Shown: one piece after another, positions 1 to 51,515 of the stretch
Numbering within the stretch: the stretch's first letter is position 1
Layout: the number at the start of each line of letters is the position of its first letter
DNA from: Actinomycetes bacterium
GTDB taxonomy: Bacteria > Actinomycetota > Acidimicrobiia > Acidimicrobiales > Palsa-688
Assembly (NCBI GenBank): GCA_021808785.1
Contig: JAKBAX010000003.1
Location: 1 to 51,515, forward strand
Length of the DNA stretch: 51,515 bases
Reading direction: 5' to 3'
Made by a program: the position numbers and the translations under genes
The notes under the pieces: generated by a model
Databases searched by the model: none
What the model was told of the DNA's origin: nothing
Seen by the model: only the letters and a program-made list of their open reading frames with translations

Positions 1-77
1 TAACGGGCATCTCATTATCGCCACTCACCGGTCGCCCAGACCGCCGGGTTCGGAGCGAGCCGCTGAGCCGCAGTCGG

Positions 78-509
78 TCAGGATTGACGGGTCAGATCCG
101 CTGTAGCGAGCCCTATTGTTCGAGCGGCAACGAGGAGGCTCTGGTCGCCTGCCGCCAGGACCATCTCGGCGTCGTCTACCAGCCTCGCCGAAGCCAGGTG
201 GACGGCGTCATAGCCACGGAGGCTCAGCTGCTCGGCCAAAGCTCCAGCTTCTCGCACAATCCCCTCGGTGACCTCTATCACGTCAAGCTGGTCGTGAAGA
301 CTTTCGAAGTCGTCGACTGCTTCTCTCAGCCCCCGCTCGTCAATTCGGTCGAGTCGACGAGCCCTGGCCAAGGCCGCTCTACCCTCGACATAGACGAGAC
401 GCGAAGACACGACCCGGTCAGCCTCGTCCCAGAGTCGAGAAGCGACCGTGCTGGAGGGCTCGTCGATGATTATGGGCACGATAGCCGACGTGTCGAAATA
501 CACAATCAA
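78..509 (-). CDS. vapC: PIN-domain ribonuclease toxin, VapC type
   Basis: This 143-residue protein has the layout of a VapC toxin, a Mg-dependent RNase that blocks translation when its antitoxin is lost. The acidic PIN residues are visible: Asp6 in FDTSA, Glu42 in VEGRAAL, Asp101 in YDAVHLAS and Asp122 in GDQSLL. The length is normal for the family. The start is TTG, and it overlaps the TGA stop of the upstream antitoxin as TTGA, so translation is probably coupled. The family assignment is firm; the RNA target cannot be inferred. Confidence 0.93.
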   Translation of the reverse strand: MIVYFDTSAIVPIIIDEPSSTVASRLWDEADRVVSSRLVYVEGRAALARARRLDRIDERGLREAVDDFESLHDQLDVIEVTEGIVREAGALAEQLSLRGYDAVHLASARLVDDAEMVLAAGDQSLLVAARTIGLATADLTRQS

Positions 510-763
510 CGGCGCTGCTCACCGACCAAGTCGCTGACGCCGCCGCGGGCTCTCACCCGTCGAGCGGGTCGGGACCGACCTAGCTGGAGTGCCGGGCTGA
601 CGATCCCCTCAGCGATAGCCCGGTCCAAGGTCCGGCCCCCGTGGATTGGGACGATCCGAGCGAAGGCAGTGCCTCGGTCGGTGACCACGACCTCCTCGCC
701 CTCTCGGACTCGGGCCAGGTAGTCGCTCAATCGTCCTCGCAGTTCCCTGATGCCGACTTCCAC
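506..763 (-). CDS. Phd/YefM-like antitoxin of the VapC pair
   Basis: This 85-residue protein has the N-terminal Phd/YefM fold pattern: a short strand, a helix (REL-GRLSDYLARV), then EGEEVVVTDRGTAFARIVPI, which is typical of the DNA-binding dimer. The basic, Arg-rich C-terminal part should wrap the PIN toxin. It precedes the toxin and overlaps it by 4 bases. The GTG start lies only a few bases downstream of a possible -10 element (TACACT, minus strand, 771-776), so the mRNA may be leaderless. Members of this family usually repress their own operon by binding palindromes in the promoter, and two are present just upstream. Confidence 0.88.
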   Translation of the reverse strand: MEVGIRELRGRLSDYLARVREGEEVVVTDRGTAFARIVPIHGGRTLDRAIAEGIVSPALQLGRSRPARRVRARGGVSDLVGEQRR

Positions 764-770
764 GGACCTA

Positions 771-804
771 AGTGTACACGACTGGCCGATCTATGTGGAC
801 ACAT
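771..804 (-). promoter_or_regulatory. Putative promoter and paired palindromic operators of the toxin-antitoxin operon
   Basis: Two short palindromes lie upstream of the antitoxin: GTGTACAC at 772-779 and ATGTGGACACAT at 793-804. Their centres are 23 bp apart, about two helical turns. The first overlaps a possible -10 element read on the minus strand (TACACT, 776 to 771). This matches the autorepression layout known for Phd/YefM antitoxins. The regulatory role is inferred. Confidence 0.45.
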
Positions 805-921
805 CTAGAGGCGACGCCGGCTCACACTCGATCCTGGAGAACCCGGGATTGTCGCTCGGACCCTTCCGGTTCAATCGAGCCGATCCTGCCTTCAGCGTTC
901 GGGGCTGGCGGACGCACCCGG

Positions 922-1614
922 CTACATGCTCATGGCGGTCTGACCGCCGTCTACGGGGATGATCGCGCCGTTGACGAAAGACGCCTCCGGTTCGGTGAGC
1001 GCCACGATCATGTAGGCGATCTCCACCGGCGCCGCGTACCGGCCGACGGGGACGTGCCGGCGGGCCCAGAAGCTGCGATCGACCTCGGGAATCGCCGCGG
1101 TCATACCGGTGAGCGTCGCGCCGGGGCAGACGCAGTTGGCGGTCACGCCCGTCCGGCCCAGATCGACGGCGAGCGACCGGGTAAAGCCGACGACGGCGTG
1201 CTTGGAAACCGTGTAGGGGCCGAGCCCGCGGGCCGCCCCGAGCCCCTCAGTCGATGCCAGATTGACGATCCTGCCCCTGCCCTCACGCACGAGGTCGGGC
1301 AGGCAGGCCCGCACGACGTGCATCGAACCGGTGAGGTTGACGGCGATGGCACGCTCCCACTCCTCCACGTACGCCTCGTCGTCGAGTCGGCCAGCGGAGG
1401 AGACACCGGCCGCGTTGACGACGATGTCGATCGGCCCGAAGGCCTCGCGCACGGCGGCCACGCCGGCCTCCACCGCAGCCCGGTCGGCCACGTCAACCGG
1501 CTCGGGACCGTTGCGGTCGAGGACACCTACGGCCACGCCCTTGGCCTCGAGAAGTTGCACCGTGGCCCGGCCGATCCCGCTGGACCCCCCGGTGACGATC
1601 GCGACCCGTGTCAT
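922..1614 (-). CDS. Short-chain dehydrogenase/reductase (SDR)
   Basis: This is a 230-residue classical SDR, an NAD(P)-dependent alcohol or ketone oxidoreductase of the cytoplasm. The cofactor motif TGGSSGIG is at residues 8-15 and NAAG at 67-70. The catalytic set is Ser121, Tyr134 and Lys138 (YTVSK), and the C-terminus has the usual NGAIIPVDGG. After the first Rossmann strand it has VLDRNG, whose acidic residue favours NAD(H). The short, compact sequence resembles the FabG-like group. It stands alone, 158 bp from the antitoxin start and 220 bp from the acyl-CoA dehydrogenase stop. The substrate is unknown. Confidence 0.92.
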   Translation of the reverse strand: MTRVAIVTGGSSGIGRATVQLLEAKGVAVGVLDRNGPEPVDVADRAAVEAGVAAVREAFGPIDIVVNAAGVSSAGRLDDEAYVEEWERAIAVNLTGSMHVVRACLPDLVREGRGRIVNLASTEGLGAARGLGPYTVSKHAVVGFTRSLAVDLGRTGVTANCVCPGATLTGMTAAIPEVDRSFWARRHVPVGRYAAPVEIAYMIVALTEPEASFVNGAIIPVDGGQTAMSM

Positions 1615-1834
1615 ACGGCAACCCTAGAAGACACCAGCGCCCTCTCCCACGGGAGCGGACCAGGGCTACTCGAGCGATGGGGAGCGGTTTGGTAGCCGTG
1701 GGCAGCGAAGACGACTCCGAAGGGTGCAGCCAAGTAGCCACAACGACTGAACCACTGGCGACGAGCCCCTGCCAACAGCTACTCACATATACGACGTGGG
1801 TGGCTACGCCAACGTCCGGCCCGTGTGTGAAGGC

Positions 1835-3130
1835 TCAGTCCCGTGGTATGCCGGCCAGGCGATCCGAGTACTTGGCCTCGGCGGCGGCACGGAGACGAAG
1901 GAGATGTTCGGAGGGGAAGAGGTCGGGAGCCGGCTGGTACCTGTTGAGCAAGTCCCGAGCCAGGGTCACTTTGTGTACCTCCGTCGGCCCGTCGGCCAGT
2001 CCGAGCACGAAGGACTCCACCAGATACTGGACGAACGGCATCTCGTGCGTCGTTCCGAGCGAGCCGTGTATCTGCAGTGCCCGCGCCGATACGTCGTGGA
2101 GTACCCGCTGCATCATCGCCTTTACCGCCGAGATATCGGCGCGGACCGCCCGGTAGTCGTTGTGCTGATCTATTTTCCATGCCGTCTGCAGTGTCAGTAG
2201 CCGAAACGATTCGATGTCCATCCAGCAGTCCGCGACCATCTCCTGGACCATCTGCTTTCGCGCCAGCGACTCGCCCTGCGTGTAACGGGACACGGCCCGC
2301 TCGCAGAGCATGTCGAAGATGCGCCGCACCAGCCCTACCGTCCTCATGGCGTGGTGGATACGGCCACCGCCGAGCCGGGTCTGGGCCACTACGAACGCAC
2401 CCCCCTGCGATCCGAGCATATGGTCGGCCGGCACCCGCACGTTCTCGTACCTGACATAGCCCTCGCGGCCACCGCCGAGGGGTTGGTACCCGAGGCCCAC
2501 GTCGCGCAGGATGCGGATCCCGGGGGTCTCCGCAGGCACGACGAACATGGAGTGCCGCTGGTAGGGCGGGGCGTCCGGGTCGGTCACCGCCATGACGATC
2601 AAGAACGAAGCCATGGAGGCGAACGAGGAGAACCATTTCTCACCGTTGATCACCCAGTGGTCACCGTCACGCACGGCCGATGTGGTGAAGACCTTCGGAT
2701 CTGCTCCCCCTTGAGGCTCGGTCATGGAGAAGCACGACACGATCCGGTTGTCCAACAGCGGTTCCAGATATCGCTCCTTCAACTCCGGGGTGCCGTAGTG
2801 GGCCAGGATCTCACTGTTGCCGGAGTCGGGCGCCTGGCAGCCGAAGACGATAGGAGCGCACTCCGACCGACCCAGTACCTCGTTGAGCAGCGCCAACTTC
2901 ACCTGACCGTGACCCGGACCTCCCAGGTGGGGACCGAGGTGGGTCGCCCACAGGCCTCGCTGTTTGACCTGCTCCTGCAAAGGTGGGATCAGGGCTTGGC
3001 GCACCGGGTCGTTCAGGTCGTGTGACTCCTTCACGACCAGGTCGAGCGGCTCGCACTCCTCGCGAACGAAACCAGCTACCCAGGCCAGCTGCTCCTCCCA
3101 TGCGGGATCTGTGCTGAAGTCCCACGCCAT
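1835..3130 (-). CDS. Acyl-CoA dehydrogenase, ACAD10/11- or LvaC-like
   Basis: This 431-residue flavoprotein has the acyl-CoA dehydrogenase plan. The FAD/substrate motif CFSMTEPQGGAD is followed by WVINGEKWFSS, the mid-domain LGYQPLGGGREGYVRYENVRVP, and the C-terminal helical domain with IHGSLGTTHEMPF and LADGPTEVHKVTLAR. The last two elements resemble the ACAD10/11 and LvaC branch. In that branch a phosphorylated 4-hydroxyacyl-CoA is rearranged with loss of phosphate. A kinase-like protein is encoded in the same operon (4163-5218), which supports this reading. Its ribosome-binding site, AGGAGGG, lies inside the end of the preceding short frame. Confidence 0.93.
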   Translation of the reverse strand: MAWDFSTDPAWEEQLAWVAGFVREECEPLDLVVKESHDLNDPVRQALIPPLQEQVKQRGLWATHLGPHLGGPGHGQVKLALLNEVLGRSECAPIVFGCQAPDSGNSEILAHYGTPELKERYLEPLLDNRIVSCFSMTEPQGGADPKVFTTSAVRDGDHWVINGEKWFSSFASMASFLIVMAVTDPDAPPYQRHSMFVVPAETPGIRILRDVGLGYQPLGGGREGYVRYENVRVPADHMLGSQGGAFVVAQTRLGGGRIHHAMRTVGLVRRIFDMLCERAVSRYTQGESLARKQMVQEMVADCWMDIESFRLLTLQTAWKIDQHNDYRAVRADISAVKAMMQRVLHDVSARALQIHGSLGTTHEMPFVQYLVESFVLGLADGPTEVHKVTLARDLLNRYQPAPDLFPSEHLLRLRAAAEAKYSDRLAGIPRD

Positions 3131-3136
3131 TCCTGT

Positions 3137-3250
3137 TCAGCCCTCCTGGTAACGGCTCAGCTTGTCGCTGACGCTCTGTCGGACGGTCCCCTCGTCGATC
3201 AGTCGCTTGATCGTCGCATCATCGAAACCGGCATCTTTTGGTATCCCCAT
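3137..3250 (-). pseudogene. Short frame resembling the C-terminal tail of a CaiB-type CoA transferase
   Basis: This frame encodes 37 residues. The stretch AGFDDATIKRLIDEGTVRQ looks like the last 20 residues of CaiB/BaiF CoA transferases, which often end with a helix such as 'GYDDAEIARLRAEGVV'. No upstream part of such a transferase is present; the preceding DNA is the 3' end of the isomerase-like gene. The frame ends 6 bases before the acyl-CoA dehydrogenase start, and its last codons (QEG) supply that gene's Shine-Dalgarno sequence. It may be a relic of a deleted gene, or a tiny translated leader. The resemblance is short, so confidence is low. Confidence 0.4.
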
Positions 3251-3284
3251 GGTCTTGCCGCCGGGTAACGCCGGCCTGCCAGCT

Positions 3285-4166
3285 CTATCGGTCCTGATGC
3301 TGAGGAGCTGTCGCGGCAGCATCGAGAATGCGACGGGTCGCGGCATACAGCTCCTGAGCCGCCGCCTTCGGGCCTCTGGCCAGCAGCGCCTGATCCCACA
3401 CCTCGATCCCGAACGAGGCCCGCACACCCGCCGAATGAAGCCGCCGGAGGAGGTAGGCAAGGTCGAAGACCCCCTCCCCGGGGAGTCGCCGGTGGAGCAC
3501 ATCCTCCTCCAGGGCCCCTTGGACATGGGCTCCTCCGTCTGCCACCTGTACCCCGAGCACGCGTGCCGCCGACGAGGAGTCGAGGACTTCGAGATCAGGG
3601 TGCCCACGATAGAAGTGCCAGGTATCGAAGATAATGCCACCGTTGTCCCGACCGGCCGTCTCGACCACTTCGAGTGCGCCGGCCAGGTCCATGATGGTGG
3701 CGAACGCAACGAACTCGAGCGCGATCGACAAGCCGTCATCGGCCACCTGGTCGCACAAGGCCGCGAACGCCGCCGCCGCCTCGGGGACCGGTGCCGGGGT
3801 GCCGAAGTGGGTGACCAGCAGATTGTCGGCCCCGAGACTCAGCGCCAGTTCCACCAGTTCCTCGTCACTCACCCTCTGCCGCCACCGCTCCGGCTTGTCC
3901 CCCGGAGGGGTCAGCCAGTCACCCGCCCCCTCCACCTCGCTGACCGCAACGCCGGCGTCGTCGAGAATACGGCGCATGTCTTGCGCCGTCAGCCCATCCT
4001 TGAGAGCCCGGCGGTAGACGGCGGCTCCGACTGATACGGCATCGAAGCCGGCCGACGCCGCCGCGCCAACCAGATCCGTGAAGGCGATAGGAACCATCGA
4101 CAGCCCACAGAGGGTCAGACGTGGTCGGTCGGCAGGACCGGGTTCCTCATCGGTCGAAATCTTCAA
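3285..4166 (-). CDS. Sugar phosphate isomerase/epimerase-like TIM-barrel protein
   Basis: This protein of about 293 residues resembles xylose-isomerase-like TIM barrels (AP endonuclease family 2 fold). Recognisable strands include LCGLSMVPIAFTDLVGAAASAGFDAV near the N-terminus, SIALEFVAF, IIFDTWHFYRG, VLGVQVADGG and the C-terminal GIEVWDQALL. These carry the acidic and His residues that usually bind divalent metal. I chose a TTG start that overlaps the kinase stop as TTGA and has AAGGAAG just upstream; a downstream ATG (MVPIAF) is possible but would cut the first strand. Members of this superfamily act on sugars, inositols or hydroxy-keto acids, so its role in the operon is open. Confidence 0.85.
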   Translation of the reverse strand: MKISTDEEPGPADRPRLTLCGLSMVPIAFTDLVGAAASAGFDAVSVGAAVYRRALKDGLTAQDMRRILDDAGVAVSEVEGAGDWLTPPGDKPERWRQRVSDEELVELALSLGADNLLVTHFGTPAPVPEAAAAFAALCDQVADDGLSIALEFVAFATIMDLAGALEVVETAGRDNGGIIFDTWHFYRGHPDLEVLDSSSAARVLGVQVADGGAHVQGALEEDVLHRRLPGEGVFDLAYLLRRLHSAGVRASFGIEVWDQALLARGPKAAAQELYAATRRILDAAATAPQHQDR

Positions 4167-5218
4167 CTGACTTCCTTTCTGGCCTGATCGAGCAGGCGGG
4201 GCAGGAGCGGCGCCATGGCCTCCACGTCCGCGTCCGGCGTCGGCCGCCGCCGATTGTGCTTGACGATGAGCGACCACGTGGCCGCCGATTTGAACCGCGC
4301 CAGCGCTATGAACCAGCCCAGCTCCGCCACGGCCCGACCGAGGGTGGCGGCGTAGTCCGCCGCCAGTGCCTCCACCGATGGGAGCATGCCCGGTGTCGCG
4401 TAGCGCGTGGGCCGCCCGTAGGTGGCGGGGTCGGCGTTGGCCAGGAACCATCCGGCGTCGACCCGAGGGTCGCCGACGGTCCAGATCTCCCAGTCGACCA
4501 CCGCAGTGATGCACTCGCCGGCGGCCAACAGGTTGCCGAGCCGAAAGTCGCCGTGGACCAGAGCTGGCCCCATGGCGGGTGGCCCGGTCCGGCGCAGTGC
4601 GGCTGCCAGGTCCTCCCACCCGGGCACCAAGGTGGCGTCGACGGTCCTGAGCAACTGGCACCACCGCTCGATCTCGGCATCCGAATCGACGACCGGCTCC
4701 TCCCCCATGTCGAGCCCTCCGGCGCCCAGGTCGAGCCCTCCGGCGCCCAGGTCGAGCCCTCCGGCGCCCAGGTCGATCCGGTGCAGATCCGCCATGACCC
4801 CGGCGGCGGCCGACATCCGCGCTCCCATGGTCGGCCCGTCTGGGGCATCGGAGCCGCGGGCGGGCCCGTCGAGATCGAAGAGCGGCTCGATCGACTCACC
4901 AGGCATGAGGGTCATGACGAACAACGGGGGCACCTCGGGCGGCGAGCCGGGGTCGGTCAGCAACACCTCCGGGACGGGCACCGCGGTCGGGGCCAACGCC
5001 CGCAGGATCCGGGCCTGGCGCAGGACGTCCCGGTGCCGTACCGGCGGCAGGCCCGGCGGCGCGACCTTGACCACGACAGGACAGCCGTTGCGTACTCCTC
5101 GGTAGGTGAGGCTGGACGCCCCTCCGGCCAGCGGCCCTATGGCCGCCACCCCGAGCCGAGCCAACCGGGTAGGGAGCTCGCCCAAATCCCCCCTCCCCCC
5201 CAGGTGCGGTCCGGTCAT
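4163..5218 (-). CDS. Aminoglycoside-phosphotransferase-fold kinase, LvaA/ACAD11-N-like
   Basis: This 351-residue protein has the kinase-like APH fold. The nucleotide lobe contains GPLAGGASSLTYRG and VVKVAPP. The catalytic loop is HGDFRLGN at residues 222-229 (Asp224), and the metal-binding DWE is at 242-244, followed by VGDPRVDAGWFL. Stand-alone APH proteins next to acyl-CoA dehydrogenases belong to the LvaA type, and the same two domains are fused in animal ACAD10/11; those phosphorylate the hydroxyl of 4-hydroxyacyl-CoAs. An insert of three perfect LGAGGLD repeats (about residues 150-170) sits between the lobes and looks like a recent expansion. An antibiotic target is unlikely in this setting. 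Confidence 0.9.
   Translation of the reverse strand: MTGPHLGGRGDLGELPTRLARLGVAAIGPLAGGASSLTYRGVRNGCPVVVKVAPPGLPPVRHRDVLRQARILRALAPTAVPVPEVLLTDPGSPPEVPPLFVMTLMPGESIEPLFDLDGPARGSDAPDGPTMGARMSAAAGVMADLHRIDLGAGGLDLGAGGLDLGAGGLDMGEEPVVDSDAEIERWCQLLRTVDATLVPGWEDLAAALRRTGPPAMGPALVHGDFRLGNLLAAGECITAVVDWEIWTVGDPRVDAGWFLANADPATYGRPTRYATPGMLPSVEALAADYAATLGRAVAELGWFIALARFKSAATWSLIVKHNRRRPTPDADVEAMAPLLPRLLDQARKEVS
4709..4771. repeat. Three perfect 21-bp tandem repeats inside the kinase gene
   Basis: Three identical 21-bp units lie head to tail at 4709-4729, 4730-4750 and 4751-4771, with a partial fourth. The unit is a multiple of three, so the frame is kept and the protein gains three LGAGGLD units. The repeat lies in a loop between the two kinase lobes, where length change is probably tolerated. 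Confidence 0.95.
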
Positions 5219-5236
5219 CCCTCAGCCGGCCCGCAC

Positions 5237-6079
5237 TCAGCCATCCAGCTCCACCCGACCATGGCTGATCACCTTCGCCCCCGACCCCCCGGTCGCCTCG
5301 AACGCGTAGGCCCCTCGGCCGGCGTCGAACATCTCAACCCGCAGCGGCTCTCCCAGAAACGCGGGCGAGGAGAATCTTCCCGCCACCCGCGCCAGCCGCT
5401 CCGGAGCCCCGCCCGCCGGTCCCTCCACCGCCGCTTCCGCGCACACCCCCATGCTGCACAGGCCGTGCAGGAACAGTCGGTCGAAACCGCTGCCCCGGGC
5501 CGCGTCCAGGTCGAAATGGTGAGCCGAATAGTCCTGCGAGACCTCGGCGTACAGCCGGGTCATCTCCTCGTCGGCGGTCACCTCGGTGGAGAGCACCGGC
5601 TGGGACCGGGACGAGTCGGGGAAGGCGTGGTCGGGCGCATCCGGCCCCACCACCGGGCAGCTCGCACCGAACAGCACAGTGGTCCACAGCTGCTCCACCA
5701 CCGGCTGCTCGTCCGCGTCGAGAGTCACGTGGAGAGTCACGACGCGAGCGTTGTCCTTGAAGGGTCGGGCACTGTACCGCTCCACATAGGTCGCCAACGG
5801 CTCTCCCACCCGGATCGGACGAAACATCCGGACATCGTGCGAGCCGTGCACGCCCCCTCGGGGGGACCCCTCGAGCACAGAGGAGACCACCGAGTCCATG
5901 GCCGCCCACTGCCCTGGAAATATCCGAGCGGATATGGCCAACGGCGGTACCGCCGAGCCGCTCCGGTAGCGAGGATTGTCCGAGCGCACCGCAGCTGCGT
6001 AACGCCGGCAGTAGTCGGCGTCGATCGTGGTGTCGAATGGCCCGATCCGGCGCTGGACAGGCCCCGCGCCCTCACCCAC
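5237..6079 (-). CDS. MaoC-like double-hotdog enoyl-CoA hydratase
   Basis: This 280-residue protein is the length of a two-hotdog MaoC hydratase. The N-terminal half starts with a degenerate hotdog (IDADYCRRYAAAVRSDNPRY), and the C-terminal half carries the hydratase motif YAEVSQDYSAHHFD with Asp183 and His188 in the catalytic spacing. GFDRLFLHGLCSMG follows, which matches the conserved G-x-HG helix end. It would add water across an enoyl-CoA double bond with R specificity, or do the reverse. It starts with GTG and overlaps the stop of the upstream SDR by 8 bases, so the two are probably coupled. The acyl chain it accepts is unknown. Confidence 0.87.
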   Translation of the reverse strand: MGEGAGPVQRRIGPFDTTIDADYCRRYAAAVRSDNPRYRSGSAVPPLAISARIFPGQWAAMDSVVSSVLEGSPRGGVHGSHDVRMFRPIRVGEPLATYVERYSARPFKDNARVVTLHVTLDADEQPVVEQLWTTVLFGASCPVVGPDAPDHAFPDSSRSQPVLSTEVTADEEMTRLYAEVSQDYSAHHFDLDAARGSGFDRLFLHGLCSMGVCAEAAVEGPAGGAPERLARVAGRFSSPAFLGEPLRVEMFDAGRGAYAFEATGGSGAKVISHGRVELDG

Positions 6080-6863
6080 CGATGGCGCGACCCATCCCAG
6101 CCAGGAACGGCTGGGTATACGCGATACGCCCCGTCATGGTCGACGGGTCCCCGGTGCAGAGGATCAGCACCGTCTCGGTGATCAGGCTCACGTCCTCGGT
6201 GTCCTCCTTGGCCAGGTCCAGCGTCCCCGCCCCGGGTGTGGGCACCGGTTTGAACGGGGCGGCCGCGTTGACGGCAATCCCGTCCCCATGGAGCTCGGCG
6301 GCCAGGCTCTGGGTCAGTCGGTCCAGCGCAGCCTTGACCGTGCCGTACATGCCGAAACCGGCCGCCACGTCGAAATCGGAAAAGGGCGGCCCGGGAATGC
6401 GCTCGCCGGCCACCGACGTCAGGTTGAGGATCCAGCCCTGGCCCCGCTCCCGCATGTGCGGGATGGCCAGCTGCGACAGATGCAAGGGACCCAATAAATG
6501 CATCTCCACCATCAGCCGGGCCCGCTTCTCCGGGAACCCGTCGAGGGACCGCAGGAACGTGACCGCCGCATTGTTGATCAGGATGTCGGGCGCCCCCATC
6601 CCCTCGACCACTTCGCCCCACATCCGCTCCCGCTCCTCGGCGTGGGACAGGTCGGCCTGGACGGCCAGCACCTCGGCTCCCGACGCCCGCAGCTCCGCGG
6701 CCGTCTCGCGCAGCGAGCCCACGTACTTGGCATCGGGATCCATCGTCCGGGCCGTGATTGCCACCCGGGCCCCCTCCGCCGCCAAGCGCCCGGCGATGGC
6801 CTTGCCCAGGCCTCGGCTACCGCCCGTCACGAGCGCCACTCTGCCCTCACACAAACCGGCCAT
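6072..6863 (-). CDS. Short-chain dehydrogenase/reductase, first enzyme gene after the TetR gene
   Basis: This 263-residue SDR has TGGSRGLG at residues 13-20, NNAA at 97-100, and a catalytic set of Ser150, Tyr173 and Lys177 (YGTVK). The region between Ser and Tyr is longer than usual (RIPGPPFSDFDVAAGFGM), which is seen in SDRs that oxidise bulky hydroxyacyl-CoAs. The ATG start follows a strong GAGGAGGGACC site. It is the first enzyme of the TetR-led operon, 50 bp after the regulator, and its stop overlaps the MaoC gene. A beta-hydroxyacyl-CoA dehydrogenase role is plausible from the neighbours but not proven. Confidence 0.9.
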   Translation of the reverse strand: MAGLCEGRVALVTGGSRGLGKAIAGRLAAEGARVAITARTMDPDAKYVGSLRETAAELRASGAEVLAVQADLSHAEERERMWGEVVEGMGAPDILINNAAVTFLRSLDGFPEKRARLMVEMHLLGPLHLSQLAIPHMRERGQGWILNLTSVAGERIPGPPFSDFDVAAGFGMYGTVKAALDRLTQSLAAELHGDGIAVNAAAPFKPVPTPGAGTLDLAKEDTEDVSLITETVLILCTGDPSTMTGRIAYTQPFLAGMGRAIGG

Positions 6864-6913
6864 GGTCCCTCCTCACAATCTCGGGGTCATTGAGAGGGCG
6901 ACACCGTCGCCTG

Positions 6914-7609
6914 TCACGGCTGCTGACCTGTGTGGACGTTAAGGCCTCGGAGACAGAATTCCCAGAGGCGGTCCGGGGTAATCAGCTTCCGTTCGCTTGG
7001 ACCGAGGAATGCCTGGTGCATGAAGATCGACCTGACCAGATGGGTCACCAGCTCCGCCGCAGCTAGAGGGTCGGATGTCTCGATTACCCCAGCCTCCATG
7101 CAGGCCTCGATGGCCTCATGCAGAAGCGCTGTGTACGACTGCGATGCACGGATCACTTCGACGGGATACCAAGCCAATAGGCGCCAGTGCTCAATAGCCA
7201 TGAACTGGGCGGCACGGTGGTCGTCCTCACTCCTGAGTCCGGAGGTGACCGACGTCGTATAGAAGTAGAGGCGCTCGAGCGGATCATCGATCAGGGCACC
7301 CTGTTCGGCCGACGCGCCGGCTGCCTCGTTGACCATGTCTTCGATGACCGCCAGTATCAACTCGTCCTTGCTGGCGAAGTACCTGTAGAAGGTCTTGAGG
7401 GCGATTCCTGCTTCTTTTACGAGATCCTGCGTCGTGAAAGCGCTACCCGTCGAGGTCACCAGGCGTCGAGCCGCCCACACGATGGCGCGAGCCTGCTCGA
7501 GACGCTTGGCCCGGGCCCGATCCAGGTGCTCGGCAGCAGAGCGATCAGCGGCGCGCTCGATGAGTGATCGCGCCTCGCCTACCGCGCTCATGTCAGCGGT
7601 AGCACCCAT
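6914..7609 (-). CDS. TetR-family transcriptional regulator
   Basis: The protein has 231 residues from the ATG at 7609. The N-terminal helix-turn-helix is clear: FTTQDLVKEAGIALKTFYRYFASKDELILAVIEDM. The C-terminal region is helical and variable, as expected for a ligand-binding domain. An open frame extends upstream but lacks TetR similarity, and the chosen start puts about 50 residues before the DNA-binding helices. The gene leads the operon that runs down to 1835, and a 21-bp inverted repeat lies 57 bp upstream of its start. It is likely an autorepressor that senses an acyl-CoA or related catabolite. Confidence 0.9.
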   Translation of the reverse strand: MGATADMSAVGEARSLIERAADRSAAEHLDRARAKRLEQARAIVWAARRLVTSTGSAFTTQDLVKEAGIALKTFYRYFASKDELILAVIEDMVNEAAGASAEQGALIDDPLERLYFYTTSVTSGLRSEDDHRAAQFMAIEHWRLLAWYPVEVIRASQSYTALLHEAIEACMEAGVIETSDPLAAAELVTHLVRSIFMHQAFLGPSERKLITPDRLWEFCLRGLNVHTGQQP

Positions 7610-7665
7610 CACCGATGAGCCTTGCTCCCCCGCACGACAGCGCGCATCGCTACCTGGTCCCTCCC

Positions 7666-7686
7666 AAGTAGAGCGGTACTCTACTT
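7666..7686. promoter_or_regulatory. Perfect inverted-repeat operator upstream of the TetR gene
   Basis: The arms AAGTAGAG (7666-7673) and CTCTACTT (7679-7686) are exact reverse complements around a 5-bp spacer. The site begins about where transcription should start from the promoter at 7694-7723, so a bound dimer would block initiation. The size and symmetry suit a TetR dimer. The regulator-operator match is inferred. Confidence 0.7.
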
Positions 7687-7693
7687 CGAGATC

Positions 7694-7723
7694 AAGGTAA
7701 GGTATTCTCGATCCCGGAGTCAA
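7694..7723 (-). promoter_or_regulatory. Putative promoter of the TetR-led operon
   Basis: On the minus strand a -35 element TTGACT (7723 to 7718) is followed after 18 bp by TACCTT (7699 to 7694). The predicted start point falls at about 7687, next to the inverted repeat at 7666-7686. The assignment rests on consensus similarity only. Confidence 0.45.
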
Positions 7724-7761
7724 GGCGACGTCGAGTTCCTGGACCATGGACGACCACCGGG

Positions 7762-8640
7762 CTACTTGGCGGACACGGTCTTTCCCGGGATGGTCGTCCC
7801 GCAGATGGGGTCTCCGCCGGGGATGAGCTTGAAGTCCGCCCCTGTCCACTGGACAAGGAACCCGCAGTTGTCCGCTCCGACCACCGATCCTCGATTTGCC
7901 ATCGTGAAGTCGATCGAGTGGTCGCCGACCAAGCCGGCGGCGTCGTAGTGATCCATCGCCAACAGGGCCCGAGTCACCGAAGCGGGCGTCGGGTTCGACC
8001 CCGCCGCCTCGAGTCCTTGGACGAGGGCATCAATGGACAGATAGCCGATGTACTCGCCTGATGTCGGCGCGGTGTCGACGCCGGCGTACTTCTTCAGGGC
8101 GGCGGCGATGGTCTTCGTACCGGTGGTGTCCATCTCGGGCGGCTCGTAGATGCTCCCGAAGTACACGCCCTTGGCCTCCTGCTCCGTGGCCGGGCCGCTG
8201 GCGAGGAGGTCACCCTCGGACTCGGGTAGGAAGCCGGCCTTCAGGTGCACGCCCTGCTGGCGCAGACCGACGATCGTTGCCAATCCGGTGTTGGTATCTG
8301 TGAGCGGATAGAAGGCGTCGATCCCGGCGCTCTTCATGGCCAACACATACGGCGCGACGTTCGTGGTTCCGAACGGGACGTTGGCGCTGACATATCCGGC
8401 CTTCAGTCCGGCCGCCTGCGCCGACAAGGCATAAGGCCTGAGCGGTCTCTGACGACGAGGGAGAAATTCTGTAGCCGATGGTGGCCAGGTTGGTCGCGCC
8501 GACCAACTTCAGCATCAGGCCGGTCGTGGTCTCGACCTTGGTGTAGTCCTGGAATCCGTAGATCGAGAACATCCCGCGTGAGGCCGGGTCAACATACGAT
8601 ACTGTCTTGACAGGTATATCTACGCTCTACCGCAGGATGG
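7762..8640 (-). pseudogene. Decayed branched-chain-amino-acid-type substrate-binding protein gene
   Basis: The region aligns with the C-terminal two-thirds of the intact receptor at 16073-17311. The first part reads IPVKTVSYVDPASRGMFS and then YGFQDYTKVETTTGLMLKL, matching FGFQDYTKVQTTYGLVMKK of the paralogue. A frameshift near 8427-8435 then moves the frame to LSAQAAGLKAGYVSANVPFG, which continues to the stop at 7762. An in-frame TAG lies near 8634, and the signal peptide and first lobe are missing. The homologue would be a periplasmic-binding lipoprotein for an ABC importer. No permease or ATPase gene is nearby. Confidence 0.85.
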
Positions 8641-8814
8641 GACCGCTGCTCCGGGCCGATCCGGGTCCGAGTTCGGAGACATCCACGCGGTAGATGCGAG
8701 CCCCGACCGAGGTCAGCGCAATCGGGGCGTGGCGACACGACAGAAGTCGTTGCCGGCCGGACTCTTGGCCACCGCGTTCGCGCCCGGGTCTTCGAAGTGA
8801 TCAACTGTTGGGTC

Positions 8815-9273
8815 ATGGCTGACAAAATCGAGGTATCACGTGACATCGCGGCATCGCCGGAGGAGGTCTACGCGGCACTCTCCGACGTGACCCGGATGGG
8901 TGACTGGTCACCCGAGTGTTACGCCTGTGAATGGCAGGAAGGCTCCCACGGAGCTGCCGTCGGCGCGGTATTCGACGGTCACAACCGCAACGGCGACCAC
9001 GAGTGGTCGACGCAAGGAAAGGTCATCGAGGCCGACCCCGGGCGCTCCTTCGCGTTCGAATGCTCGATGAACGACTTTCACTACTCGACCTGGGGATACC
9101 GCATCGAACCGACCGGGAACGGATGCCGGGTGACCGAGTGGACCGAGAACCTGCTTCCGGACTCGGTGATGCAAGCCGCCGGCCAGATCTCCGGCGTGGC
9201 CGACAGACCGGCACGAAATCGCGACACCATGCAAACGACCCTCGACCGGCTCGCCGCCGCGGTAGAGGATTAG
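8815..9273 (+). CDS. SRPBCC-family protein (polyketide cyclase/START-like)
   Basis: This 152-residue protein fits the helix-grip fold: a first strand KIEVSRDIAASPEEVYAALSDVTRMGDWSPEC, central strands with DHEWSTQGKVIEADPGRSFAFEC and YSTWGYRIEPTGNGCRVTEWTE, and a long C-terminal helix. Such proteins bind hydrophobic ligands in a deep cavity and some are cyclases or dehydratases. I prefer the ATG at 8815 over an upstream GTG at 8797, because the family begins just before the first strand; no strong ribosome site is visible. It lies between two decayed genes, and its stop codon overlaps the stop of the convergent PPOX remnant. The ligand is unknown. Confidence 0.88.
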   Translation: MADKIEVSRDIAASPEEVYAALSDVTRMGDWSPECYACEWQEGSHGAAVGAVFDGHNRNGDHEWSTQGKVIEADPGRSFAFECSMNDFHYSTWGYRIEPTGNGCRVTEWTENLLPDSVMQAAGQISGVADRPARNRDTMQTTLDRLAAAVED

Positions 9274-9548
9274 AGCACTCGGGACTGAGCCGTCAGCGTA
9301 TCGACCCGGAACCGCTGCGACGAGTCGTCCGGGGCCTGCGGGGGGATCTCGAGGGCTGTGCCGGCCACCTTGGCGTCACCGCACCAGGCACTGGGATCCT
9401 CGCCGTCTGGTGGCGGATCGACGGTGTGGGTGTGCAGCGCCACCCGGGGATCTCGGCGCAGCTCGCCGGCCCGTAGGGCTCCTACCATCATGGCGATCTC
9501 GAGTTGGCCGTCCACGAACTCGACCCCCCGATCCTCGCACGCGCCCAT
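9270..9548 (-). pseudogene. Remnant of a PPOX/FMN-binding split-barrel protein
   Basis: The reading frame contains VEFVDGQLEIAMMVGALRAG, then ELRRDPRVALHTHTVDPP and WCGDAKVAGTALE, which match the central part of pyridoxamine-phosphate-oxidase-like proteins (usually about 140-150 residues). The usual N-terminal helix and first strands are missing, and the end RFRVDTLTAQSRVL stops before the normal C-terminal part. The remaining frame is about 92 residues. It is probably a truncated gene, though a short translated product cannot be excluded. It is convergent with the SRPBCC gene. Confidence 0.65.
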
Positions 9549-9613
9549 CGATCCGCCAGAGTGCGGAGGCGCTACTGTTCGCCTGGATGCCATTTCACGA
9601 CAGGGAGGGGTCT

Positions 9614-10714
9614 GTGAAGGAATACCGATTGATATCGTCCGACTCCCACGTAACCATGCCCGACGAGGCTTGGCAGACCTACCTGTCCGCCGGATACCGC
9701 GATCGCGCCCCGAAGATCGTCTCCACCGAGGAGGGTGACTTTCGCGAGTTCGAGGGCCGGCGGACACCGATCATGACCCTGAACAATCTGGCCGGGAAGA
9801 AGCCCGAGGAGTTCAAGCTCAACGTGCGCAAGCTCGACGAGCAGCGGACCGGAGATCGTGACCCGGTCGAGCGCATCAAGGACATGGACATCGACGGGGT
9901 GGACGCAGAGGTCCTGTACGTGGGCGGTCCTCTGGCGTCGGCGGACCCTGAGTTGCGGCTGGACAGTGTGCGGGGATACAACCGCTGGCTGTCCGACTAC
10001 GCCTCCCACGCGCCCGAGCGCTTACTCGGCGTGGCCGCGATCCCGATCGACACCCCGGAGCGGGCGGCCGAGGAGATCCGCTGGGCCGGCGCCCAAACGG
10101 GGCTGGCAAGCGGGTACATCCCTCTGTTCCCGAGTGCCGAGGGTGACTACGGCGACCCCAAGTGGGACGTCATGTGGAAGGCCTTCCTCGATGTCGGCTG
10201 GCCCGTCGGTCTCCACGTCGGTGGTCGACGTCCGGGGACCCCCCAACCGAGCATCTACGAGAGCGCACCCCGGTTCATGACCGGTCTCGTGATGAGCAAG
10301 CTCACGATGGCCGAAGCGGTTTCGGAGCTGATCCACGGGCTCGTGCTCGATCGGTTCCCCGACCTGAAGTTCGTCGCAGTGGAAGGACAGATCGGCTGGA
10401 CCTCGTTCTTCCAGTACTACTCCGACCACCTTTGGGAGAAGCACCGCCATTGGACCAGGAGCGAGCTCCGGAACCCTCCCAGCTTCTACTTCAGACGCCA
10501 GGTCTTCGCCACGTTCATGGAGGACCCCGTGGGCCTGCGCGAACGGCACCACATCGGGGTGGACAACATCATGTGGGCCAGTGACTATCCCCATTCGGAG
10601 ACCACCTGGCCCAATTCGAAGGCCCTGACCGACGAGTGGTTCTCTCCGCTCGGCGACGAGGACAAGCGCAAGATCCTGTGGGAGAACTGCGCCAAGCTCT
10701 ACCGGCTCGTCTGA
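9614..10714 (+). CDS. Amidohydrolase-2 family protein (first of four)
   Basis: This 366-residue protein belongs to the Amidohydrolase_2 TIM barrels, which include ACMSD-type decarboxylases and C-C hydrolases. The first metal motif is Asp10-Ser-His12 (ISSDSHV) rather than the classical HxH. Later motifs are GLHVGG, VAVEGQIGWTSFFQYY and VDNIMWASDYPHSETTWPNSKA with its Asp and His. The GTG start is preceded by GGGAGGGG at good spacing; an upstream ATG at 9587 has no such site. The kinase-like gene follows after 23 bp, so the two probably form an operon. Three paralogues lie elsewhere in the window. Confidence 0.9.
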   Translation: MKEYRLISSDSHVTMPDEAWQTYLSAGYRDRAPKIVSTEEGDFREFEGRRTPIMTLNNLAGKKPEEFKLNVRKLDEQRTGDRDPVERIKDMDIDGVDAEVLYVGGPLASADPELRLDSVRGYNRWLSDYASHAPERLLGVAAIPIDTPERAAEEIRWAGAQTGLASGYIPLFPSAEGDYGDPKWDVMWKAFLDVGWPVGLHVGGRRPGTPQPSIYESAPRFMTGLVMSKLTMAEAVSELIHGLVLDRFPDLKFVAVEGQIGWTSFFQYYSDHLWEKHRHWTRSELRNPPSFYFRRQVFATFMEDPVGLRERHHIGVDNIMWASDYPHSETTWPNSKALTDEWFSPLGDEDKRKILWENCAKLYRLV

Positions 10715-10737
10715 AGGGAGAATGGCGTTCTACAGTG

Positions 10738-11772
10738 ATGCCCATGGTGCAGACGCCTAGCCCCGCCGTCCCCCGGACCCGGGAAGAGCTCCTCGAGCCC
10801 ACCTGGCTGCAGACCGCACTCGACGACATAGCTGACGACGACACGATCGTGGCCGTCGAGGCCACGGGGACGTCGAAGACGCGCCTCGAGAAGCTGCAGT
10901 TCGCCGTCACCATGGAAGGACCTGCCGGGCGCCGGGTCGGACGGTACTGCGCCAAGGCCACCCTCGACGGATCTGACGGTGGTAGCGCGGCCGAGGCCAT
11001 GTTCTACCTGGACGTCGCTCCTCGCCTCGACGTCCGTCGGCCCGGCGTGCACTACGCCGCGGTCGAGGGCACGGCCTCGATCATCGTCATGGACGACATA
11101 GTCGCCCTGGGCGGGAAGTTCATGAACCCGCACTTTCCGTTCACGACGGGGATCGTCCGGGCCACGCTGGCCCAGCTGGCCCGCCTGCACGGGACCACTT
11201 GGGGGCTCGGGCCCGTCGCCGATATTCCGTGGCTGGACCACGGGCTGGCCCGCTTCGCGGCGATGCAGGATGCAGAGGCGCTTCAGAAACTGCTCGACGA
11301 CGGTCGCGCCGATGGGTTCCCGGCTGAGATCCGCTCTGGTGAGAACCTGCTCCGGGCCCTACGGGCGCAGCAGTCTCTGGGCGTCACTTCCCTGCTGCAC
11401 GGCGACACCCATACGGGCAACGTGTACCTCGATCCGGCCGGCCGGGGCTCCTTCTTCGACTGGGAGGTGGTGCAGACGGGGCACTGGGCTCAGGACGTCG
11501 CATATCACCTCGGCACTGCGCTGACGATCGACGACCGCCGGGCCCACGAAGAGGACCTCCTCCGGTTCTACCTCGCCGAGCTGGCTGCCACCGGAGCGCC
11601 GGCGCCGTCGTTCGCCGAGGCGTGGGACCTCTACCGGAAATCCTTCGGCTATGGCTACCTGCTTTGGGTCATCACCATGATCAGGGGTCGCGACGAGGTC
11701 CTGCAGCACATGCCCCGGCTGGGTGCAGCACTGACCGACCACCAGACCTATCGACTCCTCGGGATCGCCTGA
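10738..11772 (+). CDS. Phosphotransferase-fold protein (EcKinase/APH type)
   Basis: The protein has about 344 residues. The N-terminal lobe includes VAVEATGTSKTRLEKLQFAV and the hinge IIVMDDI. The catalytic loop is HGDTHTGN at residues 221-228, followed by FFDWEVVQTGHWAQDVAYHL with the metal-binding Asp241. The spacing and the DIVALGGKF segment resemble the ecdysteroid-kinase-like branch (DUF1679) more than the LvaA-like protein at 4163. Alternative ATG or GTG starts lie within 9 bases. It sits 23 bp after an amidohydrolase gene and before a double SDR. It may phosphorylate a hydroxylated intermediate; the substrate is unknown. Confidence 0.85.
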   Translation: MPMVQTPSPAVPRTREELLEPTWLQTALDDIADDDTIVAVEATGTSKTRLEKLQFAVTMEGPAGRRVGRYCAKATLDGSDGGSAAEAMFYLDVAPRLDVRRPGVHYAAVEGTASIIVMDDIVALGGKFMNPHFPFTTGIVRATLAQLARLHGTTWGLGPVADIPWLDHGLARFAAMQDAEALQKLLDDGRADGFPAEIRSGENLLRALRAQQSLGVTSLLHGDTHTGNVYLDPAGRGSFFDWEVVQTGHWAQDVAYHLGTALTIDDRRAHEEDLLRFYLAELAATGAPAPSFAEAWDLYRKSFGYGYLLWVITMIRGRDEVLQHMPRLGAALTDHQTYRLLGIA

Positions 11773-11818
11773 CGTCGGGCGACTCGACGGTACGGATCGG
11801 AACTATCGTGCCGGCCTT

Positions 11819-13459
11819 GTGAGTCCCCGATCGAATTCCCGCCGCGTCTCGGTGGTGACGGGCGGTGGTGGCGGCATCGGGTCGGCATGTGCCCATCGCC
11901 TGGCCGGGCGCGGGGATCTGGTGGTGGTGATGGACCCCGGGGTCGGGGTGGAGGGTGAAGCGCTGGGCGAAGCGACGGCGGCGGAGACGGCCGCCGCCAT
12001 CCGGGCTCGGGGCGGCCATGCGGTCCACTCGACGGCGTCGGTCGCCGACCGGGAGGAGGTGGAGCGACTCTTCGAGGATGTGCGACGCGAGCACGGGTCG
12101 CTCGACGTGGTCGTCAACACCGCTGGCATCCTGCGATTCCCTCCCCTGGAGGACACGGCTCCCGACGACTGGGCGGCCGTGCTCGACGTCCACTTCAACG
12201 GCTACCTGAACGTGCTGGCCGCGGCCCTTCCGGACATGGTGGAGTCCGGCACCGGCCGCATCGTGGGGTTCACCTCCGGCGTCGGCCTGGCCCGCACGTC
12301 GGCCGGTGCCATCGCCTACGGGTGCGCCAAGCGGGCGGTGGCCTGCCTGACCTGGGCGCTCGGCCGTACGCTCCCTCCTGGAGTCGGCGTCAACGCCTTG
12401 TCGCCTATCGCCGCCACCCGCATGGTTCGGGGATCTCTGGTGGCCGCCGGCGTCGGCCCCGCCGGGCTCGACCTCAGCGCCATGCCGCCGGCTGAGGCGA
12501 TGGCGCCGGCGGTCGACTGGCTCACTTCGGAACGCAGCAGCTGGCTGAACGGGCAGGTGGTGTTCTCGGCCGGATCCGAAATATCGCTCATCGAGCCGGC
12601 CCGACTGATCGAAGCCGTGCGAAGCGAGGACGTGGCCGACTTCCAGAGCACCCTGGATGCCGTAGTGCCGGTCGTGCTGGGCCCGGCCCAGGAGTCGCAG
12701 AGGACGACGGGCGGCTCGAACCCCCGTCTGCACGACGTGTTCTCGTCCACCGCCCGACCGGCGCCGCCGGCCGGCCGGACGGCGGCGCGCTACGTGGTCG
12801 CAGCCGATGACGAGCGGGTCACCGAGGCGCTGGCAGCCGCACTTCGGGCCTGGGGGGCTCGGGCCGAGCGGCTTCCGGCGACCGGTGACGGCTGGCCGGC
12901 CACCGAAGCGGCGCTGCGCTCAGCAGCATCCGTTGGCCCGATCGACGGCATCATCGTGGTGGCCGGTGAGCCGATCCCGGCCGGCCGGGCGGGTCCCGAT
13001 GCCTGGCAGGAGATCCTACGTAGCCATGAGGAGGTGCCCGGCGTCGTGCTGGCCCACGCGGCCTGGCTACGAGCCGCGGCCCGTACGGCCCGGGACGGCC
13101 AGAGGACGCTTCGGGTGATACACGTGGTGCCGGCTCCCACCGACGGAGGCGCCACTGCGGCCCAAGCGGTGCACCAGATGAGCCGGAGCGCCAATGACGG
13201 CGCCAATCAGTGGATCCGCGCCTTCGGCGTCGCGTGGGAGGCTCCCGAGCATTCCGGCCTCGGCGCGCTGAGCCAGCTGGTCGCCCGCTTGGCCTGCAGC
13301 TCGGACACCCTCCCTCTCGCCGGCGCCGAGATGGTCGCCGCCGACGGATGGGTGGGCCTGCGGAGTCACCCGGCGCCGGCGGTCACTGTGACCTTCGGCG
13401 GCCCCGAGATCCCCCCTGGCGTCGAGGGCGCCATCGGCCGGGCGCGGTCAGCCGGCTGA
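11819..13459 (+). CDS. Double-length SDR with a degenerate second half
   Basis: The protein has 546 residues, twice the normal SDR size. Residues 10-250 form a complete SDR: TGGGGGIG, NTAG, Ser153, Tyr167 and Lys171 (YGCAK), and a NGQVVFSAG end. A linker of about 70 residues leads to a second Rossmann-like half (about 322-546) starting ARYVVAADDERV. That half has a GIIVVAG strand and a QWIRAFGVAW region but no glycine-rich cofactor motif and no Tyr-x-x-x-Lys. It may serve for dimer-like packing or acyl binding. The start is GTG without a clear ribosome site, so the N-terminus is uncertain by a few codons. Confidence 0.87.
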   Translation: MSPRSNSRRVSVVTGGGGGIGSACAHRLAGRGDLVVVMDPGVGVEGEALGEATAAETAAAIRARGGHAVHSTASVADREEVERLFEDVRREHGSLDVVVNTAGILRFPPLEDTAPDDWAAVLDVHFNGYLNVLAAALPDMVESGTGRIVGFTSGVGLARTSAGAIAYGCAKRAVACLTWALGRTLPPGVGVNALSPIAATRMVRGSLVAAGVGPAGLDLSAMPPAEAMAPAVDWLTSERSSWLNGQVVFSAGSEISLIEPARLIEAVRSEDVADFQSTLDAVVPVVLGPAQESQRTTGGSNPRLHDVFSSTARPAPPAGRTAARYVVAADDERVTEALAAALRAWGARAERLPATGDGWPATEAALRSAASVGPIDGIIVVAGEPIPAGRAGPDAWQEILRSHEEVPGVVLAHAAWLRAAARTARDGQRTLRVIHVVPAPTDGGATAAQAVHQMSRSANDGANQWIRAFGVAWEAPEHSGLGALSQLVARLACSSDTLPLAGAEMVAADGWVGLRSHPAPAVTVTFGGPEIPPGVEGAIGRARSAG

Positions 13460-13484
13460 CCCCACCCGATCTCAGCGGCACCGA

Positions 13485-15191
13485 TCAGCCCGGGACGCCT
13501 ACCGCTCTGGTGACCGAGTTGGTCCCCCCGAAGCAGAACTGGCTGCGACCCGCCTTGGCGCCGACGACGAAGAACTCGAAACAGTCCGGAGAGGGGTTGA
13601 CCGTCACCTCCGTCTCCGGCTCGTCGATCAGCCACAGCAGCTCGGGATGGGAGATACGAAAGGCGTCCATGGACTGGTTGAGCATGAGCTTGCGGAACCC
13701 GAGAACGGTCCGTCGGTGTATGGCCTGGCGGATGTCGGCCGGTCCCCAGCCGGCGGCCGCGAACGCCGCTGCGTGGTCGGGCGCCATCAGCAGGAGGTTC
13801 GAGAAGACCCCGTGGAAGGGGTAGCCGGCCGAGAGAGGAGCGTCGTTCTTGATGAGCCAGGCCCCGGCCGACGGGGTCCCCGACGAGTGACAGGTGAGCG
13901 TCGCCCAGGACTCGATGAGCCGCTCCGGGTCCGAGTTCTCGAAATCGAAGAACTCGGTCATCCCGTAGGGGACGTTGACCGTGACCGTGGTCTGCTCACG
14001 ACCGAATCCCTGCTGCACCCGCCACGGCTCCCACGGCGTGGCCTCCTCGTTCTCGGCCACACAGGCCGAGAACTTCATCGGGGTCCCGATGGTGTCCATG
14101 TCGGAGATCCCCGGATAGGACAGCCCCACGTTCATCATGATGAGCCGCAGGGCCCGGCCGATCGCCACATTGACATGCGAGATGGAGCCCGGCCCGAGGG
14201 CGCAGATGCCATGGTTCATACCGATCTCGTCGGCCAGCGGGCCCGAGACGAGGACCACCGGGGCCTGGGGTCCGGTGGACATGGCCCAGGTCCGCAATCC
14301 GATCGAAGGGTCGAGGATGCACTCCGTGACGGCCATGATCACCGGCATGGTCTCGGGCCGGCATCCGGCCATGACCGCGTTGGCCGCGATCTTCTCCACC
14401 GTGCCCAGGCCGTCGCCGGGGGCGAACAGACCCACCACCTCGTCGGCCGGACGGCCCGAGGCGGCCACCATGGCATCCACCTTGGCCGGGGTGGGCGGCA
14501 CCAGCGGCAGGCCATCGCTCCAGCCACGCTGGATGAAGGCCCGCTGCATCTCGTCGAAGGCGTCGAGCAGGTCCTGTCCGTCGAAGCGCAGAGTGGGGCT
14601 CGGATCCAGGTGCATCAGCTCCACGGCGGTTGGCGCCGACGCCGCGACCCGGCCCTCGGTGAGGCCGTTCACGACCGCCCCGAACGCGTCGTCCACCAGC
14701 CGATGGATCTCGTCTGCGGTCTTGTTGGAGAAGCATTCGGCGACGATCACCGGGCAGGCGTCGGGCACCCCGAAGGTCCGGGTGCTGAAGTGGGCGTCCT
14801 CCTCGAAGATGGCCGCCGTGTAGCCCACGGCAGGGACGCCACGGCGCTCGAGCTCGCAGAGGTCCCGCATCAACCAGGAGGTGCAGCTCCCGCAGTCCGC
14901 CGACGTGGCGACCACCGCGTCGGCTTCTGCTGCCAGCATCGAGAGTTGATCCTCCGACAGGTAGCGGTTGGTCCCGCCCAGCTCCCCCACCACGTCCACG
15001 AAGCGGACATCGGTGTAGCGCTTCTCCAGGAGCTGACGGCTCCGCTCGAGCGCGTGCAGGCCGTTCTGCTTACCGTTCCAGTACAGAGCCACCAGCTTGT
15101 GGTCGAGCGTGGCCGGGCGAGGGGCCGGCGCGTCGTGCTCGTCCCGGTCGTGCGAGCGCGGCACGGCCACCGGATTGACAATCGTCAACAA
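13485..15191 (-). CDS. UGSC-motif protein (cysteine form) with a long C-terminal domain
   Basis: This protein of about 568 residues begins with a domain (about 30-180) carrying SADCGSCTSWLMRD. It matches the motif of the UGSC family, in which the first position is selenocysteine in some members; here it is Cys100, with Cys103. The neighbourhood of the motif (LVALYWNGKQNG, RFVDVVGELGGTNRYLSEDQ) suggests a thiol-redox or metal-binding site. The second part starts QRGWSDGLPLVPPTPAKVDAMV and continues for over 300 residues with conserved-looking Gly, Asn and His patches. No function is established for it. The start appears to be TTG without a good ribosome site, so a downstream GTG is possible. 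A NifU-like gene lies 22 bp upstream. Confidence 0.85.
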   Translation of the reverse strand: MLTIVNPVAVPRSHDRDEHDAPAPRPATLDHKLVALYWNGKQNGLHALERSRQLLEKRYTDVRFVDVVGELGGTNRYLSEDQLSMLAAEADAVVATSADCGSCTSWLMRDLCELERRGVPAVGYTAAIFEEDAHFSTRTFGVPDACPVIVAECFSNKTADEIHRLVDDAFGAVVNGLTEGRVAASAPTAVELMHLDPSPTLRFDGQDLLDAFDEMQRAFIQRGWSDGLPLVPPTPAKVDAMVAASGRPADEVVGLFAPGDGLGTVEKIAANAVMAGCRPETMPVIMAVTECILDPSIGLRTWAMSTGPQAPVVLVSGPLADEIGMNHGICALGPGSISHVNVAIGRALRLIMMNVGLSYPGISDMDTIGTPMKFSACVAENEEATPWEPWRVQQGFGREQTTVTVNVPYGMTEFFDFENSDPERLIESWATLTCHSSGTPSAGAWLIKNDAPLSAGYPFHGVFSNLLLMAPDHAAAFAAAGWGPADIRQAIHRRTVLGFRKLMLNQSMDAFRISHPELLWLIDEPETEVTVNPSPDCFEFFVVGAKAGRSQFCFGGTNSVTRAVGVPG

Positions 15192-15213
15192 CGGCGTTTG
15201 CGACCTGGCCGGC

Positions 15214-15444
15214 TCACAGCTCCTCCACCTCTATCCGCAGCGCCGGCGAGCGGCGCCCGAGGGTCTCCGACATGAGCTGCTGCAGGTCGGTTCGGGGCAT
15301 CGGGCAGCGGCCGTCCTCACAGGCCGCCTCCTGGGCGGCCGAATAGCCGATCCGCACCACGCCGGACTCCACACCGAGCAGGGTGATCACGCCCCCGTCG
15401 CGTTGGACCATCCGCTGGAACTGCGCCACCAGTGCCTCAGCCAT
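15214..15444 (-). CDS. Small NifU C-terminal-like protein
   Basis: The protein has 76 residues from the ATG at 15444. FQRMVQRDGGVITLLGVESGVVRIGY matches the start of NifU C-terminal (Nfu) domains, where 'DGG-x-x-x-L' precedes a strand. The Fe-S-binding CxxC is replaced here by Cys-Glu-Asp-Gly-Arg-Cys, with a wider spacing, followed by PMPRTDLQQLMSETL and a final strand LRIEVEEL. It may carry a metal or Fe-S cluster, or may have lost that role. It is 22 bp before the UGSC gene and is probably co-translated with it, which hints at cofactor delivery. A longer N-terminus is possible. Confidence 0.72.
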   Translation of the reverse strand: MAEALVAQFQRMVQRDGGVITLLGVESGVVRIGYSAAQEAACEDGRCPMPRTDLQQLMSETLGRRSPALRIEVEEL

Positions 15445-15484
15445 CGCCGGGCCGCGGTCCCCCTGCGGATGCACATGAGAGACG

Positions 15485-15931
15485 CTATTGGTCCGGCACA
15501 GGTCGCGCAAGCGTCGGCACGCAGCTGATCAGGGCGTGGGCCACCTCTGTCTCCGCCTGGTCGGTAACCCGTATGTCCGACACCACGAGCCTCGGGCCGA
15601 ACTTCAACAGGGTGGCCTCCCCCGCGAGCGGCCCCGCCGTAGGTCGGCGCAGGAAGGTGATGGTGGCGCTGGAGGTGACGGCACCGGATCCAGGGGCGAG
15701 CCTGGAGAGCGCCATCACCAGCGCGGCGGCGTCCGCGGTAAGGAACATCGTCGGCCCGGTGGGGATCCCCAATCTCAGCTCACCCTCCCCCGGCCAGCGC
15801 CGGAATCGGCACGACCCGGCCGACAGGAGCTCGATCGAGGCGTTCCCCCCGAGATGGCGCGACGCCAGGATGCCCCGCTCGTGCAGGTAGGCCTCCAATG
15901 CCGCGGCACTGGAGAAGTGTTCGTCAGGCAT
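15485..15931 (-). CDS. PaaI-like hotdog acyl-CoA thioesterase
   Basis: This 148-residue protein is a single hotdog. Residues around GPTMFLTADAAALVMALSRLAPGSGAVTSSATITFLRRPTAGPL match the long central helix and following strand of PaaI-type thioesterases, and LLKFGPRLVVSDIRVTDQAETEVAHALISCVP gives the last three strands. In the family an acidic residue on the helix activates water; here Asp or Thr near FLTADAA could do it. It is the first gene of a minus-strand cluster with the NifU-like and UGSC genes and is divergent from the substrate-binding lipoprotein. It probably hydrolyses a CoA thioester; the acyl group is unknown. Confidence 0.82.
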   Translation of the reverse strand: MPDEHFSSAAALEAYLHERGILASRHLGGNASIELLSAGSCRFRRWPGEGELRLGIPTGPTMFLTADAAALVMALSRLAPGSGAVTSSATITFLRRPTAGPLAGEATLLKFGPRLVVSDIRVTDQAETEVAHALISCVPTLARPVPDQ

Positions 15932-15980
15932 CGATGCGCTCCCCTATCTGGTGACAAATGGTGGGTCCGAGCCAGATGGC

Positions 15981-16009
15981 TTGCACCCGGCTGGCTGGGC
16001 ACATACTGT
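15981..16009 (+). promoter_or_regulatory. Putative promoter of the substrate-binding lipoprotein gene
   Basis: TTGCAC at 15981-15986 and TACTGT at 16004-16009 are separated by exactly 17 bp, the ideal spacing for the housekeeping sigma factor. The leader to the start codon would be about 57 bases and contains GGGGGAG before ATG. Confidence 0.55.
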
Positions 16010-16072
16010 TCGCCGCCAGACGACTGGTGTCGAGCTTCCCGAGCGATCGTGGAGCTACCGGGGGGAGTACAC

Positions 16073-17311
16073 ATGGACAAATGGGTCCGTCGCGCCGCGG
16101 CCGGAATGGCCCTGACGACGGTGATCGCGGCTGGCTGCAGCAGCACCGTCAAGGCCAAGGGAAGCGCCAGCTCGGGGTCCTCGGCGTCGGAGCCGACCTA
16201 CACCGTGGGGGTACTGACCGATCTGACCGGCCCCGGGTCGAACACCGGCGACACCACCGAGGAGGGGATCAAGGCCGGTGTCGGCGTGGCCCAAGAGGAC
16301 GGGTACCGCATCAAGTACGTCATGGCTGACACCGGTACCTCGCTCAGCGGGGTGCTCACTGCGGCCAAGACTCTCGTCGAGCAGGACCACGTCCTGGCCG
16401 TGATCCAGATTTCGGTGGTTGGATTCGGGGCCGCATCGTACCTGGCGTCGCAGAACATCCCGGTGATCGGGGCCGATGTCGACGGTCCCGAATGGCTGAC
16501 CGACCGCAACATGTTCTCCTCGTTCGGCTTCCAGGACTACACCAAGGTGCAGACCACCTACGGCCTGGTCATGAAGAAACTGGGCATAACGACCATCGGC
16601 GGCGTCGCCTACGGCATCGAACCGGCCTCGTACGACGTGGTGAAGTCGTGGGCCGCGTCGGCCCAGTTGGCCGGAATCAAGGTCGGGTACCTCAACACCC
16701 AACTGCCCTTCGGCGACACCAACATGGGGCCGGTCGCGTTGCAGATGAAGAGCAAGGGCGTGAACGGCATGTACACCGGCGTAGTGAGCAGCACCTCTTT
16801 CGCTCTGGCCGCCGCGCTGCAACAGCAGGGGGTCAAGTTCAAGGGTCTGATGGCCACCGGCTACGGCGGCGACCTCACCGGTGGCGGACCGGGGGCCAGT
16901 CACATCGCTCAGGGGCTGTACTTCCTGAGCGGGTACGAGCCGATGGAGATGCACACCGCGGCGACCCAGAAGTTCGCCACTGCGCTCAGCCGTTACGCCG
17001 GGGTCAAAGGTGACCCCACGCTGAGCGAGTACCTGGGGTACACGGCCATCGACGCCCTCGTCGCCGGCTTGAAGGTCGCCGGTCCGAACCCGACCCAGGC
17101 CAGCCTGATCAATGCCATGTTGGGGATCACCAACTTCGACCCCGCCGGTCTCTGGGGCGGGCGCACCACCTCGTTCGCGCTGGCCGGACGGGGGGAGACG
17201 GCCGGCGGTGACAACTGCACCTGGATCACCCAGTACAAGGGGACCTCGTTCCATCTCGTACCCGGCCTGGATCCACAGTGCGGGACCCTCGTGCCCGGAA
17301 AGTCCGTCTAG
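16073..17311 (+). CDS. ABC transporter substrate-binding lipoprotein, branched-chain amino acid type
   Basis: This 412-residue protein starts with a lipoprotein signal (two Arg, a hydrophobic stretch, then IAAGC with Cys22 as the lipidated residue). A Ser/Ala/Gly-rich linker follows, and then the Peripla_BP_6 fold: YTVGVLTDLTGPGSN, GADVDGPEWLTDRNMFS, FGFQDYTKVQTTYG, and a C-terminal lobe with SEYLGYTAIDALVAGLKVAG. It should bind a small solute outside the membrane and deliver it to an importer. No permease or ATPase gene lies in the window. A decayed paralogue is at 7762-8640. Related receptors in actinobacterial catabolic clusters may bind the compound being degraded. Confidence 0.93.
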   Translation: MDKWVRRAAAGMALTTVIAAGCSSTVKAKGSASSGSSASEPTYTVGVLTDLTGPGSNTGDTTEEGIKAGVGVAQEDGYRIKYVMADTGTSLSGVLTAAKTLVEQDHVLAVIQISVVGFGAASYLASQNIPVIGADVDGPEWLTDRNMFSSFGFQDYTKVQTTYGLVMKKLGITTIGGVAYGIEPASYDVVKSWAASAQLAGIKVGYLNTQLPFGDTNMGPVALQMKSKGVNGMYTGVVSSTSFALAAALQQQGVKFKGLMATGYGGDLTGGGPGASHIAQGLYFLSGYEPMEMHTAATQKFATALSRYAGVKGDPTLSEYLGYTAIDALVAGLKVAGPNPTQASLINAMLGITNFDPAGLWGGRTTSFALAGRGETAGGDNCTWITQYKGTSFHLVPGLDPQCGTLVPGKSV

Positions 17312-17313
17312 CC

Positions 17314-17328
17314 CACCGGATCCCGGTG
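17314..17328. terminator. Short hairpin between convergent genes
   Basis: CACCGG (17314-17319) and CCGGTG (17323-17328) can pair around a 3-base loop, just after the lipoprotein stop and before the stop of the convergent zinc-ribbon gene. There is no U-tract, so intrinsic termination would be weak. A bidirectional end of transcription is only a suggestion. Confidence 0.3.
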
Positions 17329-17329
17329 T

Positions 17330-17509
17330 TCAGCCGCTCCGCTGGAAGACCGGCGGGCGTTCGCTTCGGCCCGCGGTGGCCCAATCCACCGCGTAGCGAT
17401 CACCGGCCCCCCACCCGTTCGCCTGAACCGGCTGGTCCAACCAGCCGCAGGCCGGGCACCACCGCCAGACCTCATCGAACTCGTGGCCACAAGCAACGCA
17501 CACCATCAT
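17330..17509 (-). CDS. Small zinc-ribbon protein
   Basis: This 59-residue protein has one zinc ribbon near its N-terminus: CVACGHEFDEVWRWCPACGW, with two CxxC knuckles 12 residues apart. The rest (about 35 residues, QANGWGAGDRYAVDWATAGRS) is not recognised. Two adjacent ATG codons are available at 17509 and 17506, preceded by GAGGTGG; the same frame could extend to a TTG at 17581. Such proteins can act as small transcription or assembly factors. It faces the lipoprotein gene tail to tail and has a good promoter sequence 95 bp upstream. No specific function can be assigned. Confidence 0.72.
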   Translation of the reverse strand: MMVCVACGHEFDEVWRWCPACGWLDQPVQANGWGAGDRYAVDWATAGRSERPPVFQRSG

Positions 17510-17601
17510 CGTCCACCTCGGAACCCGCGCCGGCAACCCGGGGGTTACCGACCAGCGAACAGTGCCTTCCCGGCTCGTCAACCGACCGTGAACCTCCTTC
17601 G

Positions 17602-17630
17602 ATTGTACGACGGGCGGGGCGCAGACTCAA
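17602..17630 (-). promoter_or_regulatory. Putative promoter of the zinc-ribbon gene
   Basis: On the minus strand TTGAGT (17630 to 17625) and TACAAT (17607 to 17602) are separated by exactly 17 bp. The start point would be about 17595. An AAGGAGG string at 17593-17599 lies at the start point and has no well-placed start codon, so it is probably not used as a ribosome site. Confidence 0.55.
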
Positions 17631-17774
17631 CCGATCGGGAGACTCCGTCACCGGCGCCCTCCTCTACCTGACCGCCGGTCAGGGTCTGGATGGCCTGGAC
17701 GGCCTCTTCGGTTATTGCCACCCATCGCCGCGGGTTTGAAACGCCGGAGCGTCGAACTCGTAGTGTGTGGGATC

Positions 17775-18734
17775 GTGGCCGTCGCACCCCGCCCGTTCCG
17801 CTTCGGTACCGCCGGCGGGCTGATCAGCGACCCGGACCGGCTCCGCTCGGCGGCCCGCCGGGCGGAATCCCTCGGCTACTCGACGTTCGGGATGGCCGAT
17901 CACTTCATGCTCCCCCTGGCACCGCTCATCGCCCTCCAGGCGGTGGCCGACGCGACCACGTCCATCAGGCTGACCCAGGTGGTGCTGGCTGAGGGCCTGC
18001 GCCACCCGGCGGTCCTCGCCAAGGAGCTCGCCACACTGGATGTGCTCTCCGGGGGCCGGGTCGAGATAGGGATCGGAGCCGGGTGGATGCGTGGGGAATT
18101 CGACCAGGCCGGAATCCCCTTCATCCCCACCCCGAAGCGGCTGCGCCGCATGGAGGAATCCGTCACCGTCATCAAAGGGCTCTGCGGGGACGGCCCGTTC
18201 AGCTTCGAGGGCGACCACTTCACGATCTCCGCGCTCGACGGGTCGCCCAAACCGCGGCAACGCCCCCACCCTCCGGTGATGGTCGGCGGCGGCGGCCCGC
18301 AGGTACTGGCCACCGCCGCTCGCTGTGCCGACATCATCCAGATGCTCCCGGGTCCGATCACCGGCTCCAATGTCGACACCGCCCAGGTCACCAGGTCCGC
18401 GTTCAGGCAGCGCATCGATTGGATCGAGGAAGCGGCCGGCGATCGTTTCGCCCACATCGAGTTGGGCGCCCTGCTCATGGAGGTGGCGGTCACCGACGAT
18501 ACCGAGGCGGCGGAAAGAGCCTTCCTCGCCCGGATCGAGTCGCCAGCCGGGCCGAACGGACCGTCCGAGAAGGACATCCTGGCGTCCCCGCTGGTCGCCA
18601 TCGGGTCTCTCGCCGCGGTGTGCGACAAGCTGGAGCGAGGGCGCAAGGAGCTCGGCCTCAGCTATCTGGCCTGTCCGGCCCATGCCCGGATGGACGTCCT
18701 GGCGCCGGTGATCGAGAAGCTGGCCGGCACCTGA
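17775..18734 (+). CDS. LLM-class F420/FMN-dependent oxidoreductase
   Basis: The protein has about 319 residues and follows the luciferase-like monooxygenase TIM barrel. RFGTAGGLISDPDRLRSAARRAESLGYSTFGMADHF is the first strand and helix. RHPAVLAKELATLDVLSGGRVEIGIGAGW gives the conserved middle, and PPVMVGGGGPQVLATAARCADIIQM the phosphate-binding part. Its pattern resembles the MSMEG_2516-like F420 subfamily. The GTG start at 17775 keeps a normal N-terminus, but other starts exist. It would transfer hydride or oxygen to or from a substrate with F420 or FMN. It heads a plus-strand series with an SDR, hotdog, hydrolase and crotonase. The substrate is unknown. Confidence 0.9.
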   Translation: MAVAPRPFRFGTAGGLISDPDRLRSAARRAESLGYSTFGMADHFMLPLAPLIALQAVADATTSIRLTQVVLAEGLRHPAVLAKELATLDVLSGGRVEIGIGAGWMRGEFDQAGIPFIPTPKRLRRMEESVTVIKGLCGDGPFSFEGDHFTISALDGSPKPRQRPHPPVMVGGGGPQVLATAARCADIIQMLPGPITGSNVDTAQVTRSAFRQRIDWIEEAAGDRFAHIELGALLMEVAVTDDTEAAERAFLARIESPAGPNGPSEKDILASPLVAIGSLAAVCDKLERGRKELGLSYLACPAHARMDVLAPVIEKLAGT

Positions 18735-18751
18735 GAGGTGCTAACCACGAC

Positions 18752-18772
18752 GGACCACCCGTAGGCGGGTCC
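18752..18772 (+). terminator. Weak hairpin after the LLM gene
   Basis: ACCCG (18757-18761) and CGGGT (18766-18770) pair around a 4-base loop, with partial outer pairing, followed by CAATTT. The T-run is short, so this is at most a weak attenuator between the LLM and SDR genes. Confidence 0.28.
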
Positions 18773-18820
18773 AATTTCGACTATGCATCGTGATCGTCTG
18801 CACGTCGGAAGGGGAGAGTG

Positions 18821-19594
18821 GTGCAACGAATCGAGGGACGGGTGGCCGTCGTCACCGGGGCGGCCAGCGGCATCGGGCTGGCCATCGCCGACCGGATGGC
18901 CGCAAAGGGAGTCCGAGTGTTCATGACCGACCTGGACCCGGGGGCCCTCGATGCCGCGGTCGCCCCACTTGTCCAGCGCGGCGACCAAGTGGTCGCCGCG
19001 CCCCTCGACGTGAGGGACGCAGCCGCCGTCGAGGCCCTGGCCGGCCGCGTGGTCGACCGCTTCGGAGGCCTGAACATCGCGGTCGACAACGCCGGCGTGG
19101 TCAACCGGGGCCTGGCCTGGGAGCTGAGCAGCGAGGACTGGGACCGGGTCCTGCAGGTGAACCTCTGGGGGGTCATCAACTGCGTACGGTCCTTCGTCCC
19201 CCGCATCCTCGCCACCGGCGAGGAAGGTCACGTGGTGAACATCGCTTCGATGGCCGCGGTACATCCCCAGGAGCGGCTCGGTCCCTACACGGTGGCCAAG
19301 CACGGCGTGCTCGGTTTGTCCGATGTGCTGCGAGCCGATCTGCTCGCCACGGGTGCGCCGGTCGGTGTGAGCGTGGTGATGCCGGGGAGCATCCGGACCG
19401 GGATGAACCCGGTGGGCCGGGTCGATCCCGACGACGTGGCCGTCAACGTGATGGACGCCATCGAGCGGGACCGGGCCTACGTGTTCACCGACCATCACTC
19501 GACCGGGGCTGTCCGGAGGCGGCTGGAGGCCATCCTGGCCGCTCGGGACGACGTGATCTCGCCTGGCCAGCCGGACCCCGAGCCCCACGTATAA
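18821..19594 (+). CDS. Short-chain dehydrogenase/reductase
   Basis: The protein has 257 residues. The cofactor site is TGAASGIG, followed by MTDLD at the end of the second strand, whose Asp favours NAD. DNAG precedes the catalytic set of Ser143, Tyr156 and Lys160 (YTVAK). The C-terminal region has VVMPGSIRTGM and no terminal omega loop, which resembles SDRs with broad substrate range in actinobacterial lipid clusters. Two GTG codons are adjacent; I chose the second, at 18821, because AAGGGGAG then has normal spacing. It lies 86 bp after the LLM gene and 49 bp before the hotdog gene. The substrate is not known. Confidence 0.9.
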   Translation: MQRIEGRVAVVTGAASGIGLAIADRMAAKGVRVFMTDLDPGALDAAVAPLVQRGDQVVAAPLDVRDAAAVEALAGRVVDRFGGLNIAVDNAGVVNRGLAWELSSEDWDRVLQVNLWGVINCVRSFVPRILATGEEGHVVNIASMAAVHPQERLGPYTVAKHGVLGLSDVLRADLLATGAPVGVSVVMPGSIRTGMNPVGRVDPDDVAVNVMDAIERDRAYVFTDHHSTGAVRRRLEAILAARDDVISPGQPDPEPHV

Positions 19595-19643
19595 TCGCTG
19601 AGACTGCAATGTTTGCCTGTTCAGCCGACGACAGGGGGAGCCC

Positions 19644-20516
19644 ATGGACAGCGGCACGATGAGAGACATCCGCGAGTTGGTCGACGACAAGGAGGCCTAT
19701 GCGGACGAGCTGCGGCGCCGCTGGGGCGGTCTGCTCAGCTACCGCTACATCGGCCGGCGCTGGGGATCCATGGATATCGGCGCCGAGAACGATGACACGG
19801 TGAAGGTCCGTCACGACTTCCGGAACTCCACCGGAGGTCTGCTGGTGGCGCCCATCGCCATCTGCGCACCCGAAGGCGGCGGCATGACCGATCTCGAGGC
19901 GGTGCCCAACCCGGTCATCCACAGCGCCCAGATAGTCGATCCCGGGCACGGTGTCGAGCGTATCGAGGTGCGGTCGACGCAGCTCAAGAAGGGCCGCCAG
20001 ATGGGCTACAGCCGATCGCTCATCGTCGATGCCGCCGACCCGAGCCGGGTCCTGGCCATCACCGAAGGGCAGGGAATCAGCATCGGCGGCGTCCCGGAGG
20101 GCCTCGAGCGGATGCCGGAGAACCCCATCGAGGTGGTCGACTCTCCCGAGCTGCCCCCCCTCTGGCAGGTGTTCGGGGCCGGTCGCCGGCCCGACGGGCA
20201 CTGGGCCCTCCCCGAGCTGGCTGTCGACCTGGCCTCGCCTGACGCGGCCTTGCACATCGGACCCCAACACGTCGTCCTGGAAGCGGCCGCCACCGACGCC
20301 GCGGCCGCCCGGAGCGGCACCGACGGGCTCCAGATCCGCTCTTGGCACGTGATGTTCCTGGCGCGGGGCAAGACCGGGCCGTTCCGCGTGGACACCGAGG
20401 CCTTCATGGGGACCGAGGGTCACGTCGGGGTCCGCATGCTGATGGTCGACGAAGGTCAGGGAGGGCGGGCCGTCACCTCCGGCTCGGCCATGTTCGCCCT
20501 GGTGACGACCGGCTAG
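19644..20516 (+). CDS. Putative double-hotdog acyl-CoA binding or thioesterase-like protein
   Basis: This 290-residue protein is not a clear member of a named family. Residues from GGLLVAPIAICAPEGGG to VLAITEGQGISIG read like a hotdog (helix, then VERIEVRSTQLKKGRQMGYSRSLIVD strands). A second, LHIGPQHVVLEAAAT to GRAVTSGSAMFALV, repeats that pattern, as in two-domain acyl-CoA thioesterases. A N-terminal segment of about 60 residues is charged and unassigned. The start has GGGGGAG four bases upstream. A TATAAT string at 19590-19595, over the SDR stop codon, may give it its own promoter. Its position between an SDR and a hydrolase suggests handling of a CoA thioester. Confidence 0.7.
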   Translation: MDSGTMRDIRELVDDKEAYADELRRRWGGLLSYRYIGRRWGSMDIGAENDDTVKVRHDFRNSTGGLLVAPIAICAPEGGGMTDLEAVPNPVIHSAQIVDPGHGVERIEVRSTQLKKGRQMGYSRSLIVDAADPSRVLAITEGQGISIGGVPEGLERMPENPIEVVDSPELPPLWQVFGAGRRPDGHWALPELAVDLASPDAALHIGPQHVVLEAAATDAAAARSGTDGLQIRSWHVMFLARGKTGPFRVDTEAFMGTEGHVGVRMLMVDEGQGGRAVTSGSAMFALVTTG

Positions 20517-20563
20517 CGTCGCACCTCCGAAGCGCACGCACACACGACAGCGAGGGAGCAATC

Positions 20564-21433
20564 ATGCCGGTCGCCAGAGTCAACGGTCTGGACATCGCCT
20601 ACGAGATCCACGGGGAGGGCGATCCGGTGGCGATCACTCCCGGCGGCCGGTTCAGCATGGACACCAAGGGAGTCCGTGAGCTGGCCCAGGCTCTGGCCGC
20701 GGGCGGCAAGAAGGCCCTGATCTGGGACCGCCCGAACACCGGGGCCTCTGATGTCTGCTTCGACACCGAGTTCGAATCCAACATGCACGCCGACACCCTG
20801 GCCGGTCTCATCAAAGAGCTCGATCTGGGCAGGACGACCATCGCCGGCGGGTCGGCCGGCTCGCGGGTCTCCCTGCTCACGGTCCTCAGGCACCCTGAAG
20901 TGGCGGAACGGCTGGCCGTGTGGTGGATCACAGGCGGGTTCTTCGGGCTGATGGCCCTGGCCAGCCACTACTGCGGCGAGATGTGGACGACGGCCAAGAC
21001 CGGCGGCATGGCGGCGGTGGTGGAGCTGCCCGGCCTCCAGGAGACCATCACCAAGAACCCGGCCAACCGGGACCGCCTGCTGGCCATGGACCCCGAGGAG
21101 TTCGCCAGGGTGATGGAGCGGTGGGCCCCGCACTTCCTGCAGCCGCCGGACTCGCCGGTGCCCGGCTTGACCGGCGAGGACTTCAAGACGATCGAGGTGC
21201 CCACCCTGATCTTCCGCAGCAGCGCCACCGATCTGGCCCACCTGCGCCGGACCACCGAGTGGGTGCACGAGCTGATTCCCGGCTCGCGCCTGGTGGAGCC
21301 CCCGTTCGGCGAGAACGAGTGGAACGAGCAGTCCGCCATCTACCAGTCCACCGGCGAGAACGTGCTCTTCGCCGGCTGGCCCGCGCTCGCCCCGCAGCTG
21401 TTGGAGTTCATGAGCTCGGGCGGCGCGACATGA
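20564..21433 (+). CDS. Alpha/beta-hydrolase-fold protein with an incomplete triad
   Basis: This 289-residue protein has the fold's order: VNGLDIAYEIHGEGDPVAITPGG, LIWDRPNTGASD, the nucleophile elbow GGSAGS in TIAGGSAGSRVSLLTVLRHPE, and VPTLIFRSSATDLAHLRRTTEW with a candidate acid. The usual C-terminal 'G-H' is not found; its place reads LVEPPFGENEWNEQ, so the catalytic His seems to be missing. It may be a non-hydrolytic member, or the base may come from elsewhere. The ATG start has GAGGGAG upstream. It is 40 bp before the crotonase gene and probably cotranscribed. Confidence 0.82.
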   Translation: MPVARVNGLDIAYEIHGEGDPVAITPGGRFSMDTKGVRELAQALAAGGKKALIWDRPNTGASDVCFDTEFESNMHADTLAGLIKELDLGRTTIAGGSAGSRVSLLTVLRHPEVAERLAVWWITGGFFGLMALASHYCGEMWTTAKTGGMAAVVELPGLQETITKNPANRDRLLAMDPEEFARVMERWAPHFLQPPDSPVPGLTGEDFKTIEVPTLIFRSSATDLAHLRRTTEWVHELIPGSRLVEPPFGENEWNEQSAIYQSTGENVLFAGWPALAPQLLEFMSSGGAT

Positions 21434-21473
21434 GCATCTGTCGGCTTCTGCGACCCGGGCCGCCGAAGCGCCG

Positions 21474-22283
21474 GTGAGCGAGGCGCCGGTCCTCCGCTAC
21501 GAGGTCTCGGAGCGGGTGGCGACGGTGACTCTGGACCGGCCCGAGGCTCGCAACGCCCTCAACCGTCGGCTGACCCAGGCCCTGTGGGACTCGATCGCCA
21601 CCGCGGGAGCCGACCCGGCGGTGGATGCCGTCGTCCTGACCGGGACCGACCCGGCCTTCTGTGCCGGCGTCGACCTGAAAGAGCTGTCCGGCCAGGTGCC
21701 CCCGTCCAGCCCGCCCCCGCCACCGGGGCGCGGGCCGGAGCGGGACAGCAACGGCCTGTACCGCTTCCTCCCGGTGATCGACAAGCCGGTCATCGGGGCC
21801 GTCAACGGGGTGGCGGCCACAGGCGGGTTCGAGGTGGCCCTGCAATGCAGTTTCCTCGTGGCGTCGGAAAGGGCCCGGTTCGCCGACACCCACGCCCGGG
21901 TCGGCATCATGCCGGGCGGCGGGATCACCGTCTTGATGACCCAGGCCATGGGACTCCGGCGGGCCATCGAGGCTTCACTGACCGGCAACTTCATCAGCGC
22001 CGACGAAGCCTGGCGCCTGGGACTGGTCAATCATGTGGTGCCCCACGACCAGCTCCTCCCATTCGCCCGCCACCTGGCCGCCGACATCGCCGGCAACGAC
22101 CAGGGCGGGGTGCGACGGCTCATACGTCACTACCGCCAGATGGCCGGCGCCGCCACGCTCGACGAGGCCCACCTGCTCGAGGGCTACATGGCCGAGACAT
22201 GGCACCCGGGAAGTGCTCCCGGCGCCGACCGGGTGGCTTCGGTCACCGAGCGGGGGCGGAGCCAGACCCGGATCGACAGCTGA
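21474..22283 (+). CDS. Enoyl-CoA hydratase/isomerase (crotonase) family protein
   Basis: This 269-residue crotonase has the first oxyanion-hole motif AFCAGVDL and the second GVAATGGFEVALQC, which includes one of the two catalytic Glu positions. At the second Glu position the sequence is FADTHARVGIMPGGG, with His instead of Glu. This variant occurs in actinobacterial EchA-like proteins whose reactions are often unknown. A proline-rich loop (SSPPPPPGRGP) sits after the first oxyanion motif. It starts with GTG and ends the plus-strand series. A hydratase, isomerase or retro-Claisen reaction is possible. Confidence 0.9.
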   Translation: MSEAPVLRYEVSERVATVTLDRPEARNALNRRLTQALWDSIATAGADPAVDAVVLTGTDPAFCAGVDLKELSGQVPPSSPPPPPGRGPERDSNGLYRFLPVIDKPVIGAVNGVAATGGFEVALQCSFLVASERARFADTHARVGIMPGGGITVLMTQAMGLRRAIEASLTGNFISADEAWRLGLVNHVVPHDQLLPFARHLAADIAGNDQGGVRRLIRHYRQMAGAATLDEAHLLEGYMAETWHPGSAPGADRVASVTERGRSQTRIDS

Positions 22284-22323
22284 GCGCCCCGCGACGACAG
22301 ATGGCGTCAACCTCGGTGGATCG

Positions 22324-23097
22324 TCAGCCGGCCTTCTCCAGAAAGCGGGCGACGATCCGGCCGTGCTCGCTACTGGCGCTGGAGATGCTCTCGGCCGTCA
22401 AGGCATAGTCCAAGACCTCGAGGACGGACCGCTCCAGAACCTTGTTGAGCGCCCGTTTGGTCGCCTTCAGAGCGCCGGCCGGCTGTCGGGCGATGCGCTC
22501 CGCCAGGGCCAGCGCCTCCTCCGCCGCGGTGCCGTCCGCGACGACCCGGTTGGCCAGGCCCAGCTCGACCGCGGTCGAAGCGCTGATCCGGTCACCGGTG
22601 TAGAGGTATTCCTTGGCCCGCAGCAGGCTGGTCATGGCCGGCCACGTGAGCGCCCCGCCGTCGGCGGCCACGAGCCCCACCGAAACGTGCGGATCGGCCA
22701 GATAGGCGCTCTCCTCCATGAGGACCAGGTCGCTGAGCCCGGCCAGGCTGCAGCCGAGCCCTACCGCCGGGCCGTTGACCGCGGCGACGATGGGGTACGG
22801 GAAGCGGATCAGCTGCTCGACGATCTGGCGGGCCTCGTCGAGGGTCGCGGTCCGGATGGCCTCATCGTCATGCATGGCCTTCAGATGACCCATGTCGCCC
22901 CCGGCGCAGAAGGCCTTCCCCTGCCCGGTAAGGACGACGGCCCGGCACCCCTCGTCGGCGGCCAGCTCGGCCCAGACCTCGGCCAGTCGGCGGTGAAGGG
23001 CGGGATCGGCGGCGTTCAGCGCCTGGGGCCGGTTGAGGCGCACGATCCGCACCCTGCCCCGAGCTTCGACCAGCAGTACCTCGGCGTCGTTCGACAT
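22324..23097 (-). CDS. Crotonase-family protein lacking both canonical Glu residues
   Basis: This 257-residue crotonase has AFCAGGDMGHL and GPAVGLGCSLAG as oxyanion-hole elements. In the second, the usual catalytic Glu is Ser, and the later Glu is His in LADPHVSVGLVAADGG. The fold and trimer-forming C-terminus (ALKATKRALNKVL) are normal. Loss of both Glu residues argues against simple hydration and suggests isomerase, decarboxylase or hydrolase chemistry. It is the last gene of the VOC, hydrolase, LLM series, and a 16-bp perfect palindrome lies 25 bp upstream of its start. Confidence 0.9.
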   Translation of the reverse strand: MSNDAEVLLVEARGRVRIVRLNRPQALNAADPALHRRLAEVWAELAADEGCRAVVLTGQGKAFCAGGDMGHLKAMHDDEAIRTATLDEARQIVEQLIRFPYPIVAAVNGPAVGLGCSLAGLSDLVLMEESAYLADPHVSVGLVAADGGALTWPAMTSLLRAKEYLYTGDRISASTAVELGLANRVVADGTAAEEALALAERIARQPAGALKATKRALNKVLERSVLEVLDYALTAESISSASSEHGRIVARFLEKAG

Positions 23098-23121
23098 GGG
23101 GCCGAGGGTAGCACTGGCTTT

Positions 23122-23137
23122 ACATCGATATCGATGT
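23122..23137. promoter_or_regulatory. Perfect 16-bp palindrome upstream of the crotonase gene
   Basis: The sequence ACATCGATATCGATGT reads the same on both strands. It lies in the 39-bp gap between the LLM stop (its last base is part of that stop codon) and the crotonase start. It may be an operator for an internal promoter, or a hairpin in the mRNA. No regulator gene is next to it. Confidence 0.55.
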
Positions 23138-24018
23138 CAGATTCCCAAGGCGTCTCTGGCCCGGGACAGCTCGGCCGGGTCCGCGGTGGTCGGCACCAGG
23201 AAGAACTCGTCACAGCCGGCCTGGCGGGCCCCCTCCACCGCCTGGCGCAGGGCGGCGGGCGTGTGCACCGTCGCCCCGTCCCCGAGCTGGCGGGCGTAGC
23301 CCTCGTCGAAGATCCGCAGGTAGCTGTAGACATAACCCGACAGCTGGTCCCGAGCGTCCGGCCCCAGCGCGAACCACAAACTGCTCGAGAAATGCGGCGT
23401 TTCCGTCCGGCCGGCGGCCTGCCAGGCGTGCACCACCTTCTCCCGCTGGGCCGCGAGGGCGGCGACGTCCACACTGGTGATGGACGACGGGTCGTCGACC
23501 CCGACCGCCCAACGAGCCGCCCGGTCGATGGCCTTCGGACCCACCACCCCGGCTACGAAAGGCGGGCCGCCCGGCTGTACCGGGGGCGGCCCCACCGGGT
23601 CGGAACCCTCGAAGGGGGGCTCTTGGCCCCATATCTTCCGCATGCGGGCCACCTGCTGGTCCATCCGGGACCAGCGACGGGTGAAGTCGCCACCTATGGC
23701 GCGGTAGTCCTGCTCCCGGCCACCGACGCCGACACCGACAGTCAGGCGGCCCCGGCAGAGTTGGTCGACCGAGGCCATGTCCTTGGCCACCTGCACCTCG
23801 TCATGGGCGGGCAGCACGATCAGCGTGGTCCACAACCGGACCCGCTCGGTGAGAGCGGCCGCCCCCGCCAACTGCACCGTCAGGGAGTGGCTGGTGTAGG
23901 TGATCCTCTCGGGCACGGCCAGGCTGGACCACGGGCCCTCGTCGACGGCCCGGCACCAGGCGACGAATTGGTCCCGGTCATGGGGCAGCATGGTGGGTAG
24001 GGTCATGGCGATATCCAT
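23137..24018 (-). CDS. LLM-class F420/FMN-dependent oxidoreductase
   Basis: The protein has 293 residues from the ATG at 24018; an ATG at 24069, just after the upstream stop, would add 17 residues. It follows the bacterial luciferase-like barrel: MDIAMTLPTML, VRLWTTLIVLPAHDEVQVAKDMASVDQLCRGRLTVGVGVGG, then the insertion and PPFVAGVVGPKAIDRAARWAVGV. The conserved GRLTVGVGVGGREQDYRA is typical of F420-using members. It sits between an alpha/beta hydrolase and a crotonase in one minus-strand series. It probably oxidises or reduces an intermediate of the same pathway; no substrate can be named. Confidence 0.9.
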   Translation of the reverse strand: MDIAMTLPTMLPHDRDQFVAWCRAVDEGPWSSLAVPERITYTSHSLTVQLAGAAALTERVRLWTTLIVLPAHDEVQVAKDMASVDQLCRGRLTVGVGVGGREQDYRAIGGDFTRRWSRMDQQVARMRKIWGQEPPFEGSDPVGPPPVQPGGPPFVAGVVGPKAIDRAARWAVGVDDPSSITSVDVAALAAQREKVVHAWQAAGRTETPHFSSSLWFALGPDARDQLSGYVYSYLRIFDEGYARQLGDGATVHTPAALRQAVEGARQAGCDEFFLVPTTADPAELSRARDALGI

Positions 24019-24072
24019 GCCCGCATGATGTCCGAAGCGGCGGGCCGCCGCCTTGTCTCCAAGCTCCATTCT

Positions 24073-25104
24073 TCACGACAGCGTCTCGGTGGAGGGGCCG
24101 TCGCCCGGGCCAGGGGCCACCGCGGCGGCCCACTCCTGCATCCGCTGCCACAGGACGTGACGTCCCGAGGCCTGGTTGTGGCAGTGACCGGAGTCAGCCA
24201 GTACGTACATGGAGATATCGCGAAGGGAGCGGAACTGGGCGATGCAGTCGACGTAGTCGTCGATCAGGTCGTGGTCACCGAAGCCGAAGAAGGTCGGAAC
24301 GTCGATTACCGCCCGCTCGGCGGCCGTGACCCCGGGAATCATCGACGTCAGGCCGCAGGTGTAGAGGAGCGGAACGCCCTGCGCCGCGAAGTCGGCTCGC
24401 ACCGCTTGGGGCACCGAGTCGGTGAAGAACGCCCCCCGGGCCAGGGGCCGCCGAGGCCCCCGGGTCGCCCGGTCGAACCTCTGGCGGGCCAACCCCTCGA
24501 TCGTGGCCTCCACCCCGTCGAGTCCGCTACCCGAGACGGCCAACTCCGCCGGGCTGAGCTGGTCGGGAAGCCCGGAGCCGTGGCCGAGGAGGGCCAGCGC
24601 GTCGAAGCTGCGGTGTCGGGCCTGCTGCACGACGGCCAGGAGACCACCCATCGAATGGCCCACCCCTACGAACGAGCGGACCGCGACCGGCGGGTACCCG
24701 GGTACGAGGGCTCCCGACTCCAGCCCGGCCCGGACCCGGGCCGCGACCCGCTCGTGACATCCGGCCACGACGGTCGGTGTGAGGGAGTACAGGTCGTCCA
24801 CCGGATCCGACCGGCCGATCCCCGGATGGTCCACCGCCACCACGACGCCGCCGCGCGACACGAAGAAGTCGGCCATGCTGTAGCCGGACCATCGCGGGAC
24901 CTGGGTGTCGAAATACCGCGTGGAGCAGCCGCCCCCGGCCAGGCAGTAGAGCACGATCCCGCTGGCCTCGGCCGCCCGGACCGGCGCCTTCACCCAGCCC
25001 CTGAGCCGCAGCTTCGCGCCGCCCACCACCGCTGCGCCGTCGATCTCGATCCCCACCGTTCGCGCCGCCGGCCCCACCTCGGGGGCGGCGGTGGGCCGGC
25101 TCAC
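24073..25104 (-). CDS. Alpha/beta hydrolase
   Basis: This 343-residue hydrolase has a complete triad pattern. The nucleophile elbow is GVGHSMGGLLAV, the acid is in FFGFGDHDLIDDYVD, and the His in ADSGHCHNQ. The N-terminal strands include LRGWVKAPVRAAEASGIVLYCLAGGGCSTRYFD, and the 'GGGCS' oxyanion region is long. The GTG start overlaps the stop of the VOC gene as GTGA, so translation is coupled. It could hydrolyse an ester, a CoA thioester or a C-C bond in a ring-cleavage product. The neighbouring VOC and LLM proteins would fit ring oxidation, but that is inference. Confidence 0.88.
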   Translation of the reverse strand: MSRPTAAPEVGPAARTVGIEIDGAAVVGGAKLRLRGWVKAPVRAAEASGIVLYCLAGGGCSTRYFDTQVPRWSGYSMADFFVSRGGVVVAVDHPGIGRSDPVDDLYSLTPTVVAGCHERVAARVRAGLESGALVPGYPPVAVRSFVGVGHSMGGLLAVVQQARHRSFDALALLGHGSGLPDQLSPAELAVSGSGLDGVEATIEGLARQRFDRATRGPRRPLARGAFFTDSVPQAVRADFAAQGVPLLYTCGLTSMIPGVTAAERAVIDVPTFFGFGDHDLIDDYVDCIAQFRSLRDISMYVLADSGHCHNQASGRHVLWQRMQEWAAAVAPGPGDGPSTETLS

Positions 25105-25532
25105 GCCCGGACCCGCTCCATGAGGGTGACGGTGAAGCCGAACCACTGCTCCTTGTCCAGGATCAGTTGCCGCACGGCCAGATGGCGCTCCTCGTCGTTG
25201 CCCGTGCGGCTGTCGTACTCATAGGCCACCCGGAGACCCTTCTCGCCGAGCCAGCTGCGGGCCTGGTCCAGATCCTCCACCTCCCACACGAGGGGGCCGA
25301 CCTGCCCGGCGCCGTGCTCGGCCAGCGTGAGGGACATGGCCATCTCGGGGTCGACCGGCGCGACCAGCTCGATGTGCCCCTCGAAGTCGGTGGAGGAAAT
25401 GGCCCGGCCCCGGCTGACCTCGTGCGGGGCCGGCAGGCTCAGCCCCAGCAGCTCGTTGAACTGGGTCCGAGCCGTTTCGATCTGGTCCGGGCGCACGATC
25501 AGCTCCACCCGGTTGAAACCCTTTATTCGCAT
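25101..25532 (-). CDS. VOC-superfamily (glyoxalase-like) protein
   Basis: This 143-residue protein fits the VOC fold: RIKGFNRVELIVRPDQIETARTQFNELLGLSL is the first beta-alpha-beta unit, and VGPLVWEVEDLDQARSWLGEKGLRVAYEYDS the second. Expected metal-site positions are His/Glu; here Glu in VELIV and Glu near FEGHIELVAP are candidates. Members include methylmalonyl-CoA epimerase, extradiol dioxygenases and glyoxalases. The ATG follows GGAGGGG at good spacing. It is the first gene of its series and is divergent from the amidohydrolase at 25607. The exact reaction is not clear. Confidence 0.82.
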   Translation of the reverse strand: MRIKGFNRVELIVRPDQIETARTQFNELLGLSLPAPHEVSRGRAISSTDFEGHIELVAPVDPEMAMSLTLAEHGAGQVGPLVWEVEDLDQARSWLGEKGLRVAYEYDSRTGNDEERHLAVRQLILDKEQWFGFTVTLMERVRA

Positions 25533-25550
25533 GCGTCCCCTCCGTCGATT

Positions 25551-25561
25551 ACCATAGTGGT
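25551..25561. promoter_or_regulatory. Inverted repeat in the divergent promoter between VOC and amidohydrolase genes
   Basis: ACCA (25551-25554) and TGGT (25558-25561) flank TAG. On the minus strand the element includes TATGGT, which may act as a -10 with TTACCC 18 bp upstream. The string ACCATAG recurs at 30871-30885 in the other amidohydrolase divergent promoter. A shared regulator is possible. Confidence 0.4.
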
Positions 25562-25606
25562 CACGATGTATAGAGGGTAACCGCCCTACCGGCATGGAGG
25601 TGCAGG

Positions 25607-26737
25607 ATGGCGACCACCAGCGAGGAACGTCTCATCTCGGCTGACGACCACGTGGAGATGAGCCACGACCGGGTCAAGGAATTCCTGGCCGCCAGGTACC
25701 ACGCCGGCTACGACGCCGGCGTGGACGCGTTCTACACCGCCATGGCCAAGAGCCGCTCCTCGGAGGCCAACCAGCGATGGCGGGACCAGAACGCGTTCGC
25801 CTCGAAGGCGACCACCGGCGGCACCGACAGCCTCATGTACCGCCGCCATGCGGCCGCCGGGCGACCCGGCCACTCCGACGCGGCCGAGCGTCTGAAGGAC
25901 ATGGACACCGACGGCGTGGCTGCCTCATCGAGCTACTGCGAGGTGAGCGCCTTCAGGTACCTCTACCTCATCAAGGAGGGGTGGCGGGAGTCGACACGGG
26001 CCTTCAACACCGCCTTGGCCGCCTGGACCGAAGCCGACCCCGGGCGGCTGATCGTCTCCTACCAGATCCCCATCCACGACATCGGCGCGGCCGTCGACGA
26101 GGTCCGGTGGGTCGCCGAGAGCGGGGGCAAGTCCCTGCAACTGCCGGTGTTCCCCAACGAGCTGGGGCTGCCCGACTACTGGGACCAGCGTTACGACCCT
26201 CTCTGGGCCGCCGTCCAAGAGGCCGATCTGCCGATCTGCCTGCACATCGGGCTCAACACCGCCCTCGACGACCTGGCCCGCCGGGATCCGACCCCCCAGC
26301 GCGGCATCTTCGTCCCCATGACCCCCCTGTCGACAGGCGAGCAGTTCGGTATGTGGATCATGGGCGGAGTGTTCGCCCGTTACCCCCGCCTCAAGGTCGT
26401 CTTCGTCGAACCCGGCATCGGTTGGGTGGCATGGTGGCTCAACATCGTGGACGACATGGCGACCCGCCAGGGCTACGAGTTCCCCGCCATCACAGAGCTG
26501 CCCAGCTACTACTTCAAGCGCAACGTGTTCCTCACGTTCATCGACGAACCCCACGTGGTCCGCCATGCCCACGAGACGCTCGGCATCGAGAACGTGATGT
26601 GGTCCTCCGATTATCCGCACCCGGTCTCGAGCTGGCCCCACTCCCGCAAGATCGTCGACGAGATCTTCGCCGGGGCGACCCCGGAGGATCGCCACCTGGT
26701 GGTCAACGGCAACGCCACCCGGGTCTGGAACCTGTAG
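25607..26737 (+). CDS. Amidohydrolase-2 family protein (second of four)
   Basis: This 376-residue TIM-barrel protein has ISADDHVEM as its first metal motif, with Asp-x-His in place of HxH. Further motifs are SYQIPIHDIGAAVDEVRW, ICLHIGLNTALDDL, VFVEPGIGWVAWWLN and IENVMWSSDYPHPVSSWPHSRKIV. The latter holds the conserved Asp and His of the active site. The start has GAGGTGCAGG upstream. Compared with the protein at 30919 it shares layout and the 'SEVSAFRYLYLIKEGW' region, so the two are close paralogues. Members of this group are often decarboxylases or C-C hydrolases; the substrate is unknown. It is convergent with the thiolase-like gene. Confidence 0.92.
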   Translation: MATTSEERLISADDHVEMSHDRVKEFLAARYHAGYDAGVDAFYTAMAKSRSSEANQRWRDQNAFASKATTGGTDSLMYRRHAAAGRPGHSDAAERLKDMDTDGVAASSSYCEVSAFRYLYLIKEGWRESTRAFNTALAAWTEADPGRLIVSYQIPIHDIGAAVDEVRWVAESGGKSLQLPVFPNELGLPDYWDQRYDPLWAAVQEADLPICLHIGLNTALDDLARRDPTPQRGIFVPMTPLSTGEQFGMWIMGGVFARYPRLKVVFVEPGIGWVAWWLNIVDDMATRQGYEFPAITELPSYYFKRNVFLTFIDEPHVVRHAHETLGIENVMWSSDYPHPVSSWPHSRKIVDEIFAGATPEDRHLVVNGNATRVWNL

Positions 26738-26758
26738 CTACCCCCTTCGAGACTGTGG

Positions 26759-27940
26759 TCAGCCGGCGGTCAGGATGGCACCGGTCCGGCTCGATGTCAC
26801 GAGGACCGCCTCGGCGTCCTTCACCTGATTGACCGCGCTGCCCCGCAGCTGCCGGGTGGCCTCCAGGGCCAGGTTGAGCCCGTGGATGTACCCCTCTCCG
26901 ATCAGCCCCCCATTGGTGTTGCACGGCAGCCGCCCGCCGATGGCCAGGTCCCCGGCGGCCACGATGTCCTTGGCCTCACCCAGCCCGCAGAAACCCAGCC
27001 CCTCCAGCTGCATCAAGAAGATGGGGGTGAAGGCGTCGTAGATCATGGCTGCGTCGATGTCCTCCCGCCGGATGCCGAAGCGATCGAACAGCTGCTTCCC
27101 GAGGGCCACCGACCCGTCCATGACGGCCAGATCGCGACGGTAGAAGTCGGTGGCGATCTCCTGCTCGAACAGACCGGCCCCGGCCGCGGCAGCGATGACC
27201 ACGGGGCGGTGGGGCAGGTCCCGGGCCCGGTCGGCCCGGGTGATCACCAGGGCGACCGACCCGTCGGTCTGCTGGCAGCAGTCGAGCAGATGGATGCACG
27301 GCTCGACGATCCAGCGCGACGCCTGGTGATCGGCCAGGGTGATCGGACGCTCGTAGCCCCACGCCGCCGGGTTGGTGGCCGCGTAGTCCCGCAACTGCAC
27401 CACGGCCCGGCCGAAGTCCTCGCTCGTCACCCCGTAGGCGTGCATGTAGCGGGTGCTGTTGAAAGCCATCCACGAGGCCGGGGTCAGCACGCCGAAGGGC
27501 GTGCACCACTGCGCCGACGTGGTGCCCGAGTGGACGTCGTTCTGGCCCCTCGAGATCTGGGCCGCCCCGAAGCGGACCGGTCCGGAGCGGGCCTTGATGG
27601 CCCGGTAGGCCACCACGACGTCGGCCGCCCCGGCGGCCACCGCGGCGGCGGCGTGGAGGAGCACTCCCATGGAGCCACCCCCGCCGTAGGGGACCCGTGA
27701 CGAGAAGGTGATCTCCGGGAAGCCCATCGACCGCACCAGTTCGGTCTCGCTCACCGGGTCGATGGTGTAGCTGACCAGGCCGTCCACGTCCGCGGCGGTC
27801 AACCCGGCGTCGGCCAGGGCGGAGGTGACGGACTCGCAGGCCAGGCGCAGCTCGCTGCGGCCGGCGGCCCGGGAGAACTCGGTGGCCCCGATGCCGGCCA
27901 CCGCCGTCTGGCCGGCGAAGCCGGCACCCGGTGACGTCAT
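26759..27940 (-). CDS. Thiolase-like lipid-transfer aldolase (Ltp2-like), module A
   Basis: This 393-residue protein has the SCP2-thiolase fold but not the thiolase chemistry set. The nucleophilic Cys position reads YGGGGSMGVLLHAAAAVAAG without Cys. The thiolase 'GHP' loop is replaced by NTNGGLIGEGYIHGLN with Tyr351, and Tyr301 lies in MIYDAFTP. Tyr residues at such places define the Ltp2 aldolases, which cleave beta-hydroxyacyl-CoA side chains of steroids together with a DUF35 protein. The DUF35 gene is directly upstream and overlaps as ATGA. A retro-aldol step is therefore likely; the substrate is not known. Confidence 0.88.
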   Translation of the reverse strand: MTSPGAGFAGQTAVAGIGATEFSRAAGRSELRLACESVTSALADAGLTAADVDGLVSYTIDPVSETELVRSMGFPEITFSSRVPYGGGGSMGVLLHAAAAVAAGAADVVVAYRAIKARSGPVRFGAAQISRGQNDVHSGTTSAQWCTPFGVLTPASWMAFNSTRYMHAYGVTSEDFGRAVVQLRDYAATNPAAWGYERPITLADHQASRWIVEPCIHLLDCCQQTDGSVALVITRADRARDLPHRPVVIAAAAGAGLFEQEIATDFYRRDLAVMDGSVALGKQLFDRFGIRREDIDAAMIYDAFTPIFLMQLEGLGFCGLGEAKDIVAAGDLAIGGRLPCNTNGGLIGEGYIHGLNLALEATRQLRGSAVNQVKDAEAVLVTSSRTGAILTAG

Positions 27941-28350
27941 CGGGTCACCGCCTCGAACACCGGCACCGCGTTGCCGCCGGCGGTGGGCACGAAGATGACC
28001 GAGACGGGCATGCCGATCTCGATCTCACCCGGCTCCACGCCGACCAGGTTGGACACGATCCGCACCCCTTCCTCCAAATCGATCAGGGCCGCCTTGACCG
28101 GGTAGTCGAAGGCCGGGTTCTGTGGGTGGTGGAGCACCGCCCAGCTGTAGACGGCGCCCCGGCCCGACAGCTCCACCACGTCGGTCTCGAAGGACCCGCA
28201 GTGCGGGCACCTCGGGCGGGGCGGGTGCCGGAAGACGTGGCACCGGGTGCAGCGCTGGGCCACCAGGCGGTGGTGGGCGGCCGCCTCCCAGAAGAACTCG
28301 TTGTCCTGGGTCACCATGGGATCGGGTCTGGTCACCGCGCTGTCGGTCAC
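27937..28350 (-). CDS. DUF35 zinc-ribbon/OB-fold partner of the aldolase, module A
   Basis: This 137-residue protein has the DUF35 arrangement. An N-terminal helix (DNEFFWEAAAHHRLVAQ) leads to a rubredoxin-like ribbon CTRC-x13-CPHC, then an OB fold with GAVYSWAVLHHPQNPAF, VKAALIDLEEGVRIVSNLVG and IGMPVSVIFVP. In steroid degraders, such a domain (ChsH2 C-terminal part) docks onto the Ltp2 aldolase and may hold the CoA. The GTG start is preceded by AGAGGAGAG. It overlaps the aldolase start by 4 bases, so the partners are made together. The fused hydratase domain seen in ChsH2 is absent here. Confidence 0.9.
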   Translation of the reverse strand: MTDSAVTRPDPMVTQDNEFFWEAAAHHRLVAQRCTRCHVFRHPPRPRCPHCGSFETDVVELSGRGAVYSWAVLHHPQNPAFDYPVKAALIDLEEGVRIVSNLVGVEPGEIEIGMPVSVIFVPTAGGNAVPVFEAVTR

Positions 28351-28414
28351 TTCACGCTCTCCTCTCACGTACCGGATTCCGGCACCCACCGGACGGACCG
28401 TACCGGGTGGCCGG

Positions 28415-30847
28415 TCAATCGACCCAGCGTTCCTCGAAGACCGCCTTGGCCTCGACCAGCTTGTCGATCTCGGCGCCGTCGAATCCGTGCTGCTCCATGA
28501 TCTGACGGGTGTGCTGCCCGCACACCGGCGGCGGTCCCCAGATCCGCTGCGGGGTGTCGGAGAAGGTGATGGTCTGACCGAAATGCTCGAACCGGCCCAG
28601 TTTGGGGTGCTCCTGCACCACCACCATCTGGTGGGCATGCATCTCGGGATCCTCGTAGATGTGCTTGCCGAACTCCCCGTCGCACACCTCCGCCGGGACT
28701 CCGGCGGCGTCCAGCTGCTGCCAGGCGCTCGGCGCCGACCGGACCGAGAACCACCCCTCGAGGTCAGCGAACCCGGGGTCGGACACCCCGGTGAGACCGG
28801 CCAGGGCCCGACGGTGCGCCGGGGTCGCAGCGGCCACGCACACCCAGCCGTCGGTCGCCTCGTACAGCCGGTAGTAGGGGCTCAACCCCAGCTGCATGCC
28901 GTCCAGGCGGGGCCGGGGCAGAGCGGTCCCATCAGGGCGTACCGCCGCCATGGACGCGACCAGGAGGCCGGCGTTGAGGATGGAGGTGTCCACCCCCTGG
29001 GGCTGCCCGGTGCGGGCCCGGTGGTAGAGGGCCTGGATGACGCCGACGGCCGACAAGAAGCCGTTGCCGGTGTCGCCGAGCGACGTCATGCTCCAGAACG
29101 GGCGGCCCCCCTGCCAAGAGCCGCCGTCCTCCCATGTGACCCCGGCCAGGGAACACCCGGTCTGGTCGTTGCCGGGGGAGTCGGACCTCGGGCCGCGGTC
29201 GAAGCCCCGGGTGTGGCAGTAGATGATGTCGGGGTTGACCTCCCGCAACGACGCCTCGTCGCACTTCAGGCGCCGGAGAGCGTCGCGTCGCATGTTGGAA
29301 TGGACCACGTCGGCCCGTTCGACCAGGCGGTGCAAGACCTGCAGGCCCTCGGGCGTCTTCAGATCGATGCCGATGCTGCGCTTACCCCGGTTACAGCCGT
29401 AGGCGATGTGCCGGGAGTGCCAGAACGGGTCGCGCCAGGCGTTGATCTTGATGACGTCGGCGCCCAGGTCGGCCAGCACCTGGGTGCCGAAGGGGCCGGC
29501 CACCGCGAAGCCGAGGTCGAGGACCGTAACCCCCTCGAGCGGGCCCCGCTGCTCCGGCGCCACCCCGACCGGCGGTGCCGACGCCGGCGCCGGCGCCGAC
29601 GGGCGCGGCGGGGACGAGGGCCGGGCGCCGGCGGGTGCCATAGGCAGCTCACCGTCGTGCTGGCCGGCCCTCGGTGGCGGCCCCTGCACCCGACCGGGGG
29701 TGGCGCTGAGCCCGTAGAGGATACCGGCCTGGCGGAGCATCCCGTGCTCGGGATGGGCCACGTCGACCACCGCCCCCTCGGCCTGCAGAGCCCCGTCGGC
29801 CAGAGCCTCTTCCGGGGTGCGCACCGGCTGCAGGGGCACGCCGCCCCGGCGGGCCACTTCGACCCACTCGTCGCTCGGGAACCGGGCGAAGGCCTCCTTC
29901 ATCAGCGGGTAGTAGTGGGCCAGTACCACGATGTTCTCCGGGTCGGGCTCGATCCGGTCGGGGTCGTCGAGGACCCGGTCGATATCCCTGCGCAGCTCCA
30001 ACGTGTCGCCGTCGGCGCTGGTGAGGGTGAACTGGGGGTTCGGCACCCACTGCTCGATCCAGCGCCCGTCGGAGCACTCGAAGAAGCCCTTGGGGGCCCG
30101 GCGGTCGTAGATCCACGAGCGGAAGCCCTTGGCGTCGGGCCGGCCGACCCGCAGCCACTTGGACGCGGTGGCGGAGAGGGCGGCCTGGAGAAGGGAGGTC
30201 TCCACCCGCTGGCCCCGCCCGGTACGCAGCCGGGCGAGGAGGGCGGCGTTGATCCCGACCGACGCCAGGAACGCGGCACCCATGCTCAGCCAGGGGGTGT
30301 AGGTGAATATGGGGCCCTCCCGCGGGGCCCCCGGCTCCATGCCCTCGGGGATCTCGAGGTCCGGCAGAAACGGCTCGTCGTCGTGCATGTATGTGACCGC
30401 GCCGCCCAGCTCCCCGCGCTGGACGTGCCACATGCCGGTGCGGGCCGCGACCAGCGCTTCGTAGCCGGGCCGGTCGCGGTGCGCGGCGTGCCGGCCGTAG
30501 CCGGTGATGGAGCAGTGGACGACCGCGGGGTTGCGCCGGAGCAGGGCGTCGCCGCCCAGCCCCCAACCGTCCAGCGTTCCCGGCGAGAAGGTGTCCAGCA
30601 CCACGTCGGCATCGTCGACCAGACCGAGCAGCAGCTCCCGGCCGTCCGGCCGGGCCAGGTCGGCGGTGACGCTGCGGCGGCCCCGCAGCCACACGTCGTA
30701 GCCGGGAGTGCCCCGAAAGGGATCGCCACCGGGCGGCTCCACCTTCACCACGTCGGCCCCGTGGTCGGAAAGCAGCATGCCGGTCACCGGCCCGGCCACC
30801 CCCCACGAAAGATCGAGCACACGGATACCGTCGAGCACACTGGCCAT
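28415..30847 (-). CDS. Fused double CaiB/BaiF CoA transferase
   Basis: The protein has 810 residues and two full CaiB-type domains joined by an Ala/Pro-rich linker (ARPSSPPRPSAPAPASAPP). The first starts LDGIRVLDLSWGVAGPVTGMLLSDHGADVVKVEPPGGD, the second LEGVTVLDLGFAVAGPFGTQVLADLGADVIKI. In these enzymes an Asp forms the acyl anhydride. The second half keeps Asp in PGNDQTGCSLAG, while the first half has Glu in RPGYEALVAARTG, so only one half may be active. A homodimer of single domains is usual, and the fusion could allow a heterodimer-like site. The ATG follows GGAGGGAA. It is the first gene before the DUF35/aldolase pair and probably activates its substrate. Confidence 0.93.
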   Translation of the reverse strand: MASVLDGIRVLDLSWGVAGPVTGMLLSDHGADVVKVEPPGGDPFRGTPGYDVWLRGRRSVTADLARPDGRELLLGLVDDADVVLDTFSPGTLDGWGLGGDALLRRNPAVVHCSITGYGRHAAHRDRPGYEALVAARTGMWHVQRGELGGAVTYMHDDEPFLPDLEIPEGMEPGAPREGPIFTYTPWLSMGAAFLASVGINAALLARLRTGRGQRVETSLLQAALSATASKWLRVGRPDAKGFRSWIYDRRAPKGFFECSDGRWIEQWVPNPQFTLTSADGDTLELRRDIDRVLDDPDRIEPDPENIVVLAHYYPLMKEAFARFPSDEWVEVARRGGVPLQPVRTPEEALADGALQAEGAVVDVAHPEHGMLRQAGILYGLSATPGRVQGPPPRAGQHDGELPMAPAGARPSSPPRPSAPAPASAPPVGVAPEQRGPLEGVTVLDLGFAVAGPFGTQVLADLGADVIKINAWRDPFWHSRHIAYGCNRGKRSIGIDLKTPEGLQVLHRLVERADVVHSNMRRDALRRLKCDEASLREVNPDIIYCHTRGFDRGPRSDSPGNDQTGCSLAGVTWEDGGSWQGGRPFWSMTSLGDTGNGFLSAVGVIQALYHRARTGQPQGVDTSILNAGLLVASMAAVRPDGTALPRPRLDGMQLGLSPYYRLYEATDGWVCVAAATPAHRRALAGLTGVSDPGFADLEGWFSVRSAPSAWQQLDAAGVPAEVCDGEFGKHIYEDPEMHAHQMVVVQEHPKLGRFEHFGQTITFSDTPQRIWGPPPVCGQHTRQIMEQHGFDGAEIDKLVEAKAVFEERWVD

Positions 30848-30870
30848 CAGATTCCCTCCACGTCCCCACA

Positions 30871-30885
30871 ACCATAGCAAGTGGT
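30871..30885. promoter_or_regulatory. Inverted repeat in the divergent promoter between CoA transferase and amidohydrolase genes
   Basis: ACCA and TGGT arms flank a 7-bp centre (TAGCAAG). The element shares ACCATAG with the site at 25551-25561, which lies in an equivalent position before another amidohydrolase gene. It may be an operator or a shared promoter part. The match is short. Confidence 0.4.
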
Positions 30886-30918
30886 ATCGTTAACCCGACG
30901 CCCAAGGAGGGGACCCCG

Positions 30919-31974
30919 TTGCCCGACCGTTTGATCTCTGCCGACTCCCACGTGGCCATCTCGATCGACACCGTGCGCGAGAAGGTGCCGTCGCAACTGC
31001 ACGCCATCTTCGACGAGGCCATCGCCGCACAGGCCCGCGTCGACTCCGATCTGCGGGGCGGCCGCTCGTTCCCCCTCGACTCGTTCGACATGGAGGCCAT
31101 GCGCGACCCCGGCTACCGGGACCCGGTGGCCCGGCTGGCCGCGATGGACCGCGACGGCGTCCACGCCGAGGTCCTCTACTCGGAGGTCAGCGCTTTCCGG
31201 GCCTTCGGGCTGGTCAAAGGGGACTGGAAGCCGATCAGCCGGGCCTTCACCGACGTACTGTCCGACTTCGCGGCCGAGGACCCCGACCGGCTGGCAGTGT
31301 CGTACCAGGTGCCGATCATCGACATCCCATACGCCGTTACCGAGGTGCAGCGACTGGCCGCTCTGGGCGCCCGCTCGGTGCACCTACCCAACTTCCCCTC
31401 CGAGTTCGGCCTGCCCGACTACCACGACTCATCCTACGATCCCCTGTGGGCCGTGCTGCAGGAGACCGGCCTGTCCATCAGCCATCACCTCGGCAACCGG
31501 GTGTGGCTCTACGACATATTCCGGCGCGACCCCACCCCGCAGTTCGCCATCTTCACCTCGATGCCGTCGCTCGCCCTCTCGGAGGTCATCGCCTGGTGGA
31601 TCCTGACAGGCACCCTCGAGCGTTTCCCGGGCCTGCAGATCGTCTTCGTCGAACCACAGCTGTACTGGATCCCCGGGTTCCTGGCCCAGTTGGATCGCAA
31701 GGCGGACGGGCGTTACGACCTGCCCGGACTGAAGATGAAGCCGAGCGAGTACTTCCGGCGCAATATGGCCTGCACCTTCATGGACGACGAGGTGGGACTC
31801 AGCCTCCGGCACCGCATCGGGATCGAGAACATCCTCTGGTCCACCGACTTCCCTCACCCGGCCACCACGTGGCCCCACTCCCGCGAAGTGGTGGACCGCC
31901 AGTTCGCCGCCGTGGCGGAGGACGAGAGGGAGCTCATCTGCTGCGGCAATTCGGCCCGGATCTACAACCTCTGA
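30919..31974 (+). CDS. Amidohydrolase-2 family protein (third of four)
   Basis: This 351-residue protein starts at TTG, with AAGGAGGGG six bases upstream. It has ISADSHVAIS (Asp-x-His), LAVSYQVPIIDIPYAV, ISHHLGNRVWLYDIF, VFVEPQLYWIPGFLAQLD and IENILWSTDFPHPATTWPHSREVV. The metal-site pattern is like that of the paralogue at 25607. The glycine-tryptophan motif 'GIGW' is replaced by QLYW, so the active-site pocket may differ. It is divergent from the CoA transferase-aldolase operon and probably regulated with it. A decarboxylase or C-C hydrolase role is the family's usual one. Confidence 0.92.
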   Translation: MPDRLISADSHVAISIDTVREKVPSQLHAIFDEAIAAQARVDSDLRGGRSFPLDSFDMEAMRDPGYRDPVARLAAMDRDGVHAEVLYSEVSAFRAFGLVKGDWKPISRAFTDVLSDFAAEDPDRLAVSYQVPIIDIPYAVTEVQRLAALGARSVHLPNFPSEFGLPDYHDSSYDPLWAVLQETGLSISHHLGNRVWLYDIFRRDPTPQFAIFTSMPSLALSEVIAWWILTGTLERFPGLQIVFVEPQLYWIPGFLAQLDRKADGRYDLPGLKMKPSEYFRRNMACTFMDDEVGLSLRHRIGIENILWSTDFPHPATTWPHSREVVDRQFAAVAEDERELICCGNSARIYNL

Positions 31975-32013
31975 CGCTTTGCGGGTCGACAGACGCGCTC
32001 GGACGCGGTCGTG

Positions 32014-32049
32014 GAGGTGGAGCTCGGAGGCGAGGTGGAGCTCGGAGGC
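32014..32049. repeat. Perfect 18-bp tandem duplication between convergent genes
   Basis: Two identical 18-bp units (32014-32031 and 32032-32049, starting GAGGTGGAGCTC) lie in the 97-bp gap between amidohydrolase 30919 and the molybdenum hydroxylase stop. There is no coding frame. It resembles the other short tandem duplications in this window. Confidence 0.9.
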
Positions 32050-32071
32050 GAGGCGGCAGTTATCACCCTTC

Positions 32072-34411
32072 TCAGGTCCGGCCCATCAACTCGAGTAGCC
32101 GCGACGGGGGCAGGTACTGCTCCCTGATGACCACGCCGAAGGGGGACAAGGCGTCCTCGATGGCATTGGTGACCGCCGCCGGCGCCCCGATGGCCCCGCC
32201 CTCCCCCACCCCCTTGAAATCGATGTCGGCCAGGGGTGGCCCGTGCAGGTGGAGCACCTCGATGGGCGGGATGTCCAGCGCGTTCGGCAGCAGGTAGTCC
32301 ATCAAAGTGGCGCAGAGCGGGTTGCCGTCTTCGCTGTAGGCGGACCGCTCGAGCAGTACCGCCCCGATCCCCTGGGCCACCCCGCCCCGGACCTGCCCGT
32401 CCACCACCGCCGGGTTGATGACCGGCCCACAGTCCTCGGCCACCACGTACCTGACCACCCGGACCTGGCCCGTCTCCACGTCGACCTCGACGATGGCGCA
32501 GTGCGCCGCCTGCGACCAGGTCCCCTCTCCGGAGGAATAGGTTCCGGTGACCTCGAGGCCCGGCGCCCCGTCGTCGCTCAGCAGACCGGGGGCCCGGTGG
32601 GCCAGGTCGGCCAGGCGGGTCAGGGTCATCGCTCGCGTCGGTGCCCCCTCGGGGACGACCCGGCCCTCGGCCAGGGCCAGGTCCGCCGGGTCGATCTCGA
32701 GGACCCGCCCGGCCATGGCCAGTAGCCGGTCCCGGGCCGCGCGCGAGGCGGCAATGACCGCGCCGGAGGCCAGATTGGCCGATCGGCTGCCACCCGTGCC
32801 GACCAGGTTGAAGGGCGTCACGGAGGTGTCACCGTGCACTACCCGCACCGCGTCGAGACCGACGCCGAGGATGTCCGCGGCCAGCTGGGCCAGCGTGGTC
32901 TCGTGCCCCTGGCCGTGGGGCTGCTGGGAGGTCCAGAGGGTGAAGGTACCGTCGGGTTCCAGCCGGACACGAGCCTGCTGGACGGTGCGCGGCGCCGCGG
33001 TGGCGCCCATGGCGGCCACTACGCTCGGGGGCAGCGGGGCCGGCTCCAGGACGTTGGCCACCCCGATGCCCAGGTAGCGGCCGCGCCCGCGTTGCTCACG
33101 CTGATGGGCCCGGAACTCCTCGTAGCCGACGGCTTCGACCGTCGCTGTCAACACCCTCTGCGACCCGATACCGGTCAGCTGCGGACCGGTGCACATGCGG
33201 TCGGGAACCGCCCCGTCGGGCCATAGATTACGGCGCCGCAGCTCGACCGGATCAATCGACATGGTTCGGGCCACCCGGTCGAGAATGCGTTCCCGGACCC
33301 AGGTCTCCGCCTCCCATGGACCGCGATAGGGAACGTAGGTCGCCTTGTTGGTGGCGACCACGATCGCCTCGAAGTCGAGCGTTTCGATCCGGTACGGCCC
33401 AGGCAGGAGGACCCGGACCAGGTTGGTGACGGCGGCCGCGGCGAAACCGGACATGGGGTAGGCACCCTGGTCCAGCGTCATCCTCACCCGCAGGCCCCGC
33501 ACCACGCCCCCGGCGTCGACGGCGGCTTCCACCCCCATGGTCTCCTCGCGGGCCTGCCCGCCGAAGACCAGGTTCTCCAGCCGGTCCTCGATCCACTTGA
33601 CCGGGCGGCCCAACGCCACCGAGGCGGCGCACACCGCCACGTCCTCCCGTAACAGGTGGCCCTTCTGGCCGAAGGCCCCCCCGATGTCGCCGCAGCGGAC
33701 CCTCACCGTGGCGGCCGGTCGGGCGAGCAGCCGGCTCAGGGCCAGCCGCACCGCGTGGGGGTTCTGGTGCGACACGACGTATTCCAGGTCCCCCGTGCGG
33801 GGGTCGTAGGTAGCCACTCCGCCGTGGCCCTCCATGGGGACGTTGGCGTGGCGGTGCTGCACCAGCGTCTCCCGCACCACGGCGTGGGCCGCCGCGAAGG
33901 CCCGGTCCGGGTCGCCTACCACGTGACGGGACCGGAACACCACGTTGGTGCCCGCGTCCGGGAACACGAGCGGGGCGCCGGGCTCCTGGGCGGCGGCCGC
34001 CCCGGTCACGGCCGGGTGGGGCTCGTAGTCGACCTCGACGGCCTCGCAGGCGTCCTCGGCGAGGGGCCGGGAGGTGGCCACGACCAGGGCCACCGGCTCG
34101 CCCACCGCCCGCACCACGCCACGAGCCAGGACCGGGAAGGGGGCGGCGTACAGTCCGGGCATGGCCGTCGGCGTGATATCAGCGGCCAGGGACCGCATCT
34201 CGGAGTCGGTCCACACGCCGACCACGCCGGGCCCCTCCCGGGCCGCGTCGACGGCCACGCTGCGGAGCCGGGCATGCGGCGCAGTGCTGCGCAGGAAGGC
34301 CGCGTGCAGCAGGCCCGGCGCCATTACGTCGTCGACGTAACGGCCCGTACCGGTGAGGATTCGGTGATCCTCGACGCGGGTCACCGGCTGCCCGGTGAGA
34401 CGGCCGATCAC
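32072..34411 (-). CDS. Molybdopterin-dependent hydroxylase large subunit (xanthine dehydrogenase/CoxL family)
   Basis: This protein of about 779 residues is the catalytic subunit of a molybdenum hydroxylase, which inserts oxygen from water into C-H bonds of aldehydes or N-heterocycles. Visible parts are the small N-terminal domain (GQPVTRVEDHRILTGTGRYVDDV), GQKGHLLREDVAVC, the substrate loop YRGPWEAETWVRERILDRVA, QPHGQGHETTLAQLAADILG, TGGSRSANLASGAV, and the catalytic Glu in GVGEGGAIGAP. The GTG start comes 1 base after the SDR stop (TAGCGTG). No gene for the Fe-S or FAD subunit is in the window, so the partners must be elsewhere. It is the last gene of the nine-gene operon. Confidence 0.93.
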   Translation of the reverse strand: MIGRLTGQPVTRVEDHRILTGTGRYVDDVMAPGLLHAAFLRSTAPHARLRSVAVDAAREGPGVVGVWTDSEMRSLAADITPTAMPGLYAAPFPVLARGVVRAVGEPVALVVATSRPLAEDACEAVEVDYEPHPAVTGAAAAQEPGAPLVFPDAGTNVVFRSRHVVGDPDRAFAAAHAVVRETLVQHRHANVPMEGHGGVATYDPRTGDLEYVVSHQNPHAVRLALSRLLARPAATVRVRCGDIGGAFGQKGHLLREDVAVCAASVALGRPVKWIEDRLENLVFGGQAREETMGVEAAVDAGGVVRGLRVRMTLDQGAYPMSGFAAAAVTNLVRVLLPGPYRIETLDFEAIVVATNKATYVPYRGPWEAETWVRERILDRVARTMSIDPVELRRRNLWPDGAVPDRMCTGPQLTGIGSQRVLTATVEAVGYEEFRAHQREQRGRGRYLGIGVANVLEPAPLPPSVVAAMGATAAPRTVQQARVRLEPDGTFTLWTSQQPHGQGHETTLAQLAADILGVGLDAVRVVHGDTSVTPFNLVGTGGSRSANLASGAVIAASRAARDRLLAMAGRVLEIDPADLALAEGRVVPEGAPTRAMTLTRLADLAHRAPGLLSDDGAPGLEVTGTYSSGEGTWSQAAHCAIVEVDVETGQVRVVRYVVAEDCGPVINPAVVDGQVRGGVAQGIGAVLLERSAYSEDGNPLCATLMDYLLPNALDIPPIEVLHLHGPPLADIDFKGVGEGGAIGAPAAVTNAIEDALSPFGVVIREQYLPPSRLLELMGRT

Positions 34412-34412
34412 G

Positions 34413-35171
34413 CTACGGCTCGAAGGGCCGGGTTCCGGCCCGCTGTATAACCAGCTCGCCGACGATCGCGTTGGATGACAAGGACAAAAGAAACGACATG
34501 GACGCAGCCACATCTTCGGGGCGGATCATGCCCGGCGCGTCGATCGCCCCGCCGAGCGGCGCGGTCATCGGGGTGTCAACGAAGCCGGGGCAGAGTGCGC
34601 AGGCCCGCACCCCGTGGATCGATTCCTCCGCGTTCATGGAGCCGACGAGAGAGACCAGAGCGCTCTTGGCCGCCGAGTAGGCGGCGAAGCCGGGCGTCGG
34701 AGCCAGCCCCGAGACCGACGCAGTGGCCACGAACCAGGTCGTCTCGCCGACCCGGCCGTCCGGCCCGGGCGGCCGACGCAGCAGCGGCAGGGCGCTGCGG
34801 GCCAGGGCGAAGGCCGATTCCACATGGACGGCGAGGAGGCGGCGCAGGGCACGCCGGTCCGTGTCGGCCACCTCGGCCCGGCGACCGCCGCCCGCGTTGG
34901 ACACCACGCAGTCCAGACGGCCGAAGCGGGTCACGTGGGCGTCGACCGCCTCCTCGGCCCGGTCGGGCTGACCGAGGTCGGCCACCAGCGTGTGCACCTG
35001 CCGGCCGGTAGCCGCTAGCGCGGAGGCCGCCTCCCCCAATCGGTCCGGGTCTCGTCCCACCAGGGTGAGGTCGAAGCCCGAGCCGGCGAGAACGCCGGCC
35101 ACGGCCCGGCCGATACCCGACGAGCCACCGGTCACCAGGGCGGCCCGGAAGACCTCCGACGCCGCGCTCAC
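34413..35171 (-). CDS. Short-chain dehydrogenase/reductase of the nine-gene operon
   Basis: The protein has 252 residues. TGGSSGIG, SNAG, and Ser152, Tyr165 and Lys169 (YSAAK) are all present. The second strand ends in VGRDPDRL, which favours NADP through Arg rather than the acidic residue of NAD enzymes. The C-terminus is short (VIQRAGTRPFEP). The GTG start overlaps the stop of the thiolase-like gene as GTGA. In the setting of two crotonases and an aldolase it could be a beta-hydroxyacyl-CoA or ketone oxidoreductase; no substrate is evident. Confidence 0.9.
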   Translation of the reverse strand: MSAASEVFRAALVTGGSSGIGRAVAGVLAGSGFDLTLVGRDPDRLGEAASALAATGRQVHTLVADLGQPDRAEEAVDAHVTRFGRLDCVVSNAGGGRRAEVADTDRRALRRLLAVHVESAFALARSALPLLRRPPGPDGRVGETTWFVATASVSGLAPTPGFAAYSAAKSALVSLVGSMNAEESIHGVRACALCPGFVDTPMTAPLGGAIDAPGMIRPEDVAASMSFLLSLSSNAIVGELVIQRAGTRPFEP

Positions 35172-36313
35172 CGGTCGGCAGTCAGGATCAGGGCCGATCC
35201 GTCCATCAACGCCCCCGAGGTCACGGCCGCCACCTCGTGGCGGGCGGCCTGGCGGGATCCGCCCCGACCCTGTACCTGCAGGACCGCCTCGCCGACGGTG
35301 TTCATACCGTGCAGGTAACCCTCGGAGAGCAGGCCCCCGTGGGTGTTGGTGGGCAGCCTCCCGGCGAGGGTGGTGGCGCCGGACCGCACGAACGCCCCCG
35401 AACCGCCCCGCTCGCACAGCCCGAGCCCCTCCAGGCCGATCAGCACGGTGCTCGTGAAGCAGTCGTAGATCTGGGCCACCTGCACGTCGCCCGGGGTCAA
35501 GCCGGCCGCCCCGAACAGGTCGTCGCGCAGGTGGCTGGTGTAGTTGCGGGTGTAATCATCCCAAAGGGCGTGGTCCCCGATGTCGAGCCCGGGCCGGGGA
35601 CCGGCCCGGTAGGCACCAGACGCCACCACCGCCGGCGGGTGGCGCAGATCCCGGGCCTGCTCCAACGAGGTGACCAGCACGGCACAGGCCCCGTCCACCT
35701 CCACGGTGCAGTCGTCGGCCCGGAACGGGTGCACGACGTGAGGGGCGGCCAGGTAATCCTGCAGGGTGAGCGGGCGCCGGCGCACGGCCCGGTCGTTGTC
35801 GACCGCATAGGCCCGCTGGGCCACTGCCACCGCAGCCAGGTCCTCCTCGCCCTGGCCCGTCTCGTACACGAAACGCTGGGCCCACATGGCCACGTACATC
35901 ATGTACGCGTCATAGCCGATGGGATAGCGGAACTGGGCACCCATCCCGCCGAAGCGCATGGTGCCCACCCTCGCCCCGGACCGCCCGTTGAGGGCCCGGT
36001 ACACCAGCACGTTCCGGGCCCGGCCGGTCTCGACCGCCATGGCTGCGAGCCACACCAGATAGCACGGCGCCTGGCCGCCCATATCCGCGTCGACCGAGAA
36101 CCGCAGGCCGGGCAGGGCGAGTGTGGTGGCCACCGCCTGGGCCGGAACCGAGTCGTCCATCACCCGGAACGACGCGATGCCGTCCACCGCGGCGACGTCG
36201 AGGCCGGCGTCGTCGACCGCCCGGCGGCAAGCCTCGGTGGCCAGGCTGAGGACGCTCCGCCCGGAGTCCCGGCTGAAGGCGGTGTAGCCGACACCGGCGA
36301 CCGCGGCCCTCAC
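35168..36313 (-). CDS. Thiolase-like lipid-transfer aldolase (Ltp2-like), module B
   Basis: This 381-residue protein is a second SCP2-thiolase-like aldolase. It has the pattern of module A: the nucleophile region reads MGGQAPCYLVWLAAMAVETG with Cys out of the canonical place. Tyr283 is in IYDCFTS, and Tyr333 in NTHGGLLSEGYLHGMN replaces the thiolase 'GHP' loop. It lies directly downstream of a DUF35 gene with a GTGA overlap, as in module A. A retro-aldol cleavage of a hydroxyacyl-CoA to a ketone or aldehyde plus a short acyl-CoA is the best guess, by analogy with Ltp2. Confidence 0.88.
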   Translation of the reverse strand: MRAAVAGVGYTAFSRDSGRSVLSLATEACRRAVDDAGLDVAAVDGIASFRVMDDSVPAQAVATTLALPGLRFSVDADMGGQAPCYLVWLAAMAVETGRARNVLVYRALNGRSGARVGTMRFGGMGAQFRYPIGYDAYMMYVAMWAQRFVYETGQGEEDLAAVAVAQRAYAVDNDRAVRRRPLTLQDYLAAPHVVHPFRADDCTVEVDGACAVLVTSLEQARDLRHPPAVVASGAYRAGPRPGLDIGDHALWDDYTRNYTSHLRDDLFGAAGLTPGDVQVAQIYDCFTSTVLIGLEGLGLCERGGSGAFVRSGATTLAGRLPTNTHGGLLSEGYLHGMNTVGEAVLQVQGRGGSRQAARHEVAAVTSGALMDGSALILTADR

Positions 36314-36714
36314 CCGCCTCCCTCCGGCCCGGCGAAGCGCAACTCCGTCCAATCGTCGTGGTCCACGTACACCGGCGTGACCGCCATCCCGATGCGGGCC
36401 GCAGCGGGCGGCTCCAGGCGACCGTGGATCCGGCCTCCACCGTCGAGGTCCACCGTCGCCACGCAGTACGGCACCTGGTCGGCGGCGGCCGGGGTCAGGG
36501 CCCGCTCCACCCGCACCCACGAGTACACGGTTCCGGTGCCGGGCGGCTCCACCTCCTCTCCGCCGTCGGTCCCGCAGTACGGGCAGGTCGGCATGCGGGG
36601 GAACCGGCGGCGGCGGCAGGCGGGGCACTCCTGTAGCAACAGACGGTGCTGGGCCAGGCCCTGCCAGAACGGTCCGCTCTCGGTGTCTCGATCGGGGGCG
36701 GGTGGGGCGGTCAT
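36310..36714 (-). CDS. DUF35 zinc-ribbon/OB-fold partner, module B
   Basis: This 134-residue protein has the zinc ribbon CPAC-x13-CPYC followed by an OB fold (TGTVYSWVRVERALTPAAADQVPYCVATVDLDGGGRIHGRL). The N-terminal helix GPFWQGLAQHRLLLQ is the part that contacts the aldolase in known complexes. It is close in plan to the protein at 27937, but the ribbon loop is more basic (RRRRFPRMP). The start overlaps the crotonase stop as ATGA, and its own stop overlaps the aldolase start as GTGA, so all three are made in a coupled way. Confidence 0.9.
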   Translation of the reverse strand: MTAPPAPDRDTESGPFWQGLAQHRLLLQECPACRRRRFPRMPTCPYCGTDGGEEVEPPGTGTVYSWVRVERALTPAAADQVPYCVATVDLDGGGRIHGRLEPPAAARIGMAVTPVYVDHDDWTELRFAGPEGGG

Positions 36715-37520
36715 CGGCCTCGGAATCGGGGCGGGCGCTTCTCGGCGAAGGCGGCCAGCCCCTCTGGCGCGTCCTCGGAAGTCAGGCAGTAGTAGGCGTC
36801 TCGCTCCAGCTCGTAGCGCAACCCGGCGTCGACGCTGCCGTTGTCCGCCCAGAGCCGGTTCATCACCTGCTTGGCGTTCGCCACCGCCAACGAGCTGAGG
36901 CCGGCCAGGTGCCGCACCGACTCCAGGCCCGATTCGAGGAGCGAGTCATCATCGACGACCCGGCTCACGAGTCCCCACTCGGCCGCTTCGTCGGCGCTCA
37001 ACAAGCGGCCGCTCAGGACCAGCTCGGCGGCCCGGGCCCGGCCGATCATCCGGGGCAGGAGGGTCAGCACCCCGCCGCCACCCATCTGCCCGAAGGTCAG
37101 GTGCCCGTCGCCGATGCGGGCCGAGCGGGCCGCTATGGCATAGTCACAGTTGAGCATCAACTCGAGCCCGCCGGCCACCGTCACCCCGTTGACCAGCGCC
37201 ACCACCGGCACCGGCAGGTCACGCAGGCGACCGAAGACCCGGTGCAACTCGGATACGAAGCGGGGAAAAGCGGCGGCATCGCGCTGCAGCCTCCGGTATT
37301 TCTTCATGTCCCCACCGGCGCTGAAAGCCCGGCCCCGCCCGGTCACGAGAACCGCCCGCACCGTCGGGTCCCCGGCGATCTGGTCGAGGGCCGAGTCGAG
37401 GCCTTCCAGCATGACCGGGTCGATCGGGTTGAGCTCGGCCGGCCGGTCCAGGCTCACCAGGGCCGCCATTGCGGCCCGCCGGAGCCGGAGCCGCTCCACT
37501 GCGATGGTCGCTTCACTCAC
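36711..37520 (-). CDS. Crotonase-family protein of the nine-gene operon (second)
   Basis: The protein has 269 residues with AFSAGGDMKKYRR and GVTVAGGLELMLNCD as oxyanion motifs, so the first catalytic Glu is kept. The second Glu position reads RIGDGHLTFGQMGGGG, with His. This would fit an enzyme that needs one acid-base, such as an isomerase or a hydrolase. The GTG start overlaps the CoA ligase stop by 8 bases. It sits between the ligase and the DUF35/aldolase genes, so it may supply the hydroxyacyl-CoA for cleavage. Confidence 0.9.
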   Translation of the reverse strand: MSEATIAVERLRLRRAAMAALVSLDRPAELNPIDPVMLEGLDSALDQIAGDPTVRAVLVTGRGRAFSAGGDMKKYRRLQRDAAAFPRFVSELHRVFGRLRDLPVPVVALVNGVTVAGGLELMLNCDYAIAARSARIGDGHLTFGQMGGGGVLTLLPRMIGRARAAELVLSGRLLSADEAAEWGLVSRVVDDDSLLESGLESVRHLAGLSSLAVANAKQVMNRLWADNGSVDAGLRYELERDAYYCLTSEDAPEGLAAFAEKRPPRFRGR

Positions 37521-39147
37521 CCTGCGAGCCTGCCAGGTCGGCGACCAGTACGTGCTTCTGCACCTTGCCCGACGCCGTCATGGGCAGGCCCGAGAGGACT
37601 TCGAGGCGCTCGGGCAGCTTGTAGGTGGCCAAGCCGGCCGCTCGCAGTCGGGCCGCCACCGTGGCGAGGTCCAGCCGTGCACCGCTATGGAGGACCACGC
37701 AGGCGCACATCCGCTCGCCCAGCCGGGCGTCGGGGAGGCCGACGACGGCGGCCTGTTCGACCTCCTCGAAGGCGACCAGCAGCTCCTCGATCTCCCTCGG
37801 CGCGATGTTGAGGCCGCCCCGGATGAGGATCTCCTTGCGCCGCCCGACGACGGTCACATAGCCGTCGCCATCCGACGTGACCAGATCGCCGCTGCGCACC
37901 CAACCGTCGTCCACGAAGGTGGCTGCGGTGCGCTCCGGGTCGTCGAAGAACCCGACGCACGTGTTGGGCCCCCGGACATACAGCTCGCCCGGCTGGCCGT
38001 CGGGGACCGGGCGCATCTGCTCGTCGCAGACCCTGATCTCCACGTGGCTCATGGGTCGACCGTCGGTCAGGCGCCGCTGCCACGCCGGGGCGCCGGGCCG
38101 GTTCCAGGTTCCCACCAGCACCTCGGTGGATCCGTAGAGCCGCAGGACTTCGACCCCCACGTCACCGGCCTCGTCCACGAGAGAGGGCGGTACCGGCGCG
38201 CCCCCGCACCCGAACACCCGCATCGAGGGCAGGCCGACCCCCCGCCGGCGGGCGGCCGTCACCAGGTCGCGCAGGAAGGTGGTGGCGGCCAGTGTGTAGG
38301 AGCACCGCTGTGCCCTGATCAGATCCACCGCCGCGTCGGCGTCCCACTGGTCCTGGAGCACCAGGGGCAGGCCGTGGTACAGGGCGAAGCGCATCCCGTA
38401 GTTGAAGCCGGTCGAGTGACCGAGCGGGGACGGCATCCACACCACGTCGTCGGGGCCCACACCGAGATCGGTGTAGGCCACCCGTACGCTGAAATTGGCC
38501 GTCTGCTCCGTGTGCATGATGGCCTTGGGCCGAGCCTCGGTACCGGAGGTGAAGATCAGCTCGGACACCGCGTCGGCACGACCCGGCGCCAACTTCTGCG
38601 CCACTGATCCCCCGGTGAGGTCCGCCATGGCCACGTTTGCGGATCTGGGCCGAGCACCGACGACGACCTGCGCGGGCCGGACCCCGCACCGCTGCGCCAC
38701 CTCCTCCATGAGCGCCTGGTGGTCGCACCCTCGGTACTCGGCCGGGGTGAACACGACGTGGGGCCGGGCCGTGGTGAACACGTTCTCCAGCTCCTTGGCC
38801 CGGTAGTTGGGCAGCAGCGGGTTGGCCACCGCGCCGACGGACTGCACCGCCACGGCGGCCACCACCAGTTCGTAGCAGTTCGGCAGCTGTATCGAGACGA
38901 CGCGCCCCGGGCCTACGCCACGCTCGGTCAGCCAGGACGCCACCGCTTCGGCGTCGCCGCAGAGCTCCGCTCGGGTGTGCGGCCCGGTACGGTCCACCAC
39001 CGCGACGCGGTCGGGCCCGATCTCAGCGTGTCCCGCCACCTGGCCGGCGAGGGTGGCATCGTCCCACCATCGTTCGGCCCGGTATTGGTGCCGTCTCTCC
39101 GGAGCGGTGACGACGTCCTCGAACCGGCCGTGCTCCGGTTCAGCCAC
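37513..39147 (-). CDS. Acyl-CoA synthetase (AMP-dependent ligase, FadD-like)
   Basis: The protein has 544 residues with the ANL-family motifs: LIFTSGTEARPKAI at about residues 197-210, YGSTEVLVG, RSGDLVTSDGDGYVTVVGRRKEILIRGGLNIAPREIEELL, and the terminal Lys in TASGKVQKHVL. It activates a carboxylate as the acyl-AMP and then forms the CoA thioester. The GTG start overlaps the crotonase stop by 8 bases. It is the likely entry step of the operon; the acid cannot be named. The aromatic or short-chain versus long-chain choice depends on the substrate-pocket residues, which I cannot judge. Confidence 0.94.
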   Translation of the reverse strand: MAEPEHGRFEDVVTAPERRHQYRAERWWDDATLAGQVAGHAEIGPDRVAVVDRTGPHTRAELCGDAEAVASWLTERGVGPGRVVSIQLPNCYELVVAAVAVQSVGAVANPLLPNYRAKELENVFTTARPHVVFTPAEYRGCDHQALMEEVAQRCGVRPAQVVVGARPRSANVAMADLTGGSVAQKLAPGRADAVSELIFTSGTEARPKAIMHTEQTANFSVRVAYTDLGVGPDDVVWMPSPLGHSTGFNYGMRFALYHGLPLVLQDQWDADAAVDLIRAQRCSYTLAATTFLRDLVTAARRRGVGLPSMRVFGCGGAPVPPSLVDEAGDVGVEVLRLYGSTEVLVGTWNRPGAPAWQRRLTDGRPMSHVEIRVCDEQMRPVPDGQPGELYVRGPNTCVGFFDDPERTAATFVDDGWVRSGDLVTSDGDGYVTVVGRRKEILIRGGLNIAPREIEELLVAFEEVEQAAVVGLPDARLGERMCACVVLHSGARLDLATVAARLRAAGLATYKLPERLEVLSGLPMTASGKVQKHVLVADLAGSQGE

Positions 39148-40012
39148 GCCGCTCCTCGGCCTCGGCCTCGGCCTCGGCCTCTTCGGCCGCCCGCACCTCC
39201 TCCCAGGCCCGGGCAACGGTGCCCTGCCATTGCGGGGGCCGGCGCTCCATCCACGCCCGCGGCCCCTCCGACGCGTCGGGTCCTCCCATCACGACCCGGT
39301 GGTAGGCCGTCTCCATCTCGACCGTCCGTGCCAGCCCGGCCCCGGACCACAGGAGCCGCTTGGACATGGCCATCGACACCGGCGAGCAGTGGACGGCGAT
39401 CTCACGGGCCATCTCCAGGGCAGCCGGCCGTACTTCGTGCGCCGGCAGCGCCACCGACGCCAGGCCCCAACGCAGCGCATCGGCACCGAGGAAGGTTCGC
39501 CCGGTCAGCATGACGTCCGCCGCCACCCCCATCGACGCGAACCGCGGCACCGTCCAGTGTGACCCGCCGTCGCCCATCACCCCCCTCCGGACCTGCGGGA
39601 TCGCCAACTTGGCGTCGAGGGCGACGATCCGGATGTCGCATTGCATGGCGGTGGTGAAACCGATGCCGATGGCCGGCCCGTTGACCGCCGCGATCACCGG
39701 CTTGCGCACCTCCCACGCCGGGGGATCGAAGGGCTGGGCCGAGAAATCCCGCTGCGGCCTACCGAAGCTGTTGGCCTCGGGCCTCATGTCGGCTCCGGCG
39801 CAGAAGGCCCGTCCCGCCCCCGTCAACACCACGACGCGCACGTCGTCACGATCGTCGCACTCCCGGTAGGCCGCCGACACCTGCTCGATCATTGAGGACG
39901 ACAGCACGTTGAGGTCGTCGGGACGATTGAGCAGGATGAGGGCCACGCCGTCCTCCACGGTGACCAGCACCGGGCGCTCCCCTTTGTCCGCTTCCCCCGG
40001 CAGTTCGGCCAT
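39140..40012 (-). CDS. Crotonase-family protein of the nine-gene operon (first)
   Basis: The protein has 290 residues from ATG 40012, or 276 from a GTG at 39970 that has GGGGAG well placed. The motifs are AFCAGADMRPEAN and GPAIGIGFTTAMQCD; the first catalytic Glu is replaced by Thr, and the second by Gln in AKLAIPQVRRGVMGDGGSHW. As in the protein at 22324, both Glu residues are missing. The C-terminus ends in an AEAEAEAE run, encoded by four perfect 6-bp repeats at 39155-39178. It precedes the CoA ligase with an 8-base overlap. A simple hydratase role is doubtful. Confidence 0.9.
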   Translation of the reverse strand: MAELPGEADKGERPVLVTVEDGVALILLNRPDDLNVLSSSMIEQVSAAYRECDDRDDVRVVVLTGAGRAFCAGADMRPEANSFGRPQRDFSAQPFDPPAWEVRKPVIAAVNGPAIGIGFTTAMQCDIRIVALDAKLAIPQVRRGVMGDGGSHWTVPRFASMGVAADVMLTGRTFLGADALRWGLASVALPAHEVRPAALEMAREIAVHCSPVSMAMSKRLLWSGAGLARTVEMETAYHRVVMGGPDASEGPRAWMERRPPQWQGTVARAWEEVRAAEEAEAEAEAEERRG

Positions 40013-40056
40013 CTCGGTTGCGATCGTAGGCGGCCGCCGGGCGGCCCTGGCGGTGA

Positions 40057-41241
40057 CTAATCCAGATAGGCGGCGAAGCGCCGCCGGTACGCCCCGAAGC
40101 GCTGCTCGAGCGCGGTCTCGGTGATGCCGAAGTCGGCCCCGTCGTAGCTGTGGTGTCCGTACTTGTCCTTCGGGTTGGCGGCCCGCCAGTCGAGCATGGC
40201 CTGGACCGTGCCATCGCCCAGGTCGTGGTCCAGCCACTTGTACAGACGGCCGATCTCGGCGACGGGGTCGGCCTGGAACGACCGGAATCCGATGTCGAAG
40301 AACCGGCCGTCCCGGGCCGGGTCGCGGCGGAAGGCCAGGCACCGGTCGAGTGCGAGGCCCCACTGCTCCATGTTGAGCTCTCCTACGTAGGCCGGGTCGA
40401 TAGCCGGGTTGCCGGCCTGCAGCATGGTGAAGTAGAGGTCCGACACCGACGGCAGGACGCTCGACACGTCGCGATGGGTCTGGACGAATCGGGTGCCGGG
40501 GAAGACCTTCTCGTAGGCGTCGAGGAACAGGGTGTGGGTCGGGCTCTTCAGGCGCCAGCGCTTCTCCGGCGTCTTCCACTGGAGCAGCTTGAGGACCCGC
40601 TTCTCGTACAGGTAGGTGGGCTCCATGTCGCAGTGGGCGAACCAGTCGGCGTAGGTCGGGATGTGGGCCGACACCAAGAAGATCTGCGCCTTGAACTCGA
40701 GCGCCATCAGATCGTGGTCCTCCATCGGGCCGTCCGGCGACTGGGGCAGCATCGACCGCAACCGCTCGGCCACGTGGCTGTGGCCCATATCCACCGCCAG
40801 GCGGGCCCCGGCCATCCGGGCCTCGTCGGCCTCGGGCGAGACCCCCGGTGGCGGGCAGGGGGTGGTCTCCTCCCACAGCCTCAGGTTCCGGAACGACCGG
40901 TCCTCGCCCAGCATGTGCGACAGGGCCGTGGACCCGGTGCGCGGGAAACCGACGCCCAGCAGGTCGATCTCCACGTCCTGGTCGCCGATCTCGGGGTGGC
41001 GGCGGTACCAGTCCTCGACCTGGAGGCGGGTCGCCAGCGGTCGCACGAGCGAGTCGAAGAACGCCTGCTCGCCGTAGTCGTTGAACGTGGCCTCGCCCAG
41101 GGCCGAGCGGACCAGCACCTCGAGACCCTCCCGCCAGGAGTCACCGCCATAGTCGGAAAGCCCGGTGGTCTCCCGGGCCCGGTCCACCACCTGCCCGATG
41201 CGCCCGCTGACCGCACCTGCACCCGCCGGTGTGGCCGTCAT
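40057..41241 (-). CDS. Sulfotransferase-family protein
   Basis: This 394-residue protein has the PAPS-binding loop LLGVGFPRTGSTALSHML (about residues 94-111) and the 3'-phosphate motif TRFVQTHRDVSSVLPSVSDL. A long C-terminal part, including YKWLDHDLGDGTVQAMLDWRAANPKDKYGHHSYDGADFGI, matches the actinobacterial Sulfotransfer_3 type. Such enzymes move sulfate from PAPS to a hydroxyl or amine, but many members in catabolic clusters have no tested function. The ATG overlaps the stop of the CrtC/AttH-like gene (ATGA). Its presence with a CoA ligase and crotonases is unusual. Confidence 0.9.
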   Translation of the reverse strand: MTATPAGAGAVSGRIGQVVDRARETTGLSDYGGDSWREGLEVLVRSALGEATFNDYGEQAFFDSLVRPLATRLQVEDWYRRHPEIGDQDVEIDLLGVGFPRTGSTALSHMLGEDRSFRNLRLWEETTPCPPPGVSPEADEARMAGARLAVDMGHSHVAERLRSMLPQSPDGPMEDHDLMALEFKAQIFLVSAHIPTYADWFAHCDMEPTYLYEKRVLKLLQWKTPEKRWRLKSPTHTLFLDAYEKVFPGTRFVQTHRDVSSVLPSVSDLYFTMLQAGNPAIDPAYVGELNMEQWGLALDRCLAFRRDPARDGRFFDIGFRSFQADPVAEIGRLYKWLDHDLGDGTVQAMLDWRAANPKDKYGHHSYDGADFGITETALEQRFGAYRRRFAAYLD

Positions 41242-42278
41242 CGAGTGATCTGCCCGCCGCGGGTGGATCGCTCCATCATCCCGTTGAAGACCTCACCGTC
41301 CCACTCGTAGCGCACGATGGCCTGTTGGAGCACCGGGTAGTCGGGGTTGGCGCCGACCCCGCCCATGACGGTGAAGTTGGACAGCACGGTGCGGCCCCCG
41401 ATGTCGACGATGCCCCGCTCGGTCTCGAGCACCACCGGTACGTCCTCGCCGCTCGGCCGGAGGCGGCGCAGCCAGGGCGCTTCGACCACCCGGGCCGGGA
41501 TCAGGGCCCCTTCACCTTCGAATACGTAGCCCTCGTTGTAGGTCGGCCGGCCGTCCTCGCGGGGCGGGTAGACGATGTAGCCGAAAGCTCGACCGCTCGG
41601 GAAGACCGCGGACTGCCAGGCATGGCCCCGGAACGTCCCGAGCCGGCGGACGCCCTGACGGCGGACCCGCAACGCCCCGCCGTCTATCCGGTACTCGGTA
41701 CCGGCTATGCGCGCCGTGCCCTTCGCCCGAGACAGCTGCTCGAAGCGGGGCCCTCCCATCAGCGCCCCCTCGTCCTGCTCCTCCAGGACCCGTTTGGCCT
41801 CGGGCAGGAGCTCCCCGTTCTCCCACGGTGGGACCGCCGACTCGATGTCGATGTCGATGCTGACCTCCACCCGGCGCTCCGGGTCCGGCGCCTCGCCGGC
41901 GATCTGGGCCGCCGCCGTGCTCTCCACCGCCGGTCCGTCGAGGCGCATCCGCCAATGACGGAAGGGCTCGATCAGCTCGAACGAGAGCGAGCCGGCACCC
42001 AGGATTCGGGGCCGGCCGTCGGGGCCGAGTGGGGAGTGGGTGGGACCGGACCCGCGGACGTTGAAGACCCGACCGTCACCGGTCCCGATGTTGACCTGGA
42101 GCTCGTGGGCCTCCCACTGCCCCCCGACCGCTTCCACCCCGATGCGGGGCAGGCCCACGGCGTCGCCGGAGTCCCAGATCCAGGCGTTGACCGACTCCCG
42201 CATCTCGGGGTCGGCCGGCTTCTCGCCGAAGAGGAACTCCCGCTCCTCTCCGATGCCGCCGGTCAGATCGACGCTCAC
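41238..42278 (-). CDS. CrtC/AttH-like lipocalin-fold protein (first of two)
   Basis: This 346-residue protein is not of a well-studied family. It is strand-rich, with WEAHELQVNIGTGDGRVFNVRG, HWRMRLDGPAVESTA and ERGIVDIGGRTVLSNF segments. A pattern like GTARIAGTEYRIDGGALRVRRQGVRR-LGTFRGHAWQSAVFPSG resembles the double-lipocalin 'hydroxyneurosporene synthase/AttH' proteins, where a strand, then an Asp/Gly-rich turn, then a His-Trp or Asp-His-Trp motif occur. The GTG start follows GGAGGG. It is the first gene of the nine-gene operon. A paralogue lies at 44124-45296. It may bind or modify a terpenoid-like ligand; confidence in the family is moderate. Confidence 0.7.
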   Translation of the reverse strand: MSVDLTGGIGEEREFLFGEKPADPEMRESVNAWIWDSGDAVGLPRIGVEAVGGQWEAHELQVNIGTGDGRVFNVRGSGPTHSPLGPDGRPRILGAGSLSFELIEPFRHWRMRLDGPAVESTAAAQIAGEAPDPERRVEVSIDIDIESAVPPWENGELLPEAKRVLEEQDEGALMGGPRFEQLSRAKGTARIAGTEYRIDGGALRVRRQGVRRLGTFRGHAWQSAVFPSGRAFGYIVYPPREDGRPTYNEGYVFEGEGALIPARVVEAPWLRRLRPSGEDVPVVLETERGIVDIGGRTVLSNFTVMGGVGANPDYPVLQQAIVRYEWDGEVFNGMMERSTRGGQITR

Positions 42279-42414
42279 GGTGTCCCCCCTCCCCCGCCCG
42301 TCGGGCCGGTAGTTGATGACACCTTACTGCCGCTAAATCTGGGAAGCAACGGCCGGGACCGGGGCGCGGGGGTGCGGCGGCCCACGCCCCCGGCCGGGCG
42401 GTACCTTCGTGGCG
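42279..42414. promoter_or_regulatory. Divergent promoter region between the nine-gene operon and the TetR gene
   Basis: The 136-bp gap holds an AT-richer patch at about 42311-42345 (TTGATGACACC, GCTAAATC), where core promoter elements are most likely. A TACCTT string at 42402-42407 suggests a leaderless or near-leaderless TetR mRNA. I see no strong palindrome. The regulator next to this gap is the obvious candidate to control both directions. Confidence 0.4.
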
Positions 42415-43083
42415 ATGGCGCCCGGAGCAAGGGGTATCGGTCCTGACGGCACGGGCGCCGACGGCCGCCGCCCCTACAACAGCCCGATCCGGCGCCAGCA
42501 GGCGGCCGAGACCCGGGAGCGGATCGTTACCGCGGGATCGGCCATCGCTCACGCTCTGCCCTCGTGGGACTGGAGTGAGCTCACCTTCAAGGCGGTGGCC
42601 GACAAGGCCGGGGTCGGTCAGCGCACCGTGTACCGGTACTTCCCGACGGAACGGATACTTCACGACGCGGTCATGGCCCGCCTCGAGGAGGAAGCCGGAG
42701 TCTCCTACGAGGACCTGACCGTCGACACCGTGGGCCAGGTGGCATGGAGGGTCTTCGACTCGATGGCATCGTTCACCGCGTCGGCGTCGACCCCCTCACC
42801 GGTGGGCTCGACCATGGATGCCGAGGACGACCGACGCCGCCGGGCCCTGCAGCGAGCCGTCGAGCAGGCGGCCCCGGCCTGGACACCGGCGCAGCGCCGG
42901 GCGGCGGCCGCCGCCTTCGACGTCATCTGGGCCGCCCCCTCCTACGAGCGGCTCGTCCTCATCTGGCAGCTGGACCATCGACAGGCGATGGACGTCATCA
43001 CCTGGATGCTCTCCATGCTGGTCGGCGCCATCCGCTCCGATCAGAAACCGCCGCCGCGCCGCCGCGCCCCCAAGCGCGGCTGA
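42415..43083 (+). CDS. TetR-family transcriptional regulator, divergent from the nine-gene operon
   Basis: The protein has about 222 residues from ATG 42415 (a GTG at 42409 would add two). The DNA-binding region is ELTFKAVADKAGVGQRTVYRYFPTERILHDAVMARL. A basic N-terminal arm (NSPIRRQQAAETRERIVT) is typical. The C-terminal ligand domain is helical (YERLVLIWQLDHRQAMDVITWMLSMLVGAI) with a basic tail. It is divergently transcribed from the 32072-42278 operon and 51 bp from the stop of the mycofactocin-type SDR. It probably represses that operon until an acyl-CoA or pathway compound binds. Confidence 0.9.
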   Translation: MAPGARGIGPDGTGADGRRPYNSPIRRQQAAETRERIVTAGSAIAHALPSWDWSELTFKAVADKAGVGQRTVYRYFPTERILHDAVMARLEEEAGVSYEDLTVDTVGQVAWRVFDSMASFTASASTPSPVGSTMDAEDDRRRRALQRAVEQAAPAWTPAQRRAAAAAFDVIWAAPSYERLVLIWQLDHRQAMDVITWMLSMLVGAIRSDQKPPPRRRAPKRG

Positions 43084-43134
43084 CCTGCGGCCGGGGAGGC
43101 GCCGGTCGCCGCCGGCGACGACCGGCGCCTCCGC

Positions 43135-43998
43135 TCAGCGGCTGACGCCGAAAGACGTCTTCAGCATGGCGCCCGCGTCCACCCGCAGGTTCATGCCGGT
43201 CATGTAACGCGACTCGTCGCTGGCCAGGTAGACCACCAGGTGACTGATGTCGACGGGATCGATGTAAGGGATGGGCATGGCCTGCATGGCGGGGAAGGCC
43301 TGGACCGCCTCCTCCCGGGTGGGGTGCTCGAGGTCGGGGCGGAAGGCCCGGTACACGTCCTCGTTGTGGAGCAACTGGGTGTCGCAGTTGGTCGGGTGTA
43401 TGGCGTTGAGGCGGACCATGTGCGGGGCCAGCTGAAGGGCCAGGACCTCGACGTACCGGGCCACTGCCTGCTTGGCATAGGCGTAGCCCACCCCGCCCGA
43501 CGCGCCGGGGGCGATGCCCTCGGTGAGACCCGGGATCATCCCCGCGGTCGATCCCGTGATGACGATCGACGCGCCGGCCTTCAGGTGCGGCATGGCCACG
43601 GCCACGATGTTCATGGCACCGAGGAGGTCCACGTCCACCGCATCCACGAACGACGAGCACATCGTGATGTCGCGGGCGGGGCAGATACCGGCGTTGGCCA
43701 CGACCACGTCCAAGTGGCCGAACTCCTCGAGCGCCTCGTCGACCACGGCCTTCATCTGGCCCCGATCACGGACGTCAGCCTGGCGGGCCAGGATGCGGCC
43801 GCCCGCCGCCTCCACCTCCTTGGCCGTCTGCTGGAGGTCCTCCGGCGTGGCGAGCGGGTAGTTCATCGACTCGATGGGGGCACAGATGTCGACCGCGACG
43901 ATGCTCGCCCCCTCCTCGGCCAGGCGGACGGCGTGGCTCCGGCCCTGGCCCCTCGCGGCCCCGGTGATCAGTATCACCTTTCCGTCAACGCGACCCAT
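43135..43998 (-). CDS. Mycofactocin-type SDR
   Basis: This 287-residue SDR has the marks of the mycofactocin-associated group: TGAARGQGRSHAVRLAEEGASIVAVDICAPI, a long loop with YPLATPEDLQQTAKEVEAAGGRILARQADVRD, and Ser150, Tyr172 and Lys176. Enzymes of this group hold NAD tightly and pass electrons to mycofactocin rather than releasing NADH. They oxidise alcohols such as carveol or other terpenols. The ATG follows GGGAGGAA. Upstream lie two perfect 15-bp repeats. No mycofactocin synthesis gene is in the window; it should be encoded elsewhere if the assignment is right. Confidence 0.92.
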   Translation of the reverse strand: MGRVDGKVILITGAARGQGRSHAVRLAEEGASIVAVDICAPIESMNYPLATPEDLQQTAKEVEAAGGRILARQADVRDRGQMKAVVDEALEEFGHLDVVVANAGICPARDITMCSSFVDAVDVDLLGAMNIVAVAMPHLKAGASIVITGSTAGMIPGLTEGIAPGASGGVGYAYAKQAVARYVEVLALQLAPHMVRLNAIHPTNCDTQLLHNEDVYRAFRPDLEHPTREEAVQAFPAMQAMPIPYIDPVDISHLVVYLASDESRYMTGMNLRVDAGAMLKTSFGVSR

Positions 43999-44012
43999 AG
44001 CTGTTCCTCCCT

Positions 44013-44042
44013 TTGGTGGTTTCCCGCTTGGTGGTTTCCCGC
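44013..44042. repeat. Perfect 15-bp tandem repeat upstream of the mycofactocin-type SDR
   Basis: Two identical 15-bp units (TTGGTGGTTTCCCGC on the plus strand) lie at 44013-44027 and 44028-44042. They end 15 bp before the SDR start, on the minus strand just upstream of its ribosome site. They may be a regulator's direct-repeat site or a chance duplication. Confidence 0.85.
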
Positions 44043-44123
44043 ACTCTAGCGGTGACCCCCCGCGGCCGTTCCGGCCCGGCTGTCAGCCCGCTGGCGGCCC
44101 GCCGACCACTTCGACGGCGTCGC

Positions 44124-45296
44124 TCAGGCGTGGGAGACGCTCCGGTCGGAGTCGGCGCTCAACCCGAGTTCGGGCCACTCGCCGGTGATGATGCTCTCCA
44201 TGATCCCGTACCCTTCGGCGTCGCCCTCGCGCACCCGTATGGGCGTGTCGCGGAGTTGGCCCAGCAGGGCCAGGTGCTCGTCGTCCCAGCAGTCGGCGAT
44301 GTGCTCTCCATCCAGGTGCAGCGGGCCCCTCCAGGCTCCATGGATGTGGCCCTGCCAGGCCCCGTAGCCAGCCGTCTTCAAGAAGAAGCCGGAGTGGCCC
44401 AGGGCCTCGATCTCGATGGTGCGCGATTCCCCGCTGTCCATCACCAGGAGCATCTCGCCGCGGCGGACGAACCGTGTGCGGGGGTCGTACTCCATCCTGG
44501 GTTCGGCCGAGCGCACCGGGCTCTGGGTTCCCGACGCGTCGTTCACGTAGGCGGACGAATAGGCCCACCCCCCACCGGTCATGAACACCGCGGTCTCGAA
44601 GAAGGAACCGTCGGGACGGCGGTAGAACGAGGGGGTCCACTTCATGATGCTCCGCTGACCGGGCCTCCGGTCGATAGCCGGCGTGGCCCCGATCAGGTCA
44701 CCGGGCGCCACCCCCACCCCTTGGCGCACGCCCCAGGAATGGTCCCGGAACCCGAAGCCGCCGTCCTCGCCGTCGAGACGGTAGGTCTCCGACCCCACAG
44801 TGATGGTGCCGGTCGCCCAACCTCCCTGGTGGTAGCGCACCACATTGACATCGATACGATTGGTCCGGCGGTTGCGGACCAGATTGCGCTCCTCGAAAAA
44901 GGGCGGGGTCACCCCCTGCAGCACCAGGTCGAACGACACCGGCTGGACCTCGTTCGCCTCCAGGCGCACCCGCACGGACCGCAGCGGCTCGACCACCTCG
45001 TAGGTGATGGGTCCGATGGACGTCTCCTCGGGCGCCGACTCCAGCTCCCGACTACCCCGCACGGTCCACTGCTCACGGCCCCGCGACACCCCCGCGAAAC
45101 CGTCGATCACCCCCCGATTCGGATAGCGGCCCAGACCGAAGTCCACCTGGATCGATCCATCGGTGCTGGCGATCGACACCCAGATCTTCTCGGTCCAGGC
45201 GTAGTCGGACTCCGAGACCGTGGCGAACGTGTCGACGATCTGGTGGTTGAGCCCCTCGTCCGCCCCGACGAGCGGACCGATGTCTCGTACGGCCAC
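44124..45296 (-). CDS. CrtC/AttH-like lipocalin-fold protein (second of two)
   Basis: The protein has 390 residues from a GTG with GGAGGGACGCC upstream. It shows the family pattern better than the paralogue at 41238: DVNVVRYHQGGWATGTITVGSETYRLDGEDGGFGFRDHSWGVRQGVG, then GWAYSSAYVNDASG and FLKTAGYGAWQGHIHGAWRGPLHLDGEHIADCWDDEHL. The DHSWG motif is found in CrtC/AttH and tocopherol-cyclase-like proteins. Function in this branch is unknown; binding or isomerising a terpenoid is possible. The gene lies between the SDR and the repeat island. Confidence 0.75.
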   Translation of the reverse strand: MAVRDIGPLVGADEGLNHQIVDTFATVSESDYAWTEKIWVSIASTDGSIQVDFGLGRYPNRGVIDGFAGVSRGREQWTVRGSRELESAPEETSIGPITYEVVEPLRSVRVRLEANEVQPVSFDLVLQGVTPPFFEERNLVRNRRTNRIDVNVVRYHQGGWATGTITVGSETYRLDGEDGGFGFRDHSWGVRQGVGVAPGDLIGATPAIDRRPGQRSIMKWTPSFYRRPDGSFFETAVFMTGGGWAYSSAYVNDASGTQSPVRSAEPRMEYDPRTRFVRRGEMLLVMDSGESRTIEIEALGHSGFFLKTAGYGAWQGHIHGAWRGPLHLDGEHIADCWDDEHLALLGQLRDTPIRVREGDAEGYGIMESIITGEWPELGLSADSDRSVSHA

Positions 45297-45404
45297 GGCG
45301 TCCCTCCTGATCGGCCCGGTGTGCCGGTCCGATGGTAGACCGCCCCGAACGCGCTGACATCGACATCGAACTCCACCCCGCCGCCGGCCGGGCCGACGCC
45401 CGGC

Positions 45405-45487
45405 ATCTGTTACCGGGTCCTCCAATCTGTACCGGGTGCTCAAATCTGTACCGGGTGCTCAAATCTGTACCGATTCCTCAAATCTGT
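45405..45487. repeat. 19-bp direct repeat array with ATCTGT cores
   Basis: ATCTGT occurs at 45405, 45425, 45444, 45463 and 45482, that is, with a 19-bp period after the first unit (20 bp). Three units read ATCTGTACC in full, two of them followed by the same GGGTGCTCAA string. The spacing is close to two helical turns, so the sites would face one side of the DNA, as in iterons or regulator arrays. The array is less GC-rich than the surrounding DNA. Confidence 0.9.
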
Positions 45488-45528
45488 ACCTTGATGGGCT
45501 GAAAAGGCTTCTGAGGGTACAGATTTGA
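45478..45528. repeat. 13-bp perfect inverted repeat at the end of the 19-bp array
   Basis: TCAAATCTGTACC (45478-45490) and GGTACAGATTTGA (45516-45528) are exact reverse complements separated by 25 bp. The left arm is part of the last 19-bp unit. A partial third copy, GGTACAG, follows at 45535. The arms resemble short terminal inverted repeats, but there is no transposase frame between them. Confidence 0.85.
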
Positions 45529-45552
45529 TAGAAAGGTACAGAAAACAGGCAT

Positions 45553-45650
45553 CTCAGCCACCGCGCCTCAGCCACCGCGCCTCAGCCAGAGCGCCTCAGC
45601 CAGAGCGCCTCAGCCAGAGCGCCTCAGCCAGAGCGCCTCAGCCGCGGCGC
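45553..45650. repeat. 14-bp tandem array of seven units
   Basis: Seven contiguous 14-bp units start with CTCAGCC: two with ACCGCGC, four with AGAGCGC, and a last one with GCGGCGC. The seventh (45637-45650) overlaps the stop codon of the hypothetical gene, so the array has grown from its 3' end. The unit is not a multiple of three. Confidence 0.95.
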
Positions 45651-46147
45651 GGTGCGTGGGGGTCGACCCGGATTCCGCCGCCCGAGCGGGCCGCGGCCTC
45701 GACCGCGCCGAGGATCCCCGACAGGGCCACCGGGTCGACCTGGCCCGACAGCTCCGGGCCTCCGGCGGTGACCAGCATCTCGGGCAGACGGGTGCGGAGA
45801 CGCTCCAGGGCCCAGTCGAGCATCGCGCCGTTGGCCACCGCGTCGAATGGCACCCACCGCTGGACCGGCTGGCCGGGCAGCAGGTAGTGGTAATGGGGCT
45901 CCTCGTCGAAGCAGTCGAACCTGAGGTACTCCCGCCGCTCCTTGGTGTCCACCACGTGAAGCGATACGCCGGAGTCGTCGACGCCGGACACGCCGGTCGG
46001 GATGCCGTCGGGGTATTCCTGCAGGAGCAGGGCGTCGTCGAGAACGCGGTACTCCACCCCGATGGCCAGCGGGCCGGCCTCGAACCAGGTGGTGTTCTCC
46101 TCCACGGGCGGGATGGGGTCCACATCGATCTCGTTGCCGGGATTCAT
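45638..46147 (-). CDS. Hypothetical protein coupled to the fourth amidohydrolase
   Basis: This 169-residue protein is not recognised. It is acidic in its first half (EIDVDPIPPVEENTTWF) and has GVEYRVLDDALLLQEYP, LRFDCFDEEPHYHYLLPGQPVQRWVPFDAVANGAMLDWALERLRTRLPEML, and a C-terminal helical segment. The run of His and Tyr in EPHYHYLLPG could bind metal, but this is speculation. The ATG overlaps the amidohydrolase stop as ATGA, so it is made with that enzyme. It has no signal peptide or membrane segment. Its 3' end runs into the 14-bp repeat array. Confidence 0.82.
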   Translation of the reverse strand: MNPGNEIDVDPIPPVEENTTWFEAGPLAIGVEYRVLDDALLLQEYPDGIPTGVSGVDDSGVSLHVVDTKERREYLRFDCFDEEPHYHYLLPGQPVQRWVPFDAVANGAMLDWALERLRTRLPEMLVTAGGPELSGQVDPVALSGILGAVEAAARSGGGIRVDPHAPRRG

Positions 46148-47400
46148 GACGTCCTCTCCGTGCCGGCGCCCGCCGGCAGCTCCGACGGTAGGCCGAGCAT
46201 CTCTATGGCGTTGTCCCTCACGATCCGGCGCACCTCGTCTTCGGGCACGTCGGCGAAGACCTTCTCGGCGTAGGCCCGGGTGTTGGGCCAGGTCGAGTCC
46301 TGATGCGGGTAGTCGCACTCGAAGGTGATGACATCGACACCGATGTCGTGTCGAGACCGCAGGCCGAACTCGTCCTCGAAGAAACATCCCCAGATGTGGC
46401 CCGGTACGTAGTGGCTGGGCGGCTCGGTGATCAGAGGGCTCCAGTCATCGGCGTAGTTGTGCTTGCGCCACAAGGTGTCCAAGCGCTCCCACAGGAACGG
46501 CATCCAGCCGATCTGGCTCTCGGAGAACGCGACCCGTAGACCGGCGAAACGGACGAAGAGGCCGGAGAGCAGCCAGTCGGCCATGGCCAGCTGAGACGCG
46601 ACCGTGGTGAGGGCGATGGGCACGCTGAGCGGTGCGTCCGACGAGGTCATCTGGCCCTGGCCGGACGAGCCGATGTGGATGCAGATGACGGTCGCCGTCT
46701 CGTCACAGGCCCGGAAGAATGGATCCCAGTACCCGGCCGGATCGTGGATGCTGGGCAGCCCCTGGCTGGATGGAAGCTCGGTGAACACGACGGCCCGGGC
46801 GCCCCGCCCGGCGTTGCGGCGTACCTCCTCGGCGGCCAGCCCGGAGTCCCAGAGCGGGATCAGGCAGAGGGGAATCAGCCGGCCGCCGCTGTCGCCGCAC
46901 CACTCGTCGACCATCCAGTCGTTGTAGGCCCGCACACAGGCCAGGGCCAGATCCCGGTCCTTCGTGGTGAGGAAGCGCTGTCCGGCAAAGCGCGGGTATG
47001 TCGGGAAGCACATCGACCGCTCGATGTGGTTGAGCGCCATGTCGGCCAGGCGTTCCCGGACCGAGTAAAACCCCGGCCGCATCCGCTCGAAGGTGATGGG
47101 GCCGGGGACCACCTCGTCGGGCGGCAGACCGGCGGCCGCATTGCCGAGCAGGGTGGCCGAAAGCTCTCCGTCGAAGAGCCACCAGTCCGTCTCCGGACCT
47201 TCCGTGGCAGGCCGGAAGGCGCTCCAGCCGGAACGTTCGGCCCGCCCGATCTCGCCGGCGGGGACCATCTCGTAGGGACCCCGCACGACCCGCGGCCCGT
47301 CCTCACGAAAGCGCGCCGGCAACCACCGCTGCCAGAGATCCGGCGGCTCGATGACGTGATCGTCGACCGAGATGATCGGCGGCACCTGGGTCACACTCAT
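46144..47400 (-). CDS. Amidohydrolase-2 family protein (fourth of four)
   Basis: The protein has 418 residues, longer than its paralogues. The first metal motif is ISVDDHVIEPPDLW (Asp-x-His). ICIHIGSSGQGQ, FSESQIGWMPFLWERLDTLW and VITFECDYPHQDSTWPNTRAYAEKVF follow, with the conserved Asp and His. The extra length is in the 60-170 region, with an arginine- and proline-rich section. The ATG has GAGGGAGGG just upstream; the open frame extends further only through the direct repeats. A hypothetical protein is translationally coupled downstream. It is divergent from the P450 gene, and likely handles a compound in the same pathway. Confidence 0.92.
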   Translation of the reverse strand: MSVTQVPPIISVDDHVIEPPDLWQRWLPARFREDGPRVVRGPYEMVPAGEIGRAERSGWSAFRPATEGPETDWWLFDGELSATLLGNAAAGLPPDEVVPGPITFERMRPGFYSVRERLADMALNHIERSMCFPTYPRFAGQRFLTTKDRDLALACVRAYNDWMVDEWCGDSGGRLIPLCLIPLWDSGLAAEEVRRNAGRGARAVVFTELPSSQGLPSIHDPAGYWDPFFRACDETATVICIHIGSSGQGQMTSSDAPLSVPIALTTVASQLAMADWLLSGLFVRFAGLRVAFSESQIGWMPFLWERLDTLWRKHNYADDWSPLITEPPSHYVPGHIWGCFFEDEFGLRSRHDIGVDVITFECDYPHQDSTWPNTRAYAEKVFADVPEDEVRRIVRDNAIEMLGLPSELPAGAGTERTS

Positions 47401-47410
47401 CCCTCCCTCG

Positions 47411-47446
47411 CGATTTTCCTCATTAACGGCGACTTTCCTCATTAAC
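47411..47446. promoter_or_regulatory. Two 17-bp direct repeats in the leader of the fourth amidohydrolase gene
   Basis: The units at 47411-47427 and 47430-47446 (CGA-T/C-TTTCCTCATTAAC) differ at one base and are offset by 19 bp. They lie between the putative -10 element and the start codon, where a repressor could stop transcription, or where the RNA could form alternative structures. No regulator gene adjoins them. Confidence 0.6.
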
Positions 47447-47447
47447 A

Positions 47448-47475
47448 TTATTAGTACAGGGGCGGCGCAGTGCAA
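47448..47475 (-). promoter_or_regulatory. Putative promoter of the fourth amidohydrolase gene
   Basis: On the minus strand TTGCAC (47475 to 47470) is followed after 16 bp by TAATAA (47453 to 47448). The start point would fall at about 47441, within the first of the direct repeats. Confidence 0.5.
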
Positions 47476-47656
47476 GGAGGGGCGCCGAGGGGTGTTCTAA
47501 GCCAGGTCGCCAAGGGGTCGGCTCGAACGTGGCGAAGCGGTCGCAGGTTGATCTCTGTCGGCCCGACCACCGTCGCCCCTCGTAGCCTCCCGGCGGCGAT
47601 GGCGTAGCATCGGGTGGGCCCACCGGGCCCCCCATTTTTTCCGGAAGGGAGAGGCG

Positions 47657-48856
47657 ATGACCGAGACGCTGACGACGGGCCCGTACTGGGATCCGTACCA
47701 CGCCGAGCAGAGGCTGTCGCCCTACGATACCTGGCGCCGCATGCGCGACGAGGCTCCCGTCTACCACAACGAGCGGTACGGGTTCTGGGCCCTCAGCCGC
47801 TTCGCCGACGTGTTGTCCGCCTCCCTCGACACCGCCACGTTCAGCTCGGCCAAGGGCATCACACTCGACGGCATCGGCGAGCCCATCCTGCTCCCGATGA
47901 TGATCATGATGGATCCGCCGTTGCACGACGCCTATCGCAAGGTGGTGAGCCGGGCCTACACACCGCGCCGGATCGCCGCCCTTCAGTCGCGCATCGTCGA
48001 GCTGTGCGCCACGTACCTGGATCCCTTCGTCGGGGAGAGCGGCTTCGACTTCGTCCAGGACTTCGGCATGCGCCTGCCGGTGATGGTGATCTCCACCCTG
48101 CTGGGGTTCCCCGAGGAGGACCACGACCAGCTCCGGGAGTGGAGTGACGTCGGGCTGCATCGCGAGGAGGGCAAGGAGGGATTGACCGCAGAGGCCCTCG
48201 AGGCGCAGGGCCTCACCTTCGCCTACTACGGCGAGCAGGTGCAGGACCGGCGGAAGAACCCCCGCGACGACATGATCACAGCCCTCACCGAGGCCGATCT
48301 CGAGTTGCCCGACGGCGAGGTCCGCAAGCTGGAGGACATCGAAGTGATGGGGATGCTCGGCCTGATCAGCAACGCCGGCAACGAGACCGTGGCCCGCCTG
48401 CTGGGCTGGTCCTCGCTGGTGCTCGCGGAGTACCCCGACGCGCGCCGGCAGCTGGCCGAGGACCCTGACCTGGTCCCGTCGGCGGTCGAGGAGCTCCTGC
48501 GCTACGAAGCCCCGTCTCCCATCCAGGGCCGTTATGTCACCCGCGACATCGAGATGCACGGCGTGGTGATACCCGAGGGGGCCAAGATCGCCCTCCTCAC
48601 CGGATCGGCCGGACGGGACGAGCGCAAGTACCCGGACCCGGACACCTTCGACATCCACCGACCCATCGACCGGCACGTATCGCTGGGCTACGGCGCCCAC
48701 TACTGTCTCGGCGCGGCACTGGCCCGCATGGAGGGCAAGGTCGCGCTCACCGAGGTGCTGCGTCGGTTCCCGACCTGGGAGGTCGATCGCGACGCCGTCA
48801 CTTACGTGGCCACCAACACCGTGCGGGGGCCCTCGTCGGTGCCGGTGAGCATCTGA
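47657..48856 (+). CDS. Cytochrome P450
   Basis: The protein has 399 residues, a normal bacterial class I P450. The I-helix motif is AGNET at 240-244, ExxR is Glu279-Leu-Leu-Arg282, and the heme ligand is Cys350 in SLGYGAHYCLGAALAR. The stretch IMMDPPLHDAYRKVVSRAYTPRRIA resembles the CYP125/CYP142-like group, which oxidises steroid side chains, but also other groups. The ATG follows GGAAGGGAGAGG. No ferredoxin or reductase gene is next to it. A CoA transferase and a MaoC-like hydratase follow, so a hydroxylated product may be made into a CoA ester next. Confidence 0.95.
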   Translation: MTETLTTGPYWDPYHAEQRLSPYDTWRRMRDEAPVYHNERYGFWALSRFADVLSASLDTATFSSAKGITLDGIGEPILLPMMIMMDPPLHDAYRKVVSRAYTPRRIAALQSRIVELCATYLDPFVGESGFDFVQDFGMRLPVMVISTLLGFPEEDHDQLREWSDVGLHREEGKEGLTAEALEAQGLTFAYYGEQVQDRRKNPRDDMITALTEADLELPDGEVRKLEDIEVMGMLGLISNAGNETVARLLGWSSLVLAEYPDARRQLAEDPDLVPSAVEELLRYEAPSPIQGRYVTRDIEMHGVVIPEGAKIALLTGSAGRDERKYPDPDTFDIHRPIDRHVSLGYGAHYCLGAALARMEGKVALTEVLRRFPTWEVDRDAVTYVATNTVRGPSSVPVSI

Positions 48857-48903
48857 TCGGTAGCGGTCCGGCCGGGGCGATCCCGAGCGCTAGCTTCACC
48901 GGC

Positions 48904-50127
48904 GTGAAGACACTGGAAGGTCTGAGGGTGGTGGAGGGATCGGCCTTCGTCGCCGCTCCACTTGGCGGCATGACGCTGGCCCAGTTGGGCGCCGACGTGC
49001 TCCGCTTCGATTCGATCGGCGGCGGCATCGACTTCCACCGCTGGCCTTGCACGCCCGACGGCACCAGCCTCTTCTGGGCCGGAATGAACAAGGGCAAGCG
49101 CTCACTGGCCGTCGACGTGCGCCGGCCGGAGGGGCAGGAGATCGTCACGTCCCTGATCACCGCTCCCGGTCCCGACCGGGGCGTGTTCCTCTCCAACTTC
49201 CCCGCTCGGGGATGGCTGTCCGACGAACGGCTACGGGCCATCCGCGAGGACCTGATATACGTCAACATCATCGGCAACCCCGACCACGGGACGGCGGTCG
49301 ACTACACGGTCAATCCTTCCTCGGGCTTCGCCTACGCCACCGGTCCGGCCGGCGGGGCCCTACCGACCAACCATGTGCTGCCGGCTTGGGACATCGCCAC
49401 CGGGCTCACCGCGGCCACCGGCCTGCTGGCGGCCGAGCGTCACCGGAACCGCACCGGGATCGGCCAGCACGTCAGCCTGTCGCTCGCCGACGTCGCCTTC
49501 GCCATGGTCGGCAACCTGGGGTACCTGGCCCAGGCCCAGGTGCTCGGCCAGGACCGCCCCCCGCTCGGCAACGACATGTACGGCGCCTTCGGACGGGATT
49601 TCCCGACCCTCGACGGCCGGCGGGTCATGGTCGTGGCCATCAGCCTGCGCCAGTGGGAATCGCTCGTGGAGGCCACCGGCATCGGTGAGCACCTGCCGGC
49701 TATCGAGAAGGCGTTGGGGGTGGATCTGAACCTGGAAGGAGATCGTTTCGTGGCCCGGGACGCCCTGGCCGCGTTCATCGCCCCTTGGGTGGCCGCCCGG
49801 ACCCTGGCCGAGGTGGCCGAGTCCTTCGACCGTCGCGGTGTCTGCTGGGGCGCCTACCAGACCTTTCGTCAATTGCTCGACGACGACTGGCGGGTGTCAC
49901 CGACGACCAACGCCCTCTGGAACGACATCGCCCAGCCCGGCCTGGGCGTGGTCCGGACAGCCGGGTCACCGCTGTCGTTCAGCGCCCTGACCCGCGAGGT
50001 TCCCGCGCCGGCGCCCCTCCTCGGCGAGCACACCGTCGAGGTCCTGGCCCGCGACCTGGGCATGTCGACGCACGAGATCGGCCGGCTGCACGACGCCGGA
50101 ATCGTGGCCTCCCCCGAACGCCGGTGA
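48904..50127 (+). CDS. CaiB/BaiF CoA transferase
   Basis: The protein has 407 residues and a single CaiB-type domain: LEGLRVVEGSAFVAAPLGGMTLAQLGADVLRFDSIGGGID, RSLAVDVRRPEGQEIV, AVDYTVNPSSGFAYATGP with the Asp that forms the anhydride, and a C-terminal end of AREVPAPAPLLGEHTVEVLARDLGMSTHEIGRLHDAGIV. It moves CoA between carboxylic acids, usually as an intertwined dimer. The GTG start has no strong ribosome site. It lies 47 bp after the P450 gene and overlaps the MaoC-like gene as GTGA. Its donor and acceptor are unknown. Confidence 0.93.
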   Translation: MKTLEGLRVVEGSAFVAAPLGGMTLAQLGADVLRFDSIGGGIDFHRWPCTPDGTSLFWAGMNKGKRSLAVDVRRPEGQEIVTSLITAPGPDRGVFLSNFPARGWLSDERLRAIREDLIYVNIIGNPDHGTAVDYTVNPSSGFAYATGPAGGALPTNHVLPAWDIATGLTAATGLLAAERHRNRTGIGQHVSLSLADVAFAMVGNLGYLAQAQVLGQDRPPLGNDMYGAFGRDFPTLDGRRVMVVAISLRQWESLVEATGIGEHLPAIEKALGVDLNLEGDRFVARDALAAFIAPWVAARTLAEVAESFDRRGVCWGAYQTFRQLLDDDWRVSPTTNALWNDIAQPGLGVVRTAGSPLSFSALTREVPAPAPLLGEHTVEVLARDLGMSTHEIGRLHDAGIVASPERR

Positions 50128-51029
50128 CCGGAGCCCCGCCGCCCGACGAGCCACCCACTCTGACCGCCGACGAGCCACCCACTCTGACCGCCGACGACAT
50201 CGGGGTAGCGGCAGTGACCGAGTCTCCTCTGTCGGCCGAGCAGGCCTGGCGGGTGGCGGCCCTGCTCGACCGCGACGACGAGCCCTCCTCACTCGCCGAG
50301 GGGGACGCTCTTCCCCTGCTCTGGCACTGGGCCTTCTTCGCTCCGGTGGTGCCGACCACCCGCCTCGGCGCGGACGGCCATCCGCGCCTGGCCGAGGGCG
50401 GACCCACGTCCGGCCTTCCCCGCCGCATGTGGGCCGGCGGACGGGTCACCATGGACGGAGCGCTCGTCGTCGGGCGCCCGGCCACCCGCCGCTCGGAGGT
50501 CGTTTCGGCCGAACGCAAGACCGGACGCTCCGGGGACCTCCTGGTGGTGACCGCCCGCCACCGCATCGAGCAGGACGGACGGGTGCTGTTGACCGAGGAG
50601 CAGGACCTGGTCTACCGCGCCCACCCGGCGCCCGCCCCAGGGGCGACGGTTGCCGAGGCACCGGCCGGCGAGGTCCGTCCCGATGCCCCCGACGGGGGCT
50701 GGGCCGACACCTATGTAGCCGGACCGCTGACGCTGTTCCGGTACTCGGCGGCGACGTGGAACTCGCACCGGATCCACTACGACAGGCCCTACGCCATGAC
50801 CGAGGAGGGCTACCCGGGGCTGGTGGTGCACGGCCCGCTGACCGCCACGCTCCTGGTCGAATCGGCGCGAAGGCGGGGAGTGGCCGGGCGGTCGTTCAGC
50901 TTCCGGGCCGCAGCGCCCCTCTTCGCCGAGATCCCCTTCACGCTGGTCGGACGGCCCGACGGCGAAGGGACCGAGCTCACTGCGGTCCGCAACGACGGCA
51001 CGGTAGCCATGACCGCCCGCCTGGACTGA
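50124..51029 (+). CDS. MaoC-like hydratase (mesaconyl-CoA/HTD2-type double hotdog)
   Basis: This 301-residue protein has two hotdogs. The first (about 60-165) begins LPLLWHWAFFAPVVPTTRLGADGHP and resembles the FAS1-like dehydratase half. The second has TLFRYSAATWNSHRIHYDRPYA and GLVVHGPLTATLL, the catalytic His/Asn motif of HTD2-type hydratases. The N-terminus has two copies of DEPPTLTA from a 24-bp duplication. The GTG start overlaps the CoA transferase stop as GTGA. It would hydrate or dehydrate a CoA thioester made by the transferase. Confidence 0.88.
   Translation: MTGAPPPDEPPTLTADEPPTLTADDIGVAAVTESPLSAEQAWRVAALLDRDDEPSSLAEGDALPLLWHWAFFAPVVPTTRLGADGHPRLAEGGPTSGLPRRMWAGGRVTMDGALVVGRPATRRSEVVSAERKTGRSGDLLVVTARHRIEQDGRVLLTEEQDLVYRAHPAPAPGATVAEAPAGEVRPDAPDGGWADTYVAGPLTLFRYSAATWNSHRIHYDRPYAMTEEGYPGLVVHGPLTATLLVESARRRGVAGRSFSFRAAAPLFAEIPFTLVGRPDGEGTELTAVRNDGTVAMTARLD
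50145..50192. repeat. Perfect 24-bp tandem duplication in the hydratase gene
   Basis: Two identical 24-bp units at 50145-50168 and 50169-50192 encode DEPPTLTA twice in the disordered N-terminal tail of the hydratase. The frame is kept. Confidence 0.95.
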
Positions 51030-51054
51030 GCCCCCGCCGCCCGCCGCCCGCCGG

Positions 51055-51515
51055 CTAGAGGACCGAGGCGCCGGCCGGCTCGTAGTCCAGCAGGTCCCGT
51101 AGTGCCGACGGACGGGCCAGGTAGAAGCCCTGCCCGTACCGGACACCCAGGTCCACCAGGACGGCCAGCTCCTGCTCGGTCTCGATGCCCTCGGCCACCA
51201 CCCGGGCGCCGGACTCCCGGGCGAAGACCACCAGGGCGGAGGTCAGGGCCCGCCGTACCGGGTCGATGTCGACGCCCCGCGTGATCTCGCGGTCCAGCTT
51301 GATGATGTCGGGGGCCAACTTCAACACGTGCGTCAGGCTGGATATCCCGGCGCCCGTGTCGTCGATGGCCAGGAGGGTGCGCTGCTCCCGCAGACCGGCC
51401 AAGCGGCTGTTGAGCTTCGGGTAGTCCTCCACCTGGAGGTGCTCCGTCAGCTCGATGACCACCCGATCGGGACCAGCCGTCTCGATGATCTCGGCCAGCT
51501 CCGGGCACCCGACTC
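51055..51515 (-). CDS. EAL-domain protein (c-di-GMP phosphodiesterase type), partial at the window edge
   Basis: Only the C-terminal part is present; the gene enters from the right edge. The visible EAL elements are ELTEH, AIDDTGAGISSL, PDIIKLDREI, VVAEGIETEQ, and the closing QGFYLARPSAL. The Asp pair in the DDTGAG motif and the Lys and Glu of the active site are kept, so catalysis is plausible. The EAL signature itself and any sensor or GGDEF domain lie outside. It is convergent with the hydratase and unrelated to the catabolic genes in content. Its degradation of c-di-GMP would be a separate signalling role. Confidence 0.88.
   Translation of the reverse strand, partial: VGCPELAEIIETAGPDRVVIELTEHLQVEDYPKLNSRLAGLREQRTLLAIDDTGAGISSLTHVLKLAPDIIKLDREITRGVDIDPVRRALTSALVVFARESGARVVAEGIETEQELAVLVDLGVRYGQGFYLARPSALRDLLDYEPAGASVL

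Follow-up and report, generated by a model that had tools for sequence, protein, structure and literature searches.

A fused UGSC protein with a near-obligate partner domain and a Nfu-like neighbour: a possible thiol-based reductase with apparent kinship to GrdB/PrdB

The UGSC protein encoded in the analyzed stretch of actinobacterial DNA (51,515 nucleotides, hereafter the window) carries a second conserved domain at its C-terminus which, judging from the gene sequences of other genomes, is a near-obligate partner of UGSC. Its UGSC domain appears to be a remote relative of GrdB/PrdB, the selenocysteine (Sec) subunits of glycine and proline reductases, and in what seems to be a sister clade UGSC contains Sec and the partner bears a thioredoxin-like domain; all three are new findings. 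The sequences also revealed a Cys/Sec exchange at the motif and a conserved linkage to a gene for a Nfu-like protein. Our tentative proposal, held with slightly less than even confidence, is that the fused protein may be a thiol-based two-part reductase of GrdB/PrdB-like action, used in catabolism, with the Nfu-like protein as its donor.

Three open reading frames, coding for a hotdog protein, a Nfu-like protein and a 568-aa UGSC protein, were found on the minus strand between positions 13485 and 15931 (Table 1), as the sequence-only reading of this DNA had described. The set is beyond chance, since orthologues with 62-76% identity were present at 19 other loci. The earlier assignment to the UGSC family, with a CGSC motif, was sound: residues 9-178 matched the Pfam model PF24696 with 103.8 bits (cut-off 25), and the score against the equivalog NF041046 (82.6 bits) was under the NCBIfam cut-off of 125. 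The second, separate domain spans residues ~206-568 and has no assigned family in either Pfam or NCBIfam. The start codon of the fusion is a TTG, at 15191 or 15188. The Nfu-like protein scored below the Pfam cut-off for PF01106 (NifU; 23.8 vs. 27 bits), and the conserved ATG at 15444 is more likely its true start than that of the listed frame (15214-15510). The hotdog protein (PF03061, 4HBT; 32.0 bits vs. a cut-off of 20.6) had been counted as a member of the set, a view that had to be given up, as it was found at one of 61 UGSC loci, the window itself. A Peripla_BP_6 binding protein gene is divergent from the window operon.

Table 1. Features of the UGSC locus (positions within the window).
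Feature	Position	Strand	Evidence and remarks
UGSC-partner fusion protein, 568 aa	13485..15191	-	19 full-length orthologues, 62-76% identity
UGSC domain (PF24696), apparently GrdB/PrdB-related	14658..15167	-	Pfam, HHalign, NCBIfam, model; alternating strand/helix
Cys-Gly-Ser-Cys motif	14883..14894	-	Site of selenocysteine in most relatives
Partner domain ("Cdom")	13488..14573	-	Without named family; separate gene adjoining UGSC in most other genomes
Nfu-like protein from conserved ATG	15214..15444	-	PF01106, alignment; Nfu fold in AlphaFold2 model
C-x4-C motif of Nfu-like protein	15304..15321	-	Both Cys invariant in 19 aligned Nfu-like proteins
Hotdog-fold thioesterase-like protein	15485..15931	-	PF03061; co-directional; not kept with UGSC elsewhere

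The 61 loci comprised the window, 20 loci from one genome_contigs scan and 40 from a search of genomes of the phylum, and counts over them are not those of a random sample. The 40 were drawn from 48 non-window match rows; the eight omitted were mostly weak, partial or further copies (G362:C269, G362:C288, G186:C47, G156:C68, G136, G123:C127, G271 and G196). In the phylum, UGSC was detected in 29 of 396 sampled genomes, with 27 above the cut-off. The genome_contigs scan yielded 19 full-length fusions, from Actinomycetota (Nonomuraea, Streptosporangium, Sphaerimonospora, Rhizocola, Actinophytocola and one actinobacterial MAG) and Alphaproteobacteria (Sphingomonads and two MAGs, one of them of the Hyphomonadaceae); in the remaining locus, L025, partner and UGSC are encoded by separate genes. 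Built with a quick method from 60 partner domains, a tree placed the window and the 19 orthologues in one clade, and required four changes for the Nfu trait, one for the thioredoxin trait, five for Cys in place of Sec and two for the fusion; several of its branches are long, making the deep joins unsafe.

The partner adjoined UGSC in 59 of the 61 loci, and both misses (L126 and L128) have UGSC near a contig end. The genome of the window, 90% complete, holds five UGSC genes, three of them with an in-frame TGA; all five are paired, and each of its five partner-domain matches lies beside a UGSC gene, in one case (L093) with the two genes divergent and 2.4 kb apart. L119 has a second partner copy, on whose stretch UGSC was not detected. 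Among the families of Pfam and NCBIfam, none matched more than 3 of 28 members of the partner domain, all weakly; sequence searches of the PDB with this domain or the full protein gave chance-level matches, a whole-protein fold search barely covered it, and no relatives were found on viral contigs. GrdE/PrdA was considered as its identity and ruled out (HHalign 0.3% against GrdE). A fusion of UGSC with a domain termed Unknown_1 is noted in the available portion of PMC2398784.

The apparent relation to GrdB/PrdB emerged from profile searches. When 27 diverse UGSC domains were compared with NCBIfam (E <= 10), TIGR01917 (GrdB) was matched by 19 (best E 1.9e-4), GrdF by 12, TIGR01918 by nine, and PrdB and GrdH by three each, and unrelated families by at most two each. 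The window protein by itself matched TIGR01917 weakly (E 0.036 for the whole protein, 0.007 as a domain), at 15.3 bits vs. a cut-off of 602.2, and TIGR01918 at 11.5 vs. 65.45 bits. In HHalign comparisons, UGSC domains of the 61 loci scored 90% (pairwise E 1.6e-6) with a set of 14 short GrdB-like proteins and 49% with one of 13 long GrdB, these 27 targets being drawn from 30 loci (L075-L077 omitted); Sec was aligned on Sec, so that the UxxC motif coincides. Decoys of 33 families reached at most 3.2%, and reversed UGSC 0.1-0.3%. Without the close clade (42 rows, i.e. 41 outside sequences and the window) values were 87% against short GrdB-like proteins and 48% against long GrdB; restricted to the 20 close fused sequences, the comparison gave 24% and 37%, respectively. 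Pfam gave no UGSC/GrdB match, and its PF07355 (GRDB) model stops just before Sec. In the 90% complete genome of the window no pyruvoyl proprotein partner GrdE/PrdA (PF09338) was found. UGSC may thus work like GrdB/PrdB, but it is not one of them, as its scores stay under the cut-offs of these families and GrdE/PrdA is missing as a partner.

The AlphaFold2 model of the fusion had a mean pLDDT of 73.4, with residues 21-180 in blocks of 69-98. In the modelled UGSC domain strands and helices alternate strictly, and the motif opens the helix that follows the third strand; this predicted arrangement speaks somewhat against the "Trx-like fold" given for UGSC in the accessible text of PMC2398784. A PDB search with a UGSC profile returned no match. 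By VIA-align, the best structural match of the domain was 8s7v chain H (Z 11.2, rmsd 2.9, 133 aligned), followed by a designed protein (Z 10.9) and Rossmann-like proteins (10.0 and lower), and the list includes CheY- and flavodoxin-like proteins. By its length and title, chain H is probably Mmp7; a possible kinship of UGSC with McrC/Mmp7 was suggested by this structural match and by none in Pfam.

The motif codon was UGA in 35 of the 61 genes and a Cys codon in the other 26. UGA was carried by 34 of the 40 loci of the phylum search and by L025, and Cys by the window and each of its 19 close orthologues; the more distant fusions L127, L130 and L131 have UGA. The check for UGA at the motif in relatives, which the sequence-only reading had suggested, was positive for more distant genes, where a hairpin lies just after the UGA, and negative for the close orthologues. 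In L025 a second UGA stands in for the conserved Cys of PGCGS, the linker that joins the thioredoxin-like domain to the partner. Contig C198 of the window's own genome contains both SelB (252.8 bits vs. a cut-off of 242.25) and tRNA-Sec (61.5 bits vs. a gathering threshold of 47); since the models of both give weak signals in 14 of 14 control genomes, it is the scores above cut-off that count. A 7-bp stem, whose first base is the 15th counted from the T of UGA, showed on average 6.17 of 7 pairs in the 35 UGA genes vs. 4.04 of 7 in the 26 Cys genes, where the residual pairing could be a remnant or a coding constraint. Over 34 distinct UGA sequences, 87.8% of stem cells were paired (13-53% in slid controls). 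Four pairs of the real stem were changed on both sides, compared with five in three of six slid controls; covariation thus lends the stem modest support and the share of paired cells appears to be the stronger sign, in a stretch that is also coding and with a structure read off the same sequences. Folding energy after the UGA alone gave a weak signal (mean z -0.59 vs. -0.14).

The Nfu-like gene was directly upstream in 17 of the 19 orthologues, its stop codon 8-239 nt before the conserved UGSC start. In the two exceptions, which belong to the same genome, a Nfu-like gene was on the other strand within 0.5 kb (L022) or none was found (L021). The co-occurrence of Nfu-like and UGSC genes that the sequence-only reading had suggested looking for was thus clear, and Nfu-like genes, of the CxxC type, also adjoin four more distant UGSC genes (L113, L118 with a weak score, L119 and L126). 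Because the orthologues and the window form one clade, hits among them are not independent. Across 26 genomes, five NifU matches under 40 bits were found, four of them at UGSC genes, including that of the window; the fifth, in the window's own genome (G000:C173), adjoins a CoA ligase gene and not UGSC. Nfu proteins are normally Fe-S carriers. In all 19 aligned Nfu-like proteins, C-x4-C replaces the cluster-ligand CxxC. The AlphaFold2 model of the Nfu-like protein (pLDDT 80.4) has the Nfu fold, and its top Foldseek matches were the C-terminal domain of human NFU1 and Arabidopsis CnfU (E 2e-4).

A thioredoxin-like domain was found N-terminal of the partner at 19 of the 61 loci, with CxxC in 16 and CPTS in three. 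These domains have a VPT or MPT motif, which we take to be the thioredoxin cis-Pro loop, and Pfam thioredoxin-type models (thioredoxin or TraF) matched eight of nine tested, mostly under cut-off. None of the 61 loci has both this domain and Nfu, a mutual exclusion that may reflect a single thioredoxin clade (one change on the tree). At five loci (L096, L104, L109, L115 and L117), all devoid of the thioredoxin-like domain and Nfu, a terminal extension of the partner carries C-x4-C, and 14 loci, one of them cut by a contig end, have none of the three. The available part of PMC11143221 describes a Cys pair of the same spacing in the tail of E. coli ribonucleotide reductase (Cys754/Cys759), which passes electrons from thioredoxin to the active site. 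From the C-x4-C spacing, the Nfu linkage and the thioredoxin alternative, we infer that the Nfu-like protein is probably the reductant, its Cys pair delivering the electrons, an Fe-S role being the alternative. The metal-carrier function first assigned to it gives way to this reading, as the partner of the sister clade bears a thioredoxin-like domain instead.

Around the fusions, genes for CoA ligases, acyl-CoA dehydrogenases, enoyl-CoA hydratases, type III CoA-transferases and GntR/FCD regulators were found, the names of the neighbour clusters being based on a single representative or on inspection by eye. A solute-uptake gene was within 5 kb at 12 of the 61 loci, counting the Peripla_BP_6 gene of the window, a weak sign of uptake-linked catabolism. 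The CoA and acyl-CoA neighbours together with the uptake genes point to a catabolic role, the substrate probably being an organic acid or its CoA ester.

According to the mechanism proposed here, the UGSC domain would bear the reactive Cys (Sec in most relatives) and a resolving Cys three residues on, and the C-terminal partner domain would bind and orient the substrate. Attack of the Cys or Sec on the substrate would lead to reductive cleavage of a bond next to a carbonyl, leaving the enzyme as a disulfide or selenenylsulfide in need of re-reduction. In the sister clade this could be performed by the thioredoxin-like domain fused to the partner, and in the clade of the window the C-x4-C protein would most likely act as a dedicated dithiol shuttle. 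That these proteins amount to a new class of reductase, in which a Nfu-derived C-x4-C protein, as a dedicated donor of electrons or of a cluster, has taken the place of the thioredoxin-like domain found in the Sec-containing sisters, seems quite improbable at present.

Other readings of the same data were weighed. A true Fe-S carrier that loads a cluster onto the UGSC Cys-x-x-Cys, for an Fe-S dependent reductase close to the idea of the sequence-only reading, would be consistent with the predicted Nfu fold and its likeness to NFU1 and CnfU, with the CxxC retained by the Nfu-like relatives beside unfused UGSC genes, and with the structural match to the probable Mmp7, in whose McrC-like domain an [8Fe-9S-C] cluster is bound via C143 and H84 (PMC12176620, available text). 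That match may represent a common arrangement only, given the similar Z of the designed protein and of other Rossmann-like proteins; moreover, Sec at the first motif position in most relatives, the sister clade's thioredoxin-like domain in place of Nfu and the change to C-x4-C in all 19 aligned Nfu-like proteins argue against a cluster carrier, and we regard the cluster-loading function as rather unlikely. The Nfu-like gene could also be a hitch-hiker, kept near UGSC through inheritance or transfer of one operon without any joint work, as the single clade of the orthologues and the divergent copy beside the CoA ligase would allow; the four changes of Nfu adjacency on the tree, its recurrence beside unfused UGSC genes and a tight coupling across two phyla make this very improbable.

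A general thiol-disulfide oxidoreductase for redox homeostasis, rather than a catabolic enzyme, is what the literature would suggest for the UGSC pair, since the accessible parts of PMC2398784 and PMC13188914 treat UGSC as likely Trx-like and list it among Trx-like selenoproteins, respectively. Compatible with this function are the partner's thioredoxin-like domain, the CxxC-like motif and some conserved neighbours of the thioredoxin clade, which are non-catabolic (MutY-like and metallo-beta-lactamase-like). However, the alternating strands and helices predicted for the UGSC domain, the ligase, dehydrogenase, hydratase and FCD-type regulator genes around the Nfu clade and the nearby uptake genes point away from it, and a homeostatic function appears unlikely. 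The two-part catabolic reductase is the reading retained here.

UGSC is among the most abundant selenoproteins of the Global Ocean Sampling (255 Sec forms, according to the available text of PMC2398784), and is also treated in PMC9312934 and PMC7539508, as far as their accessible portions go. The open-licence literature, in the parts available, yielded no link of UGSC to GrdB or Nfu, and no function or activity of UGSC. With the likely GrdB/PrdB link, a near-obligate partner and a candidate electron donor, this orphan family becomes assayable, and the Cys version in named Nonomuraea and Sphingomonas strains spares the expression of a selenoprotein.

Compared with known systems, the window protein shares the domain, the motif and the Sec/Cys exchange with the UGSC family (PF24696 / NF041046), yet it is under the NCBIfam cut-off and has a Nfu-like neighbour instead of a thioredoxin-like domain. 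Its neighbour resembles Nfu, the NifU C-terminal domain, in model fold and in a weak profile match, but differs in its C-x4-C and its score below the Pfam cut-off. With GrdB/PrdB of the glycine, sarcosine, betaine and D-proline reductases the UGSC domain has in common the place of the Sec/Cys, the strand-motif-helix context, UxxC(xxC) and the profile-profile match, while no GrdE/PrdA proprotein was found, the N-terminal half is unmatched and the partner is another. In the available text of PMC10838667, GrdB-like proteins are proposed to reduce fluoroacetate in Cloacibacillus. That operon belongs to a rumen bacterium and has other partners, but it places GrdB-like proteins in a catabolic reductive cleavage other than that of C-N; GrdB-like proteins can therefore serve other cleavages.

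Shortly 3' of the UGA codon in the UGSC gene of locus L108, a 7-bp hairpin with an AGTGT-like loop was observed, and this hairpin was conserved at the equivalent position in other UGA-type UGSC genes, suggesting a candidate bacterial SECIS element. At locus L025, where UGSC and partner are separate genes, the thioredoxin-partner protein showed an in-frame UGA where the linker has a conserved Cys (PG-U-GS), a candidate, from its sequence, for a second selenocysteine in this gene pair.

NifU-like genes also occurred without UGSC: another divergent one in the genome of the window (contig C173) adjoined an AMP-binding CoA ligase-like ORF, and the second partner-domain gene of locus L119 was accompanied by its own Nfu-like gene (CPEC), with no UGSC found on its contig. 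The operon itself was flanked on both sides by solute-binding proteins, similar by eye; the minus-strand one appeared broken across two overlapping frames, perhaps a frameshift.

Coordinates of the features
Locus	Position	Strand	Feature
Window	7762-8572	-	Solute-binding protein
Window	15488-17311	+	Solute-binding protein
L025	5601-7046		Thioredoxin-partner protein
L108	10133-10171	-	Hairpin
L119	12684-14027		Second partner-domain gene
L133 (C173)	3906-4181		NifU-like gene, CMECLVP

Short GrdB/PrdB-like proteins with U-P-x-C (L078-L091) were common in the phylum; matches to PF07355, the Pfam GRDB model, were found in 64 of 296 genomes, including that of the window.

Follow-up and report, generated by a model that had tools for sequence, protein, structure and literature searches.

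Two gene pairs, each coding for a thiolase-fold enzyme and a DUF35 protein, lie close together on a 51,515-nucleotide stretch of DNA (the window) from the genome of an uncultured actinobacterium (a MAG, 90% complete, 4.9 Mb). Do they act one after the other on a single substrate, as the initial annotation offered as one option, or do they serve different pathways, and what reaction does each perform? Modules A and B have the same gene order, and in both, as in Ltp2-type systems, a DUF35 gene accompanies the aldolase gene, the two overlapping here by 4 bp (ATGA in module A, GTGA in module B); the architecture first described for them is confirmed at the coordinates of Table 1. In Pfam, ALD_A and ALD_B match Thiolase_C_1 (PF22691), and DUF35_A and DUF35_B match zf-ChsH2 plus OB_ChsH2_C.

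Table 1. Modules A and B and their neighbouring genes, in window coordinates.
Feature	Coordinates	Strand	Description
Amidohydro_2 protein	25607..26737	+	Pfam assignment; recurs beside ALD_A orthologs (50-53% in several)
ALD_A	26759..27940	-	thiolase-fold aldolase, YDAF class, Tyr301/Tyr351
DUF35_A	27937..28350	-	stand-alone DUF35 partner, C4 zinc ribbon and OB fold, 137 aa
CoAT_dbl	28415..30880	-	fused double CaiB/BaiF (type III) CoA-transferase; likely start near 30847
Second Amidohydro_2 protein	30919..31974	+	Pfam assignment; divergent from CoAT_dbl
Molybdenum aldehyde oxidoreductase/xanthine-dehydrogenase-type large subunit (XDH)	32072..34513	-	last in B operon; start probably near 34411
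Short-chain dehydrogenase (SDR)	34413..35171	-	overlaps ALD_B end (GTGA)
ALD_B	35168..36313	-	thiolase-fold aldolase, YDCF and Tyr333, both candidate acids present
DUF35_B	36310..36714	-	stand-alone DUF35 partner, C4 zinc ribbon, 134 aa
Enoyl-CoA hydratase/isomerase (crotonase, ECH)	36711..37520	-	B operon, candidate hydratase
Acyl-CoA ligase (AMP-binding, LIG)	37513..39216	-	B operon; start not fixed

The best PDB relative of both aldolases, by sequence and by fold, is TcLtp2 of the steroid C3 side-chain aldolase TcLtp2-ChsH2 (6OK1), and its DUF35 partner, which also has a C4 zinc ribbon, is the best relative of DUF35_A and DUF35_B. Sequence matches reach E 9e-129 and the fold matches give TM 0.88-0.92, with identities to TcLtp2 of 54% for ALD_A and 40% for ALD_B. 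Unlike the known system, both modules have the DUF35 as a stand-alone protein, and no igr-type neighbours are present in the window. Tyr301/Tyr351 of ALD_A and Tyr283/Tyr333 of ALD_B (the latter counted from the GTG start at 36313) align with Tyr294/Tyr344, the catalytic pair of TcLtp2 (PMC12329534), and occupy the columns of the HDCF His and the GHP His of thiolases, represented here by two real SCP2-type thiolases from the same genome. The alignment thus bears out the original proposal that two tyrosines stand at thiolase catalytic positions and that the GHP His is missing from both proteins. The further statement that both lack the canonical Cys holds for the nucleophilic Cys, whose column is Gly in the two of them as in TcLtp2, but ALD_B keeps the other thiolase Cys, that of HDCF. 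In place of the canonical or SCP2 thiolase triad (nucleophilic Cys, HDCF His, GHP His), both enzymes therefore carry Gly, Tyr and Tyr, and the Tyr pair is retained in the orthologs seen of each.

In the tree, ALD_A falls within the Ltp2 superclade (support 99) and outside Ltp2 proper (100), while ALD_B lies outside the superclade altogether. AU tests rejected a clade of ALD_B with Ltp2 (p 1.7e-7) or with Sal (p 3.2e-4); the test of ALD_A with Ltp2 proper (p 0.004) was set aside, as three YDAF sequences inside Ltp2 proper were unconstrained. Judged from sequence, the ALD_A clade is sister to Ltp2 proper, and ALD_B is on a different, old branch with another active site. Membership of the true thiolases, the outcome that a tree had been proposed to check, is ruled out for both by residues, by the tree and by AU tests (p 3e-5 and 2e-8 for either aldolase with thiolases). 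A recent tandem duplication is likewise ruled out by the 36-38% identity between ALD_A and ALD_B and by rejection of a single clade of A and B (AU p 2.7e-7). The label 'Ltp2-like' given to both at the outset is thus only partly right: sequence, fold, tree and the Tyr pair indicate that they are probably Ltp2-like retro-aldolases rather than thiolases, but A branches as sister to Ltp2 proper and B falls outside the superclade. Against NCBIfam NF005892 (PRK07855 lipid-transfer protein, curated cut-off 469 bits), ALD_A scores above the cut-off (501.6 bits) and ALD_B below it (322.2 bits).

Neither active site matches that of TcLtp2 or CtSal. The YDHF motif of TcLtp2, with its oxyanion His296, is absent from the alignment of both, reading YDAF in ALD_A and YDCF in ALD_B. 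ALD_A has also lost the TGVP-type C-terminal loop, and its Arg385 adjoins a 4-residue loop deletion. Replacing the oxyanion His of TcLtp2 lowers its efficiency 14-fold (PMC12329534), and the missing loop bears an oxyanion Gly in CtSal, so that catalysis by ALD_A may differ. The bile-acid C5 side-chain aldolase CtSal-CtShy(DUF35) (PDB 9MYR, PMC12329534) shares the fold, the DUF35 partner and the Tyr base with both modules, and shares with ALD_B the YDC Cys, which is the catalytic acid of CtSal (Cys304) (PMC12329534). However, CtSal, at 27-32% identity, has Gln where ALD_A and ALD_B have the second Tyr, and its DUF35 differs from DUF35_A and DUF35_B in its C3H1 zinc site and its fusion to MaoC. 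The Sal-type signature, YDC with Gln aligned to Tyr344 of Ltp2, is accordingly found in neither protein (YDAF/Tyr and YDCF/Tyr), and ALD_B retains the HDCF-type Cys together with the acid Tyr of Ltp2.

The two modules sit beside different activating enzymes, just as had been noted: a fused double CaiB protein for A and an AMP-ligase for B. CoAT_dbl ends 65 bp upstream of DUF35_A, its catalytic Asp is invariant in domain 2 only, and benzylsuccinate CoA-transferase subunits are among its solved relatives. CoAT_dbl and an amidohydrolase stay with module A across Acidimicrobiia and Blastococcus, and an 81% ortholog of the second Amidohydro_2 protein adjoins module A in another genome. A literature search on the fused CaiB protein gave nothing specific. 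Anaerobic toluene degradation offers a parallel in the Bbs system, where a pair of CaiB units (the CoA-transferase BbsEF) and a thiolase-fold enzyme with its DUF35 (the thiolase BbsAB) likewise serve a single pathway; module A differs in having its CaiB units joined in one protein and in a thiolase-fold enzyme devoid of the catalytic residues of thiolases. No hydratase gene adjoins module A, and no acyl-CoA dehydrogenase gene adjoins either module.

Module B lies in an operon of overlapping genes that begins with the AMP-ligase and runs LIG-ECH-DUF35-ALD-SDR-XDH. The whole operon is kept in a congener at 65-86%. In genome G201 the ligase (73%), the crotonase (81%) and, in the same place, the SDR (65%) and the molybdenum subunit (77%) are found; in G127 the ligase (65%) and crotonase (71%) are present, and the orthologs of DUF35_B and ALD_B are ~6 kb apart. 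The closest solved relatives of the ligase are aryl-AMP and feruloyl-CoA ligases, the crotonase scores 184 bits against the EchA19 profile (under the cut-off of 400), and the B operon holds no small or medium partner for the molybdenum subunit. A comparable arrangement is the Atf1-ChsH4-ChsE6-KstR3 operon of Mycolicibacterium neoaurum, a genome with 18 candidate atf genes, where the gene of the thiolase-fold aldolase has a stand-alone DUF35 gene (ChsH4) and a reductase gene (ChsE6) as neighbours; in vivo data there point to retro-aldol cleavage (PMC10398937). Atf1 itself is of Sal type (56% to Sal1) and has a sterol intermediate as its substrate (PMC10398937). Module B further includes a ligase, a crotonase and a molybdenum oxidoreductase.

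We consider it likely that A and B are two independent DUF35-dependent retro-aldolase modules of the thiolase fold, acting on beta-hydroxyacyl-CoA in separate pathways. The first Tyr (301 in A, 283 in B) would act as base on the beta-hydroxyl, cutting the bond between the alpha and beta carbons and yielding a ketone or aldehyde along with a shortened acyl-CoA; the second (351 in A, 333 in B) would then protonate the enolate, a step for which Cys285 may also be available in ALD_B. The DUF35 protein of each module would pair with its aldolase and close the substrate cleft. Substrate would be supplied by CoAT_dbl in module A, and by the ligase and the crotonase hydratase in module B, where the SDR and the molybdenum oxidoreductase encoded at the operon end probably process the carbonyl product.

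For module B, a narrower form of this explanation is conceivable, though we think it rather unlikely: a non-steroid acid, alpha,beta-unsaturated or aryl-propanoid, would be degraded through CoA ligation, crotonase hydration and retro-aldol cleavage to an aldehyde and acetyl- or propionyl-CoA, after which the molybdenum enzyme would oxidise the aldehyde. The gene order conserved in the congener and the closest solved relatives of the ligase argue for it, yet the ligase is only distantly related to these, no partners of the molybdenum subunit are encoded nearby, and the SDR step could precede the aldolase step.

The initial annotation pointed instead to steroid side-chain CoA esters, and possibly to two successive cleavages, as by Sal and then Ltp2 in cholate degraders. 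This fits the closest characterised relatives of both aldolases, which are steroid aldolases, and the genome does carry KstD-like genes (whose identity to a KstD-like protein from an actinobacterium reaches 50%) and one Sal-like paralog (YDCY/Gln). Nonetheless, KshA is absent from this genome, while the same search recovers it in four genomes with Ltp2; it is also absent from both Blastococcus genomes and one MAG carrying A, and from one MAG carrying B. Besides, none of the alignable paralogs in this genome is a YDHF Ltp2, although such absences of KshA and Ltp2 are not absolute in a MAG that is 90% complete, and both modules lack a ChsH1/ChsH2-type hydratase. A steroid substrate for A or B is therefore unsupported, if still conceivable given the KstD-like genes. 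Successive cuts fare no better: a sister relationship of A and B is rejected (p 3e-7), each belongs to an operon of its own, and they co-occur only within this genus, where the only congener seen has them on separate contigs. Nor does their clustering stand out from chance. Family matches in the genome number 29, and inspection of their neighbourhoods puts 24 next to a DUF35 gene; with 24 DUF35-paired modules placed at random in 4.9 Mb at least one pair falls within 8.4 kb in ~60% of placements, so that the 8.4 kb between A and B is expected by chance (P about 0.6). Altogether we regard two successive steroid cuts as improbable, and 'two substrates' as the better half of the alternative first put forward. 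Slightly less probable still is that the proteins use the thiolase fold for another reaction (Claisen condensation, decarboxylation or Cys-free beta-keto cleavage), for which one may cite the fold that they share with BbsAB and with the PhlABC acyltransferase and the HDCF-type Cys of ALD_B, but which is at odds with the missing Cys for an acyl-enzyme and with the Tyr that replaces both thiolase His in each protein and its orthologs.

Returning to two independent retro-aldolase modules, the most interesting point is the mixed Sal/Ltp2 active site of ALD_B. Ltp2 and Sal are steroid side-chain aldolases with differing catalytic acids, and a class bearing both bears on the evolutionary order of these acids. 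A joint reading, which we offer tentatively, would make ALD_B the representative of an uncharacterised aldolase class (YDCF and Tyr) in which the acids of Sal (Cys) and Ltp2 (Tyr) coexist. It would be the intermediate through which the Ltp2 acid arose ahead of the loss of the Cys, its substrate would not be a steroid, and its genome would hold some two dozen DUF35-paired enzymes of the thiolase fold that have radiated into at least eight active-site classes. Two family members in this genome are fused to DUF35, a type of fusion on which we found nothing specific in the literature. Genes such as those of ALD_A and ALD_B should not be annotated as acetyl-CoA acetyltransferases or lipid-transfer proteins. 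The presence of module A in genomes without KshA suggests that DUF35-dependent retro-aldol cleavage may extend past the 9,10-seco steroid pathway, and, with the two dozen paralogs, module A widens the chemistry to seek in uncultured Acidimicrobiia.

The window is the initial 51.5 kb of contig 381 in a draft genome of 4.9 Mb, which consists of 538 contigs and is about 90% complete. Both aldolase/DUF35 modules, A and B, lie on its minus strand, with coordinates, gene order and 4-bp DUF35/aldolase overlaps as the initial annotation described them; the first five genes of module B overlap by 4-8 bp. The XDH large subunit closes the module B operon here and in a congeneric genome (G201), and its FAD and iron-sulphur subunits are not visible. 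The window also holds at least four Amidohydro_2 proteins, and a sulfotransferase next to a DUF7064-like protein (a sub-threshold match) and a protein without any Pfam match.

Genes of the two modules and other features of the window
Feature	Position	Strand	Place
CoAT_dbl (fused double CoA-transferase)	28415-30880	-	module A, first in reading order
DUF35_A	27937-28350	-	module A, second
ALD_A	26759-27940	-	module A, third
Ligase (LIG)	37513-39216	-	module B, first in reading order
Crotonase (ECH)	36711-37520	-	module B, second
DUF35_B	36310-36714	-	module B, third
ALD_B	35168-36313	-	module B, fourth
SDR	34413-35171	-	module B, fifth
Molybdenum oxidoreductase large subunit (XDH)	32072-34513	-	module B, last
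Amidohydro_2	9410-10714		
Amidohydro_2	25607-26737		
Amidohydro_2	30919-31974		
Amidohydro_2	46144-47475		
Sulfotransferase	40057-41241		
DUF7064-like	41238-42278		next to sulfotransferase
No Pfam match	44124-45443		neighbour of DUF7064-like protein

In a phmmer search of the PDB, the retro-aldolase TcLtp2 (6OK1) was the top match for ALD_A (9e-129) and ALD_B (8.5e-68), and the ChsH2 DUF35 domain of that entry for DUF35_A and DUF35_B. 6OK1 is also the closest fold to both AlphaFold models (TM 0.88 for A, 0.92 for B; mean pLDDT 79.9 for ALD_A, weak over residues 120-149, and 89.0 for ALD_B). The NCBIfam PRK07855 cut-off is passed by ALD_A and missed by ALD_B. Tyr301/Tyr351 of ALD_A and Tyr283/Tyr333 of ALD_B correspond to Tyr294 and Tyr344 of TcLtp2 and, as had been proposed, stand where true thiolases have catalytic residues, namely the HDCF and GHP histidines. 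The claimed absence of the canonical Cys holds for the nucleophilic column, Gly in both, but not for the second thiolase Cys, which is Ala in ALD_A (YDAF) and is kept in ALD_B (YDCF). This position is His296 in TcLtp2, a proposed oxyanion-hole residue, and in CtSal it is the catalytic acid Cys304, with Gln in place of the Tyr acid of Ltp2 (PMC12329534). Because its YDCF Cys falls at the CtSal acid position and Tyr333 at that of Ltp2, ALD_B by alignment carries both known acids. In an alignment of 24 relatives, four residues of the C-terminal loop, TGVP in Ltp2 proper, are missing from ALD_A and from the other Ltp2-superclade members without YDHF; the oxyanion Gly391 of CtSal aligns within this loop. 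An Arg directly precedes the gap (Arg385 in ALD_A) in actinobacterial A orthologs and YENF paralogs, and YDAF, GEGYIHG and SRTG recur in 5/5 further ALD_A orthologs from other genomes. With both the His and the loop gone, the oxyanion hole of ALD_A may have been rebuilt. Residues, partners and operons are read directly from the sequence, and from them we infer the base, acid and oxyanion roles.

In a tree of 70 rows, ALD_A and its orthologs formed one clade (support 100), which belongs to the Ltp2 superclade (99) but not to Ltp2 proper (YDHF, 100). ALD_B and its orthologs from G127 and G012 (100) fell outside the superclade, near other YDCF/Tyr lineages (after the slash, the residue at the Ltp2 Tyr344 column). 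AU tests on a reduced set rejected placement with thiolases for ALD_A (p 2.9e-5) and ALD_B (p 2.3e-8), a single clade of both (p 2.7e-7), and ALD_B with Ltp2 proper (p 1.7e-7) or with Sal (p 3.2e-4). In this tree check, which the initial annotation had called for, neither enzyme groups with true thiolases, the outcome that would have refuted the reading, but the expected pair of Ltp2 enzymes was not recovered either. Ordered as YDCY/Gln, YDCF/Tyr and YDHF/Tyr, these classes could trace a gradual passage from Sal-like to Ltp2-like acids, a hypothetical one because deep branches are poorly resolved. Since YDAF is found within Ltp2 proper too (L152, L156, L166), the His-to-Ala change probably occurred more than once.

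The gene arrangement has a precedent in the M. neoaurum operon of Atf1, the stand-alone DUF35 protein ChsH4 and the reductase ChsE6, for which knockout and complementation back C22-C23 retro-aldol cleavage (PMC10398937). DUF35 pairing, the reaction and product handling in modules A and B are what we infer. The steroid reading has its footing in the kinship of the aldolases with Ltp2 and Sal, and the KstD-like proteins encoded in this genome (at most 50% identical) speak for it; that both modules act in series on a steroid substrate we consider improbable. Against a steroid, KshA was not found in this MAG, about 90% complete, by a search that recovers it in four Ltp2-bearing genomes. The search likewise found none in both Blastococcus genomes and G155, carriers of A, or in G012, a carrier of B; KshA is present in some others. 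Two KstD-like FAD dehydrogenases of this genome (G000), at G000:C445:12167-13798 (43%) and G000:C206:21869-23494 (50%), share contigs with family members L002 and L024; it is these modules, not A or B, that the dehydrogenases may link to 3-ketosteroids.

Among named relatives, those closest to ALD_A come from MAGs of Acidimicrobiia and Acidimicrobiales (68-72%), followed by Blastococcus (64-65%), which makes an uncultured acidimicrobial actinobacterium the probable source of the window. Near ALD_A orthologs in Acidimicrobiia, Blastococcus and order-level relatives the fused CoA-transferase is kept, usually with an amidohydrolase; the transferase, whose catalytic Asp is invariant in domain 2 only (8/8), also stands beside proteobacterial relatives with YDAF or YDNF. 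Orthologs of ALD_A (at least 64%) occur in ten other genomes, and those of ALD_B (at least 63%) in G201, G127 and G012, with relatives of the ligase, crotonase and DUF35_B. G201 preserves the entire LIG-ECH-DUF35-ALD-SDR-XDH order; its module A has different neighbours and an inverted transferase just 48% identical. Because A and B occur together only in this genome and G201, on separate contigs in the latter, they assort independently outside the genus.

PRK07855 matches number 29 in this genome and 7-21 in each related genome; 24 of the 29 have a DUF35 within about 600 bp, and DUF35 OB domain matches number 28. At least eight active-site classes are present (YDAF/Y, YDCF/Y, YENF/Y, YDNF/Y, YDGF/R, YDCY/Y, YDCY/Q and HDCF/H, the last being two true thiolases). 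In so large a family it is unremarkable that two modules lie within 8.4 kb of each other. Three thiolase-fold/DUF35 pairs fall inside 13.5 kb on contig C474 alone. Two natural DUF35/thiolase-fold aldolase fusions, L007:1498-3207(-) on G000:C236 and L012:1498-3957(-) on G000:C145, are single open frames of about 570 aa (YDGF/Arg) with high GC3 continuous over the join. The YDGF class (L007, L009, L010, L012, L015, L016) has Arg at the position of the Ltp2 Tyr acid and thiolase GHP His and forms one clade (98); we know of no characterised member. Apart from the ALD_B Cys, the initial observation was borne out, and its interpretation is supported in part; the chief interest lies in the mixed active site of ALD_B and the size of this paralog set.
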